Notes under the pieces: generated by a model
Database searches by the model: none
Seen by the model: the letters and a program-made list of their open reading frames with translations, nothing else
Told to the model about the DNA's origin: nothing
Made by a program: the position numbers and the translations under genes
Part shown: positions 1-49,482 of the stretch, one piece after another
Layout: the number at the start of each line of letters is the position of its first letter
Position numbering within the stretch: the first letter of the stretch is position 1
Source: Bacilli bacterium
GTDB lineage: Bacteria; Bacillota_I; Bacilli_A; RF39; UBA660
DNA length: 49,482 nt
Assembly: GCA_017478105.1 (NCBI GenBank)
Contig: JAFVEF010000013.1
Location: 1 to 49,482 of the forward strand
Reading direction: 5' to 3'

Positions 1-98
1 ATTTTGTAACAGATGATGATAACAAATATTTAACAGATTTCTTAAAATCAATTAATGTGGATTTAAGTCAATGTGCGAAACCTAATTACGGAGATTAA
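1..98 (+). CDS. 3' end of a cargo gene, hypothetical
   Basis: An open frame enters from the left edge (first full codon at 3) and stops with TAA at 96-98. About 31 residues are visible, beginning FVTDDDNKYLTDFL and ending NYGD. Too little is present to recognise a family, and it does not look like the N-terminus of YabG. The inverted repeat at 147-178 could end its transcript. Confidence 0.45.
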   Translation, partial: FVTDDDNKYLTDFLKSINVDLSQCAKPNYGD

Positions 99-146
99 AA
101 CAATCGTAATATTAAGATATTCCGTTCGCAATATGGATATAAGATG

Positions 147-184
147 AAGAGATTAGAATAAAGTTATTTTAATCTCTTTTAATC
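147..184 (+). terminator. Weak terminator-like hairpin
   Basis: AAGAGATTA (147-155) pairs perfectly with TAATCTCTT (170-178). The tail after it is only moderately T-rich, so termination efficiency is uncertain. It lies between the end of the left-edge gene and the lipoprotein gene. Confidence 0.4.
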
Positions 185-227
185 TGATTGGTAAAATATG
201 ATATAATCATTTTGGGAGATGAGAAAT

Positions 228-743
228 ATGAAAAAAAACATTTCGTTACTATTAATTCTTATAATGGTTATAGGAATAACTGGTTGCAACAAAAGTGATG
301 AAAAAAACAATACAAGTAATAAAGATAATGGATCAGTAGAGATTAAAGAAAACAAGGTTCAAGGAAAAACAATGGTGGATGATGAATTAATTACTATTAT
401 TTACTATGAAAAAACAATGAAAGGACAATATCCTGCTGTTAAATTTAATGTTAAAAATAATTCGAATAAAGAAATGAGCATTGAACCATTGGGAATAATA
501 AATAATATAGAAATGACTGGAAGATTTATAATATCTAATTCTAAAGGTCAATGGGCTTCTCCAAATATAGAATTTAACTCTGGAGAATCATATGATCTAT
601 ATTTCGGTTATATGGATAATTACTCCAAAGAACAATTGGACTTTGAAAAATTTGTTGATATGGATTTAACATTTGCTGTTTCTGAAAAAAATGAATATGG
701 TGGATGGAGTCATATTAAAGATTATAAAGTACATATAAATTAA
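228..743 (+). CDS. Small lipoprotein, function unknown
   Basis: The protein of about 171 residues starts with a lysine-rich n-region and a hydrophobic core and has a lipobox ending ITGC, so it should be lipid-anchored on the outer face of the membrane. A low-complexity Asn/Lys/Asp-rich linker follows. The rest (YPAVKFNVKNNSNKEM, later NSGESYDLYFGY) has the alternating pattern of an Ig-like beta-sandwich, as in DUF4352-type lipoproteins; that is a weak inference. ATG 228 is chosen over ATG 219 because the ribosome binding site GGGAGATGAG (214-223) sits correctly before 228 and overlaps 219. A TATAAT at 202-207 may be its -10 box. Confidence 0.75.
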   Translation: MKKNISLLLILIMVIGITGCNKSDEKNNTSNKDNGSVEIKENKVQGKTMVDDELITIIYYEKTMKGQYPAVKFNVKNNSNKEMSIEPLGIINNIEMTGRFIISNSKGQWASPNIEFNSGESYDLYFGYMDNYSKEQLDFEKFVDMDLTFAVSEKNEYGGWSHIKDYKVHIN

Positions 744-763
744 AAAGATAAATATAAAGCTTT

Positions 764-783
764 CGCAATAGGTTGCTATTGCG
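764..783 (+). other. Perfect 8-bp hairpin
   Basis: CGCAATAG (764-771) and CTATTGCG (776-783) pair around a GTTG loop, just before the terminator at 792-816. There is no T-run, so it may be an RNA-stabilising hairpin or a protein or recombinase site near the integrase gene. Confidence 0.4.
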
Positions 784-791
784 CAAACCCT

Positions 792-816
792 AACAGACTG
801 AAAAAGTCTGTTTTTT
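792..816 (+). terminator. Intrinsic terminator after lipoprotein gene
   Basis: AACAGACT (792-799) pairs with AGTCTGTT (805-812), followed by T residues to 816. The TATAAT directly after it (819-824), preceded by TGG as an extended -10, probably drives the tyrosine recombinase gene. Confidence 0.8.
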
Positions 817-818
817 GG

Positions 819-824
819 TATAAT
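819..824 (+). promoter_or_regulatory. -10 element of the tyrosine recombinase promoter
   Basis: TATAAT at 819-824 is preceded by GG, within a TGG extended -10 context. No good -35 is seen because the upstream bases form the terminator stem. It lies 28 bases before the chosen start codon. Confidence 0.45.
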
Positions 825-851
825 ACCTCTTTAGGAAAGGGGGGATTGTAC

Positions 852-1817
852 ATGAATGAGAATGCAATTAAGTTAATCGGAAATGAAATGATAAAATATC
901 TTAATAATTATCAAATGTCAAAATTAAATGAAGTATTGCATAAAACTATAGATTTTGATTATTCAGATAACATTTCTAATAAAGAATTTTTAAATAGATT
1001 TCTAAATGCTAAAAGATTAGAAGGAATATCAAATAAAACATTGGTTAACTATGAAAGATATATACTTAAAATGTATGATTCAGTTATGAAAGATATAAGA
1101 ATAATAGATGCTAATGACTTAAGAAAATTCTTATCAGATTATCAAAATGCAACTGGCTGTATAAATTCATCTATGGAAAATATTAGATGCTCTTTAGCAA
1201 GTTTCTTTAGTTGGCTTGAAAAAGAAGACTACATTTTGAAAAGTCCTATAAAAAAGATAAACAAAATAAAATCTGACATAAAAATAAAAGAAATATATTC
1301 TGATGAAACACTAGAAAAGTTGAGAAATACTTGTAATAATAAAAGAAATTTAGCAATTATTGATTTACTTATATCTTCTGGAATAAGAGTAAGTGAGTTA
1401 GTACATATAAATATTTCTGATCTTAATTTTGATAATTGTTCTTGTAAGGTGTTTGGTAAGGGAAATAAAGAAAGAGAAGTTTATTTTGATGCCAAAACGA
1501 AATTACATATTCAAGAGTATTTAAAATCTAGAACTGATAATGAATCTGCATTATTTATAAGCAATATTAAACCACATAAAAGAATTGGTACTAGAGCAGT
1601 TGAAATGATGCTTAATAAGTTAGCTACTCAAATTGAGATAAATGATGTTTATCCTCATAAATTTAGAAGAACACTAGCAACTAAAGCAATTGATAAAGGT
1701 ATGCCTATTGAACAAGTTCAAAAATTATTAGGACACACAAAAATTGATACAACATTGCATTATGCACAAGTTAGTCAAAGTAATGTAAAAATATCACACA
1801 AAAAATATATATGCTAA
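852..1817 (+). CDS. Tyrosine recombinase, XerC/XerD type
   Basis: A 321-residue protein with the two-domain layout of phage-type integrases: an N-terminal SAM-like core-binding domain (roughly residues 40-135) and a C-terminal catalytic domain. Catalytic signatures are visible: Arg in SGIRVSEL, the beta-hairpin Lys in GKGNKER, HKFRRT, LGHTKIDTTLHYAQV with the second His and the nucleophilic Tyr. It should cut and rejoin DNA at short inverted sites. ATG 852 is preferred over TTG 846 because the AGGAAAGGGGGG stretch ends seven bases before it. It is distinct from the serine recombinases at the other end of the island, so it may belong to an older nested insertion or act on an internal invertible or excisable segment. 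No obvious site for it was identified. Confidence 0.92.
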   Translation: MNENAIKLIGNEMIKYLNNYQMSKLNEVLHKTIDFDYSDNISNKEFLNRFLNAKRLEGISNKTLVNYERYILKMYDSVMKDIRIIDANDLRKFLSDYQNATGCINSSMENIRCSLASFFSWLEKEDYILKSPIKKINKIKSDIKIKEIYSDETLEKLRNTCNNKRNLAIIDLLISSGIRVSELVHINISDLNFDNCSCKVFGKGNKEREVYFDAKTKLHIQEYLKSRTDNESALFISNIKPHKRIGTRAVEMMLNKLATQIEINDVYPHKFRRTLATKAIDKGMPIEQVQKLLGHTKIDTTLHYAQVSQSNVKISHKKYIC

Positions 1818-1842
1818 AAAAGATTATTCATAATTTTGTTAA

Positions 1843-1875
1843 TAAAAAAACAATTCCGATACTGCTGGAATTGTT
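1843..1875 (-). terminator. Intrinsic terminator for the minus-strand gene
   Basis: AACAATTCC (1849-1857) pairs with GGAATTGTT (1867-1875). On the minus strand the stem is followed by a run of T (the A-run at 1844-1850), so it ends transcripts of the 1997-2614 gene about 120 bases after its stop codon. Confidence 0.75.
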
Positions 1876-1996
1876 ACGACATCAATCGACAAAACTGCAT
1901 CAATTGATAGTTAAATAATATCAAGAAATAATTGTGTTGTCAATTTTAATTCGCAACTCTGTACTAGCAGTTGTATATTCGGCTATTTGGTGGTAA
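1876..1996 (-). other. Untranslated tail between terminator and minus-strand gene
   Basis: About 120 bases lie between the stop codon of the minus-strand gene and its terminator. They contain a short inverted repeat (ATCAAT near 1881 with ATTGAT near 1901) but no reading frame with a ribosome binding site. This may simply be a 3' untranslated region. Confidence 0.3.
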
Positions 1997-2614
1997 TTAA
2001 TCTTTACAATTAAAACTTGCTATTCTTTTATTTAATTCATCACAATGCTTATCAATTTTTTTAGTTAAGTAATCTAATATATATTTAGCACTTTTATCTT
2101 TATATTCAGTTCTTAAATTATTGTAATACGATTCTGCTTCTTCGTAATTATCAAATGTTTTATGAAAATGTTGTTGAGTCCATATTTCAGCTGGAACAAA
2201 TTCTACTCTCATATATACTTCATATTCAATTACTGGAAAATGAATACCCCCACAGTCTGCAATAATATTTCTTTCAGTATATTTTTGTTCAAAGAAGATG
2301 TGAGTTTTAAACTCTCCATGTTTATAACCTTTATGATCTATTTCTTTATCACATTTTTCATCTTCAGTTAATAAAGACATTTTGTGTTCTGCTTCTTTTT
2401 TTAATTTTCTCATTGTTCTACTATCTTTACAATCTTGAAAGAAATCTTTAATTTTAGTTTTAAAGGTAGCATTTGCTTCTCTTTCTTTGAAGTCCTCACT
2501 CATTTTTATTATTGCAGCTTGAGCATGATTTTTTTCAACATATTCAAGTTCTTTTTCTTTTACAAGAAATGTGCTAAACATATCATCATTACTATCGCTT
2601 TTCTTTTTTTGCAT
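1997..2614 (-). CDS. Hypothetical protein, charged and partly coiled
   Basis: A 205-residue protein that I do not recognise. Its N-terminal 90 residues are strongly charged and helical (KEKELEYVEKNHAQA, then TMRKLKKEAEHKM), and the middle has beta-like segments around GGIHFPVIEYEVYMRVEFVPAEIW. The C-terminus is helical again (ILDYLTKKIDKHCDELNKRI). There is no signal peptide or membrane segment. The start at 2614 has an AAGGAAGGAAG ribosome binding site about 11 bases upstream. It is divergent from the XRE regulator at 2713, which may control it. A phage or plasmid accessory role is likely but not shown. Confidence 0.6.
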   Translation of the reverse strand: MQKKKSDSNDDMFSTFLVKEKELEYVEKNHAQAAIIKMSEDFKEREANATFKTKIKDFFQDCKDSRTMRKLKKEAEHKMSLLTEDEKCDKEIDHKGYKHGEFKTHIFFEQKYTERNIIADCGGIHFPVIEYEVYMRVEFVPAEIWTQQHFHKTFDNYEEAESYYNNLRTEYKDKSAKYILDYLTKKIDKHCDELNKRIASFNCKD

Positions 2615-2712
2615 AATTCACTAATCTTCCTTCCTTTTAAATTATCATTTCAGCGATACCAATTCGTGTTTATTTTTATAAAAAAAGATTAAACTAGAAC
2701 TGGTGGTGTTAG

Positions 2713-2970
2713 ATGATAAAAGTTTCAAACATCCGTAAAGTTTTAGGTGCTAATGTTAAATATTATAGATACCAGATAGGATATACTCAAGAACAATTAG
2801 CCGAAAAATGTGAATTGAGTCCCAGATATATTAGCGATATTGAAAATAATAAGGGTAATATTTCAGTCGATACCCTAGAAATAATCGCTAATAATTTAAA
2901 AATAGAATCATATCTATTAATAAAACCACAAAAGCATCCAACTTTACCTAAAAGAGTAAATATGAAATAA
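2713..2970 (+). CDS. XRE-family HTH transcriptional regulator
   Basis: An 85-residue protein that is almost entirely one Cro/C1-type helix-turn-helix. The pattern includes VKYYRYQIGYTQEQLAEKCEL, SPRYISDIENNKGNISVDTL and EIIANNLKI, matching the lambda-repressor fold. Such small proteins act as dimeric operators' binders in mobile elements. The gene is divergent from the hypothetical gene at 1997-2614, so self-regulation of the shared intergenic region is likely. The stop codon lies inside its terminator (2951-2981). The target sequence is unknown; a recurring motif upstream of several island genes is a candidate. Confidence 0.9.
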   Translation: MIKVSNIRKVLGANVKYYRYQIGYTQEQLAEKCELSPRYISDIENNKGNISVDTLEIIANNLKIESYLLIKPQKHPTLPKRVNMK

Positions 2971-2981
2971 CTCTTTTTTTT
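2951..2981 (+). terminator. Terminator overlapping the XRE stop codon
   Basis: AAAGAGT (2951-2957) pairs with ACTCTTT (2970-2976), then T residues to 2981. The stem's right half starts at the stop codon TAA. Confidence 0.75.
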
Positions 2982-3040
2982 ATTATACAATTTTCAATTA
3001 AATTTTCATAGATACTCTCTTTAATAAGTATAACACATCT

Positions 3041-3056
3041 GCCAGCAAATGCGACA
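3041..3056 (+). promoter_or_regulatory. Island motif copy 1 (GCCAGCAAATGCGACA)
   Basis: This 16-base site lies upstream of the HTH gene at 3108 and matches the copy at 13529-13544 at 14 of 16 positions. Looser copies occur at 6298 and 11178, all upstream of accessory genes. It could be an operator of an island regulator. This is a pattern observation only. Confidence 0.35.
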
Positions 3057-3107
3057 TATTTATTTAGCCTTTTAAGATAAAATTATTATATAGAAGGCGG
3101 TGATGAT

Positions 3108-3425
3108 GTGGATAAAGAACAGTTTTCTGATTTGATTAAACAAATTGATTTATACGATTCAGAAAAATATAATAAAGTTCTTGCTGATTTAAAACATAAT
3201 ATTTGTCAAAACCTTAGAATAGCAAGAAAGTTATCTAAAATTGAACCAGATGTAGCTGCTCAATATTTGGGTTTAGAGCCACAATCATTGCGAAGAATTG
3301 AAGCAGTTAATGATAGAGATGAATTTTCAACAAAAGTATTTATAATGGCTGTTATCTTTTATAATCAAGATGCTAATTTTTATTTTAAAAATTGGGAAGA
3401 AAATGAAAAGTTATTAAATAACTGA
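3108..3425 (+). CDS. Small HTH (XRE-like) protein
   Basis: A 105-residue protein. Residues about 32-75 (LRIARKLSKIEPDVAAQYLGLEPQSLRRIE in outline) read as a divergent Cro/C1 helix-turn-helix, with a C-terminal tail rich in aromatic residues. GTG 3108 is supported by AAGGCGGTGA a few bases upstream. Its TGA ends at 3425, directly against the stop codon of the convergent reverse transcriptase gene, with no space for a separate terminator. It may regulate the neighbouring operon or the island; that is inference from position. Confidence 0.7.
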   Translation: MDKEQFSDLIKQIDLYDSEKYNKVLADLKHNICQNLRIARKLSKIEPDVAAQYLGLEPQSLRRIEAVNDRDEFSTKVFIMAVIFYNQDANFYFKNWEENEKLLNN

Positions 3426-5480
3426 TTAAAGACCATACTTATCTATAATATAATTAAAAAATTGTTCAAGTTCATACTTTGCTGATTGTGGAATCTTTGA
3501 GGAAAGCAATTGTTTCGGAATATCTATTCGAGATGATTGCTTTTTCTTTCTTATAAAAGTAACTTTTTTCTCTTTTAAGTAGAGTCGTTTAATTACATAG
3601 CCATTTTCTAACCAACATTTAGATATTAGTCCTTTTTTATTTTGATACCAATAACTTTCATATTTATAAAGTGAATTACATAATTTTTCATCTATTATGT
3701 TTTCTATTTCTTTAAAAGTTAATATAAAAGTATATTTGGTGCAAGTAGCAAAATATTCATATAAGTTACTATATTTGCTTCTGTTATAATAAACTTTCGC
3801 TATTTCAGGATCTTTTATTTCTTTTATTATTGTTTCTACATCAATTTTATTTAGATTTGAATAATCAGAATTTACGAATTTAATTTCATCATACTCACAA
3901 AAAGAATGAATATAAGCCATATTGCTTAATGTATTTCCTTGATTTAGATTTTTAAATATAATCTTTCTATGTTGATCAGTTTTAATTTTTTTTCCACAAT
4001 AATAACATTTACCTTCTTGCCGTTGCCATATTGATTTATATTTACCACTAATTTTTATCATTTCTTGTGTATTACATCTAGATTGGAAATATTCCACATC
4101 TAAATAAATATTTTGTTTTATATCAATTCTTGGGTGTTCAACTAGAACAATATCTTCAAGTTTTATTACCCTGATATTTTTGTTAGTTGTTAATGTGAAA
4201 ACATCTCTTTGCTTTTCATCTTTATACCAATATTTTTTAATAATTGTTTTTAATGGCTTTTTTGGATACATTTGCTTTGTTAGATTTAATAATAGTGCAG
4301 ATACAACTACATCTATATGATTAAATGCTTCACCAGCTTCTGTTATTCTGTGATAGGATGCCCAACCATTCAATTTAGCGTTTAATGCTTGAATTAGTTT
4401 CTTCTGCGACCATCTTTTATCGTTATTTAATATTAAATCATATAATTCATTTTCCATTTTAGTTATTGAATTTTTTGAAGGAACACAGTGTATTTGAAAA
4501 TCTTTTTTATAATACCGCCTAGATAAAAATTCAAAACCTGTTGATAAATGTTCAATATGTGTTTTTGTTGGAGATAACTCAAGTCCTCTTTCAGCTGCGA
4601 ATTGTTTCATACACTCTAAATAGTGTTGTGCTTTTTCTTTAGTTCGTGCTGAAATTAAAATATCATCAGCAAATCTAATTGTATATCCATCCCAATAATC
4701 AATATTTTCACTATCTTGCTGGTCATACATTAATTTTTGAATACCATCTAATGTCATATTGCCTATTATTGTTGAAATGTTAGAGCCAAGAGATATTCCC
4801 ATATCATTAGGGAATATTTCATTGTTAAATACAATACCTGCTTTTATAAATTCTTTTAATACATTTTTATTCATAGGAATATTTCTTAACAACCAATCAT
4901 GACTAATAGTATCATAGTATGATTTTATATCACATATTAAAAACCATTCTGGAGCATTTCTTTCTTTTAGCATGTGCATTATTAAAGCATGAACATCAAG
5001 TGCCGATCGTCCTTTTCTAAAAGCAAATGATTTTCTATCAGCAGTGGCTTCAGAAATTGGATCTAGTACCATAGAGTACAGGACTTGCATTGCTCTATCA
5101 AACATTGTAGGAATATTAATTCTTCTTTCTTTATTTGATTTATTATCATGTATTACAAATCTTTTATATGGTTTAGATTTATAATCATCTCTATTTAAAG
5201 CGAATGCTGCTCGCATCTTATCTGCTGATTTAATCCATTTAACTTTATCTATTCCAGGAGCAGAATCTAATTCTTCAGATACTTTTTTAACGGCTAATGC
5301 TTTTGCTCCTAATGAATTAACAATTTCATTAGATAGTTTTTTTACTTCATTATCTCTATGTTTAAATGCTGCAATAGTAAGTAATTGTTGTAATTTGAAA
5401 ACTTTATTTCTTGCTTTTTTCCAATCAAATTCATCCCACATTTTTGATAGCATATCATCTGGAAATTCTATGCCATTCAT
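3426..5480 (-). CDS. Group II intron-like reverse transcriptase with degenerate HNH and C-terminal extra domain
   Basis: A 684-residue protein. The order is an RVT_N-type N-terminal region (about 10-80, ending SAPGID), RT palm and fingers (about 95-330) and a maturase/thumb-like region (about 355-400, NGWASYHRI). An HNH-like zinc region follows (Cys492, Cys495, His504, His525, Cys528), then a further 150 residues. The polymerase triad is present: Asp184 in DIKSYYD and FADD at 270-273. The layout matches group II intron proteins of the CL lineage, which make cDNA and help splicing. The HNH lacks the usual His-His catalytic pair and final CH, so it may no longer cut. The C-terminus (LTFKEIENII, later LENGYVIKRLYLKEKKVTF) resembles the small domain I know as DUF7662. 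No intron domain V or other intron RNA is seen around the gene. Its ATG overlaps the stop of the upstream endonuclease gene (TAATG), implying coupled expression. Confidence 0.9.
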   Translation of the reverse strand: MNGIEFPDDMLSKMWDEFDWKKARNKVFKLQQLLTIAAFKHRDNEVKKLSNEIVNSLGAKALAVKKVSEELDSAPGIDKVKWIKSADKMRAAFALNRDDYKSKPYKRFVIHDNKSNKERRINIPTMFDRAMQVLYSMVLDPISEATADRKSFAFRKGRSALDVHALIMHMLKERNAPEWFLICDIKSYYDTISHDWLLRNIPMNKNVLKEFIKAGIVFNNEIFPNDMGISLGSNISTIIGNMTLDGIQKLMYDQQDSENIDYWDGYTIRFADDILISARTKEKAQHYLECMKQFAAERGLELSPTKTHIEHLSTGFEFLSRRYYKKDFQIHCVPSKNSITKMENELYDLILNNDKRWSQKKLIQALNAKLNGWASYHRITEAGEAFNHIDVVVSALLLNLTKQMYPKKPLKTIIKKYWYKDEKQRDVFTLTTNKNIRVIKLEDIVLVEHPRIDIKQNIYLDVEYFQSRCNTQEMIKISGKYKSIWQRQEGKCYYCGKKIKTDQHRKIIFKNLNQGNTLSNMAYIHSFCEYDEIKFVNSDYSNLNKIDVETIIKEIKDPEIAKVYYNRSKYSNLYEYFATCTKYTFILTFKEIENIIDEKLCNSLYKYESYWYQNKKGLISKCWLENGYVIKRLYLKEKKVTFIRKKKQSSRIDIPKQLLSSKIPQSAKYELEQFFNYIIDKYGL

Positions 5481-6226
5481 TATGAAACCTCAAAATCCAT
5501 TTCTATGCTTATTGGACAATGATCTGAACAGTCTATTTCACTATGAATTTTAGAATCAATTAAATTTTTTAATAGGTATTCTGAGATTAAAAAGTAATCT
5601 AATCTATAACCCAATTTATTTTCTTTATCATCTTTTCCAACATTCCACCAAGTATAACAATTTGTTTCTTGTGGATATAAATATCTATATGAATCAACAA
5701 GTCCACTATTTAATAGATTTTCAAATTCACATTTTTCATTATCTACAAAATCATTATTATAGCAACAATCGTTACTATCAATATTTGAATAAGCTATATT
5801 AAAGTCCCCACATATTATAACTGGTTTCATTATTTCTAATTTTTTTATATAATTATAAAATTCATCATCCCAGTTCATTCGATAGTCTAGTCTTATAGAA
5901 GATGCTTTAGAATTAGGAACATAAACATTAACAAGATAAAAGCATTCGTATTCAACTGTCATGATTCTTCCTTCACAATCAAAATCATTATTAAAATCAT
6001 AATTTATGGACAAAGGCTTCTCTTTTGTAAAAATTGCAGTTCCTGAATAACCTTTCTTCTTACAAAAGTTCCAATATGAATAATAGTTTTCTAATTCAAC
6101 AAGTGTCTTTTGACATTTAATTTCTTGTAAACAAATTATATCTGGTTTTAGAATAAATAAAGAATTCTTTATACCTTTTTCTATTGCAGAATTTAATCCA
6201 TTAACATTTAATGAATAAATCGTCAT
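5480..6226 (-). CDS. ExoIII/APE-type endonuclease (EEP superfamily)
   Basis: A 248-residue protein, full length for the ExoIII/ExoA family. All active-site motifs are present: Asn7-Asn9 region SLNVNGL, LQEIK with Glu35, VNVYVPN near 99-105, GDFN with Asp141 and Asn143, RLDYFLIS near 208-215 and SDHCPI with Asp235-His236. The family cleaves DNA at abasic sites or acts as a 3' exonuclease with a metal ion. Here the gene is the first in a minus-strand operon and overlaps the start of the RT gene by TAATG, so it is unlikely to be a plain repair gene. A role in supplying a nick or trimming cDNA ends for the RT is inferred. Its -10 is probably at 6262-6267. Confidence 0.93.
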   Translation of the reverse strand: MTIYSLNVNGLNSAIEKGIKNSLFILKPDIICLQEIKCQKTLVELENYYSYWNFCKKKGYSGTAIFTKEKPLSINYDFNNDFDCEGRIMTVEYECFYLVNVYVPNSKASSIRLDYRMNWDDEFYNYIKKLEIMKPVIICGDFNIAYSNIDSNDCCYNNDFVDNEKCEFENLLNSGLVDSYRYLYPQETNCYTWWNVGKDDKENKLGYRLDYFLISEYLLKNLIDSKIHSEIDCSDHCPISIEMDFEVS

Positions 6227-6393
6227 AATATCACCCTCAAATTCTGTTATTTCTCATGTATATTATACCATTTATAGTTAAAATAATCGGCAGTTTTGCC
6301 GAAAAATGGCAAAAAAAGAAAAAAATGAACTCATATCACAGAAAATATTCAAAAATAATGATATAATATTAGTTGATGGAAGGACGGATTTTA
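6227..6393. promoter_or_regulatory. Divergent promoter region with hairpin and island motif
   Basis: The region separates the endonuclease-RT operon (minus) from the gene at 6394 (plus). On the minus strand TATAAT (complement of 6262-6267) has a TGG extended -10. On the plus strand TATAAT at 6362-6367 has a TGA extended -10. Between them CGGCA...TGCCG forms a short perfect hairpin (about 6288-6301), and the motif GCCGAAAAATGGCA starts at 6298. Both directions could be controlled from here. Confidence 0.55.
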
Positions 6394-6978
6394 ATGATTG
6401 ATATTCCAAGACCAAATAAGAGAATAATTAAAGATTATTTAATAAAATGGGATAATTTAGAAGATCACTATATATGGCAAGAAAGCAGTCTTGATAAATT
6501 ATTTCACGATGATTACAAATATAATAATGATTTGAATGAAATACTTATTAAATGTAGTTGTTTAAATGATTTTTATAGTACTAATATATTTCTCATATAC
6601 CCTGTAGCTAAAAAAATCTTTGATTTAAAAGTTGATAATAGATTGCAAAACGGTGATGATTCATTGGTTAATGATATAGCACATGTTAGTATTAATGGGA
6701 AAGAAAAAGTATTTTATTCGTTCGCATCTAAATATTGTAGTCATCATAATGCATTAGATTTTCCTATTTATGATTACTTTGTTGATAAAATGCTATGGCA
6801 TTTTCAAAAATTAGATACCTTTTCTGATTTTAAAAAAGATGACTTGAAAGATTATATAATTTTTAAAAAGGTATTAAAAGATTTTAAAAAATTCTATGAT
6901 ATTGATGAATTCAATTTAAGAGATATTGATAAATATCTATGGATTGCCGGTAAAGAATATTTTCCGAAAAAATACTAA
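6394..6978 (+). CDS. Conserved hypothetical protein
   Basis: A 194-residue protein starting MIDIPRPNKR. It has a helical pattern with a Cys/His/Trp-containing middle (VFYSFASKYCSHHNALDFPIY) and a C-terminal charged helix region (FKKVLKDFKKFYDID). I do not recognise a named domain. The FASKYCSHH...PIYD stretch recalls a family of unknown-function proteins in accessory regions, from memory only. ATG 6394 is preferred to TTG 6373 or ATG 6376 because GGAAGG (6378-6383) sits at a suitable distance. It is divergent from the endonuclease-RT operon and followed closely by the hydrolase-like gene at 6987. Confidence 0.65.
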   Translation: MIDIPRPNKRIIKDYLIKWDNLEDHYIWQESSLDKLFHDDYKYNNDLNEILIKCSCLNDFYSTNIFLIYPVAKKIFDLKVDNRLQNGDDSLVNDIAHVSINGKEKVFYSFASKYCSHHNALDFPIYDYFVDKMLWHFQKLDTFSDFKKDDLKDYIIFKKVLKDFKKFYDIDEFNLRDIDKYLWIAGKEYFPKKY

Positions 6979-6986
6979 ATGTTATT

Positions 6987-7598
6987 ATGAATAAAGAATT
7001 TGATGAAATTATAAATAGTAGATTTAATGAAAAAATAATGATTGATTATGGAATTATGAAAGGGAATAATAGAATTATATTTATTAAGAGTGGTCAAGAT
7101 GGCACTATTTATGGATACCAAAATAAGTATTTAAACATTGCTCACATTATAAATAAAAAATATGGTTATACAGTAATTTGTTCATCCAACCCTTTTGATG
7201 GGACTAATCCTTTAGATAATGCAATGAATATCATAGAAGAATATTGTAATAAAAATAATTATAAAGATTATGAGATATATTATATGGGACATTCAAATGG
7301 TGCAATAATAGGAGCACAATTTGGTTATAAATATCCCAAAATTAAAAAAATGCTATTGATTAATGCTCCGTTAATGATTAATTATCATAAAACAAAAGAA
7401 GGTTTGTTAAAATTCAGTCAAGATAAAATAACTATGATATATGGAGATTTAGATCCATCATATAAATATGTTGAGTTATTAAATAATATAAAAAATAAAA
7501 AAATAAATTATTTGGTAATAAAAGGACAAGATCATCATTTTTCAAAAAACAATTATGACTTTTCTCAATTACCAATTAAATATTTGCTTAATAATTAA
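6987..7598 (+). CDS. Alpha/beta hydrolase-like protein
   Basis: A 203-residue protein. YYMGHSNGAIIGAQFG contains a nucleophile elbow with Ser103, DLDPSYKYV at about 154-162 offers the acidic residue, and GQDHHFS at 180-186 the catalytic His, in the order expected for alpha/beta hydrolases. There is no signal peptide, so it should act in the cytoplasm as an esterase, thioesterase or peptidase-like enzyme. The substrate cannot be told. It is shorter than typical family members (about 250), with the strand order compacted at the N-terminus. The start has no strong ribosome binding site and lies 8 bases after the preceding stop, suggesting translational coupling. Confidence 0.75.
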   Translation: MNKEFDEIINSRFNEKIMIDYGIMKGNNRIIFIKSGQDGTIYGYQNKYLNIAHIINKKYGYTVICSSNPFDGTNPLDNAMNIIEEYCNKNNYKDYEIYYMGHSNGAIIGAQFGYKYPKIKKMLLINAPLMINYHKTKEGLLKFSQDKITMIYGDLDPSYKYVELLNNIKNKKINYLVIKGQDHHFSKNNYDFSQLPIKYLLNN

Positions 7599-7618
7599 TT
7601 TTTATCGAGGTGAAGAAA

Positions 7619-8542
7619 ATGGATAAAATAAAATATTATAAAAATAATGGTGAATTAGACCATGAAGAATTATTATCTGAAGACACTTTAGGTGGTACTG
7701 CAGGAATGTTAATAAAATGCTATATGAATGACGGAACTACTAAAGTTGGCTACTCCGATCCATATAGAATGCATGAAAAGTATGCTTATAATGATTTTGT
7801 TCATAACTATATATATTTATGGACATGGGATAATTTAGATGAAGAAAAACACGAACTTGTTGGAAATGAAGAAACAAAATATAACCAAACTTTTGAAAAA
7901 GTAATAATTAAAAAAATAAATACAATTGATGCAATGTTATTTTCTAATCCTAAATGGGGAGGAAGATTAACAAATAAATTTGAGTTTAAAAAAGTAGATA
8001 AAAAAGAATCGTTACCACCATATATAAAATTATTTGAAAAACATAATTTTGATTATAAAGATGATAAATATGATGTATTTGGATTTAAAGCAAATCCACG
8101 AGAAGTAGATCAATATGTTATTGAAAATGATTTAGGTGGTACAGGAGATATATTTTGGATATTTAGTATAAATGACAGATTGATTAAAGTTGCAAATACG
8201 GGCAATTTTGATATGGATGCTTATAGTGCTGTAGTTGTGGATAATTATTTGCATTTTATAACAGACTTTGATTATTATAGAATCAATATGGATACATTGG
8301 AGTTAGATGGTTTTGTTGAATTAAGCGGAGCTCCATTTGATGAATTATATAAATTCTATAATGGTATGGTAGTTATAGGAGAAATGGATATTGTTTATAT
8401 TGAAGATGATATGGTTAAATGGAGAGCTGGTAATGGTGGAATAATTGATTATGCCATTGTTTGTAAAGACAATACAATAAAGGTATCAGAAAGTGAGCCA
8501 TATTCAAGTTATACATTGAATAAAGATGGAAAGGAAATCTAA
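7619..8542 (+). CDS. Hypothetical protein, beta-rich
   Basis: A 307-residue cytoplasmic protein with no recognised domain. It has two LGGT motifs (EDTLGGTAGMLIKCY near the start and NDLGGTGDIFWIF in the middle), each leading into beta-strand segments, which suggests two copies of a small beta domain. The C-terminal part (VVVDNYLHFITDFDYYRI, DELYKFYNGMVVIGEMDIVYI) looks like beta-propeller or WD-like strands. ATG 7619 is chosen over GTG 7610 because GAGGTGAAG (7607-7615) lies just upstream. It may be co-transcribed with its neighbours on either side. Confidence 0.65.
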   Translation: MDKIKYYKNNGELDHEELLSEDTLGGTAGMLIKCYMNDGTTKVGYSDPYRMHEKYAYNDFVHNYIYLWTWDNLDEEKHELVGNEETKYNQTFEKVIIKKINTIDAMLFSNPKWGGRLTNKFEFKKVDKKESLPPYIKLFEKHNFDYKDDKYDVFGFKANPREVDQYVIENDLGGTGDIFWIFSINDRLIKVANTGNFDMDAYSAVVVDNYLHFITDFDYYRINMDTLELDGFVELSGAPFDELYKFYNGMVVIGEMDIVYIEDDMVKWRAGNGGIIDYAIVCKDNTIKVSESEPYSSYTLNKDGKEI

Positions 8543-8553
8543 AAGGTGAAATT

Positions 8554-9219
8554 ATGAGTAATGAAAAAATAAAAGATATATTGATTGTTGTATTTGGAGG
8601 ATTATTTGGATTACACAAGTTTTTAAAAGGCGAAATTGGTATGGGTATTTTATATTTGTGTACAGGAGGACTATTCTTTATCGGTTGGATTAAAGATATT
8701 ATTGAAGTAGTTAAATCATCTATTCATAGTAATGGTAGTCATTCTCTTATGGGGAAAGCTGGAATTCAAACTATTCGTGATGGTAAACTACCCAATATTC
8801 AAGGGACTAATTTAAACTTGTCATCAGATGAAAGTTGTTGTTATATGGATAGAGCTTATACATTTAAAGATAAGACAATAACAACGGGTTATACTGGCAA
8901 ACACAACGGTGTTAGTATTAGGATAGCTAAAGGACTTTCTTATCATACTGGTGCAAGTGGAAGCCAAGCCATAAGACAAACTCAAAGAACAACTTATGAT
9001 GGAGTTTTATATATAACTACAAAAAGAATTATTTATACATCTCAAAAAGAAAGTTTTGATAAAACATTTGATAAGATTACATCTATTCAAGAGGCAAAAG
9101 ATGGGTTAATAATTCAAGTTGGTTCAAATACTTACTCTGTTGTTACTGAAACTCATTCAGAATTTATGAAAGTATTTAATCTTTTGAAACAAATTGAATT
9201 AAATAATGAGGAAGAATAA
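8554..9219 (+). CDS. TM2-domain membrane protein with C-terminal PH-like domain
   Basis: A 221-residue protein. Residues about 8-55 match the TM2 pattern: FGGLFGLHKFLKGEIGMGILYL, then GGLFFIGWIKDI, giving two membrane helices with a short polar turn. The C-terminal half (YITTKRIIYTSQKESFDKTFDKITSIQEAKDGLIIQVG) reads as a bacterial PH-like or GRAM-like beta domain, which usually binds lipids or proteins at the membrane face. This arrangement is common in Firmicutes proteins of unknown role. The stop codon overlaps the ATG of the next small gene (TAATGA), so translation is coupled. Confidence 0.8.
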   Translation: MSNEKIKDILIVVFGGLFGLHKFLKGEIGMGILYLCTGGLFFIGWIKDIIEVVKSSIHSNGSHSLMGKAGIQTIRDGKLPNIQGTNLNLSSDESCCYMDRAYTFKDKTITTGYTGKHNGVSIRIAKGLSYHTGASGSQAIRQTQRTTYDGVLYITTKRIIYTSQKESFDKTFDKITSIQEAKDGLIIQVGSNTYSVVTETHSEFMKVFNLLKQIELNNEEE

Positions 9220-9353
9220 TGAGTGCAAAAAAAGCAAGACCATTAAAAGTTGTTGTTGTAAATCCCCCTAGTGAAGAAGAAGCGAAAAAGAAAATCGCTG
9301 AAATAAACAAATTTTTAAACGAAAAATACAATAGAAATTGGAATGAAAAATAA
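9219..9353 (+). CDS. Small hypothetical protein (44 residues)
   Basis: The frame starts at the TAATGA overlap with the TM2 gene and codes for 44 residues: a basic N-terminus with VVVVNPPSEEEAKKKIAEINKF and an Asn/Lys-rich tail. The NPPSEEEAxxKIAEINKFL pattern looks like a short helical peptide seen in mobile elements of Firmicutes, from memory. Coupling to the upstream stop codon supports translation. Confidence 0.6.
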   Translation: MSAKKARPLKVVVVNPPSEEEAKKKIAEINKFLNEKYNRNWNEK

Positions 9354-9374
9354 GACTACTAAAAAGGACTAAAT

Positions 9375-9527
9375 ATGAAAGAAGAAAATAATAAACCATC
9401 AAGAGAAAAGATTTTAGTAACTTTGTTAAAATTATATGAAAATCAAGAAAATATCAAAATAACTGCTAAAATAATTAACACTAAAAGTGGGAAACAATAT
9501 TTATATAGCAATGGAAAAATAAATTAA
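9375..9527 (+). CDS. Small hypothetical protein (50 residues)
   Basis: A 50-residue frame starting MKEENNKPSREKILVTLLKL with a short AAGGACT-like site upstream. It has a helix (REKILVTLLKLYENQ) followed by two short beta strands (NIKITAKIINTKSGK). It resembles the small proteins that accompany recombinases in Firmicutes elements, without a confident family. It sits between the 44-residue gene and the excisionase-like gene. Confidence 0.6.
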   Translation: MKEENNKPSREKILVTLLKLYENQENIKITAKIINTKSGKQYLYSNGKIN

Positions 9528-9567
9528 AAACACATAAGACTGACAAAACATTAGGGGGAATTATACT

Positions 9568-9771
9568 ATGGAAAAACCGTATTTAAATATTACTGAATTA
9601 GCGATAGTTTTAGGTCAAGGTAGAAGATATGCAGAAAGAGTTATGAAAGATTTAAGAGAAAAAGCTAAAGAAAAGAAATACTATATTCCTGAAAGTGGTA
9701 GAGATATTTTAGTTCCTACCCATTTAGTTAAAGAAGAATTAAAAATAAAAGAAATAATAATAGAAAAATAG
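9568..9771 (+). CDS. Excisionase-like small DNA-binding protein
   Basis: A 67-residue protein with a winged-helix or HTH pattern: LNITELAIVLGQGRRYAERVMKDL followed by a basic helix and a beta hairpin ending DILVPTHLVKEEL. The layout, HTH at the N-terminus and a short wing ending in a V-P-x-x-x-V stretch, resembles DUF3173 and excisionase-type proteins that direct recombinases in integrative elements. The ribosome binding site is AGGGGGA. A role in excision or transcriptional control is inferred. Confidence 0.6.
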   Translation: MEKPYLNITELAIVLGQGRRYAERVMKDLREKAKEKKYYIPESGRDILVPTHLVKEELKIKEIIIEK

Positions 9772-9796
9772 TTGTATTGTTGTGAGGTGATATAAG

Positions 9797-11113
9797 TTGG
9801 GAGTTATTGAATTTTTTAAAAAGATAATTGAAGTAAAAGACAACGACTTATCATTTCTTAATGTTGGCGATATAATTTGGGCTAGAAGATATAAAACAGA
9901 AGAAGAAAAAAATAAAATAAAAATTGGACATCAAGAAAGTCCTTATGTTGTTATAAAAAAGAAAAAAAATAAAGTCTATGGTTTGCAATGCACAAGTAAT
10001 CCACATCAAGAAATTGAGTGGAAGATGATTTATTACCCATTGGGACGACTAAATTATGATATGCAAAAAAACTCATATATAAATTGCTTAAAAGAATATG
10101 AACTAAAAGAAATTCAATTTGTTGAAACTATTGGTAAATTAAACGAGTATGATCTTAATCAATTAAAAAAGCAATTATATATTTTAATTAATAGTCAATT
10201 TCAAATTAAACCTAGTATTGAAAAAAAGTATTTAGATTATAAAATTGGAATTGGTGATATTATTTCATTAAAAAATTATAGATATTATATTTACTCTTAT
10301 GACGATAAGTTTTTATATACATATAGATTAAGAAATCGTACTAGAAAGAATATGAATATTTTAATAAATAATACTTATTATAGTTTTATATTTGAACATA
10401 CTGAAAAAATAAGAATTAAATCAAAATATGAACTTGTAGATACATTTAATACAGGCGAAATAGAAGTAATAAATGAATATAAAGAAAAATATCTTAAAGA
10501 TTTTGAAGAAAAAAGACAAAATGGTAAAGAATTAAGAATTGGTGCAATTATTGATTATAAGGATAAAATGTATTATGTATATGATGAAGATGATATATCA
10601 TTATTTGTTTATCAAATATATACCAATTCTATATCGAAGCCTAATTTGGCAGATATTCAAATTAAGGGTGGAATTTTTAGAACTTTCTTTGCAACTACAA
10701 CTATTAAGAAAGAAAATCTCGAACTAAATGGATATAAAATAAGAAGATGTGCATCAGATGAGGAAATTGAATATAATAAAAAAATATTTGCTTTACCTAA
10801 ATGGCAAAGAGCAACCGAAAGAAAGAAAATATTTAATGCTTCTATACTTTCTGGAAAAAGAAATATAGATGATTTTGTTCCAATGACGATACTAAAAAAT
10901 GAGAACAATAAAAAATACTATTTAGTTATTGATAGAAAAGAAAATATAATAGAAGTTGTTAATATCAACAATATGGGAGATACATTTTATTTTGAATTAG
11001 AAAAAGAACATTGTCCATTCAAATATTATAGAATTTTATCAAAAGAAGAATATGATATATATTTAAGTAAGATAAAAGAATTAAAAGAAATGATAGCAAT
11101 GTTTGATAAATAG
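9797..11113 (+). CDS. Multi-repeat protein with PemK/SH3-like segments
   Basis: A 438-residue protein starting at TTG 9797, which has GTGAGGTGAT six bases upstream. The N-terminal part (VGDIIWARRY, then GHQESPYVVIKK and LQCTSNPH) resembles the beta-barrel of PemK/MazF or SH3-like domains that begin GDIxxx. Similar segments recur: IGIGDIISLKNYRYYIYS near 149, LRIGAIIDYKDKMYYVYD near 247 and FVPMTILKNENNKKYYLVID near 361. So the protein appears built from about four copies of one small beta domain. MazF catalytic residues cannot be assigned, so toxicity is not claimed. A terminator overlaps its stop codon. Confidence 0.7.
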   Translation: MGVIEFFKKIIEVKDNDLSFLNVGDIIWARRYKTEEEKNKIKIGHQESPYVVIKKKKNKVYGLQCTSNPHQEIEWKMIYYPLGRLNYDMQKNSYINCLKEYELKEIQFVETIGKLNEYDLNQLKKQLYILINSQFQIKPSIEKKYLDYKIGIGDIISLKNYRYYIYSYDDKFLYTYRLRNRTRKNMNILINNTYYSFIFEHTEKIRIKSKYELVDTFNTGEIEVINEYKEKYLKDFEEKRQNGKELRIGAIIDYKDKMYYVYDEDDISLFVYQIYTNSISKPNLADIQIKGGIFRTFFATTTIKKENLELNGYKIRRCASDEEIEYNKKIFALPKWQRATERKKIFNASILSGKRNIDDFVPMTILKNENNKKYYLVIDRKENIIEVVNINNMGDTFYFELEKEHCPFKYYRILSKEEYDIYLSKIKELKEMIAMFDK

Positions 11114-11137
11114 ATGGTGTAACAATCATCTATTTTT
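11108..11137 (+). terminator. Terminator overlapping the stop of the repeat protein
   Basis: AAATAGATG (11108-11116) pairs with CATCTATTT (11127-11135), then further T. The TAG stop codon lies in the left arm. Confidence 0.8.
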
Positions 11138-11177
11138 AATTTATTATGTATTATTTTTACCTAAACAGTTTAGAGCT

Positions 11178-11197
11178 GCCAAAAAATGTGGTATAAT
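11178..11197 (+). promoter_or_regulatory. Promoter of the methyltransferase-nuclease operon with island motif
   Basis: TATAAT at 11192-11197 is preceded by TGG (extended -10). Directly upstream is GCCAAAAAATGTGG (11178-11191), a version of the motif seen at 3041, 6298 and 13529. The motif would sit in the -15 to -35 region, well placed for repression. The start codon is at 11226. Confidence 0.5.
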
Positions 11198-11225
11198 TAT
11201 AAATGAAGTGATTGGAAGTGATAAC

Positions 11226-12344
11226 ATGGCTAATAATTCACAATTAACAAATGCAAAAAAAATTAAAGATGATGAGTTTTATACTGAATATTCTGATATT
11301 CAAAAAGAAATAAATGCTTATATAGAATATAATCAAGATGTTTTTAAAGGAAAAACTGTATTGTTACCTTGTGATGATCCTGAATGGTCTAATTTCACTA
11401 AATTTTTTGCTCAAAATTTTGAAAGATTTGGACTAAAAAAACTAATCAGCACTAGCTATGCTAATGATAAAAAGAGTGATGTATATATTCAATTATCGTT
11501 ATTTGAATCGGAATCGCCTAAATTTGATAAGAATAAAACCAATTCACATGGTAAGATATTTACCTTAGACAGAGATGAAAATAAATCAGGTCGTATAGAT
11601 ATTGAAGATTTAAAATGGGAATATTTAAAAGGTGATGGAGACTTTAGATCAAATGAAGTGAAAAAACTAAGAGACGAAGCTGATATAATTGTAACTAATC
11701 CTCCATTTAGCCTATTTAGAGAGTTTATAGATTGGATTTTTGAAGGTAAAAAAGATTTTATAATTTTAGGAAATGAAAATAATGAAACCGATAAAGACAT
11801 TTTTAAGTTAATTAGAGAGTCAAAAATGTGGTTAGGAAAGACTAATGGAGAAATGGCATTTAAGGTTCCTAAAACTTCTGAAAATAGAGAAACAAGATTT
11901 TGGATTGATAAAGATGGTCAAAAATGGCGAAGTTTTGGAAATATGTGCTGGTTTACTAATCTTGATTTAGGACGAAGACATCAACCTCTTAGGTTAATGT
12001 CTATGGAAGATAATTTAAAGTTTAACAAGCCTTTATTGAAGACATTAAAGGAAAAATATAAAACAGATTGCTATCCAGAATTCGATAATTATAATGTAAT
12101 AGAAGTTCCTAGATATGATGCTATTCCTGATGATTATATTGAGCCGATGGCTGTACCAATTACTTTCTTAAAATATCACGATCCTTATCAATTTAAGATA
12201 TTAAATGCTAATGATTTTAGAAAGAATGATAAAATACCTGTTAAAGAACATGGACTAATTAAAGATAAAGAAGGAACTATAAATGGTAAGGCAACTTATG
12301 TAAGAGTTGTAATTATAAAAAGGAGCGAAGAAAATGGAAGCTAA
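11226..12344 (+). CDS. Adenine-specific DNA methyltransferase, EcoRI family
   Basis: A 372-residue protein. It shows the EcoRI-methylase type N-terminus ([14 protein letters not shown], about residues 16-29), a motif I-like loop [13 protein letters not shown] (45-57) and motif IV NPPF at 158-161, followed by FREFI. These are SAM-dependent N6-adenine methyltransferase features. The start is set at ATG 11226 (GGAAGTG upstream and a promoter at 11192) rather than at the longer frame that begins inside the previous terminator. Its end overlaps the start of the DUF262-HNH gene by 11 bases, so the two are co-translated. The pair looks like a modification-restriction module; the recognition sequence cannot be inferred. 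Confidence 0.9.
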
Positions 12345-13497
12345 ATTAAAAACTGATTTAACTGTTAGGGATATAAAAGAAGGTTTTGTTTATAACGAAT
12401 ATGAAGGCAAAGGTTTATTTGGTTGGGGTGGAAAATTAACAATTCAACCAGAATATCAAAGAAATTATATATATGCTGATGGAAAAAAAGATGTTGCAGT
12501 AATTGAATCTCTATTAAAAGAGTATCCACTTGGTCTTATATACTTTGTTAAAGTTGGTGAAGATAAATATGAAATATTAGATGGGCAACAACGAGTAACA
12601 AGTTTTGGCAGATATATAACTAATAAATTTGCTATTAAAGATGAAAACGGAATGGAACAATATTTTGATGGCTTATCAGAAGATAAGAAGAGAAAAATAT
12701 TAAATGCACCATTAACTATTTATATTTGTGAAGGTGAAGAATCTGAAATAAAAGAATGGTTTAAAACAATAAATATTGTGGGTGTGCCGTTAAATAACCA
12801 AGAATTATTAAATGCTATATATTCTGGTCCTTTTGTTACAAAAGCTCGTGAAGAATTTTCTAATCCACAAAATGCGTATTTGCAAAAATGGAGTGCTTAT
12901 ATAAAGGGTGATGTTAATAGACAAGAATATCTTGCTACTGCACTAAATTGGGTAAGTAAAGGAAATGTAGATAATTACATGAGTCAACATAGATATGATG
13001 GTGATATAAATGAATTAAAGACCTATTTTAATAGTGTCATAAGTTGGGCATCTGGAGTGTTTAAAGATGTTAAGTCTGATATGAGAGGACTTGAATGGGG
13101 AAGATTATATGAAACTTATCATAATAACTCTTATGATCCAAATAAAGTATCTGAAAAATTATGTGAATTGTATGCTGATCCTCAAGTACAAGATACAAAA
13201 GGAATATGTGAGTATATATTAGGAGGATGTAAAGATACTAAATTATTAAATATTCGTGTATTTGACGATAATACAAAAAGAATTGTTTATGAGAAACAAA
13301 CTCAAGAAGCAAAGTCAAAAGAAATAAGTAATTGCCCATTATGTGCTATTAGTAATGATAATAATAAAAATCGCATTTGGGAATTAAAAGAGATGGATGC
13401 TGACCATGTTACTGCTTGGAGCAAAGGTGGTTCGACAGATATTAATAATTGCCAAATGTTATGTCAGACACATAATAGAGCAAAAGGAAATAGATAA
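12334..13497 (+). CDS. DUF262-HNH nuclease, partner of the methyltransferase
   Basis: A 387-residue protein. The N-terminal DUF262 (ParB/Srx-like nucleotide-binding) domain has QPEYQR at 38-43 and DGQQRVTSF at 83-91. The C-terminal HNH has a CPLC pair (Cys334, Cys337), DADH at 355-358, Asn372 and Cys377-His380, so the catalytic set seems intact. DUF262 proteins of the GmrSD and BrxU type cut modified phage DNA using NTP; HNH supplies the cleavage. Here it sits directly after an adenine methyltransferase with overlapping reading frames, which suggests a self-protected restriction system rather than a modification-dependent one. AGGAG lies before ATG 12334. A terminator follows at once. Confidence 0.88.
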
Positions 13498-13498
13498 T

Positions 13499-13528
13499 AG
13501 AAGTTGCTATAATGCAATTTCTTTTTTT
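13499..13528 (+). terminator. Terminator of the methyltransferase-nuclease operon
   Basis: AGAAGTTGC (13499-13507) pairs with GCAATTTCT (13514-13522) with one G-T pair, followed by T residues to 13528. Confidence 0.8.
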
Positions 13529-13544
13529 GCCACAAAATGCGACA
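13529..13544 (+). promoter_or_regulatory. Island motif copy (GCCACAAAATGCGACA)
   Basis: The site differs from the one at 3041-3056 at two of 16 positions. It lies directly after the operon terminator and upstream of the structured leader of the sigma-like gene. A TAAAAT at about 13566 may be the -10 of that transcript. Confidence 0.35.
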
Positions 13545-13639
13545 CTTTTTTTAAGAAAATTGTAGTAAAATGTAGATAATAGCATGACATAGCTATAAAT
13601 AATATATCTGTGGTGTTATTAAAAATAGAATTTTTGTAG

Positions 13640-13946
13640 TTAAGTAGTATTTTATTCTATTTTGATTATTATATTATTTAGCTACTTTTTATATGGGTTG
13701 CAGTATTTAACCATATAAAAAATGTCATTGCTCATGGCGAGGTAATGCTTATGAGTGATAAGAAGAAATACTGCAGTACAATTAATCAATTTATTGAAGT
13801 ATTTATTAGGGTGGAAAGTTCCAAACCAATTGATGGAACTTTCTGCCCTTTTTTTTGTTGCCCAAAATTAATTGTTTTTAGGTGTAGAAGCCCACCTTTT
13901 ATCAATTTTGAATTAAAAAAATTTGAAATTGATAGGAGGAAATAAA
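13640..13946 (+). promoter_or_regulatory. Structured leader with strong terminator before the sigma-like gene
   Basis: The leader holds TTTATATGG (13688-13696) pairing with CCATATAAA (13711-13719). In the loop of that hairpin, TGCAGTATTT is complementary to AAATACTGCA about 65 bases further on, offering an alternative fold. A strong intrinsic terminator follows: GAAAGTTCCA (13814-13823) with TGGAACTTTC (13834-13843), GGG/CCC outside it and eight T. A short frame starting MSDKKKYCSTINQF at ATG 13751, with a GAGGTAATG site before it, could be a leader peptide. Another hairpin (TATCAATTT/AAATTGATA) sits before the start codon. This is typical of attenuation control; the signal is unknown. Confidence 0.6.
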
Positions 13947-14423
13947 GTGGCAAAAATGCCTATAAGAAATAAAAGTAAAGATAATCCTTATACATTAGGA
14001 TATGACGAAGATAAACAAGTTTATACTGTAGAGTTTGTTGATAACATGAAAGTTATCCACAAAGTTGAAATATCAGAGAAAGTATATAAAGCATTTGATA
14101 GTTTTGAGTTGGAAGATATTTCTCAAATACATAAATATCGTAAGCACATAGAACATAATGAGATTTATGAAGAAACACTAGAACATAGAATGTTAGAAAA
14201 ACCTATAACTATTGAAGAAGAAGTAGAAGAAAAAATAATGTTAGATGATATAAAAACAATTATAGATTCTTTACCTGATATTCAAAAAAGAAGATTAAAA
14301 AAATACTACTTTGAAGATAAAACTTTCGAAGAAATAGCATTAGAAGAAGGTTGTAGCAAAGTAGCAGTTAAATACAGTATAGATATAGCTTTAGAAAAAA
14401 TTTCACAAAATTTTAAAAATTAG
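13947..14423 (+). CDS. Sigma-70 region 4-like regulatory protein
   Basis: A 158-residue protein. The C-terminal 60 residues (DIKTIIDSLPDIQKRRLKKYYFEDKTFEEIALEEGCSKVAVKYSI in outline) match sigma-70 region 4, with a helix-turn-helix ending in AVKYSID. The N-terminal half is beta-like and charged, without sigma region 2, so it is not a full sigma factor. Such proteins stand next to large serine recombinase genes in many Firmicutes elements and probably control element genes. GTG 13947 is chosen because AGGAGG (13934-13939) lies seven bases upstream. Confidence 0.85.
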   Translation: MAKMPIRNKSKDNPYTLGYDEDKQVYTVEFVDNMKVIHKVEISEKVYKAFDSFELEDISQIHKYRKHIEHNEIYEETLEHRMLEKPITIEEEVEEKIMLDDIKTIIDSLPDIQKRRLKKYYFEDKTFEEIALEEGCSKVAVKYSIDIALEKISQNFKN

Positions 14424-14439
14424 ACTTAACTTTTTGCTT

Positions 14440-14935
14440 TTAAAGTGCCAAACAAGTGAGAGAGATAAAAATTATTCTTTCTCACTTGTTCTGTTTATTA
14501 AGAACAATGTTCTTTGACAATTTATTAATCTAGTCATCAGATACATTCCTATTACTGATTGGAAACGATTAAGCACATTAGTAAGTTCGCTTGCGATTAA
14601 AACTTGACTATAAATATTAGGTTGCTCCTAATAATGCGATGACAAGTAATAGGCATAATGATACTTTCGTCCAGCCACAGACTCAATCAATGGGGGCGAC
14701 TCTGTGAGATCCACAGTTGAGGTGAAATTCCTATGGAACTAATTAGCAATTAGTCGTTTGATGATTCCCTGTGTTAAGGGGATAGAAATAATATTAACAC
14801 AATTATTTTATTCATCCGAAAATAAAATAATTAATATCGACAATACTACTTCGAATATCAGTTGGGGTTAGTGAAATAGTAATTTATTTATATTTTAGCG
14901 AACTTTAATTAAACAACTGATATTCATACATATAG
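14440..14935 (+). ncRNA. Large structured RNA candidate, ~500 nt
   Basis: The gap between the sigma-like gene and the small gene at 14949 has no plausible frame but many perfect helices. AACAAGTGAG (14451-14460) pairs with CTCACTTGTT (14481-14490), and AAGAACAATGTTCTT (14500-14514) is palindromic. CCTATTACT (14548-14556) pairs with AGTAATAGG (14645-14653) and encloses TATTAGG/CCTAATA (14615-14633). Further helices are CTGTG/CACAG (14702-14716), a 12-bp stem at 14801-14812 with 14821-14832, and GAATATCAGTT (14853-14863) with AACTGATATTC (14915-14925). The non-paired parts (GGGGGCGACT and GAGGTGAAATTCC) look like conserved loops. The size recalls ornate RNAs such as ROOL or GOLLD, but I cannot assign a class. 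A cis-regulatory or separate RNA is equally possible. Confidence 0.65.
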
Positions 14936-14948
14936 AAAGGAATTGTTT

Positions 14949-15146
14949 ATGTTAAATAGATACAAAGTTAGAATTATAAAAACTTGGGATTTTGAACTAG
15001 ATGGTAAGGATAAATTAGATATTGAAAGGCAATGTATGTACATTATGAACTATACAAAAATACTAGACTTACCAGAGGTTAAAAAAAGATTAAGATTTAA
15101 AGTTAAAAAAATTGAAAGGAAAGATAATAATGAAGAAAATTGTTAA
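14949..15146 (+). CDS. Small protein upstream of mazF, possible antitoxin
   Basis: A 65-residue basic protein (MLNRYKVRIIKTWDFELDG, then DIERQCMYIMNYTKILDL). Its last codons overlap the start of the MazF-like gene by 17 bases, the arrangement of an antitoxin before its toxin. However the fold does not look like the usual AbrB or RHH antitoxins, so the role is inferred from position only. ATG 14949 with AGAAAGGA upstream is preferred over TTG 14943. Confidence 0.55.
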   Translation: MLNRYKVRIIKTWDFELDGKDKLDIERQCMYIMNYTKILDLPEVKKRLRFKVKKIERKDNNEENC

Positions 15147-15474
15147 AGGTGCAGTATTTTATGTAGATTTAGATTTAAGTGTAGGAAGTGAACAAAAAGG
15201 ATTTAGACCATGTGTAGTCCTTCAAAACAATGTAGGTAATATATTTAGTCCTACAACAATAATTGCTCCAATATCAACAAAAAACGGTAATAGATGCTTA
15301 CCTACTCAAGTTGAGGTAAGAATGTTTAGAAAATTAAGACCAAATTCTTATGTGATGGCTGAACAAATTAGAACTATTGATAAAAGTAGATTAAGTGGTT
15401 TTGTTTGTATGCTTTCAGATGAAGAAATGGCAGAAATTGATACAGCAGTTAAAGTTGCATTAGATATAAGGTAG
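15130..15474 (+). CDS. mazF: MazF/PemK-family endoribonuclease toxin
   Basis: A 114-residue protein of normal MazF length. It has the GAVFYVDLDLSVGSEQKGFRP opening (residues about 7-27), VVLQNNVGN, PTTIIAPIST and AEQIRTIDKSRL, which are the core motifs of MazF/PemK toxins that cut mRNA at short sequences. ATG 15130 has GAAAGGAAAG upstream. Its partner is probably the overlapping 65-residue gene. In this position, next to the recombinases, it could stabilise the element. A terminator follows directly. Confidence 0.88.
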   Translation: MKKIVKGAVFYVDLDLSVGSEQKGFRPCVVLQNNVGNIFSPTTIIAPISTKNGNRCLPTQVEVRMFRKLRPNSYVMAEQIRTIDKSRLSGFVCMLSDEEMAEIDTAVKVALDIR

Positions 15475-15492
15475 AAAATTCTACTTTTTTTT
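15471..15492 (+). terminator. Terminator after mazF
   Basis: GTAGAA (15471-15476) pairs with TTCTAC (15479-15484), followed by eight T. The mazF TAG stop is within the left arm. Confidence 0.85.
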
Positions 15493-15541
15493 AATTCATT
15501 AAATATAAAAATCGTTCATAGGTTTAAGAAGGAGGAATACA

Positions 15542-15667
15542 ATGGAAAAAGGTAAAGATTTAGTTATTTGTGTTTATGATGAAAATGCTCCTACTATAAG
15601 TGATAAGATTTTGGAAGCATTTGAGAGATATTTAAAATCAACATTACAAAATACTAAAACCTCATAA
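15542..15667 (+). CDS. Small protein before the serine recombinases (41 residues)
   Basis: The frame has a strong AAGGAGG site and codes for 41 residues (MEKGKDLVICVYDENAPTIS, then a short amphipathic helix). Small genes of this type commonly precede tandem serine recombinases in Firmicutes elements. Function unknown; it may be a recombination directionality factor or an antitoxin-like peptide. Confidence 0.6.
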   Translation: MEKGKDLVICVYDENAPTISDKILEAFERYLKSTLQNTKTS

Positions 15668-15676
15668 ATTTGTACA

Positions 15677-15706
15677 TTGGTAATAAATTTATAAGTATTT
15701 TATAAT
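15677..15706 (+). promoter_or_regulatory. Promoter of the recombinase operon
   Basis: TTGGTA (15677-15682) and TATAAT (15701-15706) are separated by 18 bases. The start would be near 15713, giving a short leader to ATG 15755. This argues against translation from ATG 15716, which has no ribosome binding site. Confidence 0.65.
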
Positions 15707-15754
15707 GTATTTGTTATGTGGAGTTGGTTAAGAAAGAAGAAAGAGAGGTTTGAA

Positions 15755-17344
15755 ATGATAGATTACTTAACTGATAAAACATACAAAGCAGGAGCTTATT
15801 TAAGGCTTTCAATTGAAGATGAAAAGAAAGATATTGAAAGTATTAGTATTACGAATCAGAGAGCCTTTATTAAAGACTATGCTTTGAAGAATAATATTGA
15901 AATATATGATTACTATGTAGATGATGGATATTCTGGTGGTAATTTTGATAGACCAGGATTTAGAAGATTAATAAACGATATTGAGAATGGAGTTATTGAT
16001 TGTGTAATAACAAAAGATATGTCCAGACTTGGTAGAGAGTTTATTGAAACTGGTAATTATGTTTTTAAATATTTTCCTGAACATAATATCAGATATATTG
16101 CTATATTGGAAAACTATGATACTTTGAACCCTAATGGAACCGAAGACATATTACCATTTAAAGCAGTTATAAATGATATGTATTTAAAAGATATATCAAA
16201 AAAAATCAAAAGTGTTAGACATGATATGATGGCAAAGGGAGAGTTTGTTTCTGGATCTGTTCCTTATGGGTATAAGCGATCTGAAGAAAATAGTAAAGTT
16301 CTTGTTATTGATGAGTATGCAGCACCTATTGTTAAAAGAATATTTGAAATGAAAAATGATGGCATAACAAACAATATGATAGCAAGAACATTAACTAATG
16401 AAGGAATACTTCCACCTGATGTTTATAGGGGTAAAAATATAAATAAAACAATAACAACTAATATATGGAAAGCATGTACTGTGGGACATATATTACAAAA
16501 TGAATGTTATATTGGTACTTTAACACAAGGAAAGTATGAAAGAGTTAGTTTAAAATCTAAAAAGAAACGCTTGTTACCAAAGAGCAAATGGGTTGTTAGA
16601 AAAAATGTTTTACCTAAAATAATTAGTAATGACTTATTTGAAAAAGTAAATGCACCTAAACGAAAAGAAGATACAAGATTTAGACAATATGACTATTTGT
16701 TAAAAGGTTTAGTTGTATGTGCTGATTGTGGTAAAACAATGACAGTTAGACGAGTTAAAAACAGACATCATCCTGAAATATATACTCCTATTTATGTTTG
16801 TAGAACTTATGCAACATATAGAAATAATGTATGTACAATGCACTATTATAGAGAAGAAGATTTGAACGAACTTGTTTTAAAGGAAATCAGAAATGTATTA
16901 TCAAAATATGCAAATAATGATAAGTTAGAAAAACAATATGAAAGTTCAATGTGTAGTTTTGATGTTTTAAAAGAATATGAAACTGCTCTTAATAGTTGTA
17001 GAGATAAGGTAATTACTATTGATAAAGCAATAAGTGATTTATACAAAGATAAAGCAAGTGGTATTATTTCAATTGATGAATTTGCTGGTATTAAAAAAGA
17101 GTTAGAAAAAGATAGAAAAGAAAATCAAGAAAAAATTGCATATTTAGAAATATCAATAAGTGAATCTAAAAATTTATTTAATGATGAGAAAGCTAAAATG
17201 AAAATAATAAATGATTTTCTAAAAGTTAAAAACCCTAATAAGCAGATGATAAGAACTCTTATTAATAAAGTTGAAATTAGTGAAGATAAATCTATCAAAA
17301 TATTCTTTAATTTCAATGTTAATGAGGTAAATGATGGAAGATAA
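15755..17344 (+). CDS. Large serine recombinase 1
   Basis: A 529-residue protein. The N-terminal resolvase domain has the nucleophile Ser19 in AYLRLS, then DDGYSGGNFDRPGF and KDMSRLGRE. The recombinase domain follows (VPYGYKRSE, VDEY-like IDEYAAPIVKRIFEM) and then a zinc ribbon with CADCGKTM and a second Cys pair (CRTYATYRNNVC). The C-terminus is a coiled coil (about 400-500). This is a full-length phage-integrase type enzyme that integrates and excises DNA between short att sites through a covalent Ser-DNA link. ATG 15755 has GAGAGG just upstream and lies behind the promoter. It overlaps the second recombinase gene by 11 bases, so the two are co-expressed; such tandem pairs often act together on one element. 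Confidence 0.93.
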   Translation: MIDYLTDKTYKAGAYLRLSIEDEKKDIESISITNQRAFIKDYALKNNIEIYDYYVDDGYSGGNFDRPGFRRLINDIENGVIDCVITKDMSRLGREFIETGNYVFKYFPEHNIRYIAILENYDTLNPNGTEDILPFKAVINDMYLKDISKKIKSVRHDMMAKGEFVSGSVPYGYKRSEENSKVLVIDEYAAPIVKRIFEMKNDGITNNMIARTLTNEGILPPDVYRGKNINKTITTNIWKACTVGHILQNECYIGTLTQGKYERVSLKSKKKRLLPKSKWVVRKNVLPKIISNDLFEKVNAPKRKEDTRFRQYDYLLKGLVVCADCGKTMTVRRVKNRHHPEIYTPIYVCRTYATYRNNVCTMHYYREEDLNELVLKEIRNVLSKYANNDKLEKQYESSMCSFDVLKEYETALNSCRDKVITIDKAISDLYKDKASGIISIDEFAGIKKELEKDRKENQEKIAYLEISISESKNLFNDEKAKMKIINDFLKVKNPNKQMIRTLINKVEISEDKSIKIFFNFNVNEVNDGR

Positions 17345-18905
17345 AAGACTTACTGTTGCTTATGTTAGATTATCTCAAGAAGAATTCGGCAAAGATAAAG
17401 AGTTTTCAACGAGTATTTATAATCAGTTAGGATTTATTAAATCATTTGCGACAACAATGGGATTATCTGTTGATAAAGAATATATTGATGATGGTTATTC
17501 TGGAACTAATTTTGATAGACCAGGATTTGAACAATTAAAAGAAGATATAGAAAATGGACTTGTAGGAGTTATTCTTACAAAAGATATGTCCAGACTTGGT
17601 AGAAACTTTTTAGAAACTGCTTATTATATGAGTGAGTATTTTCCTAAAAATAATGTAAGATATATTTCTATAAACGATCAATATGATAGTTCAAATCCAG
17701 AAGATATGACACAAGATGTTTTATTAGGTATTCGTTCTTTAATAAATGATAGATATGTTAAAGATGTATCTGTTAAAAGAAAACAAGTAGCAGATGCTAA
17801 AACTAATGAAGGACAATTTATTGGTTTTCAAGCACCTTATGGATATAAGATTGTTAAAGAAGATAGAAAAAGAACTCTTGAAATTGATGAGTATGCTGCA
17901 AATATTGTTAAAAGAATATTTACAGAAATAGCAAGTGGTAAAACAAGAGCAGAAGTTGCTGAAATGCTTAATCAAGAAAAAGTTGTACCACCAATGTTAT
18001 ATTTAAAAATGACACCGAGCAAAAAGAAAAAATACTTTTATGATTGGTCTGCTCCTGTCATTTATAGAATACTAAAAAATCAAACCTATACTGGTAGAAT
18101 TGTTAAAAGAAAATCTAGCAAAAAAGACTATCATCAAAAGAAACGAGATGTAATACCTATTAGAGATAGAGAAACTATTGAGAATTGTCATCCTGCTATT
18201 ATAACTGATGAATTATTTGAAGCAGCTAATAATAGATTAAAACAAATGAAACGAAAGATTAAAAATAATTACAATGGCTTATTTGCTGGTTTAGTTGTAT
18301 GTGGAGAATGTGGAAGAATTATGACGCCATGCCATATAAATAGACCAGATAGAAAAGTAAAAGAACAATACTATTTTCAATGCACAAAAGTTGTTGATAG
18401 AGTTCCATGTAAAAGTAGAAACATTGCTGAATCAAAATTAAGAGCAATCATTACTGACACTTTAAATGAAATAATAGACAATTATGTTGATGAAAAAGAA
18501 ATTGTAGATCAAGCTACAAAAAGATTATTAAGAAAAGAAAGACCAAATTTAAAGATTTCTAATTTAAAAAGTGATATAGAACTTCACAATAATAATATTA
18601 GAAACTTATATTTGAAAAAGACTAAAGGCGAAATAAGTTTAGATGAATTTATCGAGCAAAAAGAAACTGAAATATTACTCAAAGAGCAATCAGAAAAGAT
18701 GCTAAAAGAAGTAATGGAGTTCACTAATGAGGAAGTCAGAAAAGAAGAATTGCTAGAAAAATATAATATGTTTATCAGTAATGATGAACTGATAAATGAT
18801 GTTGTTAGAGATTTTATAGAAAGAATAGATGTGTATAAGGATAATACAATTAAAATATCATTTAAATTTGGATTAGGAAAACCTAAAAAAATTAGATTAT
18901 TTTAA
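17334..18905 (+). CDS. Large serine recombinase 2
   Basis: A 523-residue protein paralogous to the upstream recombinase. It has Ser14 in AYVRLSQEE, DDGYSGTNFDRPGF, TKDMSRLGRNF, a recombinase domain (APYGYKIVKE, IDEYAANIVKRIF), a zinc ribbon (CGECGRIM, CTKVVDRVPC) and a coiled-coil end. All catalytic motifs look intact. ATG 17334 is preferred over ATG 17331 for spacing from TGAGG. It is the last gene of the element: only 60 bases separate its stop from the yabG fragment, in keeping with an integrase next to its attachment site. It may be needed for excision, integration or both; the division of labour is not known. Confidence 0.93.
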   Translation: MEDKRLTVAYVRLSQEEFGKDKEFSTSIYNQLGFIKSFATTMGLSVDKEYIDDGYSGTNFDRPGFEQLKEDIENGLVGVILTKDMSRLGRNFLETAYYMSEYFPKNNVRYISINDQYDSSNPEDMTQDVLLGIRSLINDRYVKDVSVKRKQVADAKTNEGQFIGFQAPYGYKIVKEDRKRTLEIDEYAANIVKRIFTEIASGKTRAEVAEMLNQEKVVPPMLYLKMTPSKKKKYFYDWSAPVIYRILKNQTYTGRIVKRKSSKKDYHQKKRDVIPIRDRETIENCHPAIITDELFEAANNRLKQMKRKIKNNYNGLFAGLVVCGECGRIMTPCHINRPDRKVKEQYYFQCTKVVDRVPCKSRNIAESKLRAIITDTLNEIIDNYVDEKEIVDQATKRLLRKERPNLKISNLKSDIELHNNNIRNLYLKKTKGEISLDEFIEQKETEILLKEQSEKMLKEVMEFTNEEVRKEELLEKYNMFISNDELINDVVRDFIERIDVYKDNTIKISFKFGLGKPKKIRLF

Positions 18906-18912
18906 TGACAAA

Positions 18913-18940
18913 AAAGACAAAATTTAGAGATTGTCTTTAT
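18913..18940 (+). terminator. Terminator after the recombinases
   Basis: AAAGACAA (18913-18920) pairs with TTGTCTTT (18931-18938). The following tail is T/A-rich. It separates the recombinase operon from the disrupted yabG. Confidence 0.6.
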
Positions 18941-18985
18941 TAAAAACTTGGGTAGTTACATAACAAAGGTCGCCAGATGGTGATA
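18941..18985. other. Probable attachment-site junction in yabG
   Basis: The in-frame stop TAA at 18961-18963 is followed by codons that align with the middle of YabG (RSPDGDNEYL, like the DGD-x-x-YL motif of the family). So host sequence begins around 18967-18979 and element sequence lies to the left. The exact core cannot be set without the other junction. Confidence 0.55.
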
Positions 18986-19494
18986 ATGAATATTTGGTTA
19001 GATGTATGAATTTTTATGATAGTATGGGGGTAAAGGCTAATGGTTTGACATTAAAAGAAAATGTTATATCAGAAAAAATAGTTGATTTAGTTAAAGAATT
19101 TAGACCAGATATTGTTGTTATTACGGGACATGATGCTTACTATTCAAAAGATACTAATAAGAGTGGTAAATCTTATCAAAATTCAGATAACTTTATTTCT
19201 GCTATTAAAGAATTAAGAAAGTATGAGAAAAATCAAGATAAACTAATTATAATTGCGGGAGCTTGTCAATCTAATTATGAAGAGTTAATAAAGGCGGGAG
19301 CTAATTTTGCTTCTAGTCCAAAAAGGATTAATATTCATGCTCTAGATCCAGCTATTATAGCGGCTAGTTTGGCTTTTTCTAGAAAGAATAAAAGTATTGA
19401 TTTATTAGATACTTTGAAAAAAACTAAATATGGTAGTGATGGTATAGGTGGAATAATTACTAATGGCACAATGTATGTGGGGTATCCTAGATGA
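18967..19494 (+). pseudogene. yabG: yabG, C-terminal part only (sporulation protease), disrupted by the element
   Basis: About 175 residues match the C-terminal part of YabG, the spore-coat-processing peptidase: DGDNEYL, VVITGHDAYYSK, IIAGACQSNYEELIKAGANFASSPKRINIHALDP, GIGGIITNGTMYVGYPR. B. subtilis YabG has about 290 residues, and here the N-terminal region of about 115-120 is missing. An in-frame stop lies just upstream. The next gene, veg, follows as in B. subtilis, so this is the native locus. The most likely cause is insertion of the element to the left; the N-terminal half should lie beyond the element's other end. TTG 18994 could start a truncated product, but that is unlikely to be functional. 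If excision is precise, the intact gene would be restored. Confidence 0.85.
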
Positions 19495-19703
19495 ATTTAG
19501 ATATTGCGAAAAAGTGGGTTAGTGATCATTTGATGGAAGAACACTGTTTTAAATATATTGGTTCTAGGAATCAAGAAGATGTTTTTTCAGGCTTTATTTC
19601 TAAGCTTTATCCTAATGTCTTTTTGATTGAAACAAATAATAATGCTTATAAATGTTTTAGCTATAATGATATAGTTATTGGCAGTATTAGTATTGTGAGT
19701 TAA
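19491..19703 (+). CDS. veg: Veg-like protein
   Basis: A 70-residue protein. SGFISKLYPNVFLIETNN and KCFSYNDIVIG correspond to the Veg family signature (a short SH3-like beta-barrel with YPxVFxV and a C-terminal SYxDxL). Gene order yabG-veg-spoVG matches B. subtilis. Veg stimulates biofilm gene expression and is tied to early sporulation in B. subtilis. This copy is shorter than the usual 86 residues and lacks the basic N-terminal loop KANGGRRK. The start overlaps the yabG stop by four bases. Confidence 0.75.
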   Translation: MNLDIAKKWVSDHLMEEHCFKYIGSRNQEDVFSGFISKLYPNVFLIETNNNAYKCFSYNDIVIGSISIVS

Positions 19704-19710
19704 TTTTTTA

Positions 19711-19739
19711 TTGCAATTAAAAAAAAACTATTATAAAAT
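19711..19739 (+). promoter_or_regulatory. Promoter before spoVG
   Basis: TTGCAA (19711-19716) and TAAAAT (19734-19739) are 17 bases apart, with the spoVG start codon 45 bases further. In B. subtilis spoVG is under SigH; the sequence here fits a SigA-type promoter at least as well. Confidence 0.5.
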
Positions 19740-19783
19740 AAATTTATAAAGTTGATTATGCTTTATGAGGGAGGAATATTCTT

Positions 19784-20059
19784 ATGAAAATTACATCTGT
19801 AAATGTACGAAAAATTGAAAAAGAGGGTTCTCGTATGAAAGGAATTGCTTCAATTCTTTTAGACGATAGTTTTGCAGTACATGATATTCGTATTATAGAA
19901 GGAGACAACGGTTTATTTATAGCTATGCCTAGCAGAAAAACTGCTTCTGGTGGATATAGAGATATAGCTCATCCAATTAATCCTGAAGTTCGTGCAATGT
20001 TTGAAGAAGCAATTTTAGATGCTTATGAAAAAGCTGAAGATGTACAACCAGAAGAATAA
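19784..20059 (+). CDS. spoVG: SpoVG, RNA-binding regulator
   Basis: A 91-residue protein that covers the whole SpoVG family: [44 protein letters not shown] and [11 protein letters not shown]. SpoVG binds RNA and DNA and regulates septation, capsule and sporulation genes in Firmicutes. GGGAGGA precedes the ATG. A strong terminator directly follows, so it forms a single-gene unit under the promoter at 19711-19739. Confidence 0.96.
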
Positions 20060-20082
20060 GATGCTTTAGGCATCTTTTTTTT
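20058..20082 (+). terminator. Terminator after spoVG
   Basis: AAGATGC (20058-20064) pairs with GCATCTT (20070-20076), then a run of T to 20082. It overlaps the stop codon. Confidence 0.9.
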
Positions 20083-20127
20083 GTTCTTATTTATTATTAG
20101 TAGCATATAATTAAGTGGGAGGATTAT

Positions 20128-20418
20128 ATGGATAAAGATAATTCAACATTAAATAATTATAATCATAGTATTAGTTTATTAGAAAGAAAAACATTAGTAA
20201 TAACTGGAGTAAAAAAAATTGATAATTTTGATAAAATGCATTTTTTATTAGATACTACAATGGGGTTTTTAATAATAAAAGGTGATAATTTGGATTTAGT
20301 TAAATTGGATACTTTGTCTGGTAATGTTACCATTAAGGGAAATATTAATTCTTTAGATTATATTTTGGAAAATAAGAAAAATAAAGAAGAAAGTGTTTTT
20401 TCGAGACTATTTAAATAA
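20128..20418 (+). CDS. yabP: YabP, sporulation protein
   Basis: A 96-residue protein. NHSISLLERKTLVITGVKKIDNF and LIIKGDNLDLVKLDTLSGNVTIKGNI match the YabP/YqfC family, small beta proteins made in the mother cell at the spore membrane. GTGGGAGG is upstream. The stop overlaps the ATG of yabQ, so both are co-translated, as in other spore formers. Confidence 0.92.
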   Translation: MDKDNSTLNNYNHSISLLERKTLVITGVKKIDNFDKMHFLLDTTMGFLIIKGDNLDLVKLDTLSGNVTIKGNINSLDYILENKKNKEESVFSRLFK

Positions 20419-20693
20419 TGGATATACGGATACAGTTAGTTAGTTTTTTATTATCATTTATTTATGGGGTAATATTATATTTTAGTTTTTGTTATTTACA
20501 TAAATATTTGTTTTTTAGAAAGAAAAAAATAGATAATATTTTGAGTCAATGTCTTTATACTTTCTTATTTTCTTTAGCTTTTTTTATATTGTTATGTTAT
20601 TTGAATGATGGTACATTTCATTTTTATTTTATTCTTTTCATTGTATTTGGCTTTTTACTTTCCCTACATTTATGTAAAAATCATGTAAAATAG
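20418..20693 (+). CDS. yabQ: YabQ, sporulation membrane protein
   Basis: A 91-residue protein with three predicted membrane helices (residues about 6-28, 45-62 and 65-85). The N-terminal pattern IQLVSFLLSFIYGVILYFSF is typical of YabQ, which is required for the spore cortex. It is shorter than the B. subtilis protein (about 210) by lacking the long C-terminal tail, as is usual in clostridia. It overlaps yabP by one base. Confidence 0.88.
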   Translation: MDIRIQLVSFLLSFIYGVILYFSFCYLHKYLFFRKKKIDNILSQCLYTFLFSLAFFILLCYLNDGTFHFYFILFIVFGFLLSLHLCKNHVK

Positions 20694-20770
20694 CTATAAA
20701 AACTTATAAAACGATATATTATGACGTGATCTTGGTTGTATAATATATGGTGAAAGAGTAGGTGAATGAC

Positions 20771-21070
20771 GTGGCAAAAAAGAATTCTAAAATTAAATCT
20801 AGAAGACGTATTTTGTTTTTAGGCTTAGGGTCAGTTTTAGTTATTGTTGCGATGACATTTACTATTGGTAAATATTGGATTGAAATATTTGATAAATACT
20901 CTGAAAAAAAGAAGTTAGATAAAGAATTAATTAGTTTAAAGGAAAAGGAAGAGGAACTAAAAGTTGATGCTAATAAGTTGCAAAATCCTGAATATATAGC
21001 TAGATATGCAAGAGAAAAATATCTTTATTCTAAAGAGGGAGAATATATTTTACAAATTCCTGAAGAATAA
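20771..21070 (+). CDS. divIC: DivIC/FtsB-type septum formation initiator
   Basis: A 99-residue bitopic protein: a basic cytoplasmic start (AKKNSKIKSRRR), one membrane helix (about 16-37) and an extracellular coiled coil (YSEKKKLDKELISLKEKEEEL), then NPEYIARYAREKYLYSKEGE, the FtsB/DivIC signature. It links FtsL and DivIB in the divisome. GTG 20771 is preferred to GTG 20762 because AGGTGA lies directly upstream and family members begin MAKK. The position before tilS is conserved in Bacillota. Confidence 0.92.
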   Translation: MAKKNSKIKSRRRILFLGLGSVLVIVAMTFTIGKYWIEIFDKYSEKKKLDKELISLKEKEEELKVDANKLQNPEYIARYAREKYLYSKEGEYILQIPEE

Positions 21071-21123
21071 TATATATTTTTCTTTTTTTCTGTTATAATA
21101 TTGTAATTGATGGGAGGTTTTCC

Positions 21124-22437
21124 ATGATTAAGATTGAAGATGATTTTTCTTTTAAAAAAGGTGATATTATTGTCGTTGGATGTTCTACGGGACCTGATTC
21201 AATGGCTTTAGTTGATATGCTTTTGAAGATTAGAAATAAATATGATTTGATACTAATTATAGCTCATGTAAATCATAATGTTAGAAAAGAAAGTTATCAA
21301 GAAGCTGATTTTTTAAAAGAATATTGTTTAAAAAATGATTTGTTATTTGAAACTATGATAATTGAAAATTACGGTGATGATAATTTTCATAATGAAGCAA
21401 GAAATATTAGATATCGTTTTTTTGAAGATGTTGTTAATAAATATAATGCTAGTTATTTAATGACTGCCCATCATGGTGATGATTTGATGGAAACGATTCT
21501 TATGAGAATTGTTCGTGGATCTAATCTAGCAGGTTATGGTGGTTTTAAAAAAGAAGTTGTTATGAATAATTATAAAATAATAAGACCATTATTAAATTAT
21601 ACTAAACAAGAATTAGAGAACTATGATAAAGAAAACAATGTTACATTTTATGTTGATGCTTCAAATTCTAAGGATGATTATACTAGAAATAGGTATAGAA
21701 AATATGTATTACCATTCCTAAAAGAGGAAGATAAGAATGTTCATTTAAAGTTTTTGAAGTTTAGTAATACATTATCTGAAGCAAATAGGTTTATTGAAAA
21801 AACTAGAAATAATGCTATTAATAAAGTTATGGAAAATGATAAAATAGTAATTGATAAGTTTTTAGAATTAGATTCTTATATTCAAAAAGAAATATTATAT
21901 TATTTATTAGAAAAGTATTATCAAGATGACTTGGTTTTATTGAATGATAAACATATTTCTTTAATATTAGATATTATTCGTTCTAAAAAGCCAAATACTT
22001 ATATTAATTTACCTAATGATGTTATTGCGAAGAAAGAGTATAATTTATTTTATTTAACTAGAGAAGTTGATATTATTTCTTTATATGAAATTGAATTTGA
22101 TAAATATGTTCTATTACCTAATAATCATGTGATTGAAGCTTTAGATTATTGTAAAAGTAATGGTAATGATATATGTAGATTAAATAGTAAAGATATTGTT
22201 TTACCATTAGTTGTTAGAACTAGACATGTTGGAGATAAAATATCTGTTAAAGGATTAAATGGTTCAAAAAAAATTAAGGATTTATTTATAGATAAAAAGG
22301 TAGCTATTGATAAAAGAGATGTATGGCCAATTGTTGTAGATTCTTGTGGTAAAATAGTTTGGATACCTGGAATAATAAAATCTAAATTTGACAAAAAAAT
22401 TGATGATGATTATGATATAATATTGAAGTACAGTTAG
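21124..22437 (+). CDS. tilS: tRNA(Ile)-lysidine synthase
   Basis: A 437-residue protein of normal length. The PP-loop is GCSTGPDSMALVD (about 19-31), with Thr in place of the second Gly of the usual SGGPDS. AHVNHNVR, AHHGDDLMETILMRIVRGS and the C-terminal TilS domain (VRTRHVGDKISVKG) are all seen. The enzyme converts C34 of the minor tRNA-Ile to lysidine so that it reads AUA, which matters in such an AT-rich genome. TilS precedes ftsH; the ribosome binding site for ftsH overlaps its stop codon. Confidence 0.96.
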   Translation: MIKIEDDFSFKKGDIIVVGCSTGPDSMALVDMLLKIRNKYDLILIIAHVNHNVRKESYQEADFLKEYCLKNDLLFETMIIENYGDDNFHNEARNIRYRFFEDVVNKYNASYLMTAHHGDDLMETILMRIVRGSNLAGYGGFKKEVVMNNYKIIRPLLNYTKQELENYDKENNVTFYVDASNSKDDYTRNRYRKYVLPFLKEEDKNVHLKFLKFSNTLSEANRFIEKTRNNAINKVMENDKIVIDKFLELDSYIQKEILYYLLEKYYQDDLVLLNDKHISLILDIIRSKKPNTYINLPNDVIAKKEYNLFYLTREVDIISLYEIEFDKYVLLPNNHVIEALDYCKSNGNDICRLNSKDIVLPLVVRTRHVGDKISVKGLNGSKKIKDLFIDKKVAIDKRDVWPIVVDSCGKIVWIPGIIKSKFDKKIDDDYDIILKYS

Positions 22438-22448
22438 GAGGAATGTGC

Positions 22449-24419
22449 GTGAATAAGAAAATTGATAAAAGATCTGTAAAAAAAGGGTTATTACCTTATT
22501 TATTCTTAATAATAATGATGTTAGGTGTATTTTATGTTTTTAATGTTTTAAATCATGATATACATGAATTAAGTTACAATGAATTTATGAGTAACTTGGA
22601 TAAAGGAAATGTTACTGAGTTACAATTGGTTGCTAGAGGTAGTGGTTATATATATCAAGCTACTGGAAAACTAAGTGGTTATAAAGAGAATGAAAGTTTT
22701 GATTCATTGTTACCATTAAGTGATGAAGTTATAAAAAAGATAATTAAGTCTAGTGATGAACAAGAGTTTAAACTTAATGTTAAACCTGATCCTGAGTCAT
22801 CATCATTATTACTTATATTAGTTAATGTGTTACCATTTGTAATATTTATTTTGGTTGCTTTTTGGTTCTTTAGTAGACAAATGGCTGGAAATAGAAGTTC
22901 TTTAGACTTTGGAAAGAGTCGTGCTCGTTTAAGTACCGATGATAATAAGGTTACATTTAAAGATGTTGCTGGATTAAAAGAAGAAAAAGAAGAAGTTAGT
23001 GAATTAATTGACTTTTTAAAAAATCCTAAGAAGTTCCAAAAATTAGGTGCTAGAATTCCTAAGGGAGTTTTATTGATGGGGCCTCCTGGAACTGGTAAGA
23101 CTTTACTTGCAAAAGCTGTTGCAGGAGAAGCAAATGTACCATTTTATTTTATAAGTGGTTCAGACTTTGTTGAGTTATTTGTTGGTGTTGGTGCTAGTCG
23201 TGTTCGTGATATGTTTCAACAAGCTAAAAGAAATGCTCCATGTTTGATTTTTATTGATGAAATTGGTGCTGTTGGCCGTCAAAGAGGTACTGGTTTAGGT
23301 GGAGGACATGATGAAAGAGAACAAACTCTAAATCAATTATTGACTGAAATGGATGGCTTTGGGGCTAATGAAGGTATAATTATAATTGCTGCTACTAATA
23401 GACCTGATGTTTTAGATCCTGCTTTACTTAGACCTGGTCGTTTTGATAGACAAGTTACAGTTAATTTACCTGACGTAAGAGGTCGTGAAGAAATCCTTGA
23501 AGTTCATGCTAAAAACAAAATTCTAGGTGATGGTATTACACTTAAGAATTTAGCTAAGAGAACACCAGGATTTAGTGGAGCTGATTTGGAGAATCTTCTT
23601 AATGAAGCTGCATTACTTGCTGTTCGTCGTGATAAAAATGAAATTACTATGAGTGAAATTGATGAAGCAACAGATAGAGTTTTAATGGGACCTGCTAAGG
23701 TTAGTCATAAATATAGTGAAAATGATAGAAAGTTAGTTGCTTATCATGAAGCTGGTCATGCTGTTATTGGTCTAAAACTTAGAAGTGCTAGCGATGTTCA
23801 AAAGGTTACAATTATTCCTCGTGGATCTGCTGGTGGATATAATATGATGGTTCCTAGTGAGGAAAAATTATGTTCTACTAAAACAGATTTATTAGAAGAA
23901 ATAACTGGTTTATTAGGTGGACGTACTGCTGAAGAGATTACTTTTGGTGAAATAACAACTGGAGCTCATAATGACTTTGAAAAAGCTACTAAAATAGCTA
24001 GAGCAATGGTTACTGAATATGGAATGAGTGATTTGGGACCACTTCAATTTGAACAACAATCAGGAAGTGTCTTCTTAGGAAGAGATTATAATAAACCACA
24101 ACATTTCTCTAATGAAGTAGCAAATGAAATTGATATGGAAATGAGAAAGATTATTGATGAATGTCATAAAAAAGCTACTGAAATAATTAAGAAGAATAAA
24201 GATTTATTAAAACTAATCGCTGATGCATTGTTAGAATATGAGACATTAACTAAAGAACAAATTGATTATTTAGTTGAAAATGGAAAAATGCCTGAAGAAG
24301 ATGAGAATAATTTAGAATCTTTATCTATTACAAAATTAAAAGAATTAGCTAAAGCTAAAGGTATTAAAAATTATTCTAAGATGAGTAAAGCTGAATTACT
24401 TGCAGAATTAGATAAATAA
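22449..24419 (+). CDS. ftsH: FtsH, membrane AAA protease, with an unusual C-terminal Rho_N/SAP-like motif
   Basis: A 656-residue protein. It has two membrane helices (about 15-34 and 119-141) flanking an extracellular domain, Walker A GPPGTGKT at 211-218, Walker B LIFIDE (about 266-271), the SRH ([19 protein letters not shown]) and the zinc site HEAGH at 433-437. FtsH degrades membrane and regulatory proteins. Two oddities: Walker B continues DEIGAVGR where Asp is usual after DEI, and the last 35 residues ([15 protein letters not shown], then [10 protein letters not shown]) read like a Rho N-terminal or SAP-type motif. GTG 22449 is preferred over ATG 22443 because AGGAGGA leaves only one base before the ATG. 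Confidence 0.96.
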
Positions 24420-24434
24420 TCTAATTCTTTTTTT
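24404..24434 (+). terminator. Terminator overlapping the ftsH stop
   Basis: AGAATTAGAT (24404-24413) pairs with ATCTAATTCT (24419-24428), then T residues to 24434. The TAA stop codon is in the loop. Confidence 0.9.
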
Positions 24435-24435
24435 C

Positions 24436-24463
24436 TTGAAAAATATGAAAAATGTATTATAAT
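24436..24463 (+). promoter_or_regulatory. mscL promoter
   Basis: TTGAAA (24436-24441) and TATAAT (24458-24463) are 16 bases apart. The mscL start is 22 bases downstream of the -10. Confidence 0.7.
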
Positions 24464-24484
24464 AAGGCTAAAGGAGAGAGAAAT

Positions 24485-24916
24485 ATGTCAAAAGATGAAA
24501 GAATTAGTAAATTAAAAGATAAGGGGAAAGGATTTTTTAGTGAGTTTAAAGATTTTGTAATGCGCGGAAATGTTATGGATATGGCTATCGGTGTTATCAT
24601 TGGTGGTGCTTTTTCTGGTATTGTTACTGCTTTAACTGATGATTTTATTAATCCACTTATAAATGGAATTGGTGGTGCAGAAGTTGGTGGTACTATCAAA
24701 ATTTACGGTGGACAAGTAATTAAATATGGAGATTTTATTACTGCTGTAATTAATTTCTTAATCATGGCATTAGTATTATTTATGCTATTGAAGTTCGTTA
24801 ATAAGTTAACATCAGTTGGTAAGAAAAGAAAAGAAGAAGAAGTTGTTCCTAAATCTGATGAAGTTTTACTACTTGAAGAAATTCGTGATTTATTAAAAAA
24901 ACAAAATAAAAAGTAA
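24485..24916 (+). CDS. mscL: MscL, large-conductance mechanosensitive channel
   Basis: A 143-residue protein with the MscL layout: cytoplasmic start ending EFKDFVMRGNVMDMAIGVIIGGAF (first helix), periplasmic loop, second helix (TAVINFLIMALVLFMLLKFV) and a C-terminal charged helix (EEIRDLLKKQ). It forms a homopentameric emergency valve against osmotic down-shock. ATG 24485 has AAAGGAGAG upstream; the longer frame from 24452 would include its own promoter. Confidence 0.96.
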   Translation: MSKDERISKLKDKGKGFFSEFKDFVMRGNVMDMAIGVIIGGAFSGIVTALTDDFINPLINGIGGAEVGGTIKIYGGQVIKYGDFITAVINFLIMALVLFMLLKFVNKLTSVGKKRKEEEVVPKSDEVLLLEEIRDLLKKQNKK

Positions 24917-24941
24917 AAGATTCTTGATTGAATCTTTTTTT
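24916..24941 (+). terminator. Terminator after mscL
   Basis: AAAGATTC (24916-24923) pairs with GAATCTTT (24930-24937), then T residues. Confidence 0.9.
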
Positions 24942-24991
24942 CTTGAGAATTAGAATTAAATAGTTTATACTATGCAAAAGGGGATTTTAGT

Positions 24992-25972
24992 ATGAAGTGG
25001 AAAATAGGAAATGTTGAAATATCTAATCAAATTGTTTTGGCACCAATGGCTGGTATATGTAATTCTGCTTTTAGAAGAATTTGTAAAGAAATGGGTTGTG
25101 GATTAGTTTATGCTGAAATGGTTAGTGATAAAGCTATTACTTTTAAAAACAAGAAAACATTAGATATGCTTTATATGACTGAATATGAAAGACCTTTAGC
25201 TCAGCAGATATTTGGAAGTGATAAAGATTCTTTTGTCGAATCAGCAAAATATATTTATGAGACAATGCATCCAGATATTATTGATATTAATATGGGGTGC
25301 CCTGTTCCTAAAGTTGCTGTTAGAAGTCAGGCTGGAGCGGCTCTTTTATTACATCCAGAGAAAATATATGATATTGTAAAAAGTGTAGTTGATGCTGTAC
25401 CTATCCCGGTAACTGTTAAGATTAGAAGTGGTTGGGATAGCGAACATATTAATGCAGTAGAGGTTGCTAAAGTTGTAGAAAAGGCAGGCGCTAGTGCTAT
25501 ATGTGTTCATCCAAGAACTAGAAAACAAGGATATAGTGGTAAAGCTGATTGGAGTATTATTAAGGCTGTAAAAGAGGCTGTATCAATTCCAGTAATTGGT
25601 AATGGTGATGTTAAAACACCAGATGATTTTAAAAGAATGCTTGATGAAACTGGGTGTGATGCAGTAATGATTGGTAGAGGAATATTAGGAAATCCTTGGT
25701 TAATTAAAAATATTTTGTTGTTTTTAGATGGCAAAGATATGATTGATGTTAGTATTAAAGATAGAATAGATATATGTTTAAAACATTTGGAATATTTGAA
25801 AGATCTTAAAAATGAAAAGTTGGCTTGTTTAGAAATAAGAAGTCATATAGGGTGGTATTTTAAAGGTATAAAAAATGCTAATGTTTTAAAAAATAAGGTC
25901 TATCAATGTGATAATATTCATGATATAATTTGTTTGTTGAAAAAGTATGGAGATGATTTAAATGAACAATAA
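24992..25972 (+). CDS. dusB: tRNA-dihydrouridine synthase, DusB type
   Basis: A 326-residue FMN enzyme with the Dus TIM barrel: VLAPMAGICNSAFRRI, MVSDKAIT, QIFGSD, INMGCPVPKV with catalytic Cys103, VKIRSGW, CVHPRTRKQGYSG and GNGDVKTPDD. It reduces uridine in tRNA D-loops with NADPH. The order dusB near lysS is conserved in Bacillota. The last 11 bases overlap the RDD gene. Confidence 0.95.
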   Translation: MKWKIGNVEISNQIVLAPMAGICNSAFRRICKEMGCGLVYAEMVSDKAITFKNKKTLDMLYMTEYERPLAQQIFGSDKDSFVESAKYIYETMHPDIIDINMGCPVPKVAVRSQAGAALLLHPEKIYDIVKSVVDAVPIPVTVKIRSGWDSEHINAVEVAKVVEKAGASAICVHPRTRKQGYSGKADWSIIKAVKEAVSIPVIGNGDVKTPDDFKRMLDETGCDAVMIGRGILGNPWLIKNILLFLDGKDMIDVSIKDRIDICLKHLEYLKDLKNEKLACLEIRSHIGWYFKGIKNANVLKNKVYQCDNIHDIICLLKKYGDDLNEQ

Positions 25973-26558
25973 AAAGGCCTTTTTTGTACAAAGATTCGGT
26001 GCTTTTGTAATTGATTTTATGATAGTGTTTTTTGTAGTTTCTTTGATTGCTTCAATGTTCATTGATCAGAAGGCAACTGATTCTTTGATTAGCCAGTCAA
26101 ATAATCTTATGAATAATTATGTTAAGGAAAAAATAGATACTAATAGTTTTATTAGTCAGTATAGTGTATTATCATATAAGATTGCTAGAAATAATGGTGG
26201 ATTGTCTTTAACTTTGATTGTTGTTAATGTTTTATATTTTATTGTTTTTCAGTTATACAATAAAGGACAAACTATTGGTAAATCATTATTTAAAATTAGA
26301 GTAGTTTCTAATGATGGTGAACTTGACATGAATCAAATGCTTTTTAGAGGTTTAATTGCTAACTCTATTTTAATGGAATTAATATCTTTTGCGATTATGC
26401 TTTTTTGTAAGAATGATGTTTATTTTTATAGTGTTGGTGTAATAGAAATAATGCAGTATTTAATAATGTTTGTTTCTATGATTATGATTTTAAATCATAA
26501 AGATGGAAGAGCTTTGCATGATAAGGTTGTAAATACATCGGTAATAAGAGTTAATTAG
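25962..26558 (+). CDS. RDD-family membrane protein
   Basis: A 198-residue protein with about four membrane helices. It opens with an RDD-like RFGAFVIDFMIVFF and later has KGQTIGKSLFKIRVVSNDG and LNHKDGRALHDKVVNT, the family's conserved ends. RDD proteins are thought to transport ions or small solutes, but the function is mostly unknown. It is translationally coupled to dusB and stands 10 bases before lysS. Confidence 0.88.
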   Translation: MNNKKAFFVQRFGAFVIDFMIVFFVVSLIASMFIDQKATDSLISQSNNLMNNYVKEKIDTNSFISQYSVLSYKIARNNGGLSLTLIVVNVLYFIVFQLYNKGQTIGKSLFKIRVVSNDGELDMNQMLFRGLIANSILMELISFAIMLFCKNDVYFYSVGVIEIMQYLIMFVSMIMILNHKDGRALHDKVVNTSVIRVN

Positions 26559-26568
26559 GAGTGATATA

Positions 26569-28065
26569 ATGGAAAGAAATTTTAGTGAACAAGAATTAGT
26601 TAGAAGAGAAAAAGTAGAAAAATTAAGAGAATTAGGTTTAGATCCTTTTGGTCATAAATATGAAAGAGAAGATTGGGCAAGAGATGTTGTTAGTAAATAT
26701 AAAGATGTTGAACATGATGAATTTGAGAATATGACTGATACAGCTAAAGTTGCTGGAAGAATAATGTTTATTAGAAAAATGGGAAAAGCTTCTTTCTTTA
26801 CTATACAAGATCGTACTGGTTTAATTCAAATATATATATCAATTAATGATATTGGTGAAGATAATTATAATCTATTTAAAATGGCTGATATTGGGGACAT
26901 AGTTGGTGTATATGGAAAAGTAATGAAAACTAAGACTGGGGAAGTAACTATTAAATGTTTAGAATATACACATTTAGTAAAAGCATTAAAACCATTACCT
27001 GAAAAATTTCATGGTTTAACTGATGTTGAAGAGAGATATAGAAGACGTTATGTTGATTTAATAATGAATGAAGAGTCAAAAAAAGTGGCTTTTATGAGAC
27101 CAAAAATTATTCGTTGTATTCAAAATTATATGGATTCTAATGGATTTGTTGAAGTTGAAACTCCTGTTCTTACAACGCTTTTAACAGGAGCTAGTGCACG
27201 TCCATTTAAGACTCATCATAATGCTCAAAATTTAGATATGTATCTTAGAATTGCTTTAGAACTTCCACTAAAAAGATTACTTGTTGGGGGAATGGAAGCA
27301 GTATATGAAATAGGTAGAACTTTCCGTAATGAGGGAATGGATACTAAACATAATCCTGAATTTACCTTAATGGAAGCATATTTAGCTTATAGTGATTTAG
27401 AGGGAATGATGGATTTATCTGAAAAAATGTATCAAACTATTGCAAAAGATGTTTGTGGAAAAATGAATTTTGTTTTTGGTGGACATGAAATAGATTTAAA
27501 TGGTCCTTGGAAAAGAATTAGTATGACTGATGCTATTAAAGAGGAAACAGGTATTGATTTTAAAGAAATAACTGATTTAGATGAATGTTTGAGGCTTGCT
27601 AATGAACATCATATTGAATTAGAAGAACATGAAAAAGCTTATGGTCATATTATAAATAAATTTTTTGAAAAATATGTTGAAGAAAAGCTTATTCAACCAA
27701 CTTTCTTATATGGACATCCAATTGAGATTTCACCATTGACTAAGAAAAATCCAACTGATCCAAGATTTGTTGATAGATTTGAATTATTTATAGGTGGAAA
27801 AGAGTTTGCTAACGCATATACTGAATTAAATGATCCTATTGATCAATTAGAAAGATTTGAAGCTCAATTAAGAGAAAAGAATTTAGGTAATGATGAGGCA
27901 AATGATATAGATATGGATTTTGTTGAGGCATTGGAATATGGTATGCCTCCTGCTGGTGGAATTGGTTATGGAATCGATCGTTTGGTAATGTTATTTACTG
28001 AACAAGATTCTATTAGAGATGTTTTATTATTTCCAACTATGAAAGAAAAAAACAAAGAAGTCTAG
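26569..28065 (+). CDS. lysS: Lysyl-tRNA synthetase, class II
   Basis: A 498-residue protein of normal length. An OB-fold anticodon-binding domain (about 55-150, VAGRIMFIRKMGKASFFTIQD) is followed by the class II catalytic core: motif 1 near VEVETPVL, motif 2 GRTFRNEGMDTKHNPEFT and motif 3 GIGYGIDRLVMLF. It charges tRNA-Lys in the cytoplasm. No T-box is seen before it. It closes the operon dusB-RDD-lysS. Confidence 0.97.
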   Translation: MERNFSEQELVRREKVEKLRELGLDPFGHKYEREDWARDVVSKYKDVEHDEFENMTDTAKVAGRIMFIRKMGKASFFTIQDRTGLIQIYISINDIGEDNYNLFKMADIGDIVGVYGKVMKTKTGEVTIKCLEYTHLVKALKPLPEKFHGLTDVEERYRRRYVDLIMNEESKKVAFMRPKIIRCIQNYMDSNGFVEVETPVLTTLLTGASARPFKTHHNAQNLDMYLRIALELPLKRLLVGGMEAVYEIGRTFRNEGMDTKHNPEFTLMEAYLAYSDLEGMMDLSEKMYQTIAKDVCGKMNFVFGGHEIDLNGPWKRISMTDAIKEETGIDFKEITDLDECLRLANEHHIELEEHEKAYGHIINKFFEKYVEEKLIQPTFLYGHPIEISPLTKKNPTDPRFVDRFELFIGGKEFANAYTELNDPIDQLERFEAQLREKNLGNDEANDIDMDFVEALEYGMPPAGGIGYGIDRLVMLFTEQDSIRDVLLFPTMKEKNKEV

Positions 28066-28080
28066 TTTTTTTCTTTTTTT
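28042..28080 (+). terminator. Terminator overlapping the lysS end
   Basis: AAAGAAAAAAAC (28042-28053) pairs with GTTTTTTTCTTT (28065-28076), followed by more T. The stem includes the last codons of lysS. Confidence 0.7.
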
Positions 28081-28110
28081 TTGAAAAAAATATGTAAACT
28101 CTTGTAAAAT
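28081..28110 (+). promoter_or_regulatory. Promoter before the transporter gene
   Basis: TTGAAA (28081-28086) and TAAAAT (28105-28110) are 18 bases apart; the gene starts at 28149. Confidence 0.5.
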
Positions 28111-28148
28111 GATTTATTAGAAGTTATAATTATTATGGGAGGTTAATT

Positions 28149-29753
28149 ATGAAGAAACATAATGTATTCAAAGTCGTTCTTATTACTATGTTAGTATTCT
28201 TATTACTTTCTTGGATTTTTCCTGCTGCTTATTATTCAGGAGAGTTTGTAGATCAAGGACGCGTTCAAATGGGATTATTTGATTTATTTGATTATCCATT
28301 ATTAGCTGTATCTTATTTTGGATATATTGTATTATATGTAATCCTAGTTGGAGGTTTTTATGGAGTTTTATATAAAATTCCAGCTTATCGTTTATTATTA
28401 GATAAGATTGTTGCTAAGGTTGCTGGAAAAGAAAAGGTTGCTTTAGCTGTTATGGTAGTTGTTGTTTCATTATTAGTATCTGTTTGTGGATTACATATTG
28501 GAGTAGCATTATTTGTACCATTTTTGGTAGCCCTAATTTATTTAATGGGATATGATAAAATTGTTGCAGCAATGGTATTAGTTGGATCAGTATCTGTTGG
28601 TTTAGCTGGTAGCACTTATGCATATAGTAATTTAAGTATCTTATTAGAAGGATTATCTTTAAAAAATGATTATCAAATTTTAGTGAGATTTTTAATTTTA
28701 CTTGTTGGAGTTGTTTTACTTTTATTTAATATATATATGTATATTAAAGAATCTTTAAAAGTATCTAAGTCTGAAAAGAAAACTGTTAAAAAGGTTGAAG
28801 TAACTTTAGCTACTGATAAGGTAGAAAAGAAAGTTACTAAGACAACAGTTAAGAAAACAGCAAGTAAAGGTAAATCGACTGGTAAAAAATCAAACAATAA
28901 ATCTAAATCTCGTAAGAATCCTAATAAAGCAGCATTAAGAGAGGCAGAGATTATTGTGGTAAAAGAAAACGTTGATGAAGATAGTTCTTATGTTCCTGAA
29001 AAAGTAGTTTCTAACCAAAAAACAGGGCCAATGACATTAGTTTTAGTACTATTATTTGTACTTGTTTGTTTAGCTTTTATTACTTGGAATGAAAATGGTT
29101 TTGGTATTAAATTATTTGATGATATTACTAAGGCTGTAAAAGAATTTGAAATTGGCAAATTCCCAATTTTTGCAAAGATTTTAGGATCTAGATATGACGT
29201 TAAAGCTTTTGGTTTATGGTCAATAACTGATTTATTCTTACCTATGGGTGTAGTTGTATTAATATTATCTGTTATTTATAAACTATCATTTGATGATGTA
29301 ATTGATGGGTTTGTAAAAGGTGCTAAAAAAGCATTATATCCTGCTGTTATAGTAGTATTTGTTTATAGTATATTAGTATTAGTTACATATCATCCATTCC
29401 AATTAGTTTTATATAAAGCAATTTTAGGATGGGTTAAAGGATTTAATGTATTTACTACAGTATTAGTTAGTCTTTTAGCAGGATTATTTAATTCTGATAT
29501 CTATTATACTTTCCAAAGTATAGTTCCTTATTTTGCTAGTGTAGTTGATCTTAAAGATTATTCTGTAGTTGGAATCATTTTCCAAAGTATGTATGGTGTT
29601 ACAACTTTAGTTGCTCCTACAAGTTTAGTTTTAATGACTGTTTTATCTTACTTAGGTGTTTCTTATAAAGAATGGCTTAAGAATGTTTGGAAATTTTTAT
29701 TAGAATTATTTGTAGTTTTACTAATTATAATTGTAATATTATATTCATTATAA
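28149..29753 (+). CDS. YfcC/DcuC-like membrane transporter with a lysine-rich cytoplasmic loop
   Basis: A 534-residue membrane protein with about 10 helices. The pattern GVALFVPFLVALIYLMGYD and the second-half repeat (TTLVAPTSLVLMTVLSYLGVSYKEW) are like the YfcC/C4-dicarboxylate and AbgT-type ion transporters, with a two-fold pseudo-repeat around a central loop. That loop (about 200-295) is a lysine-, threonine- and serine-rich stretch (KKVTKTTVKKTASKGKS, then KKSNNKSKSRKNPNK) resembling nucleic acid-binding tails of histone-like proteins. Such an insert is not usual in the family. The substrate is unknown; dicarboxylate or amino acid are possibilities. Single-gene unit between two terminators. 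Confidence 0.6.
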   Translation: MKKHNVFKVVLITMLVFLLLSWIFPAAYYSGEFVDQGRVQMGLFDLFDYPLLAVSYFGYIVLYVILVGGFYGVLYKIPAYRLLLDKIVAKVAGKEKVALAVMVVVVSLLVSVCGLHIGVALFVPFLVALIYLMGYDKIVAAMVLVGSVSVGLAGSTYAYSNLSILLEGLSLKNDYQILVRFLILLVGVVLLLFNIYMYIKESLKVSKSEKKTVKKVEVTLATDKVEKKVTKTTVKKTASKGKSTGKKSNNKSKSRKNPNKAALREAEIIVVKENVDEDSSYVPEKVVSNQKTGPMTLVLVLLFVLVCLAFITWNENGFGIKLFDDITKAVKEFEIGKFPIFAKILGSRYDVKAFGLWSITDLFLPMGVVVLILSVIYKLSFDDVIDGFVKGAKKALYPAVIVVFVYSILVLVTYHPFQLVLYKAILGWVKGFNVFTTVLVSLLAGLFNSDIYYTFQSIVPYFASVVDLKDYSVVGIIFQSMYGVTTLVAPTSLVLMTVLSYLGVSYKEWLKNVWKFLLELFVVLLIIIVILYSL

Positions 29754-29757
29754 AATT

Positions 29758-29782
29758 AAGACTCTTGCGAGTCTTTTTTTTT
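29758..29782 (+). terminator. Terminator after the transporter
   Basis: AAGACTC (29758-29764) pairs with GAGTCTT (29769-29775), then T residues to 29782. Confidence 0.92.
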
Positions 29783-29844
29783 ATTTGTTTAAAAAAAGTT
29801 TATTATTTTATCTTTTTTGATATAATATCAGTAGGTGATTTTTT

Positions 29845-31242
29845 ATGCGAATTTATAATACATTATCAAAAAAAATTGAAGAGTTTATTCCTAATGATGG
29901 TAATAACGTTAAAATTTATACTTGTGGACCAACAGTTTATCATTATGCTCATATTGGAAATCTTAGAACATATATTTTTGAAGATATATTAGAAAAGGGA
30001 TTAACATATTTAGGCTATAATGTTAAAAGGGCTATGAATATAACTGATGTTGGACATTTAACTAGTGATGGTGATACTGGTGAAGATAAAATGGAAAAAG
30101 GTGCTAGAAGAGAAGGAAAAACAGTATATGAAATTGCAGATTTCTATACTGAAGCATTTTTAAATGATATGAAAAAACTAAATATTAAAATACCTTCTAT
30201 AATTGAAAAAGCTAGTGATAATATTGATATATATATTAAAATGATTTCTAAGATGTTAGATGATGGATATGCATATATCTCTAATGGAAATGTTTATTTT
30301 GATATCAGTAAGGCTGATAGTTATTATGAATTATCTGGAAAAAATCCTGATGATTTAAAGATTGGTGTTAGAGATACTGTTTCTTTGGATTCTTCTAAGA
30401 AAAATCCTATGGATTTTGTGTTGTGGTTTACTTTGTCTAAATTTGAAAATCAAATAATGAAATGGGATTCTCCTTGGGGAGTTGGTTATCCTGGATGGCA
30501 TATTGAATGTAGTGGAATTTCATATAAAATATTTGGTGACTATTTAGATATTCATTGTGGTGGAGTGGACAATATCTTTCCACATCACACAAATGAAATT
30601 GCTCAAAGTGAAGCCTTTTTAGGACATAAGTGGTGTAATTACTGGTGTCATGGAGCTCATCTTAATGATGAATCTGGTAAGATGAGTAAATCTAATGGTG
30701 AGTTTTTAACTGTTTCTTTACTTGAAAAGAAAGGTTATTCTCCTTTAGATTATAGATTCTTTTGCTTAAACAGTCATTATCGTAATTCTTTAGTATTTAC
30801 ATATGATTCTCTAGATATTGCGAGAAATGCTTATAAAAAGGTTAAAAATAAAGTATCTTTATTAAAAGAAGAAGGAGATATACAAAAAGATTTATTTGAT
30901 AAATATAGAGGAATGTTTTGTGATGCTATATCAAATGATTTAAATACTTCTTCTATGATTACTGTTTTATATGATGTTTTAAAAGCTAATGAATTAAATA
31001 ATACTACTAAAATAGAATTATTAAAGGATTTTGATAAAGTGTTATCTTTGGATTTATTTGTAGAAGATGATAGTAGTATTGATAAGGATTTTGAAGAGTA
31101 TATAACTAATATGATTAATGAGCGAAATGAAGCTAAAAAGAATAAAGATTATGCTAGAGCTGATGAAATAAGAAATACTCTTTTAGAAAAGAAAGTTAAG
31201 CTTATAGATACTAGGGAAGGGACAACTTTCGAATTGATGTAA
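29845..31242 (+). CDS. cysS: Cysteinyl-tRNA synthetase
   Basis: A 465-residue class I synthetase. HIGN is at 36-39, KMSKS at 279-283, and the zinc ligands Cys27, Cys222, His247 and Glu251 are all present (CGPTVY, HIECSGIS, HHTNEIAQSEA). It charges tRNA-Cys. The order cysS-mrnC-rlmB-sigH-secE-nusG matches B. subtilis apart from gltX-cysE upstream. TAGGTGA is the ribosome binding site. No T-box is visible before it. Confidence 0.97.
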   Translation: MRIYNTLSKKIEEFIPNDGNNVKIYTCGPTVYHYAHIGNLRTYIFEDILEKGLTYLGYNVKRAMNITDVGHLTSDGDTGEDKMEKGARREGKTVYEIADFYTEAFLNDMKKLNIKIPSIIEKASDNIDIYIKMISKMLDDGYAYISNGNVYFDISKADSYYELSGKNPDDLKIGVRDTVSLDSSKKNPMDFVLWFTLSKFENQIMKWDSPWGVGYPGWHIECSGISYKIFGDYLDIHCGGVDNIFPHHTNEIAQSEAFLGHKWCNYWCHGAHLNDESGKMSKSNGEFLTVSLLEKKGYSPLDYRFFCLNSHYRNSLVFTYDSLDIARNAYKKVKNKVSLLKEEGDIQKDLFDKYRGMFCDAISNDLNTSSMITVLYDVLKANELNNTTKIELLKDFDKVLSLDLFVEDDSSIDKDFEEYITNMINERNEAKKNKDYARADEIRNTLLEKKVKLIDTREGTTFELM

Positions 31243-31270
31243 AAATTGGTATTTAATATATCAATTTTTT
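31241..31270 (+). terminator. Terminator-like hairpin between cysS and mrnC
   Basis: AAAAATTG (31241-31248) pairs with CAATTTTTT (31262-31270). It may attenuate transcription from cysS into mrnC, or be read through. Confidence 0.55.
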
Positions 31271-31290
31271 ATAATAATGGTGGTGAATAT

Positions 31291-31662
31291 ATGAATTTAT
31301 TGGAATTAAATGTTTTGGTTCTTGCTTATATGGGGGACTCTATTTATGAAAAATATGTTAGAGAAAAATTGATAAGAGACGGTATTGGTAATGTTAATGA
31401 TTTGCAAAGTAAATCGATTATGTATGTTAGTGCTAAAGCTCAGGCTAAATATATTCAAGAAATGATTGATAATGGAATGTTAGAAGATTTTGAAAAGAAT
31501 ATTGTTAAAAGAGCAAGAAATAATCGAAGTAATTCTCATCCTAAGAATTGTGATATTATTACTTATAAATATGCTACTGGTTTAGAAGCTTTGATAGGTT
31601 ATTTATATTTGAGTGGTAATAATAATAGAATAGATGAGATTATGAATTATATTTTGAGGTGA
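31291..31662 (+). CDS. mrnC: Mini-ribonuclease 3
   Basis: A 123-residue RNase III-like protein without an RNA-binding domain. LAYMGDSIYEKYVRE (catalytic Asp16) and ATGLEALIGYLYLSG match the RNase III signature. It matures 23S rRNA ends in Firmicutes. ATG 31291 is chosen over an upstream frame start at 31246 because GGTGGTGA lies just before it. Confidence 0.95.
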   Translation: MNLLELNVLVLAYMGDSIYEKYVREKLIRDGIGNVNDLQSKSIMYVSAKAQAKYIQEMIDNGMLEDFEKNIVKRARNNRSNSHPKNCDIITYKYATGLEALIGYLYLSGNNNRIDEIMNYILR

Positions 31663-31666
31663 TTAT

Positions 31667-32368
31667 ATGCTAGTATATGGAAGAAATGTTGCTAAGGATT
31701 TATTAGAAAAAAATAAAAAGATTAAAAAAATATATTTGCAAGATACTTTCAATGACAATTATTTAAAAGGTCTTATTGAAAAAAGAAATTTGAACGTTGA
31801 AGTTTGCTCAAAAAATAAAATTGAAGATTTGTCTTCTGGAGTTACTCAAGGTATAATCCTTGATATTCCGGATTACTCATATAAAGATTTTCATGATGTA
31901 TTAAATGATGATAATCAAGACTTTGTTGTTTTACTTGATCATATAGAAGATTCTCATAATTTTGGGGCTATTATACGTACTTGTGAGGCGGCAGGAGTTA
32001 AAACTATAATAATACCTAACAAGAGACAGGTTCCTGTTAATGCAACCGTTTGGAAAACAAGTGTAGGAACTTTATCTAATGTTGATGTAGTGATGGTTAG
32101 TAATATTTCTAATGCAATAGATAGATTAAAAGAAGTTGGTTATTGGGTTGTAGGAACTGCTTTAGAAAATAGTGTTGATTATAGAAGCATTGATTATTCT
32201 TCTAAAATAGCTTTGGTTATAGGTAACGAGGGAGAAGGAATCTCAAATTTGGTAGCAAAAAAGTGTGACTTCATCGCAAAAATTCCAATGTATGGCACTA
32301 CAAACAGCTTAAATGCCAGTGTTGCAGCTGGGATAATGATATATGAGGTAATTCGAAATAGAAAGTAG
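31667..32368 (+). CDS. rlmB: 23S rRNA methyltransferase RlmB/TrmH family
   Basis: A 233-residue SPOUT methyltransferase. The N-terminal substrate-binding domain begins MLVYGRNVAKDLLEK, and the SPOUT core has LDHIEDSHNFGAIIRTCEAAG, LVIGNEGEG and IPMYGTTNSLNASVAAGI, the trefoil-knot motifs. It probably makes Gm2251 in 23S rRNA. It follows mrnC by 4 bases, so the two rRNA-processing genes are coupled. Confidence 0.95.
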   Translation: MLVYGRNVAKDLLEKNKKIKKIYLQDTFNDNYLKGLIEKRNLNVEVCSKNKIEDLSSGVTQGIILDIPDYSYKDFHDVLNDDNQDFVVLLDHIEDSHNFGAIIRTCEAAGVKTIIIPNKRQVPVNATVWKTSVGTLSNVDVVMVSNISNAIDRLKEVGYWVVGTALENSVDYRSIDYSSKIALVIGNEGEGISNLVAKKCDFIAKIPMYGTTNSLNASVAAGIMIYEVIRNRK

Positions 32369-32373
32369 GGAGA

Positions 32374-32958
32374 ATGAATTATCAAAAGTATAATGATTAT
32401 GAACTAATATATCAGGTTCGAGAAAATAATGAATATGCGCAAGACATTATGTATAGTAAGTATTGTGGAATTCTAAAAAAGATTAGTAGTGAGTACTTTG
32501 CAAAATACAATAAGTATGGTGCTGAATATATAGATTTTTTACAAGAAGCTAATATTGCTTTTTATCAATCTATGAATTCTTTTTCTGAAAAAAATAATAC
32601 TCTATTTTATACATTTATGATTATGTGTGTTCATAGAAGATTAATATCTTATTGTAATCATTTATCTAGTTATTCAAAGAATATATCTAATACTAATTTG
32701 GTAGAAATAGATAAATATCAGTTTGTTGATAATAAAAGTAATGTTGAGAAGATAGCTGAAATAAATGAATTAGAGAAAGTAATAAAGAAGATAATATTTG
32801 ATTTTCCTATATTATATGGTGCTGTGTTAGAATTACGTTACAATGGATTTACTTTGGCTGAAATAGCTAGATTACTTGATATTTCGCGATCAAGTGTTGA
32901 ATATTATTATGGTAAGATAAAGAAGAATATTTATAAGAATATTAAAAATTATATTTAG
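32374..32958 (+). CDS. sigH: RNA polymerase sigma factor, SigH type
   Basis: A 194-residue sigma-70 protein. Region 2 (DFLQEANIAFYQSMNSFSEKNN, TFMIMCVHRRLISYCN) and region 4 (LELRYNGFTLAEIARLLDISRSSVEYYYGKIKKNI) are present. Its position between rlmB and secE-nusG is that of sigH (spo0H) in B. subtilis, which drives transition-state and early sporulation genes. The sequence is diverged (YYYGKIKK in the recognition helix end). The usual rpmG gene is missing between it and secE. Confidence 0.88.
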   Translation: MNYQKYNDYELIYQVRENNEYAQDIMYSKYCGILKKISSEYFAKYNKYGAEYIDFLQEANIAFYQSMNSFSEKNNTLFYTFMIMCVHRRLISYCNHLSSYSKNISNTNLVEIDKYQFVDNKSNVEKIAEINELEKVIKKIIFDFPILYGAVLELRYNGFTLAEIARLLDISRSSVEYYYGKIKKNIYKNIKNYI

Positions 32959-32964
32959 TTATGT

Positions 32965-32993
32965 TTGACATTTTTAATTGTTTATGCTATTTT
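32965..32993 (+). promoter_or_regulatory. Promoter of secE-nusG
   Basis: TTGACA (32965-32970) and TATTTT (32988-32993) are 17 bases apart. Transcription would begin near 33000. Confidence 0.7.
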
Positions 32994-33002
32994 ATTGGTG
33001 TA

Positions 33003-33022
33003 AGCACTTAAAAGTGTTTTTA
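33003..33022 (+). terminator. Small terminator-like hairpin in the secE leader
   Basis: GCACTT (33004-33009) pairs with AAGTGT (33012-33017), then T residues. It may end the sigH transcript, or attenuate the secE transcript that begins nearby. Confidence 0.5.
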
Positions 33023-33046
33023 TTTTGAAAAAATAGGAGAATTATT

Positions 33047-33328
33047 ATGGCTGAGGTTCGTAAGAAAAAAAATAATAATAAAAATGAGAATAAGAAAAAT
33101 GTAGTAAATAATAAGAAACAAAAAAATACAAAAGAGAAAAAGAGCATTTTAACTAAATTTCGTATTTTCTGTAATGGTGTTGTATCTGAATTTCATAAAG
33201 TTCATTGGCCAACTAAAGAAAATATGTTAAAGTATTCTAAAGCTACTATTTTCTTTATTGTTTTCTTTTCTTTATTCTTTTATTTAATTAATGTTTTATT
33301 TGCATTAATTCAATCATTATTACATTAA
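33047..33328 (+). CDS. secE: SecE, preprotein translocase subunit
   Basis: A 93-residue protein. The first 34 residues are Lys/Asn-rich and of low complexity; then the SecE core follows (VVSEFHKVHWPTKENMLKYSKATIFF) with one membrane helix to the C-terminus. SecE clamps SecY in the translocon. The basic N-terminal extension is longer than in B. subtilis (59 residues total), where only the core is found. Confidence 0.95.
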   Translation: MAEVRKKKNNNKNENKKNVVNNKKQKNTKEKKSILTKFRIFCNGVVSEFHKVHWPTKENMLKYSKATIFFIVFFSLFFYLINVLFALIQSLLH

Positions 33329-33341
33329 GGAAGTGTTATTT

Positions 33342-33875
33342 ATGGATAAGCAATGGTATGTCGTAAATACTTATTCTGGTCATGAGAATAAGGTAAAAGA
33401 AAAATTAGAAATGCGTGCTGAATCAATGGGAATGCAAGATTATATTTTTCGTGTAGTTATTCCAGAAGAAAAAGTAGTGGAAGTAAAAGATGGAGTTACT
33501 AAAGAAAAGATTAAGAAGATGTTCCCTGGATATGTTTTAGTTGAAATGGTTATGACTGATGAAGCATGGTATGTTGTAAGAAATACTCCAGGAGTAACTG
33601 GATTTATTGGATCAAGTGGTAAGGGTGCAAAACCTACACCATTACAACCATATGAAGTTGATAATATTCTAGGTAATATGGGAATTAGTAGAATGAATGT
33701 TGATGAGGATCTTACTGAAGGAGCAAAAGTTAAAATTATTGCTGGTCCATTCAATGGTATGTTTGGAACAATTGATTCTGTTGATTTACCAAATCAAAAA
33801 GTTATGTTATTAGTAGATTTATTTGGACAAGAGACTTCTGTTGAAGTTGAATTAAGTCAAATAGAAAAGGCATAA
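33342..33875 (+). CDS. nusG: NusG transcription factor
   Basis: A 177-residue protein. The NGN domain begins KQWYVVNTYSGHENKVKEKL, followed by FPGYVLVEMVMTDEAWYVVRNTPGVTGFIG and the KOW domain (EGAKVKIIAGPFNGMFGTI). NusG stimulates pausing or elongation and couples RNA polymerase to ribosomes. ATG 33342 is preferred to GTG 33333, which overlaps the ribosome binding site AAGGAAG. Confidence 0.97.
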   Translation: MDKQWYVVNTYSGHENKVKEKLEMRAESMGMQDYIFRVVIPEEKVVEVKDGVTKEKIKKMFPGYVLVEMVMTDEAWYVVRNTPGVTGFIGSSGKGAKPTPLQPYEVDNILGNMGISRMNVDEDLTEGAKVKIIAGPFNGMFGTIDSVDLPNQKVMLLVDLFGQETSVEVELSQIEKA

Positions 33876-33929
33876 TAATACTTGCAATATAAGTATAAAT
33901 ATGTTATTATTTAAGGGCTATATTTAATT

Positions 33930-34010
33930 TGATATAGATTTAGTGGGAAGCATGGTTTGCATTTAAAGCGGTATCAAGCTATTTGGACCACTCGCGAAAA
34001 CTAGAATTTA
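33930..34010 (+). promoter_or_regulatory. Leader before rplK, probable ribosomal protein binding site
   Basis: AGTGG (33942-33946), continuing GAAGC, pairs with CCACT (33988-33992), and the intervening GCATGG...TTGCATT part forms further base pairs. The AGTGGGAxG...CCACT pattern is typical of nusG-rplK gaps in Bacillota and resembles L1-type autoregulatory sites. Feedback control of rplK-rplA by L1 is a known system; here it is inferred. Confidence 0.55.
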
Positions 34011-34023
34011 GGAGGTGTTTTTC

Positions 34024-34455
34024 GTGGCAAAAGAAGCAGTAAAAAAGATAAAATTACAAATTGCTGCAGGAAAAGCTACTCCAGCTCCACCAGTTGGAAC
34101 TGTATTAGGACCTGCAGGAATAAACTTACAAGAATTTTGTACTCGTTATAATGATGCTACTAGAGATAAAATGGGAGACGTTTTACCTGTAGAAATATCA
34201 ATTTATGATGATAGAAGTTTTGATTTCGTAATTAAAACTCCACCTACAGCATTTTTATTAAAGAAATATGCTAAAGTACAAAAGGGTTCTTCTAAGGGAG
34301 CAAGTGAGACAGTTGCTACTATTTCACAAGCTACTTTAAAAGAAATAGCAGAAATTAAATTACCTGATTTAAATGCTTATACAGTAGAAGAAGCTATGAA
34401 AGTAGTAGCTGGTACTGCTAAGAACATGGGTATTGCTATAGAAGAGAATAAATAA
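34024..34455 (+). CDS. rplK: Ribosomal protein L11
   Basis: A 143-residue protein: IKLQIAAGKATPAPPVGTVLGPAGINLQEFC (N-terminal domain) and the rRNA-binding C-terminal domain with GTAKNMGI. It forms the GTPase-associated stalk base together with L10 and L12. GTG 34024 has AGGAGGTG seven bases upstream. Confidence 0.98.
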   Translation: MAKEAVKKIKLQIAAGKATPAPPVGTVLGPAGINLQEFCTRYNDATRDKMGDVLPVEISIYDDRSFDFVIKTPPTAFLLKKYAKVQKGSSKGASETVATISQATLKEIAEIKLPDLNAYTVEEAMKVVAGTAKNMGIAIEENK

Positions 34456-34462
34456 TTACAAT

Positions 34463-34590
34463 TAGGTTTAACCTAGTGGAAGGATATAAGTAGTGTTTGA
34501 GAGACCTACTTTAAAATAGTGTTTATGAAACACTGTGATGAGTTATAATGGTGTTTGTGAAACACCATGATGAATTGAAGAAAATCCGCT
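34463..34590 (+). repeat. Tandem hairpin repeats between rplK and rplA
   Basis: Three GTGTTT-containing units follow each other. AAGTAG (34488) pairs with CTACTT (to 34511); AGTGTTT (34518-34524) pairs with AAACACT (34528-34534); GGTGTTT (34550-34556) pairs with AAACACC (34560-34566). The last two are each followed by TGATGA (with compensated bases A-T to G-C in the stem). The repeat of stem plus TGATGA hints at two copies of a protein-binding RNA element, possibly for L1 or L11. A palindrome TAGGTTTAACCTA precedes them. Confidence 0.55.
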
Positions 34591-34615
34591 TTTACCACAT
34601 AAGGAGGAAAATATA

Positions 34616-35311
34616 ATGAAAAAGAGAAGTAAAAAGTATACTGAAGCTTTATCAAAAATGGAAAAAGGAAAAGTATATTCAAAAGAAGAAGCTGTTAAAT
34701 TAGTAAAAATGACTTCAACAAGTTCATTTGATGGTTCAGTTGAGGTTGCTATTAGATTGAACTTAGATACTAAAAAAGCTGATCAACAATTAAGAGGAGC
34801 TATTGTATTACCTAAAGGTACAGGTAAAACTAAAAAGGTTTTAGTTGTAGCTAGAGGTCCAAAAGCTCAAGAAGCACGTGATGCTGGAGCTGATTTTGTA
34901 GGGGATGTAGACGTTTTAGAAAAAATCGAAAAAGAAAATTGGTTTGATTTTGATACAATGATTGCTACACCTGATATGATGCCTTTACTTGGAAAGTTAG
35001 GTAGAGTATTAGGACCTAAAGGATTAATGCCAAATCCAAAAACAGGAACTGTTACAATGGATATTAAGAAAGCTGTTGAAGAAGTTAAAGCTGGACGTGT
35101 TGAATATAGAACTGATACTTTTGGAAATATTCACAGTGTTATTGGTAAAGTATCATTTAGTGAAGAAGATTTATTAGCTAACTTAGATGCATTTGTTTCT
35201 CAAATCTTAAGAATTAGACCTGCTACAGTTAAAGGAGATTATATTAAGAATATTTCTATCTCTTCAACTATGGGTCCTGGTATTAAGGTTGAAAATAGTT
35301 TTGACAAATAG
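34616..35311 (+). CDS. rplA: Ribosomal protein L1
   Basis: A 231-residue protein of normal length, with the L1 pattern [78 protein letters not shown]. It binds the L1 stalk of 23S rRNA near the E site and often represses its own operon by binding the mRNA. AAGGAGG is upstream. The preceding hairpin array may be its target. Confidence 0.98.
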
Positions 35312-35342
35312 TATTTAATGAGTTATAATAAAGACAATTTAT

Positions 35343-35440
35343 TGGTGCCATAGACAGTAGGTATAAAATAAATCCTACCGAGGACTTAAATATCTTATAA
35401 AGTTCTTTTGCTGTCTAGTAAAGGAACTTTTTTATGGCAT
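35343..35440 (+). promoter_or_regulatory. L10 ribosomal protein leader with terminator
   Basis: The leader matches the L10 leader class: GGTGCCATAGACAG (35344-35357), the hairpin GTAGG/CCTAC (35357-35378) followed by CGAGGA, and a distal stem. An intrinsic terminator (AAAGTTC 35399-35405, GAACTTT 35424-35430, then T) holds CTGTCTA (35411-35417) in its loop. CTGTCTA and the ATGGCA at 35434-35439 are complementary to TGCCATAGACAG, so closing the leader's basal helix is incompatible with the terminator. L10-L12 binding is known to control such leaders. Confidence 0.85.
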
Positions 35441-35466
35441 CCCTAAATAGATTAAGGAGGTGTTTT

Positions 35467-35961
35467 ATGGCAAATAAGACAATCTTAGAACAAAAGCAAA
35501 AGGTTATTGATGAGATTAAAAACCGTACTGAAAATGCTAAAACTATCGTTTTATTTGATTATCGTGGTATAACTGATAGTGAAGCTAAGGAATTACGTGT
35601 TAAATTAAGAGAGTCTGGTTCTGATTATAAAGTATATAAAAATACTTTAATGGCTAGAGCATTTGATGATTTAGGATTAGATCTTAAAGATTCATTAACT
35701 GGACCTAGTGCTTTTGCATTTGGTGAAGATCAAGTTGCACCAATAAAAGTATTATCAGATTTTGCTAAAGATCACCCAGCATTAGTTTTAAAAGTAGGGA
35801 TTGTAGATGGAGAAAAAGCTGATCAAGCTAAATTAGCAGAATATGCTAAATTACCATCAAGAGAAGGACTACTTACTATGCTTGCTGGTGGTATGATTGG
35901 TCTTGTTAGAGACTTATCAATTTGCTTAGACTTATATAGTCAACAAAAAGAAGAAAAATAA
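35467..35961 (+). CDS. rplJ: Ribosomal protein L10
   Basis: A 164-residue protein: QKQKVIDEIKNRTENAKTIVLFDYRGITDSEAKELRVKLRE and YKVYKNTLMARAF are the rRNA-binding domain; the C-terminal helix binds L12 dimers. ATG 35467 has AAGGAGG directly upstream; a longer frame would start inside the leader. It is expressed with rplL under the L10 leader. Confidence 0.98.
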   Translation: MANKTILEQKQKVIDEIKNRTENAKTIVLFDYRGITDSEAKELRVKLRESGSDYKVYKNTLMARAFDDLGLDLKDSLTGPSAFAFGEDQVAPIKVLSDFAKDHPALVLKVGIVDGEKADQAKLAEYAKLPSREGLLTMLAGGMIGLVRDLSICLDLYSQQKEEK

Positions 35962-35993
35962 TAAATAAAAATATAAAATAGGAGGAAATAAAA

Positions 35994-36362
35994 ATGGCTA
36001 AATTAACAAAAGAAGATTTTATCAGTAGTTTAAAAGAAATGAATTTATTAGAAATTAAAGAATTAGTAGATGCAATGAAGGAAGAATTTGGAGTTGATCC
36101 AAGTGCTGTAGCAGTTGCTGCTCCAGTTGCTGGTGGTAGTGTTGATGCTGCTCCAAGTACAGTTACTGTATCAATAGCTGATGCTGGTGCTGCTAAAGTT
36201 GCTGTTATTAAAGTTGTTAAAGAAATTACTGGTTTAGGATTAAAAGAAGCTAAAGATATCGTTGATGCAAATGGTGTTGTTAAAGAAAATATCCCAACTG
36301 CTGAAGCTGATGAAATTAAAGCTAAGCTTGAAGAAGCTGGAGCTACTGTAGAAGTTAAGTAA
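35994..36362 (+). CDS. rplL: Ribosomal protein L7/L12
   Basis: A 122-residue protein: an N-terminal dimerisation domain ([19 protein letters not shown]), an Ala/Val/Gly-rich hinge and the C-terminal domain ([21 protein letters not shown]). It recruits translation GTPases. GGAGG is upstream. A terminator overlaps its stop codon, so the ribosomal stalk operon ends here and rpoB is separately transcribed. Confidence 0.98.
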
Positions 36363-36382
36363 TTTAACTTCTTTTTATTTTA
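36351..36382 (+). terminator. Terminator after rplL
   Basis: GAAGTTAA (36351-36358) pairs with TTAACTTC (36364-36371), then a T-rich tail. Confidence 0.9.
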
Positions 36383-36385
36383 TTA

Positions 36386-36413
36386 TTGACAATATTATAT
36401 TATTTGATATAAT
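36386..36413 (+). promoter_or_regulatory. Promoter of RNA candidate 1
   Basis: TTGACA (36386-36391) and TATAAT (36408-36413) are perfect consensus hexamers, 16 bases apart. No gene start follows within 1 kb; the next transcription signal is a terminator at 36663. Confidence 0.85.
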
Positions 36414-36419
36414 TTAATT

Positions 36420-36688
36420 AACATAGGAATGCAATGATGCAGCTGAAGTTATATGATTTGTTAATATGAGTTATATTTATACTTTGTATTTTTATAATGA
36501 ATATTATTTGTTGTATAATATTTGGCAATGTCTTTAGGAATAATTCTAAAGAAAAATGATCACTGGACTCTATGTTAATTGTAATTTTTGGAGAAAGAAA
36601 ACTCCAGTAATAAGTATAATTACGTTATTACTGATAATAATGATGTGATTATTATAAACTCGAACTACCAGTTGGTAGTTTTTTTTTA
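36420..36688 (+). ncRNA. Orphan non-coding RNA candidate 1 (~270 nt)
   Basis: A consensus promoter is followed about 245 bases later by a strong terminator (AACTACC 36663-36669, GGTAGTT 36674-36680, then T). No frame with a ribosome binding site lies between. Internal helices include CTTTAG/CTAAAG (near 36533-36552), TGGAG/CTCCA (near 36588-36605), AGTAATAA/TTATTACT (near 36606-36632) and ATAATAAT/ATTATTAT just before the terminator. I do not recognise 6S, RNase P, SRP, tmRNA or T-box motifs. It could be a house-keeping RNA specific to this lineage. Confidence 0.65.
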
Positions 36689-36698
36689 TTAAAAGGGG

Positions 36699-36728
36699 TT
36701 GACTTTTAATAATGTTATGTATTAAAAT
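36699..36728 (+). promoter_or_regulatory. Promoter of RNA candidate 2
   Basis: TTGACT (36699-36704) and TAAAAT (36723-36728) are 18 bases apart, directly after the terminator of RNA candidate 1. Confidence 0.65.
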
Positions 36729-36734
36729 GATAGT

Positions 36735-37343
36735 ATCAATAGTACGGAAGTGTTTATTATGATACTTATTCGCAAGTATTATAATGGTTCTGTTTATTTG
36801 ATAATATTTTTTATATATAAATAATTTATTGATTATGATTATAATTTCCGCTCGGATTTGTGATTATTTGATTTATTTTATTTATTTGTGTTTATAGTGT
36901 TATACTTAGAATTTATTTTTACGTATTTCATTATAATTTAGTTTTTATTTAATGATTTCATTAAATAGAGATTACTATTTTTATTGATGATTTAGTTCAT
37001 CTATCGGTTAATAATCTTTTAATAGAAATATTATTATGATTATTTAATAATACTTTATGTATTATTTGTTAAAAAATATATCGAGTAAGCAGCACTTAAA
37101 TCTTATTACTACTATTGAAAAATTACAATTTTATGTGAAGAAGGAAAACTTCTAAAACAGTGACGCTACAGTCGTTAATGAAAACGATGTCTACTTTAGC
37201 GGGTAGCTTGTAGTTCCTAAAAACCAAGAATATTGTTTGTTTATCAGACAGACGATTGTTCAAAAATGATTGTTTATATAGTGGTAGTTTATTATATAAG
37301 GGATTATTTTTAATCATAAGGTTCATTACTTATGATTTTTTTT
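36735..37343 (+). ncRNA. Orphan non-coding RNA candidate 2 (~610 nt)
   Basis: A promoter at 36699-36728 and a strong terminator (AATCATAAG 37312-37320, CTTATGATT 37329-37337, then T) bound this gene-free stretch. Frames in it are short and lack ribosome binding sites. It is extremely AT-rich, with islands of higher GC that fold. ATACTT/AAGTAT forms a hairpin near 36760-36781. Near 37162-37201 there is a nested helix: CGCTA with TAGCG outside, and ACA-TCGTT with AACGA-TGT inside around a small loop. AGAAG/CTTCT occurs near 37138-37154. I cannot assign it to a known class; the length is like OLE, ROOL or GOLLD. A single long 5' leader for 37412 is excluded by the terminator. Confidence 0.55.
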
Positions 37344-37355
37344 GTTTTTAGTACC

Positions 37356-37384
37356 TTGTTTTTTTATTTGAATATTGTTATAAT
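37356..37384 (+). promoter_or_regulatory. Promoter of the small helical protein pair
   Basis: TTGTTT (37356-37361) and TATAAT (37379-37384) are 17 bases apart; the start codon follows at 37412. Confidence 0.6.
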
Positions 37385-37411
37385 TTTTTATAGTAGAATT
37401 GGAGGGGCAAT

Positions 37412-37786
37412 ATGGGAAAATATAATTTAGGTATGTCATCTAGTGAAGTTGCTAATTTCTTTGATAAAAAAAATCTTTATGTAGATAATAAAAAGGCTAA
37501 GGTAATGGTAGATGATGTTGTAAAACAATTAGATATAATAAACTCTTCTTTATCTAAAGTTAGTGCATTATTATTTGAATCCGTATCTTTGAAGTATGTT
37601 AAGGGTTCTAGAGCTACAGCTTTTAAGGGTTGGGCTAGAAAAGCAAAGTCTCAGGCTGCGGCATCTTTAAAGCTTTCTAATAATGTTCATACAAAATTGG
37701 AAGATGATATTAGAGATTATCCAATTAAATTGTTAGATGATAGAATTGCTGAATTAGAAAGAAAAATAGCTAGTTTAACTAAGTAA
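37412..37786 (+). CDS. Small helical protein, WXG100/LXG-accessory-like
   Basis: A 124-residue, mostly helical protein without signal peptide or membrane helix. A helix (DDVVKQLDIINSSLSKVSALLFE), a turn with AFKGWARKAKSQAAASLKL and a terminal helix (LDDRIAELERKIASL) give a helical hairpin as in WXG100-type proteins, although no exact W-x-G is present. GGAGGGG is the ribosome binding site. It is followed 11 bases later by a second small helical gene, resembling the paired small partners of LXG toxins. No toxin gene or type VII secretion component is seen nearby, so the function is unknown. Confidence 0.6.
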   Translation: MGKYNLGMSSSEVANFFDKKNLYVDNKKAKVMVDDVVKQLDIINSSLSKVSALLFESVSLKYVKGSRATAFKGWARKAKSQAAASLKLSNNVHTKLEDDIRDYPIKLLDDRIAELERKIASLTK

Positions 37787-37797
37787 AGGAGAATAAT

Positions 37798-38046
37798 ATG
37801 GAAAATCAAGAATTAAAAGCTTTATCTATGGAATTAAAAACAGAATTATTAAAACTTGAAAATGCTTTAAATAAATTAGATGATGATTTAGTTTTATTAC
37901 AGAATGATGAATCAATGCATAGTGTTTGGACTGGGGTTAATGCATATACTTCTATAAAAGGATGTCTTGCTCATTCTGATCATGATAAAAATTTATTAAA
38001 AAATTTGTGTAAATGTTCTGATTATTTAGAATCTTTACAAAAATAA
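37798..38046 (+). CDS. Small helical protein, WXG100-like
   Basis: An 82-residue protein with two helices (LKALSMELKTELLKLENALNKLDDDLVLL and LLKNLCKCSDYLESL) joined by a turn that contains VWTGVNAYTS, where W-x-G is the WXG100 signature. Size and W-x-G position suit a secreted ESX-like protein, but the typical C-terminal YxxxD/E is not clear. AAGGAGA is upstream. It forms an operon with the 124-residue gene. Confidence 0.6.
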   Translation: MENQELKALSMELKTELLKLENALNKLDDDLVLLQNDESMHSVWTGVNAYTSIKGCLAHSDHDKNLLKNLCKCSDYLESLQK

Positions 38047-38067
38047 TGTAAAAAAACAAAATAATTG

Positions 38068-38096
38068 TTGACTTAATTAAATTATTATTGTATTAT
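38068..38096 (+). promoter_or_regulatory. Promoter of ybxB-rpoB
   Basis: TTGACT (38068-38073) and TATTAT (38091-38096) are 17 bases apart. Transcription would begin near 38103, just before the attenuator hairpin. Confidence 0.75.
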
Positions 38097-38107
38097 ATGT
38101 TTCGAAA

Positions 38108-38153
38108 GGAAGAAAAATAGGTGTTTTATACGGTTTTTCTTCTTCTTTTTTTT
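38108..38153 (+). terminator. Attenuator hairpin in the ybxB-rpoB leader
   Basis: GAAGAAAAA (38109-38117) pairs with TTTTTCTTC (38134-38142), followed by TTCTTTTTTTT. Lying only a few bases after the inferred transcription start, it would act on the rpoBC transcript as an attenuator rather than end an upstream unit. Confidence 0.65.
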
Positions 38154-38170
38154 GTTTTATAGGTGATAAA

Positions 38171-38761
38171 ATGGGGCAATATTTTGATAATGACAATTTA
38201 CCTAGTAAAATGGTGAAAACTGAGTGCTTCGTATTAGGAAAGAAATTTATTTTCTTTACTGATAATGGAGTTTTTTCAAAGGACGGTTTGGACTTTGGCA
38301 GTAGACTTCTTCTTGAATCAATCCCGCTTGAAGAGGTTGGAGGCAAAGTTCTTGATATGGGATGTGGTTATGGAGTATTAGGAATTATATTAAATAAAAT
38401 TACTTCTTGTTCTGTTGATATGGTTGATGTTAATCTTAGAGCATTACATCTTACAAATATTAATGCTAAAGAGAATCATTGTACTGATTATAAGGTTTAT
38501 GAAAGTAATTGTTATAGTAATGTAGGATCTAGATATTCTTGTATTATTACCAATCCGCCTATTAGGGCAGGTAAAAAAATAGTCTATGATATAGTGATGA
38601 ATGCTAAAGATTATTTAAATGATGACGGTGTGTTATTTATAGTAATTAGGAAAGAGCAAGGTGCTAAATCGCTAATTGTCGACTTAGAGAAAGTTTATAA
38701 TGTAGAAGTGATTCAAAAGAAAAAAGGCTTTTATATTATAAAATGTTTAAAAGCTATTTAA
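38171..38761 (+). CDS. ybxB: Class I SAM-dependent methyltransferase, RsmC/YbxB-like
   Basis: A 196-residue protein: motif I VLDMGCGYGVLGI (about 59-71), acidic VDMVDVN, and motif IV IITNPPIRAGK, as in RsmC-type N2-guanine rRNA methyltransferases. In B. subtilis ybxB stands between rplL and rpoB, the same place as here. It probably modifies 16S or 23S rRNA; the exact site is unknown. AGGTGAT is upstream. It is co-transcribed with rpoB. Confidence 0.92.
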   Translation: MGQYFDNDNLPSKMVKTECFVLGKKFIFFTDNGVFSKDGLDFGSRLLLESIPLEEVGGKVLDMGCGYGVLGIILNKITSCSVDMVDVNLRALHLTNINAKENHCTDYKVYESNCYSNVGSRYSCIITNPPIRAGKKIVYDIVMNAKDYLNDDGVLFIVIRKEQGAKSLIVDLEKVYNVEVIQKKKGFYIIKCLKAI

Positions 38762-38781
38762 AAAATGTGGGGTGAATAATA

Positions 38782-41700
38782 GTGTCATATAGAACGGTAA
38801 AATATGGTGACTATAGAGAAAGACGTAATTTCTCTAGAATTAGAAATTCTTATGAATTAAAGGATTTATTAGAAATCCAAAAGAAATCTTATAATTGGTT
38901 TGTTGAGACAGGTATTAAAGAAGTATTCCAAGATTTATTTCCAGTAGAGAACTTTTCAGGTACCTTATCTTTAGAATTTGGAGATTATCATTTTGATGAA
39001 CCAAAATATTCTATTAAAGAAAGTAAAGATCGTAAATCTACTTATTCTGCACCTTTAAGAGTAGAAGTTCGTTTATTTAATAGGGAAACTGGTGAAGTAA
39101 AAGAACAAGAAATATTTATGGGTGATATGCCTATTATGACTGAAAGTGGAACTTTCGTTATTAATGGTGCTGAACGTGTAATAGTATCTCAGTTGGTTAG
39201 ATCTCCAAGTGTTTATTTTAATCATGAAATAGACAAAAATGGAAGAGAATTAATTACTTCACAAATTATACCTAATCGTGGTACTTGGTTAGAGTTTGAA
39301 GTAGATGCTAGGGATGTTTTATATGTACGTATAGATCGTACTAGAAAAGTTCCTATTACTACATTATTAAGAGCATTTGGATTATCTTCAGATGATGAGA
39401 TTTTAAAATTATTTGGTGAAGATGATTATATTAAAAATACTATCAGTAAAGATTCTACAAAGAATACTGATGAAGCTTTAATAGAAATTTATGAAAAATT
39501 AAGACCAGGTGAGCCTGCCACTTTAGATTCATCTAAGAATCAAATAATTACTAGATTTTTTGATGAATTCCGTTATGATTTATCTAAAGTAGGTCGTTAT
39601 AAATTTAATCGTAAATTAAATATAGTAGATAGATTATTAAATCAGACTATTGCTGAAGATATTGTTGTAGATGGAAAAGTATTATTTGAAAAAGGTACTG
39701 AAATTACTAAGGCTAATATAGGTGAAGTTTCTAAAGCTTTTGAGAACGGTTTTGGAGTTTGTGAAGCTAAGGTTAATGAGGAATTAGATACTTATAATAA
39801 AATACAAATGATAAAAGTATTAGATCCTACTGATAAGAAGAAAAAAGTTATTGTTATTGGAAATGATCAAACTATTGATATTAAGAGATTAACTATATCT
39901 GACGTATATGCTGCTGTTTCATATTATTTAAATTTATTACATGGAATAGGTAACTATGATGAAATTGATCATTTAGGAAATAGACGTATTCGTCAAGTAG
40001 GAGAATTATTACAAAATCAATTCCGTATTGGTGTATCTCGTATGGAAAGAGTTATTCGTGAAAGAATGACTACTCAAGAGATGGAAGAAGTTACTCCTAA
40101 AACTTTAATTAATATTCGTCCAGTAACTGCTGCAATGAAGGAATTTTTTGGTAGTTCACAATTATCTCAATTCATGGATCAAACTAATCCTATTGCTGAA
40201 TTAACAAATAAACGTCGTTTATCTGCTTTAGGACCTGGTGGTTTATCTCGTGATAGAGCCGGTGTTGAAGTACGTGACGTTAATACATCACATTATGGTC
40301 GTATTTGTCCTATTGAGTCACCAGAAGGACCAAATATCGGATTAATTACTTCTTTGGCTTCATATGCAAAAGTTGATGAATATGGATTTATAATGACTCC
40401 ATATAGAAAAGTTGTTGATAGTCAAATAACAGATGAAGTTTGTTATTTAACAGCAGATGAAGAATTAGATTATATTATTTCTCAATCTACTGTTGAGACA
40501 GATGAAACTAATAAAATAATTGCAGATCAAGTAAATGCTCGTTTTAAAGGTGAAAATATTTTAGCTAAACCAGAGCAAGTTGATTATATTGATGTTAGTC
40601 CACAACAAGTTGTATCTATTACAACAAGTTGTATCCCATTCCTTGAACATGATGATGCTACTCGTGCGTTGATGGGTGCTAACATGCAACGTCAGGCTAT
40701 GCCTTTGATTAAAACTGAAGCTCCATTAGTTGGTACTGGTGTTGAGTTTATTGCCGCAAAGGACTCTGGTGTTGAAGTTATTGCTAAGAATGATGGTGTT
40801 GTTGAATACGTTGATGCTAAGAGAATTGAAGTTAAAACTAAAGAAGGAAAAGATACTTATACTTTAACTAATTTTGAATTAGCTAACTCAAGTATTTGTT
40901 CACATCAAAGACCTATTGTTCATGTTGGAGATAAAGTTAAAGCTGGAAAAACTATTTTAGCAGATGGAAATTCTACTGATAAAGGAGAATTAGCTTTAGG
41001 TAAAAACATGACTGTTGCTTTCATGACATTTAATGGTTATAACTATGAAGATGCTGTTATTTTAAATGAAAATTTAGTTAAAGATGATAAATATACTTCA
41101 CTTCACTTAGAAGATTATGAAATGCAATGTCGTGAAACTAAGTTAGGACCTGAAGAAATTACTCGTGATATACCAAATGTAAGTGAAGAAGCACGTCGTA
41201 ACTTAGATGAAAATGGTATTGTAACAATTGGTACTGAAGTTAAAGAAGGCGATATTTTAGTTGGTAAAGTTACTCCTAAAGGAATGGCTGAACTTACTTC
41301 AGAAGAAAAATTATTACATGCTATATTTGGAGAAAAAACTCGTGAAGTTCGTGATACTTCATTAAGAGTTCCACATGGTGGAGATGGTATCGTTCACGAT
41401 ATTAAGATTTATTCTAGAAAAGATAATGATGAATTACCTGCTGGTGTTTCAAAAGTTATTCGTGTATATATAATTCAAAAACGTAAATTACAAGTTGGAG
41501 ATAAGATGTCAGGACGACATGGAAATAAAGGTGTTATTTCATTGATTTTACCTCAAGAAGACATGCCTTATTTACCAGATGGTACTCCTGTTGATATTAT
41601 GTTAAATCCACAAGGTGTTCCAAGTCGTATGAATTTTGGACAAATACTTGAAATACATATGGGTATGGCTTGTAAGAAATTAGGTGTTCATGTTGCTACT

Positions 41701-42411
41701 CCAGTATTTGATGGTGCACATATAAGTGATATTCAAAAAATGATGAAAGAAGCAGGCATGGATGAAGATGGAAAAACAGTTTTATATGATGGTAGAACTG
41801 GTGAACCATTTGATCATAGAATATCTGTTGGTGTAATGTATATGATTAAATTACATCACATGGTAGATGATAAGTTACATGCTCGTGCAACTGGACCTTA
41901 TTCACTAGTTACACAACAACCACTTGGAGGAAAAGCTCAAAATGGTGGACAAAGATTTGGAGAAATGGAAGTTTGGGCATTATATGCATATGGTGCTGCT
42001 CATACATTACAAGAAATTTTAACAGTAAAATCTGATGATGTATTAGGTCGTGTTAAAGTTTATGAGTCTATAATTAAAGGACAAGAAATTAATCAAGCTG
42101 GTGTTCCTGAATCATTTAGAGTATTGATGAAAGAATTCCAAGCATTAGGATTAGATGTATCTATAATTAACGATGAAGGTAATGCTGTTCAATTAAAAGA
42201 TATTGAAGCTGCTGAAGATAAAGAAGATACATTAGCTTCTTTTGAAGAAATAGATTCTCCAGTTACTGAGATTAAGGATGAACCTGCTGATTTAACTGAA
42301 GAGCCAGATGATGAAGAAGATTCAGATGATTATGATGATTTTGATGATTTCGATGATCAAGATTTTGATGATATATTAGATTCAGAAGAAGAGGAAGGAG
42401 CTGATATTTAA
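38782..42411 (+). CDS. rpoB: RNA polymerase beta subunit
   Basis: A 1209-residue protein containing all beta-subunit regions; the rifampicin pocket is [13 protein letters not shown] (458-470), [16 protein letters not shown] (473-488). Asn476 (codon 40207-40209) is at the place of E. coli His526, where Asn confers high rifampicin resistance and is the natural residue in spiroplasmas. The C-terminal 45 residues are an Asp/Glu-rich tail ([20 protein letters not shown]). GTG 38782 has GGGGTGA upstream. It ends by overlapping the rpoC start (TAATG). Confidence 0.98.
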
Positions 42412-45400
42412 TGATAGATGTTAATAAGTTTGAAGCATTAAAAATTGGTATAGCTTCTCCTGAAAAAATACGTGAATGGTCATATGGTGAAGTTAAAAAA
42501 CCTGAGACTATTAATTATCGTACATTAAGACCTGAAAGAGATGGGTTATTTTGCGAAAAAATATTTGGACCTACAAAAGATTTTGAATGTGCATGTGGTA
42601 AATATAAAAGAGTTCGTTATAAGAATATAGTATGTGATAGATGTGGAGTAGAAGTTACTCGTTCTAAAGTTCGTCGTGAACGTATGGGACATATCGAATT
42701 AGCTACTCCTGTATCTCATATTTGGTTTTTCAAGGGAGTTCCTTCACGTATGGGATTAGTTCTTGAAATGAGTCCTAGAGAACTTGAAGAAGTGTTATAT
42801 TTTGTAAGTTATGTTGTTATTGATAAGGGAAATACTCCTTTGGAAAACAAACAAACTTTATCTGAAAAAGAATATAGAGCTTATTATGAAAAATATGGTA
42901 CAAGTTTCAAAGTTGGAATGGGTGCTGAGGCTATTAAAGAACTTTTAAAGAAAGTTGATTTAAAGAAAGATATTGATGAAATAACTAAGGAATTAGAAAC
43001 AGCACAAGGACAAAAGAGAACTAGATTATTAAAAAGATTAGATGTTTTAGATGCATTTTATCATTCTGGAAATAAGCCAGAATGGATGATTATGGATTGT
43101 ATTCCTGTTATTCCACCAGAATTGCGTCCAATGATTCAATTAGATGGTGGTAGATTTGCTACTAGTGATTTAAATGATTTATATAGACGTGTTATTAACC
43201 GTAATAATCGTTTAAAGAAATTAATTGATCTTGGAGCTCCTGGAATTATTATTCAAAATGAAAAACGTATGTTACAAGAGGCTGTTGATGCATTATTTGA
43301 TAATGGTCGTCGTGGAAGAAGTGTTACTGGTGCAGGAAATAGACCTTTAAAATCAATTTCTTCTATGTTAAAAGGAAAACAAGGAAGATTCCGTCAAAAC
43401 TTACTTGGAAAACGTGTAGATTATTCTGGACGTTCAGTTATCGTAGTTGGTCCATCATTAAAGATGTATCAATGTGGAATTCCAAAAGAAATGGCATTAG
43501 AGTTATTTAAACCTTATGTTATTCATGGATTAGTAAGTAAAGATATAGCACATAATATTAAGGCTGCTAAGAGATTAATTGATAATCAAGATCCTGTAGT
43601 TTGGGATATTGTTGAAGAGGTTATTAAAGAGCATCCTGTTATGTTAAACCGTGCTCCTACATTACATAGATTAGGAATTCAAGCATTTGAACCTATCTTA
43701 GTTGGTGGAAAGGCAATTCGTTTGCATCCATTAGTTTGTCCTGCTTTTAATGCAGACTTTGATGGTGATCAGATGGCTGTACACGTTCCATTATCTGAGG
43801 AAGCTCAAGCAGAAGCTAGATTGTTAATGTTAGGATCTAATAACATTTTACATCCAAAATCAGGAGATCCTATTGTTACACCTTCTCAAGATATGGTTTT
43901 AGGTAATTATTATATTACTATGGAAAAAGCTGGTGAAGAGGGAGAAGGAAGAGTATTTAAGAATACTAACGAAGCTTTAATGGCTTATGAAAGACGTGAA
44001 ATTAGTCTTCATACTAGAATTGCTGTACCTGTTGATTCATTTAAATATAAATTATTTACTGAAAGTCAAAAAGGAAAATATCTAGTTACTACTGTTGGTA
44101 AAATTAAATTTAATGAAATACTTCCTGATACATTTGCTTATATAAATGAACCTAGTGATGAAAATATTTCAAATATTACTCCTAATAAGTATTTCTTAGA
44201 AAAGGGAACTAATATTAAAGAAGCAATAAAAGAAATGCCTTTAGTTAATGCTTTTGCTAAGGGAACATTGGAAAAAATAATTGCTCAAGTATTTAAGAGA
44301 TATAAGACTACTGAAACTTCTACAATGCTAGATAATCTTAAAGATTTAGGATTTAAGTATTCTACTGTTTCTGGTATTACTGTTAGTATGGCCGATGTTG
44401 AAATTAGTAAGACTAAAGATGCTGTTGTAGAAGAAGCTCAAAAATTAGTTGATAAAATTAATAAACAATATAAACGTGGTTTAATTACTGAAGAAGAAAG
44501 ATTTAATAAAGTAATTGAAACTTGGAATAATGCAACTGACCAAGTTAAAGAGGAATTAGAAGTTGTTTCTAAGACTGACGTAGATAATCCAATATTTATC
44601 ATGATGAATTCAAAAGCTCGTGGTAATATTTCAAACTTTACTCAAGTTGCTGGTATGCGTGGTATTATGGCTAAGCCAGATGGTACACCTGTTGAAATTC
44701 CAATTTTATCAAACTTTATTGAAGGACTAAGTGTTGCTGAATTCTTCTTATCAACACATGGTGCTCGTAAAGGTTCTGCAGATACTGCTTTAAAGACTGC
44801 TGATTCTGGATACTTAACTCGTCGTTTGGTTGATGTTTCTCAGGATATGATTGTTCGTGAAGCTGATTGTGGTACTGATCAAGGTGTTGTTGTTCGTGAC
44901 TTTATAAATGAACATACAGGTGCTGTTATCGAAAGCTTGAGAGATAGAATTGTTGGTAGATTTGCAAATAAGAAAATTGTAAATCCTAAGACAAAAGAAG
45001 TTATTGTAGATAAACTACAAATGATTACTGAATCTTTAGCTGATAAGATAATAGCTGCTGGTATAACTGAAGTTGAAATTCGTACAATTTTAACATGTAA
45101 TACAAACAATGGTGTTTGTCAAAAATGTTATGGTCGTAATTTGGCTACTGGAAATCTTGTTGAAATTGGAGAAGCTGTTGGTGTTATGGCTGCTCAATCA
45201 ATCGGTGAACCTGGTACTCAGTTAACAATGCGTACATTCCACTCAGGTGGAGTTGCCCATGGTGGTGATGCTGATATTACTCAAGGTCTTCCAAGAGTTC
45301 AAGAGTTATTTGAAGCTCGTAATCCAAAGGCTAAAGCTACAATTGCTGAAATTGATGGTAAAATCAGCAAGATTAAAGAAGATCATGGTAAATATAAGAT

Positions 45401-46049
45401 TAGTATTACTAATAAACTTGAAACTAAGGAACATGTTACAAATTATGGTTCTAAATTATGTGTAGAAAAAGGTACTGAAGTACATTGTGGAGATAAATTA
45501 ACAGAAGGAGCTATTAGTCCTAAGGAATTATTAGCTGTTACTGATCCAATTACTACACAAGAATATATTTTAAAAGAAGTACAATATACTTATCGTTCTC
45601 AAGGTGTTGATATTTCAGATAAACATATCGAAATTATCGCGAGAAGAATGATTAGTAAGATTAGAATTGTTGATGGTGGTCAAACTAAGTTCTTACCAGG
45701 TAGCCTTGTTAATTTCCGTGAGTTTACTGATGGAAATCGTGAAGCTATTATTAATGGTAAAACTCCTGCTGTAGGAAAACCTATTTTATTGGGTATTACT
45801 AAAGCAGCATTAGAAACTGATTCATTCCTTTCAGCTGCATCATTCCAAGAGACTACTAGAATCTTAACTGATGCCGCTATTAAGGGTAAGGTTGATCCAT
45901 TATCTGGTTTAAAAGAAAATGTAATTATTGGTAAACTTATTCCTGCTGGTACAGGTAGTAAGTATTACAGAGATGTTGATTTTGAACTAAAATCTGAATT
46001 TGTAGATGAGGAACCACTTGAACAGTTAGAAGATCAATTTATGGAATAA
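42411..46049 (+). CDS. rpoC: RNA polymerase beta' subunit
   Basis: A 1212-residue protein. The N-terminal zinc site is [22 protein letters not shown], the catalytic loop [12 protein letters not shown] holds the Mg-binding Asp residues, and the second zinc site ([19 protein letters not shown]), bridge helix and trigger loop ([18 protein letters not shown]) are intact. It forms the core polymerase with RpoB. It overlaps rpoB by one base at TAATG. A strong terminator follows. Confidence 0.98.
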
Positions 46050-46082
46050 AAAAAGAAGTGAAAAATCACTTCTTTTTATTTT
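46050..46082. terminator. Bidirectional terminator after rpoC
   Basis: AAGAAGTGA (46053-46061) pairs with TCACTTCTT (46066-46074), with T residues on the right and A residues on the left. It serves rpoC on the plus strand and the hypothetical gene on the minus strand, whose stop codon is in the right arm. Confidence 0.88.
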
Positions 46083-46461
46083 TGGTTTTTTCTATTAAAT
46101 TAGCTTCTAGTATAGTATCTATTTTATTTAGCTCTTTTAGTTCTTTTTCTTTAAGTTTTATTACTCTTTTTATTTTAATTCTTCCAATAATAAAAGCATC
46201 TTCTAAATCATAGTGTAATTTATTTATTTGGTTGTTTAGTTCTGATCTTTTATATTTATGAGTACCATTTTTTAAATCATCTATTAGTAACCATAAATTT
46301 TGAATTTCATTATTAGTTTCAGAGGCCATTCTACCGCCCAATCCACCTGCATGGGACCACATACTTCGATGTTGAGAGAGATTTTCAATTCTTTTTTCTA
46401 ATTCAGCTATTTTATTATCTCTTTCTTCTTGAGTTAATTCGCTAAAGTTTTTTTCGTTCAT
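46066..46461 (-). CDS. Hypothetical coiled-coil protein
   Basis: A 131-residue cytoplasmic protein, convergent with rpoC. Heptad-like segments (ERDNKIAELEKRIENLSQHR, KEKELKELNKIDTILEAN) surround a Gly-rich turn (SHAGGLGGRMASETNNEIQNLW). I do not recognise a family. GGAAGGTGA lies in front of the ATG on the minus strand. It is the only minus-strand gene in the core part of the window. Confidence 0.65.
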   Translation of the reverse strand: MNEKNFSELTQEERDNKIAELEKRIENLSQHRSMWSHAGGLGGRMASETNNEIQNLWLLIDDLKNGTHKYKRSELNNQINKLHYDLEDAFIIGRIKIKRVIKLKEKELKELNKIDTILEANLIEKTKNKKK

Positions 46462-46582
46462 AAAGTCACCTTCCGGTTTTTTATTATAATTCTATTTTAT
46501 AAATCTGTAAACTTTTATTGTTTTCTTTTAACAGCTGTTTACTTTTAAATTTTTTTTTATTATGATTATAATAGGTGATGAT

Positions 46583-46693
46583 ATGAAGAAAATGAATAAG
46601 CATGGTTGGGGACTAGATGAAATGCTAGGTTTTATCATTGCTTTTGTTGTATTTTTAATAATTATTGCAATTTTAGCTTATTCTTTTAGATAA
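46583..46693 (+). CDS. Small single-helix membrane protein (36 residues)
   Basis: The frame at 46583 has AGGTGATG upstream and codes for MKKMNKHGWGLDEMLGF followed by a long hydrophobic helix of about 20 residues. The GWGLDEML part before the helix is like small proteins of unknown role in related Firmicutes, from memory. It stands just before the str operon promoter. Function unknown. Confidence 0.6.
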   Translation: MKKMNKHGWGLDEMLGFIIAFVVFLIIIAILAYSFR

Positions 46694-46707
46694 TTTTTAA
46701 ATATTTA

Positions 46708-46736
46708 TTGACTTTAATTATCGTAAGTGTTATATT
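46708..46736 (+). promoter_or_regulatory. Promoter of the rpsL-rpsG-fusA operon
   Basis: TTGACT (46708-46713) and TATATT (46731-46736) are 17 bases apart. A leader of about 90 bases follows, with ATCTTTGC (near 46753) pairing with GCAAAGAT (near 46769), then TTATTT; this may be an attenuator or a protein-binding site. Confidence 0.65.
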
Positions 46737-46834
46737 ATTGATGCTGATTAAATATCTTTGCTTTTTTGTGCAAAGATTTATTTAAAGGGTAAAATGATAC
46801 ACCTGGATATGTGTAAAGAAAGGAGAAAGATTTA

Positions 46835-47245
46835 ATGCCTACAATAAACCAATTAGTTCGTAAAAATCGTAAGGATAAAGTTAGAAAGAGTAAAGCACCT
46901 GTTCTTGGTGTTGGACTTAATACTATAAAAAAGGTTACTACTGATACTAACTCTCCTCAAAAACGTGGAGTATGTACTCGTGTTGGTACTAAAACACCTA
47001 AAAAACCTAACTCTGCTTTACGTAAGTATGCACGTGTTCGTTTATCTAATGGAAAAGAAGTAGATACTTATATTCCTGGAATCGGACACAACTTACAAGA
47101 ACACAGCGTTGTATTAATCCGTGGTGGTCGTGTTAAAGACTTAATCGGAGTTCGTTATCATATTATTCGTGGTACTTTAGATACAGCTGGTGTTAAAGAT
47201 CGTAAGCAAGGACGTAGTAAATACGGAGCAAAAAAGGGTAAATAA
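46835..47245 (+). CDS. rpsL: Ribosomal protein S12
   Basis: A 136-residue protein: [55 protein letters not shown]. The decoding-centre lysine region KKPNS is normal. In the second streptomycin-linked loop, however, VKDL is followed by Ile104 (codon 47144-47146) where Pro is almost universal. GAAAGGAGA is upstream. Confidence 0.98.
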
Positions 47246-47274
47246 TTTTAAATTTTTGAAGGGAGGAAATAATA

Positions 47275-47742
47275 ATGCGTAAAAGACGTGCAGTTAAAAG
47301 AGATGTTTTACCAGATCCAATATATAAGTCTAAAATAGTTGCAAAACTTATTAATACTATTATGTTAGATGGTAAAAAAGGTATAGCACAAAGTATTGTT
47401 TATGAAGCTTTTGATACAGTTAAAAATAAAACTGGAAAAGATGCTTTAGAAACTTTTAATGAAGCTATGGAAAATATTAAACCTCAATTAGAAGTTAAGA
47501 GTCGTCGTGTTGGTGGTTCTAATTATCAAGTTCCTGTTGAGGTTACACCTGCGAGAAGTCAAGCTTTAGCTTTAAGATGGTTAACTAAGTATTCTCGTGA
47601 ACGTGGTGGAAAGGGAATGGCTGATAATTTAGCAAATGAAATTATTGATGCATCAAATGGTACTGGTGCAGCAGTTAAAAAGCGTGAAGATACTCATAGA
47701 ATGGCTGAGGCTAATAAAGCTTTCGCTCATTATAGATGGTAG
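47275..47742 (+). CDS. rpsG: Ribosomal protein S7
   Basis: A 155-residue protein: [90 protein letters not shown]. It binds the 3' major domain of 16S rRNA and can repress the str operon. GGGAGG is upstream; fusA follows by 12 bases. Confidence 0.98.
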
Positions 47743-47754
47743 AAAGGAGTTAAT

Positions 47755-49482
47755 ATGGCAAGAGATACGTCTTTAGAAAAGACAAGAAATATTGGTATCA
47801 TGGCTCATATTGATGCAGGTAAAACTACTTGTACAGAAAGAATTTTATTCCATACAGGGGTTACTCATAAAATCGGTGAAACTCACGATGGTGAATCACA
47901 AATGGACTGGATGGCTCAAGAACAAGAAAGAGGTATTACTATTACTTCTGCTGCTACTACAGCTCATTGGAAGAATCATCGTTTAAATATTATTGATACT
48001 CCAGGACACGTAGATTTTACAATTGAAGTTTCTAGATCATTACGTGTTTTAGATGGAGCAGTTGCATTAATCGATGCACAAGCTGGAGTTGAACCTCAAA
48101 CTGAAACAGTTTGGAGACAAGCTTCTGAATTTAAAGTACCTAGAATTATTTTTGCGAATAAAATGGATAAAATGGGTGCTAATTTCGAATTTAGTTTAAA
48201 AACTATTAAAGATCGTTTAGGTGTAAATGCTAAACCTATTGAATGGCCTATCGGTGCTGAAGATACTTTTGATGGTGTTATTGATTTAGTTACAATGAAA
48301 GCATATCATTATGATGGACAACAAGCTGAAGATGCTCAAGAAATTGAAATTCCAGCAGATTTAAAAGATATTGCTGAAGAAAAACGTGCTGAATTAATTG
48401 AAGCAGTTGCTGAATATGATGATGACATGATGATGACATATCTAGATGGTGGAGAAGTTACTATAGATATGATTAAGACTGCTATCAGAAAAGGTACTTT
48501 AGCAGCTGAGTTCTTCCCTGTAATGTGTGGAACTGCTTTAGGTAATAAAGGTATAAAACTATTGTTAGATGCAGTTGTTGATTATTTACCTAGTCCTTTA
48601 GATATTCCATCTATAAAAGGAACTACTTTGGATGGCAAAGAAGCAGAAAGACATCCTAATGATAATGAACCTTTCGCTGCTTTAGCATTTAAGGTTATGA
48701 CTGATCCATTTGTTGGTCGTTTAACATTCTTTAGAGTTTACTCTGGACACTTAACTAGTGGTTCATATGTTTTAAACTCTACAAAAGATACAAAAGAAAG
48801 AATCGGAAGAATTCTTCAAATGCATGCTAATAACCGTAAGGAAATTAGTGATGTGTATACTGGAGATATCGCTGCAGCTGTTGGTTTAAAGAATACAACA
48901 ACTGGTGATACTTTATGTGATGAAAAGAAACCTATTATTTTGGAAAGCTTACAAGTTCCAGAACCAGTTATTCAATTAGCTGTTGAACCTAAGAGTAAGG
49001 CTGACCAAGATAAAATGGCTTTAGCTTTACAAAAATTAGCTGAAGAAGATCCAACATTTAAAGTTCATACTGATCATGAAACAGGTCAAACTGTTATTGC
49101 AGGAATGGGTGAATTACACTTAGATGTATTAGTTGATCGTATGAAAAGAGAATTTAGTGTTGAAGCAAATGTTGGTGCTCCACAAGTTGCTTATCGTGAA
49201 ACAATTAAGCAAGCTGCTGATTGTGAAGGTAAGTATATTAAACAATCTGGTGGACGTGGACAATATGGACATGTTTGGATTAAATTTGAACCAAATCCAG
49301 ATAAAGGGTATGAATTTGTTGATCAAATCGTTGGTGGTGTTGTTCCTCGTGAATATATACCAGTAGTTGATAAGGGATTACAAGAAGCTTTACAAACAGG
49401 TGTACTTGCAGGATACCCTATGATAGATGTTAAGGCTACATTATTTGATGGATCTTATCATGATGTAGACTCAAATGAAATG
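47755..49482 (+). CDS. fusA: Elongation factor G (5' part, runs off the window)
   Basis: 576 codons are visible, open to the right edge; EF-G is normally about 690 residues. The GTPase motifs are AHIDAGKTT (G1), [12 protein letters not shown] (G2), DTPGHVDF (G3) and NKMDK (G4). Domains II and III follow, then domain IV starts with the [13 protein letters not shown] stretch. It translocates tRNA and mRNA on the ribosome. GAAAGGAG precedes ATG 47755. Cys replaces the third Thr of the usual GKTTTTERI. Confidence 0.97.

Follow-up and report, generated by a model that had tools for sequence, protein, structure and literature searches.

A conserved pairing of an APE/ExoIII-type endonuclease with a group II-derived reverse transcriptase in Bacillota

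What a reverse transcriptase of group II intron type is doing in an operon with an ExoIII-type endonuclease, with no intron around it, is the question raised by a locus in a Bacilli bacterium (assembly GCA_017478105.1, contig JAFVEF010000013.1; the whole stretch of 49,482 nucleotides analysed is referred to here as the window). The two genes prove to be one instance of a conserved two-component module, an APE/ExoIII-type endonuclease (EEP) and a group II-derived reverse transcriptase (RT), in which both the ribozyme and the HNH catalysis have been lost. In our reading this module, EEP-RT, represents a new class of group II-derived RTs that lack a ribozyme and whose native nuclease has been replaced by an APE endonuclease.

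The operon and its family

The operon in the window is made up of the following features.

5480-6226, minus strand: EEP gene, ExoIII/APE-type endonuclease of 248 aa (ORF call and profile matches)
3426-5480, minus strand: RT gene, group II intron-type reverse transcriptase of 684 aa (ORF call and profile matches)
5202-5438, minus strand: RVT_N domain, RT residues 15-93 (Pfam)
4524-5141, minus strand: RVT_1 polymerase domain, RT residues 114-319, with catalytic D184 and FADD 270-273
4227-4463, minus strand: GIIM thumb/maturase X domain, RT residues 340-418 (Pfam)
3891-4028, minus strand: degenerate HNH domain, RT residues ~485-530, with CxxCG...HxxC zinc ligands retained
3555-3773, minus strand: DUF7662 domain, RT residues ~570-642
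6227-6372, no strand assigned: divergent intergenic region 5' of the EEP gene, probable operon promoter region, in which no conserved RNA was found

The preliminary description of the window, made from the letters alone, had an ExoIII-family gene with a complete active site overlapping a 684-residue RT gene at TAATG, with a convergent gene against the RT stop and a divergent promoter at the other end, and all of this holds: the two genes have one base in common within TAATG, the EEP active-site set is complete (N7 E35 Y102 D141 N143 D210 D235 H236), the Asp184 and FADD 270-273 that it gave for the RT are present, a 105-aa convergent ORF ends at 3425 directly against the RT stop and a divergent ORF begins at 6373. 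The RVT_N and GIIM domains, the degenerate HNH zinc finger and the C-terminal DUF7662 of the RT go beyond that description.

The EEP is a full-length ExoIII protein that scores 234.6 bits with the NCBIfam xth model (cut-off 99). The RT matches RVT_1 (104 bits) and GIIM (49 bits) in Pfam, but with the NCBIfam group II RT model TIGR04416 it reaches 238 bits against a cut-off of 300, and it is therefore regarded as a diverged RT of group II type. The closest solved structure is the group II maturase RT of T. elongatus (PDB 6me0 chain C, 432 bits), and with PADLOC a generic RT model comes top at 120 bits, with UG17 at 89 bits.

Homologues were sought in whole genomes, in one genome-contig scan and in eight viral-contig scans, and nine distinct intact RTs, that of the window included, are now recognised, from genomes of Bacillota and from viral or mobile contigs of the gut. 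Every one of the nine has an EEP directly 5' of, or N-terminal to, the RT; in five the two are separate genes that overlap or nearly do so, and in four they form one polypeptide with the order of LINE ORF2.

Window: split genes, one base in common
L002/L003: split genes with a 2-nt gap, in another genus of the same family as the window host, 64% RT identity to the window
L045: split genes, GTGA overlap
L057: split genes, 4-nt overlap
L119: split genes, ATGA overlap
L004: fused, 957 aa, from a Selenomonadaceae MAG
L044: fused EEP-RT
L055: fused EEP-RT (L056 is a near-duplicate contig)
L078: fused EEP-RT

A profile of the family gives at least 936 bits with full-length members and at most 504 bits with ordinary group II RTs, and an adjacent EEP was found at none of 52 ordinary group II loci, one of which has an EEP about 6 kb off. 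The preliminary description would take the pairing as incidental if homologues mostly lacked the EEP or had intron RNA around them; neither was the case, as all nine intact homologues have the EEP, four of them fused, and none of the eight loci scanned has intron RNA (below). The pairing is not incidental. Furthermore fused and split members are intermingled in the RT tree, which argues that the two proteins act together.

The distribution of the family is patchy, with none to two carrier genomes in each sample of 189-395, and a search of 391 genomes from the class to which a Lachnospiraceae genome belongs gave no members. Plasmid and phage collections yielded only RTs of less than 60% identity, with ordinary group II proteins ranked top, and viral contigs scanned with a single protein gave no members, those on viral contigs having been found by alignment-based and EEP-based scans.

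Incomplete and related loci were also seen. In L181 (IMGVR_UViG_3300010163_002133) an ORF of 238 aa from about position 1226 is a remnant in which an in-frame internal deletion has brought the N-terminal ~100 residues of an EEP up against the C-terminal ~105 of a family RT, and a further fused member is therefore implied. All that is left of the RT at 6001-6837 of L170 (IMGVR_UViG_3300006152_000288) is its zinc-knuckle and DUF7662 end, preceded by unrelated DNA; this decayed remnant may be stand-alone or a 5'-truncated copy. L046 has, at 3002-5235, a phage gene of 443 aa in which an EEP domain is joined to other domains; a second EEP gene, which is diverged, comes after it, and there is no RT nearby.

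Ancestry of the two proteins

The preliminary description had noticed no intron sequence around the window RT, and Rfam has no match of any family within window positions 1-14000, even at E<=5. The same is true of the homologues, as group II ribozyme RNA was found at none of eight EEP-RT loci (the window and seven members) and at all eight loci of ordinary relatives; since Rfam detects the ribozyme in every one of those relatives, the intron RNA has been lost in the EEP-RT lineage and not overlooked by the method. In a maximum-likelihood RT tree, which covers the eight members other than the later-found L119 and holds no labelled DRT or retron references, the members form one clade with support of 100/100 and a long stem (0.87). 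The clade is nested inside the radiation of ordinary group II proteins, its sister being a group II protein of Methanosarcina, and the next closest are introns from Lachnospiraceae and viral contigs. On these sequence relationships the ancestor of the RT was a mobile group II intron protein. The RT shares with such proteins the RVT_N, RT and X domains and an HNH-type zinc knuckle, but differs from them in having no intron RNA and no HNH catalytic residues, and in having the EEP and a DUF7662 tail.

Group II proteins nick the bottom strand with their HNH nuclease to make a primer. In all eight EEP-RT members aligned the HNH region retains CxxC...HxxC and lacks the catalytic HH and the final H; most of the ordinary relatives having an HNH domain possess the catalytic HH together with the GG..N stretch and a terminal CH. 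The degenerate region is independently linked to HNH endonucleases by PHROGs, and the top Foldseek matches, Cas9 and Cap5 HNH domains, are consistent with this but non-significant, coming from weak AlphaFold models (pLDDT 60 for the fused protein and 71 for the C-terminal region, both too weak for complex geometry). All eight EEP active-site residues are invariant across the family, as are RT Asp184 and both Asp of the FADD motif, which reads FADD or YVDD among the members. As HNH catalysis has been lost whilst the EEP and RT residues are invariant, the family appears to have swapped its own primer-making nuclease for one of APE type; the structural half of the preliminary proposal is strongly supported, and the view of an APE enzyme in place of HNH is reinforced by the loss of the HNH histidines. 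The DUF7662 domain lies at the C-terminal end in all seven members scanned, and no mention of it was found in the literature searched.

The nearest kin of the linked EEP are true AP endonucleases (ExoA, APE1), all of whose catalytic residues it retains, and it reaches only 1e-17 with LINE-1 EN. Two hosts, G715 and G781, have a separate housekeeping ExoA besides the linked EEP, and the linked copy is for this reason a dedicated one. In the EEP tree the linked EEPs do not group with the ExoA of these hosts, those of the window and L002 fall weakly near host ExoA, and the test of a single EEP acquisition decides neither for nor against it (AU p 0.19). In the window genome, which is 86% complete, the linked EEP is the sole EEP detected.

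Comparison of L055 with L078 gives pS of 0.70-0.77, at which synonymous sites are saturated, and pN of 0.09-0.18, the non-synonymous differences being 0.10 for the EEP, 0.09 for the RT and 0.175 for the C-terminal part. By this measure all three parts are under strong purifying selection. Homology between the window and L003 ends at the RT stop codon, and a conserved flanking RNA was sought up- and downstream of the module and not found, although a poorly conserved RNA may still exist. Since the coding parts are under selection and the flanking non-coding DNA has no comparable conservation, both proteins are maintained and a local RNA partner is not evident.

Genomic setting

There is one copy of the module in each genome or record searched, and no truncated extra copies at the protein level. 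In the window it is part of an island that also contains a tyrosine recombinase (846-1817), a type II restriction-modification pair and two large serine recombinases; the pair, a type II methyltransferase and a DUF262/HNH-type restriction enzyme, is at 11103-13497, about 5 kb from the operon. HsdM is found just downstream of the module in L045, and upstream of it in L044 come an Mrr nuclease and a Y-family polymerase. The L057 module belongs to a prophage, with recombinases on one side and, as the overlapping contig L079 shows, lysis genes on the other, and adjoins an FRG (PDC-S15) gene, whilst those of L055 and L078 adjoin a tyrosine integrase and have the same genomic position. The G781 copy, L119, follows murJ in a region of core genes where no defence gene was seen. 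No empty site was found for the murJ locus, as relatives do not share the downstream gene order and the contig of the nearest one breaks off at this point.

The island in the window seems to have an edge at 15112-18905, where a gene resembling PemK/MazF toxins (by eye) and a tandem pair of large serine recombinases stand directly before yabG-like, tilS and ftsH genes. The G781 copy is likewise near ftsB-yabR-tilS-hpt-ftsH (L120, G781:C46; window 18994-24419), a neighbourhood common to both that may be a hot spot or a coincidence.

Known systems and possible function

Ribozyme-less group II-like (G2L) RTs are known (PMC4244168, PMC4424553), and in the broad sense EEP-RT is one of them, its maturase domain being conserved and its ribozyme absent. 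G2L4 has a YIDD active site and no D and En domains (PMC4244168, PMC12337344), whereas EEP-RT has FADD or YVDD and an En-like zinc knuckle, and an EEP nuclease is described for no G2L RT. No cas genes, as would go with a CRISPR-associated RT, were recognised among the ORFs around members (by eye, with some profile-scanned). EEP-RT resembles DRT/UG systems and retrons as a single-copy RT carried by mobile elements near defence genes, but is not clearly in their sequence classes, and an EEP partner is unreported for them. For a retron msr-msd there was no Rfam match at the window and seven member loci, and the flanking non-coding DNA is unconserved, although a novel ncRNA has a slight chance. 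An EEP-linked class is not mentioned in published surveys of bacterial RTs (PMC4244168, PMC8934634, PMC4424553), and no report of one was found in the subscription-free literature searched; as far as found, the arrangement is undescribed in bacteria.

The likeness to the ORF2 of APE-type LINEs and other non-LTR elements is one of assembly, with an APE endonuclease N-terminal to or just 5' of an RT of group II intron descent and then a Cys/His zinc knuckle, in one protein as in LINEs in four of the nine members, whereas the window has two overlapping genes. The parts differ, however, as the RT is of bacterial group II type (at most 27 bits with R2 and no match to LINE-1 RT) and the EEP of ExoA/APE1 type, and EEP-RT has neither the high copy number nor the UTRs of LINEs. 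The assembly is convergent, not homologous.

How such a module arose and might work can be outlined from its parts. A group II lineage has lost its intron RNA and the HNH histidines and acquired an EEP, with DUF7662 following. The EEP would nick DNA, whether at a favoured sequence, at an abasic site or where the DNA is damaged, to leave a 3'-OH, which the attached RT would extend on a template of RNA, or of DNA as in the snap-back or microhomology synthesis of G2L4, with the zinc knuckle and DUF7662 holding the DNA. Judged from sequence, EEP-RT most likely synthesises DNA from nicks of its own making, and nick-primed reverse transcription with a function in defence or repair is plausible.

What this synthesis would be for is less firmly indicated. 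Single copies, unconserved UTRs and a position as cargo, in many cases close to restriction genes, speak for defence or repair rather than self-mobility; within that pair, the cargo position and the restriction-gene neighbours lean to defence, and the AP-endonuclease character to repair. We take the module to be cargo that may protect its host or the mobile element carrying it, most likely by anti-phage defence, rather than a retrotransposon that spreads itself. Guilt by association is the ground for this putative role, through the type II restriction-modification genes in the window, HsdM by L045, Mrr near L044 and FRG PDC-S15 in the L057 prophage; mobile elements carry defence genes in any case, and the G781 copy beside murJ has no such neighbour. 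Taken together, EEP-nick-primed synthesis by the RT with the module as protective cargo is our best explanation, and we hold it at about an even chance. An RNA that would serve as template was not found.

Repair itself, with the EEP as an AP endonuclease or 3'-end cleaner and the RT filling ends or joining them by microhomology, has a modest chance of being the true function. The kinship of the EEP with ExoA and APE1, catalytic residues included, speaks for it, as do its being the only EEP detected in the window genome, the Y-family polymerase near L044 and the precedent of the domesticated G2L4 RT (PMC12337344). However, a patchy distribution in a mobile-element setting is unlike that of a core repair gene, two hosts (G715, G781) also own a housekeeping ExoA, and the G2L4-type YIDD motif is absent.

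It would seem rather unlikely, more so than repair, that the module is an autonomous LINE-like retrotransposon whose EEP nicks the target and whose RT copies its own mRNA there by target-primed synthesis. The EEP-then-RT order, with four cases of a single protein, would fit, and L170 is a 5'-truncated remnant of the kind that LINEs leave, but such truncation may be ordinary decay since remnants also show internal deletion (L181). Furthermore the module is single-copy wherever searched and L055 and L078 retain the same genomic position, whilst their flanks past the stop codon diverge even from each other, so that a 3' UTR signal is absent.

That the protein still acts in trans, as a maturase or retrohoming factor, on group II introns at other places in the genome is very improbable; the GIIM/X domain is retained, but the RT and X domains have diverged on the long stem branch and we know of no use for an acquired EEP in splicing. 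A host xth gene lying by chance beside a decayed group II intron ORF has a next to negligible chance, for although no other xth was detected in the window genome and the window and L002 EEPs are weakly near host ExoA, pairing in nine of nine cases over distant Bacillota and purifying selection on all parts stand against it, and the four fusions and the control of none in 52 rule it out as a general account.

Bacterial group II introns are the accepted ancestors of eukaryotic LINEs, yet we know of no earlier bacterial example of a ribozyme-dependent element with its own nuclease turned into a protein-only machine of APE plus RT. In the EEP-RT family bacteria offer a comparable endonuclease swap, along with loss of the ribozyme. 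A bolder and tentative reading, which we put somewhat below even, is of a prokaryotic APE-type target-primed RT machine that discarded ribozyme and HNH, lets an AP endonuclease nick DNA and prime cDNA, and so independently re-invented the step thought to lie behind APE-type LINEs, whether as a defence or to write RNA into DNA. At about 950 residues EEP-RT is compact and open to expression and assay; were nick-primed synthesis true it would be a new function for a bacterial RT and a candidate tool enzyme, and were it defensive a new architecture of defence RT that PADLOC models do not recognise.

Finally, two further observations concern the surroundings of the module. An opposite-strand HTH gene and a SLOG (YpsA) gene are found just upstream of it in L045 (4944-5852), L055 (4887-5834) and L078 (4222-5182), and may be regulators. 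L045 also has an Rfam pemK RNA (974-1038, minus strand) by a PemK toxin-like gene on the same mobile contig.
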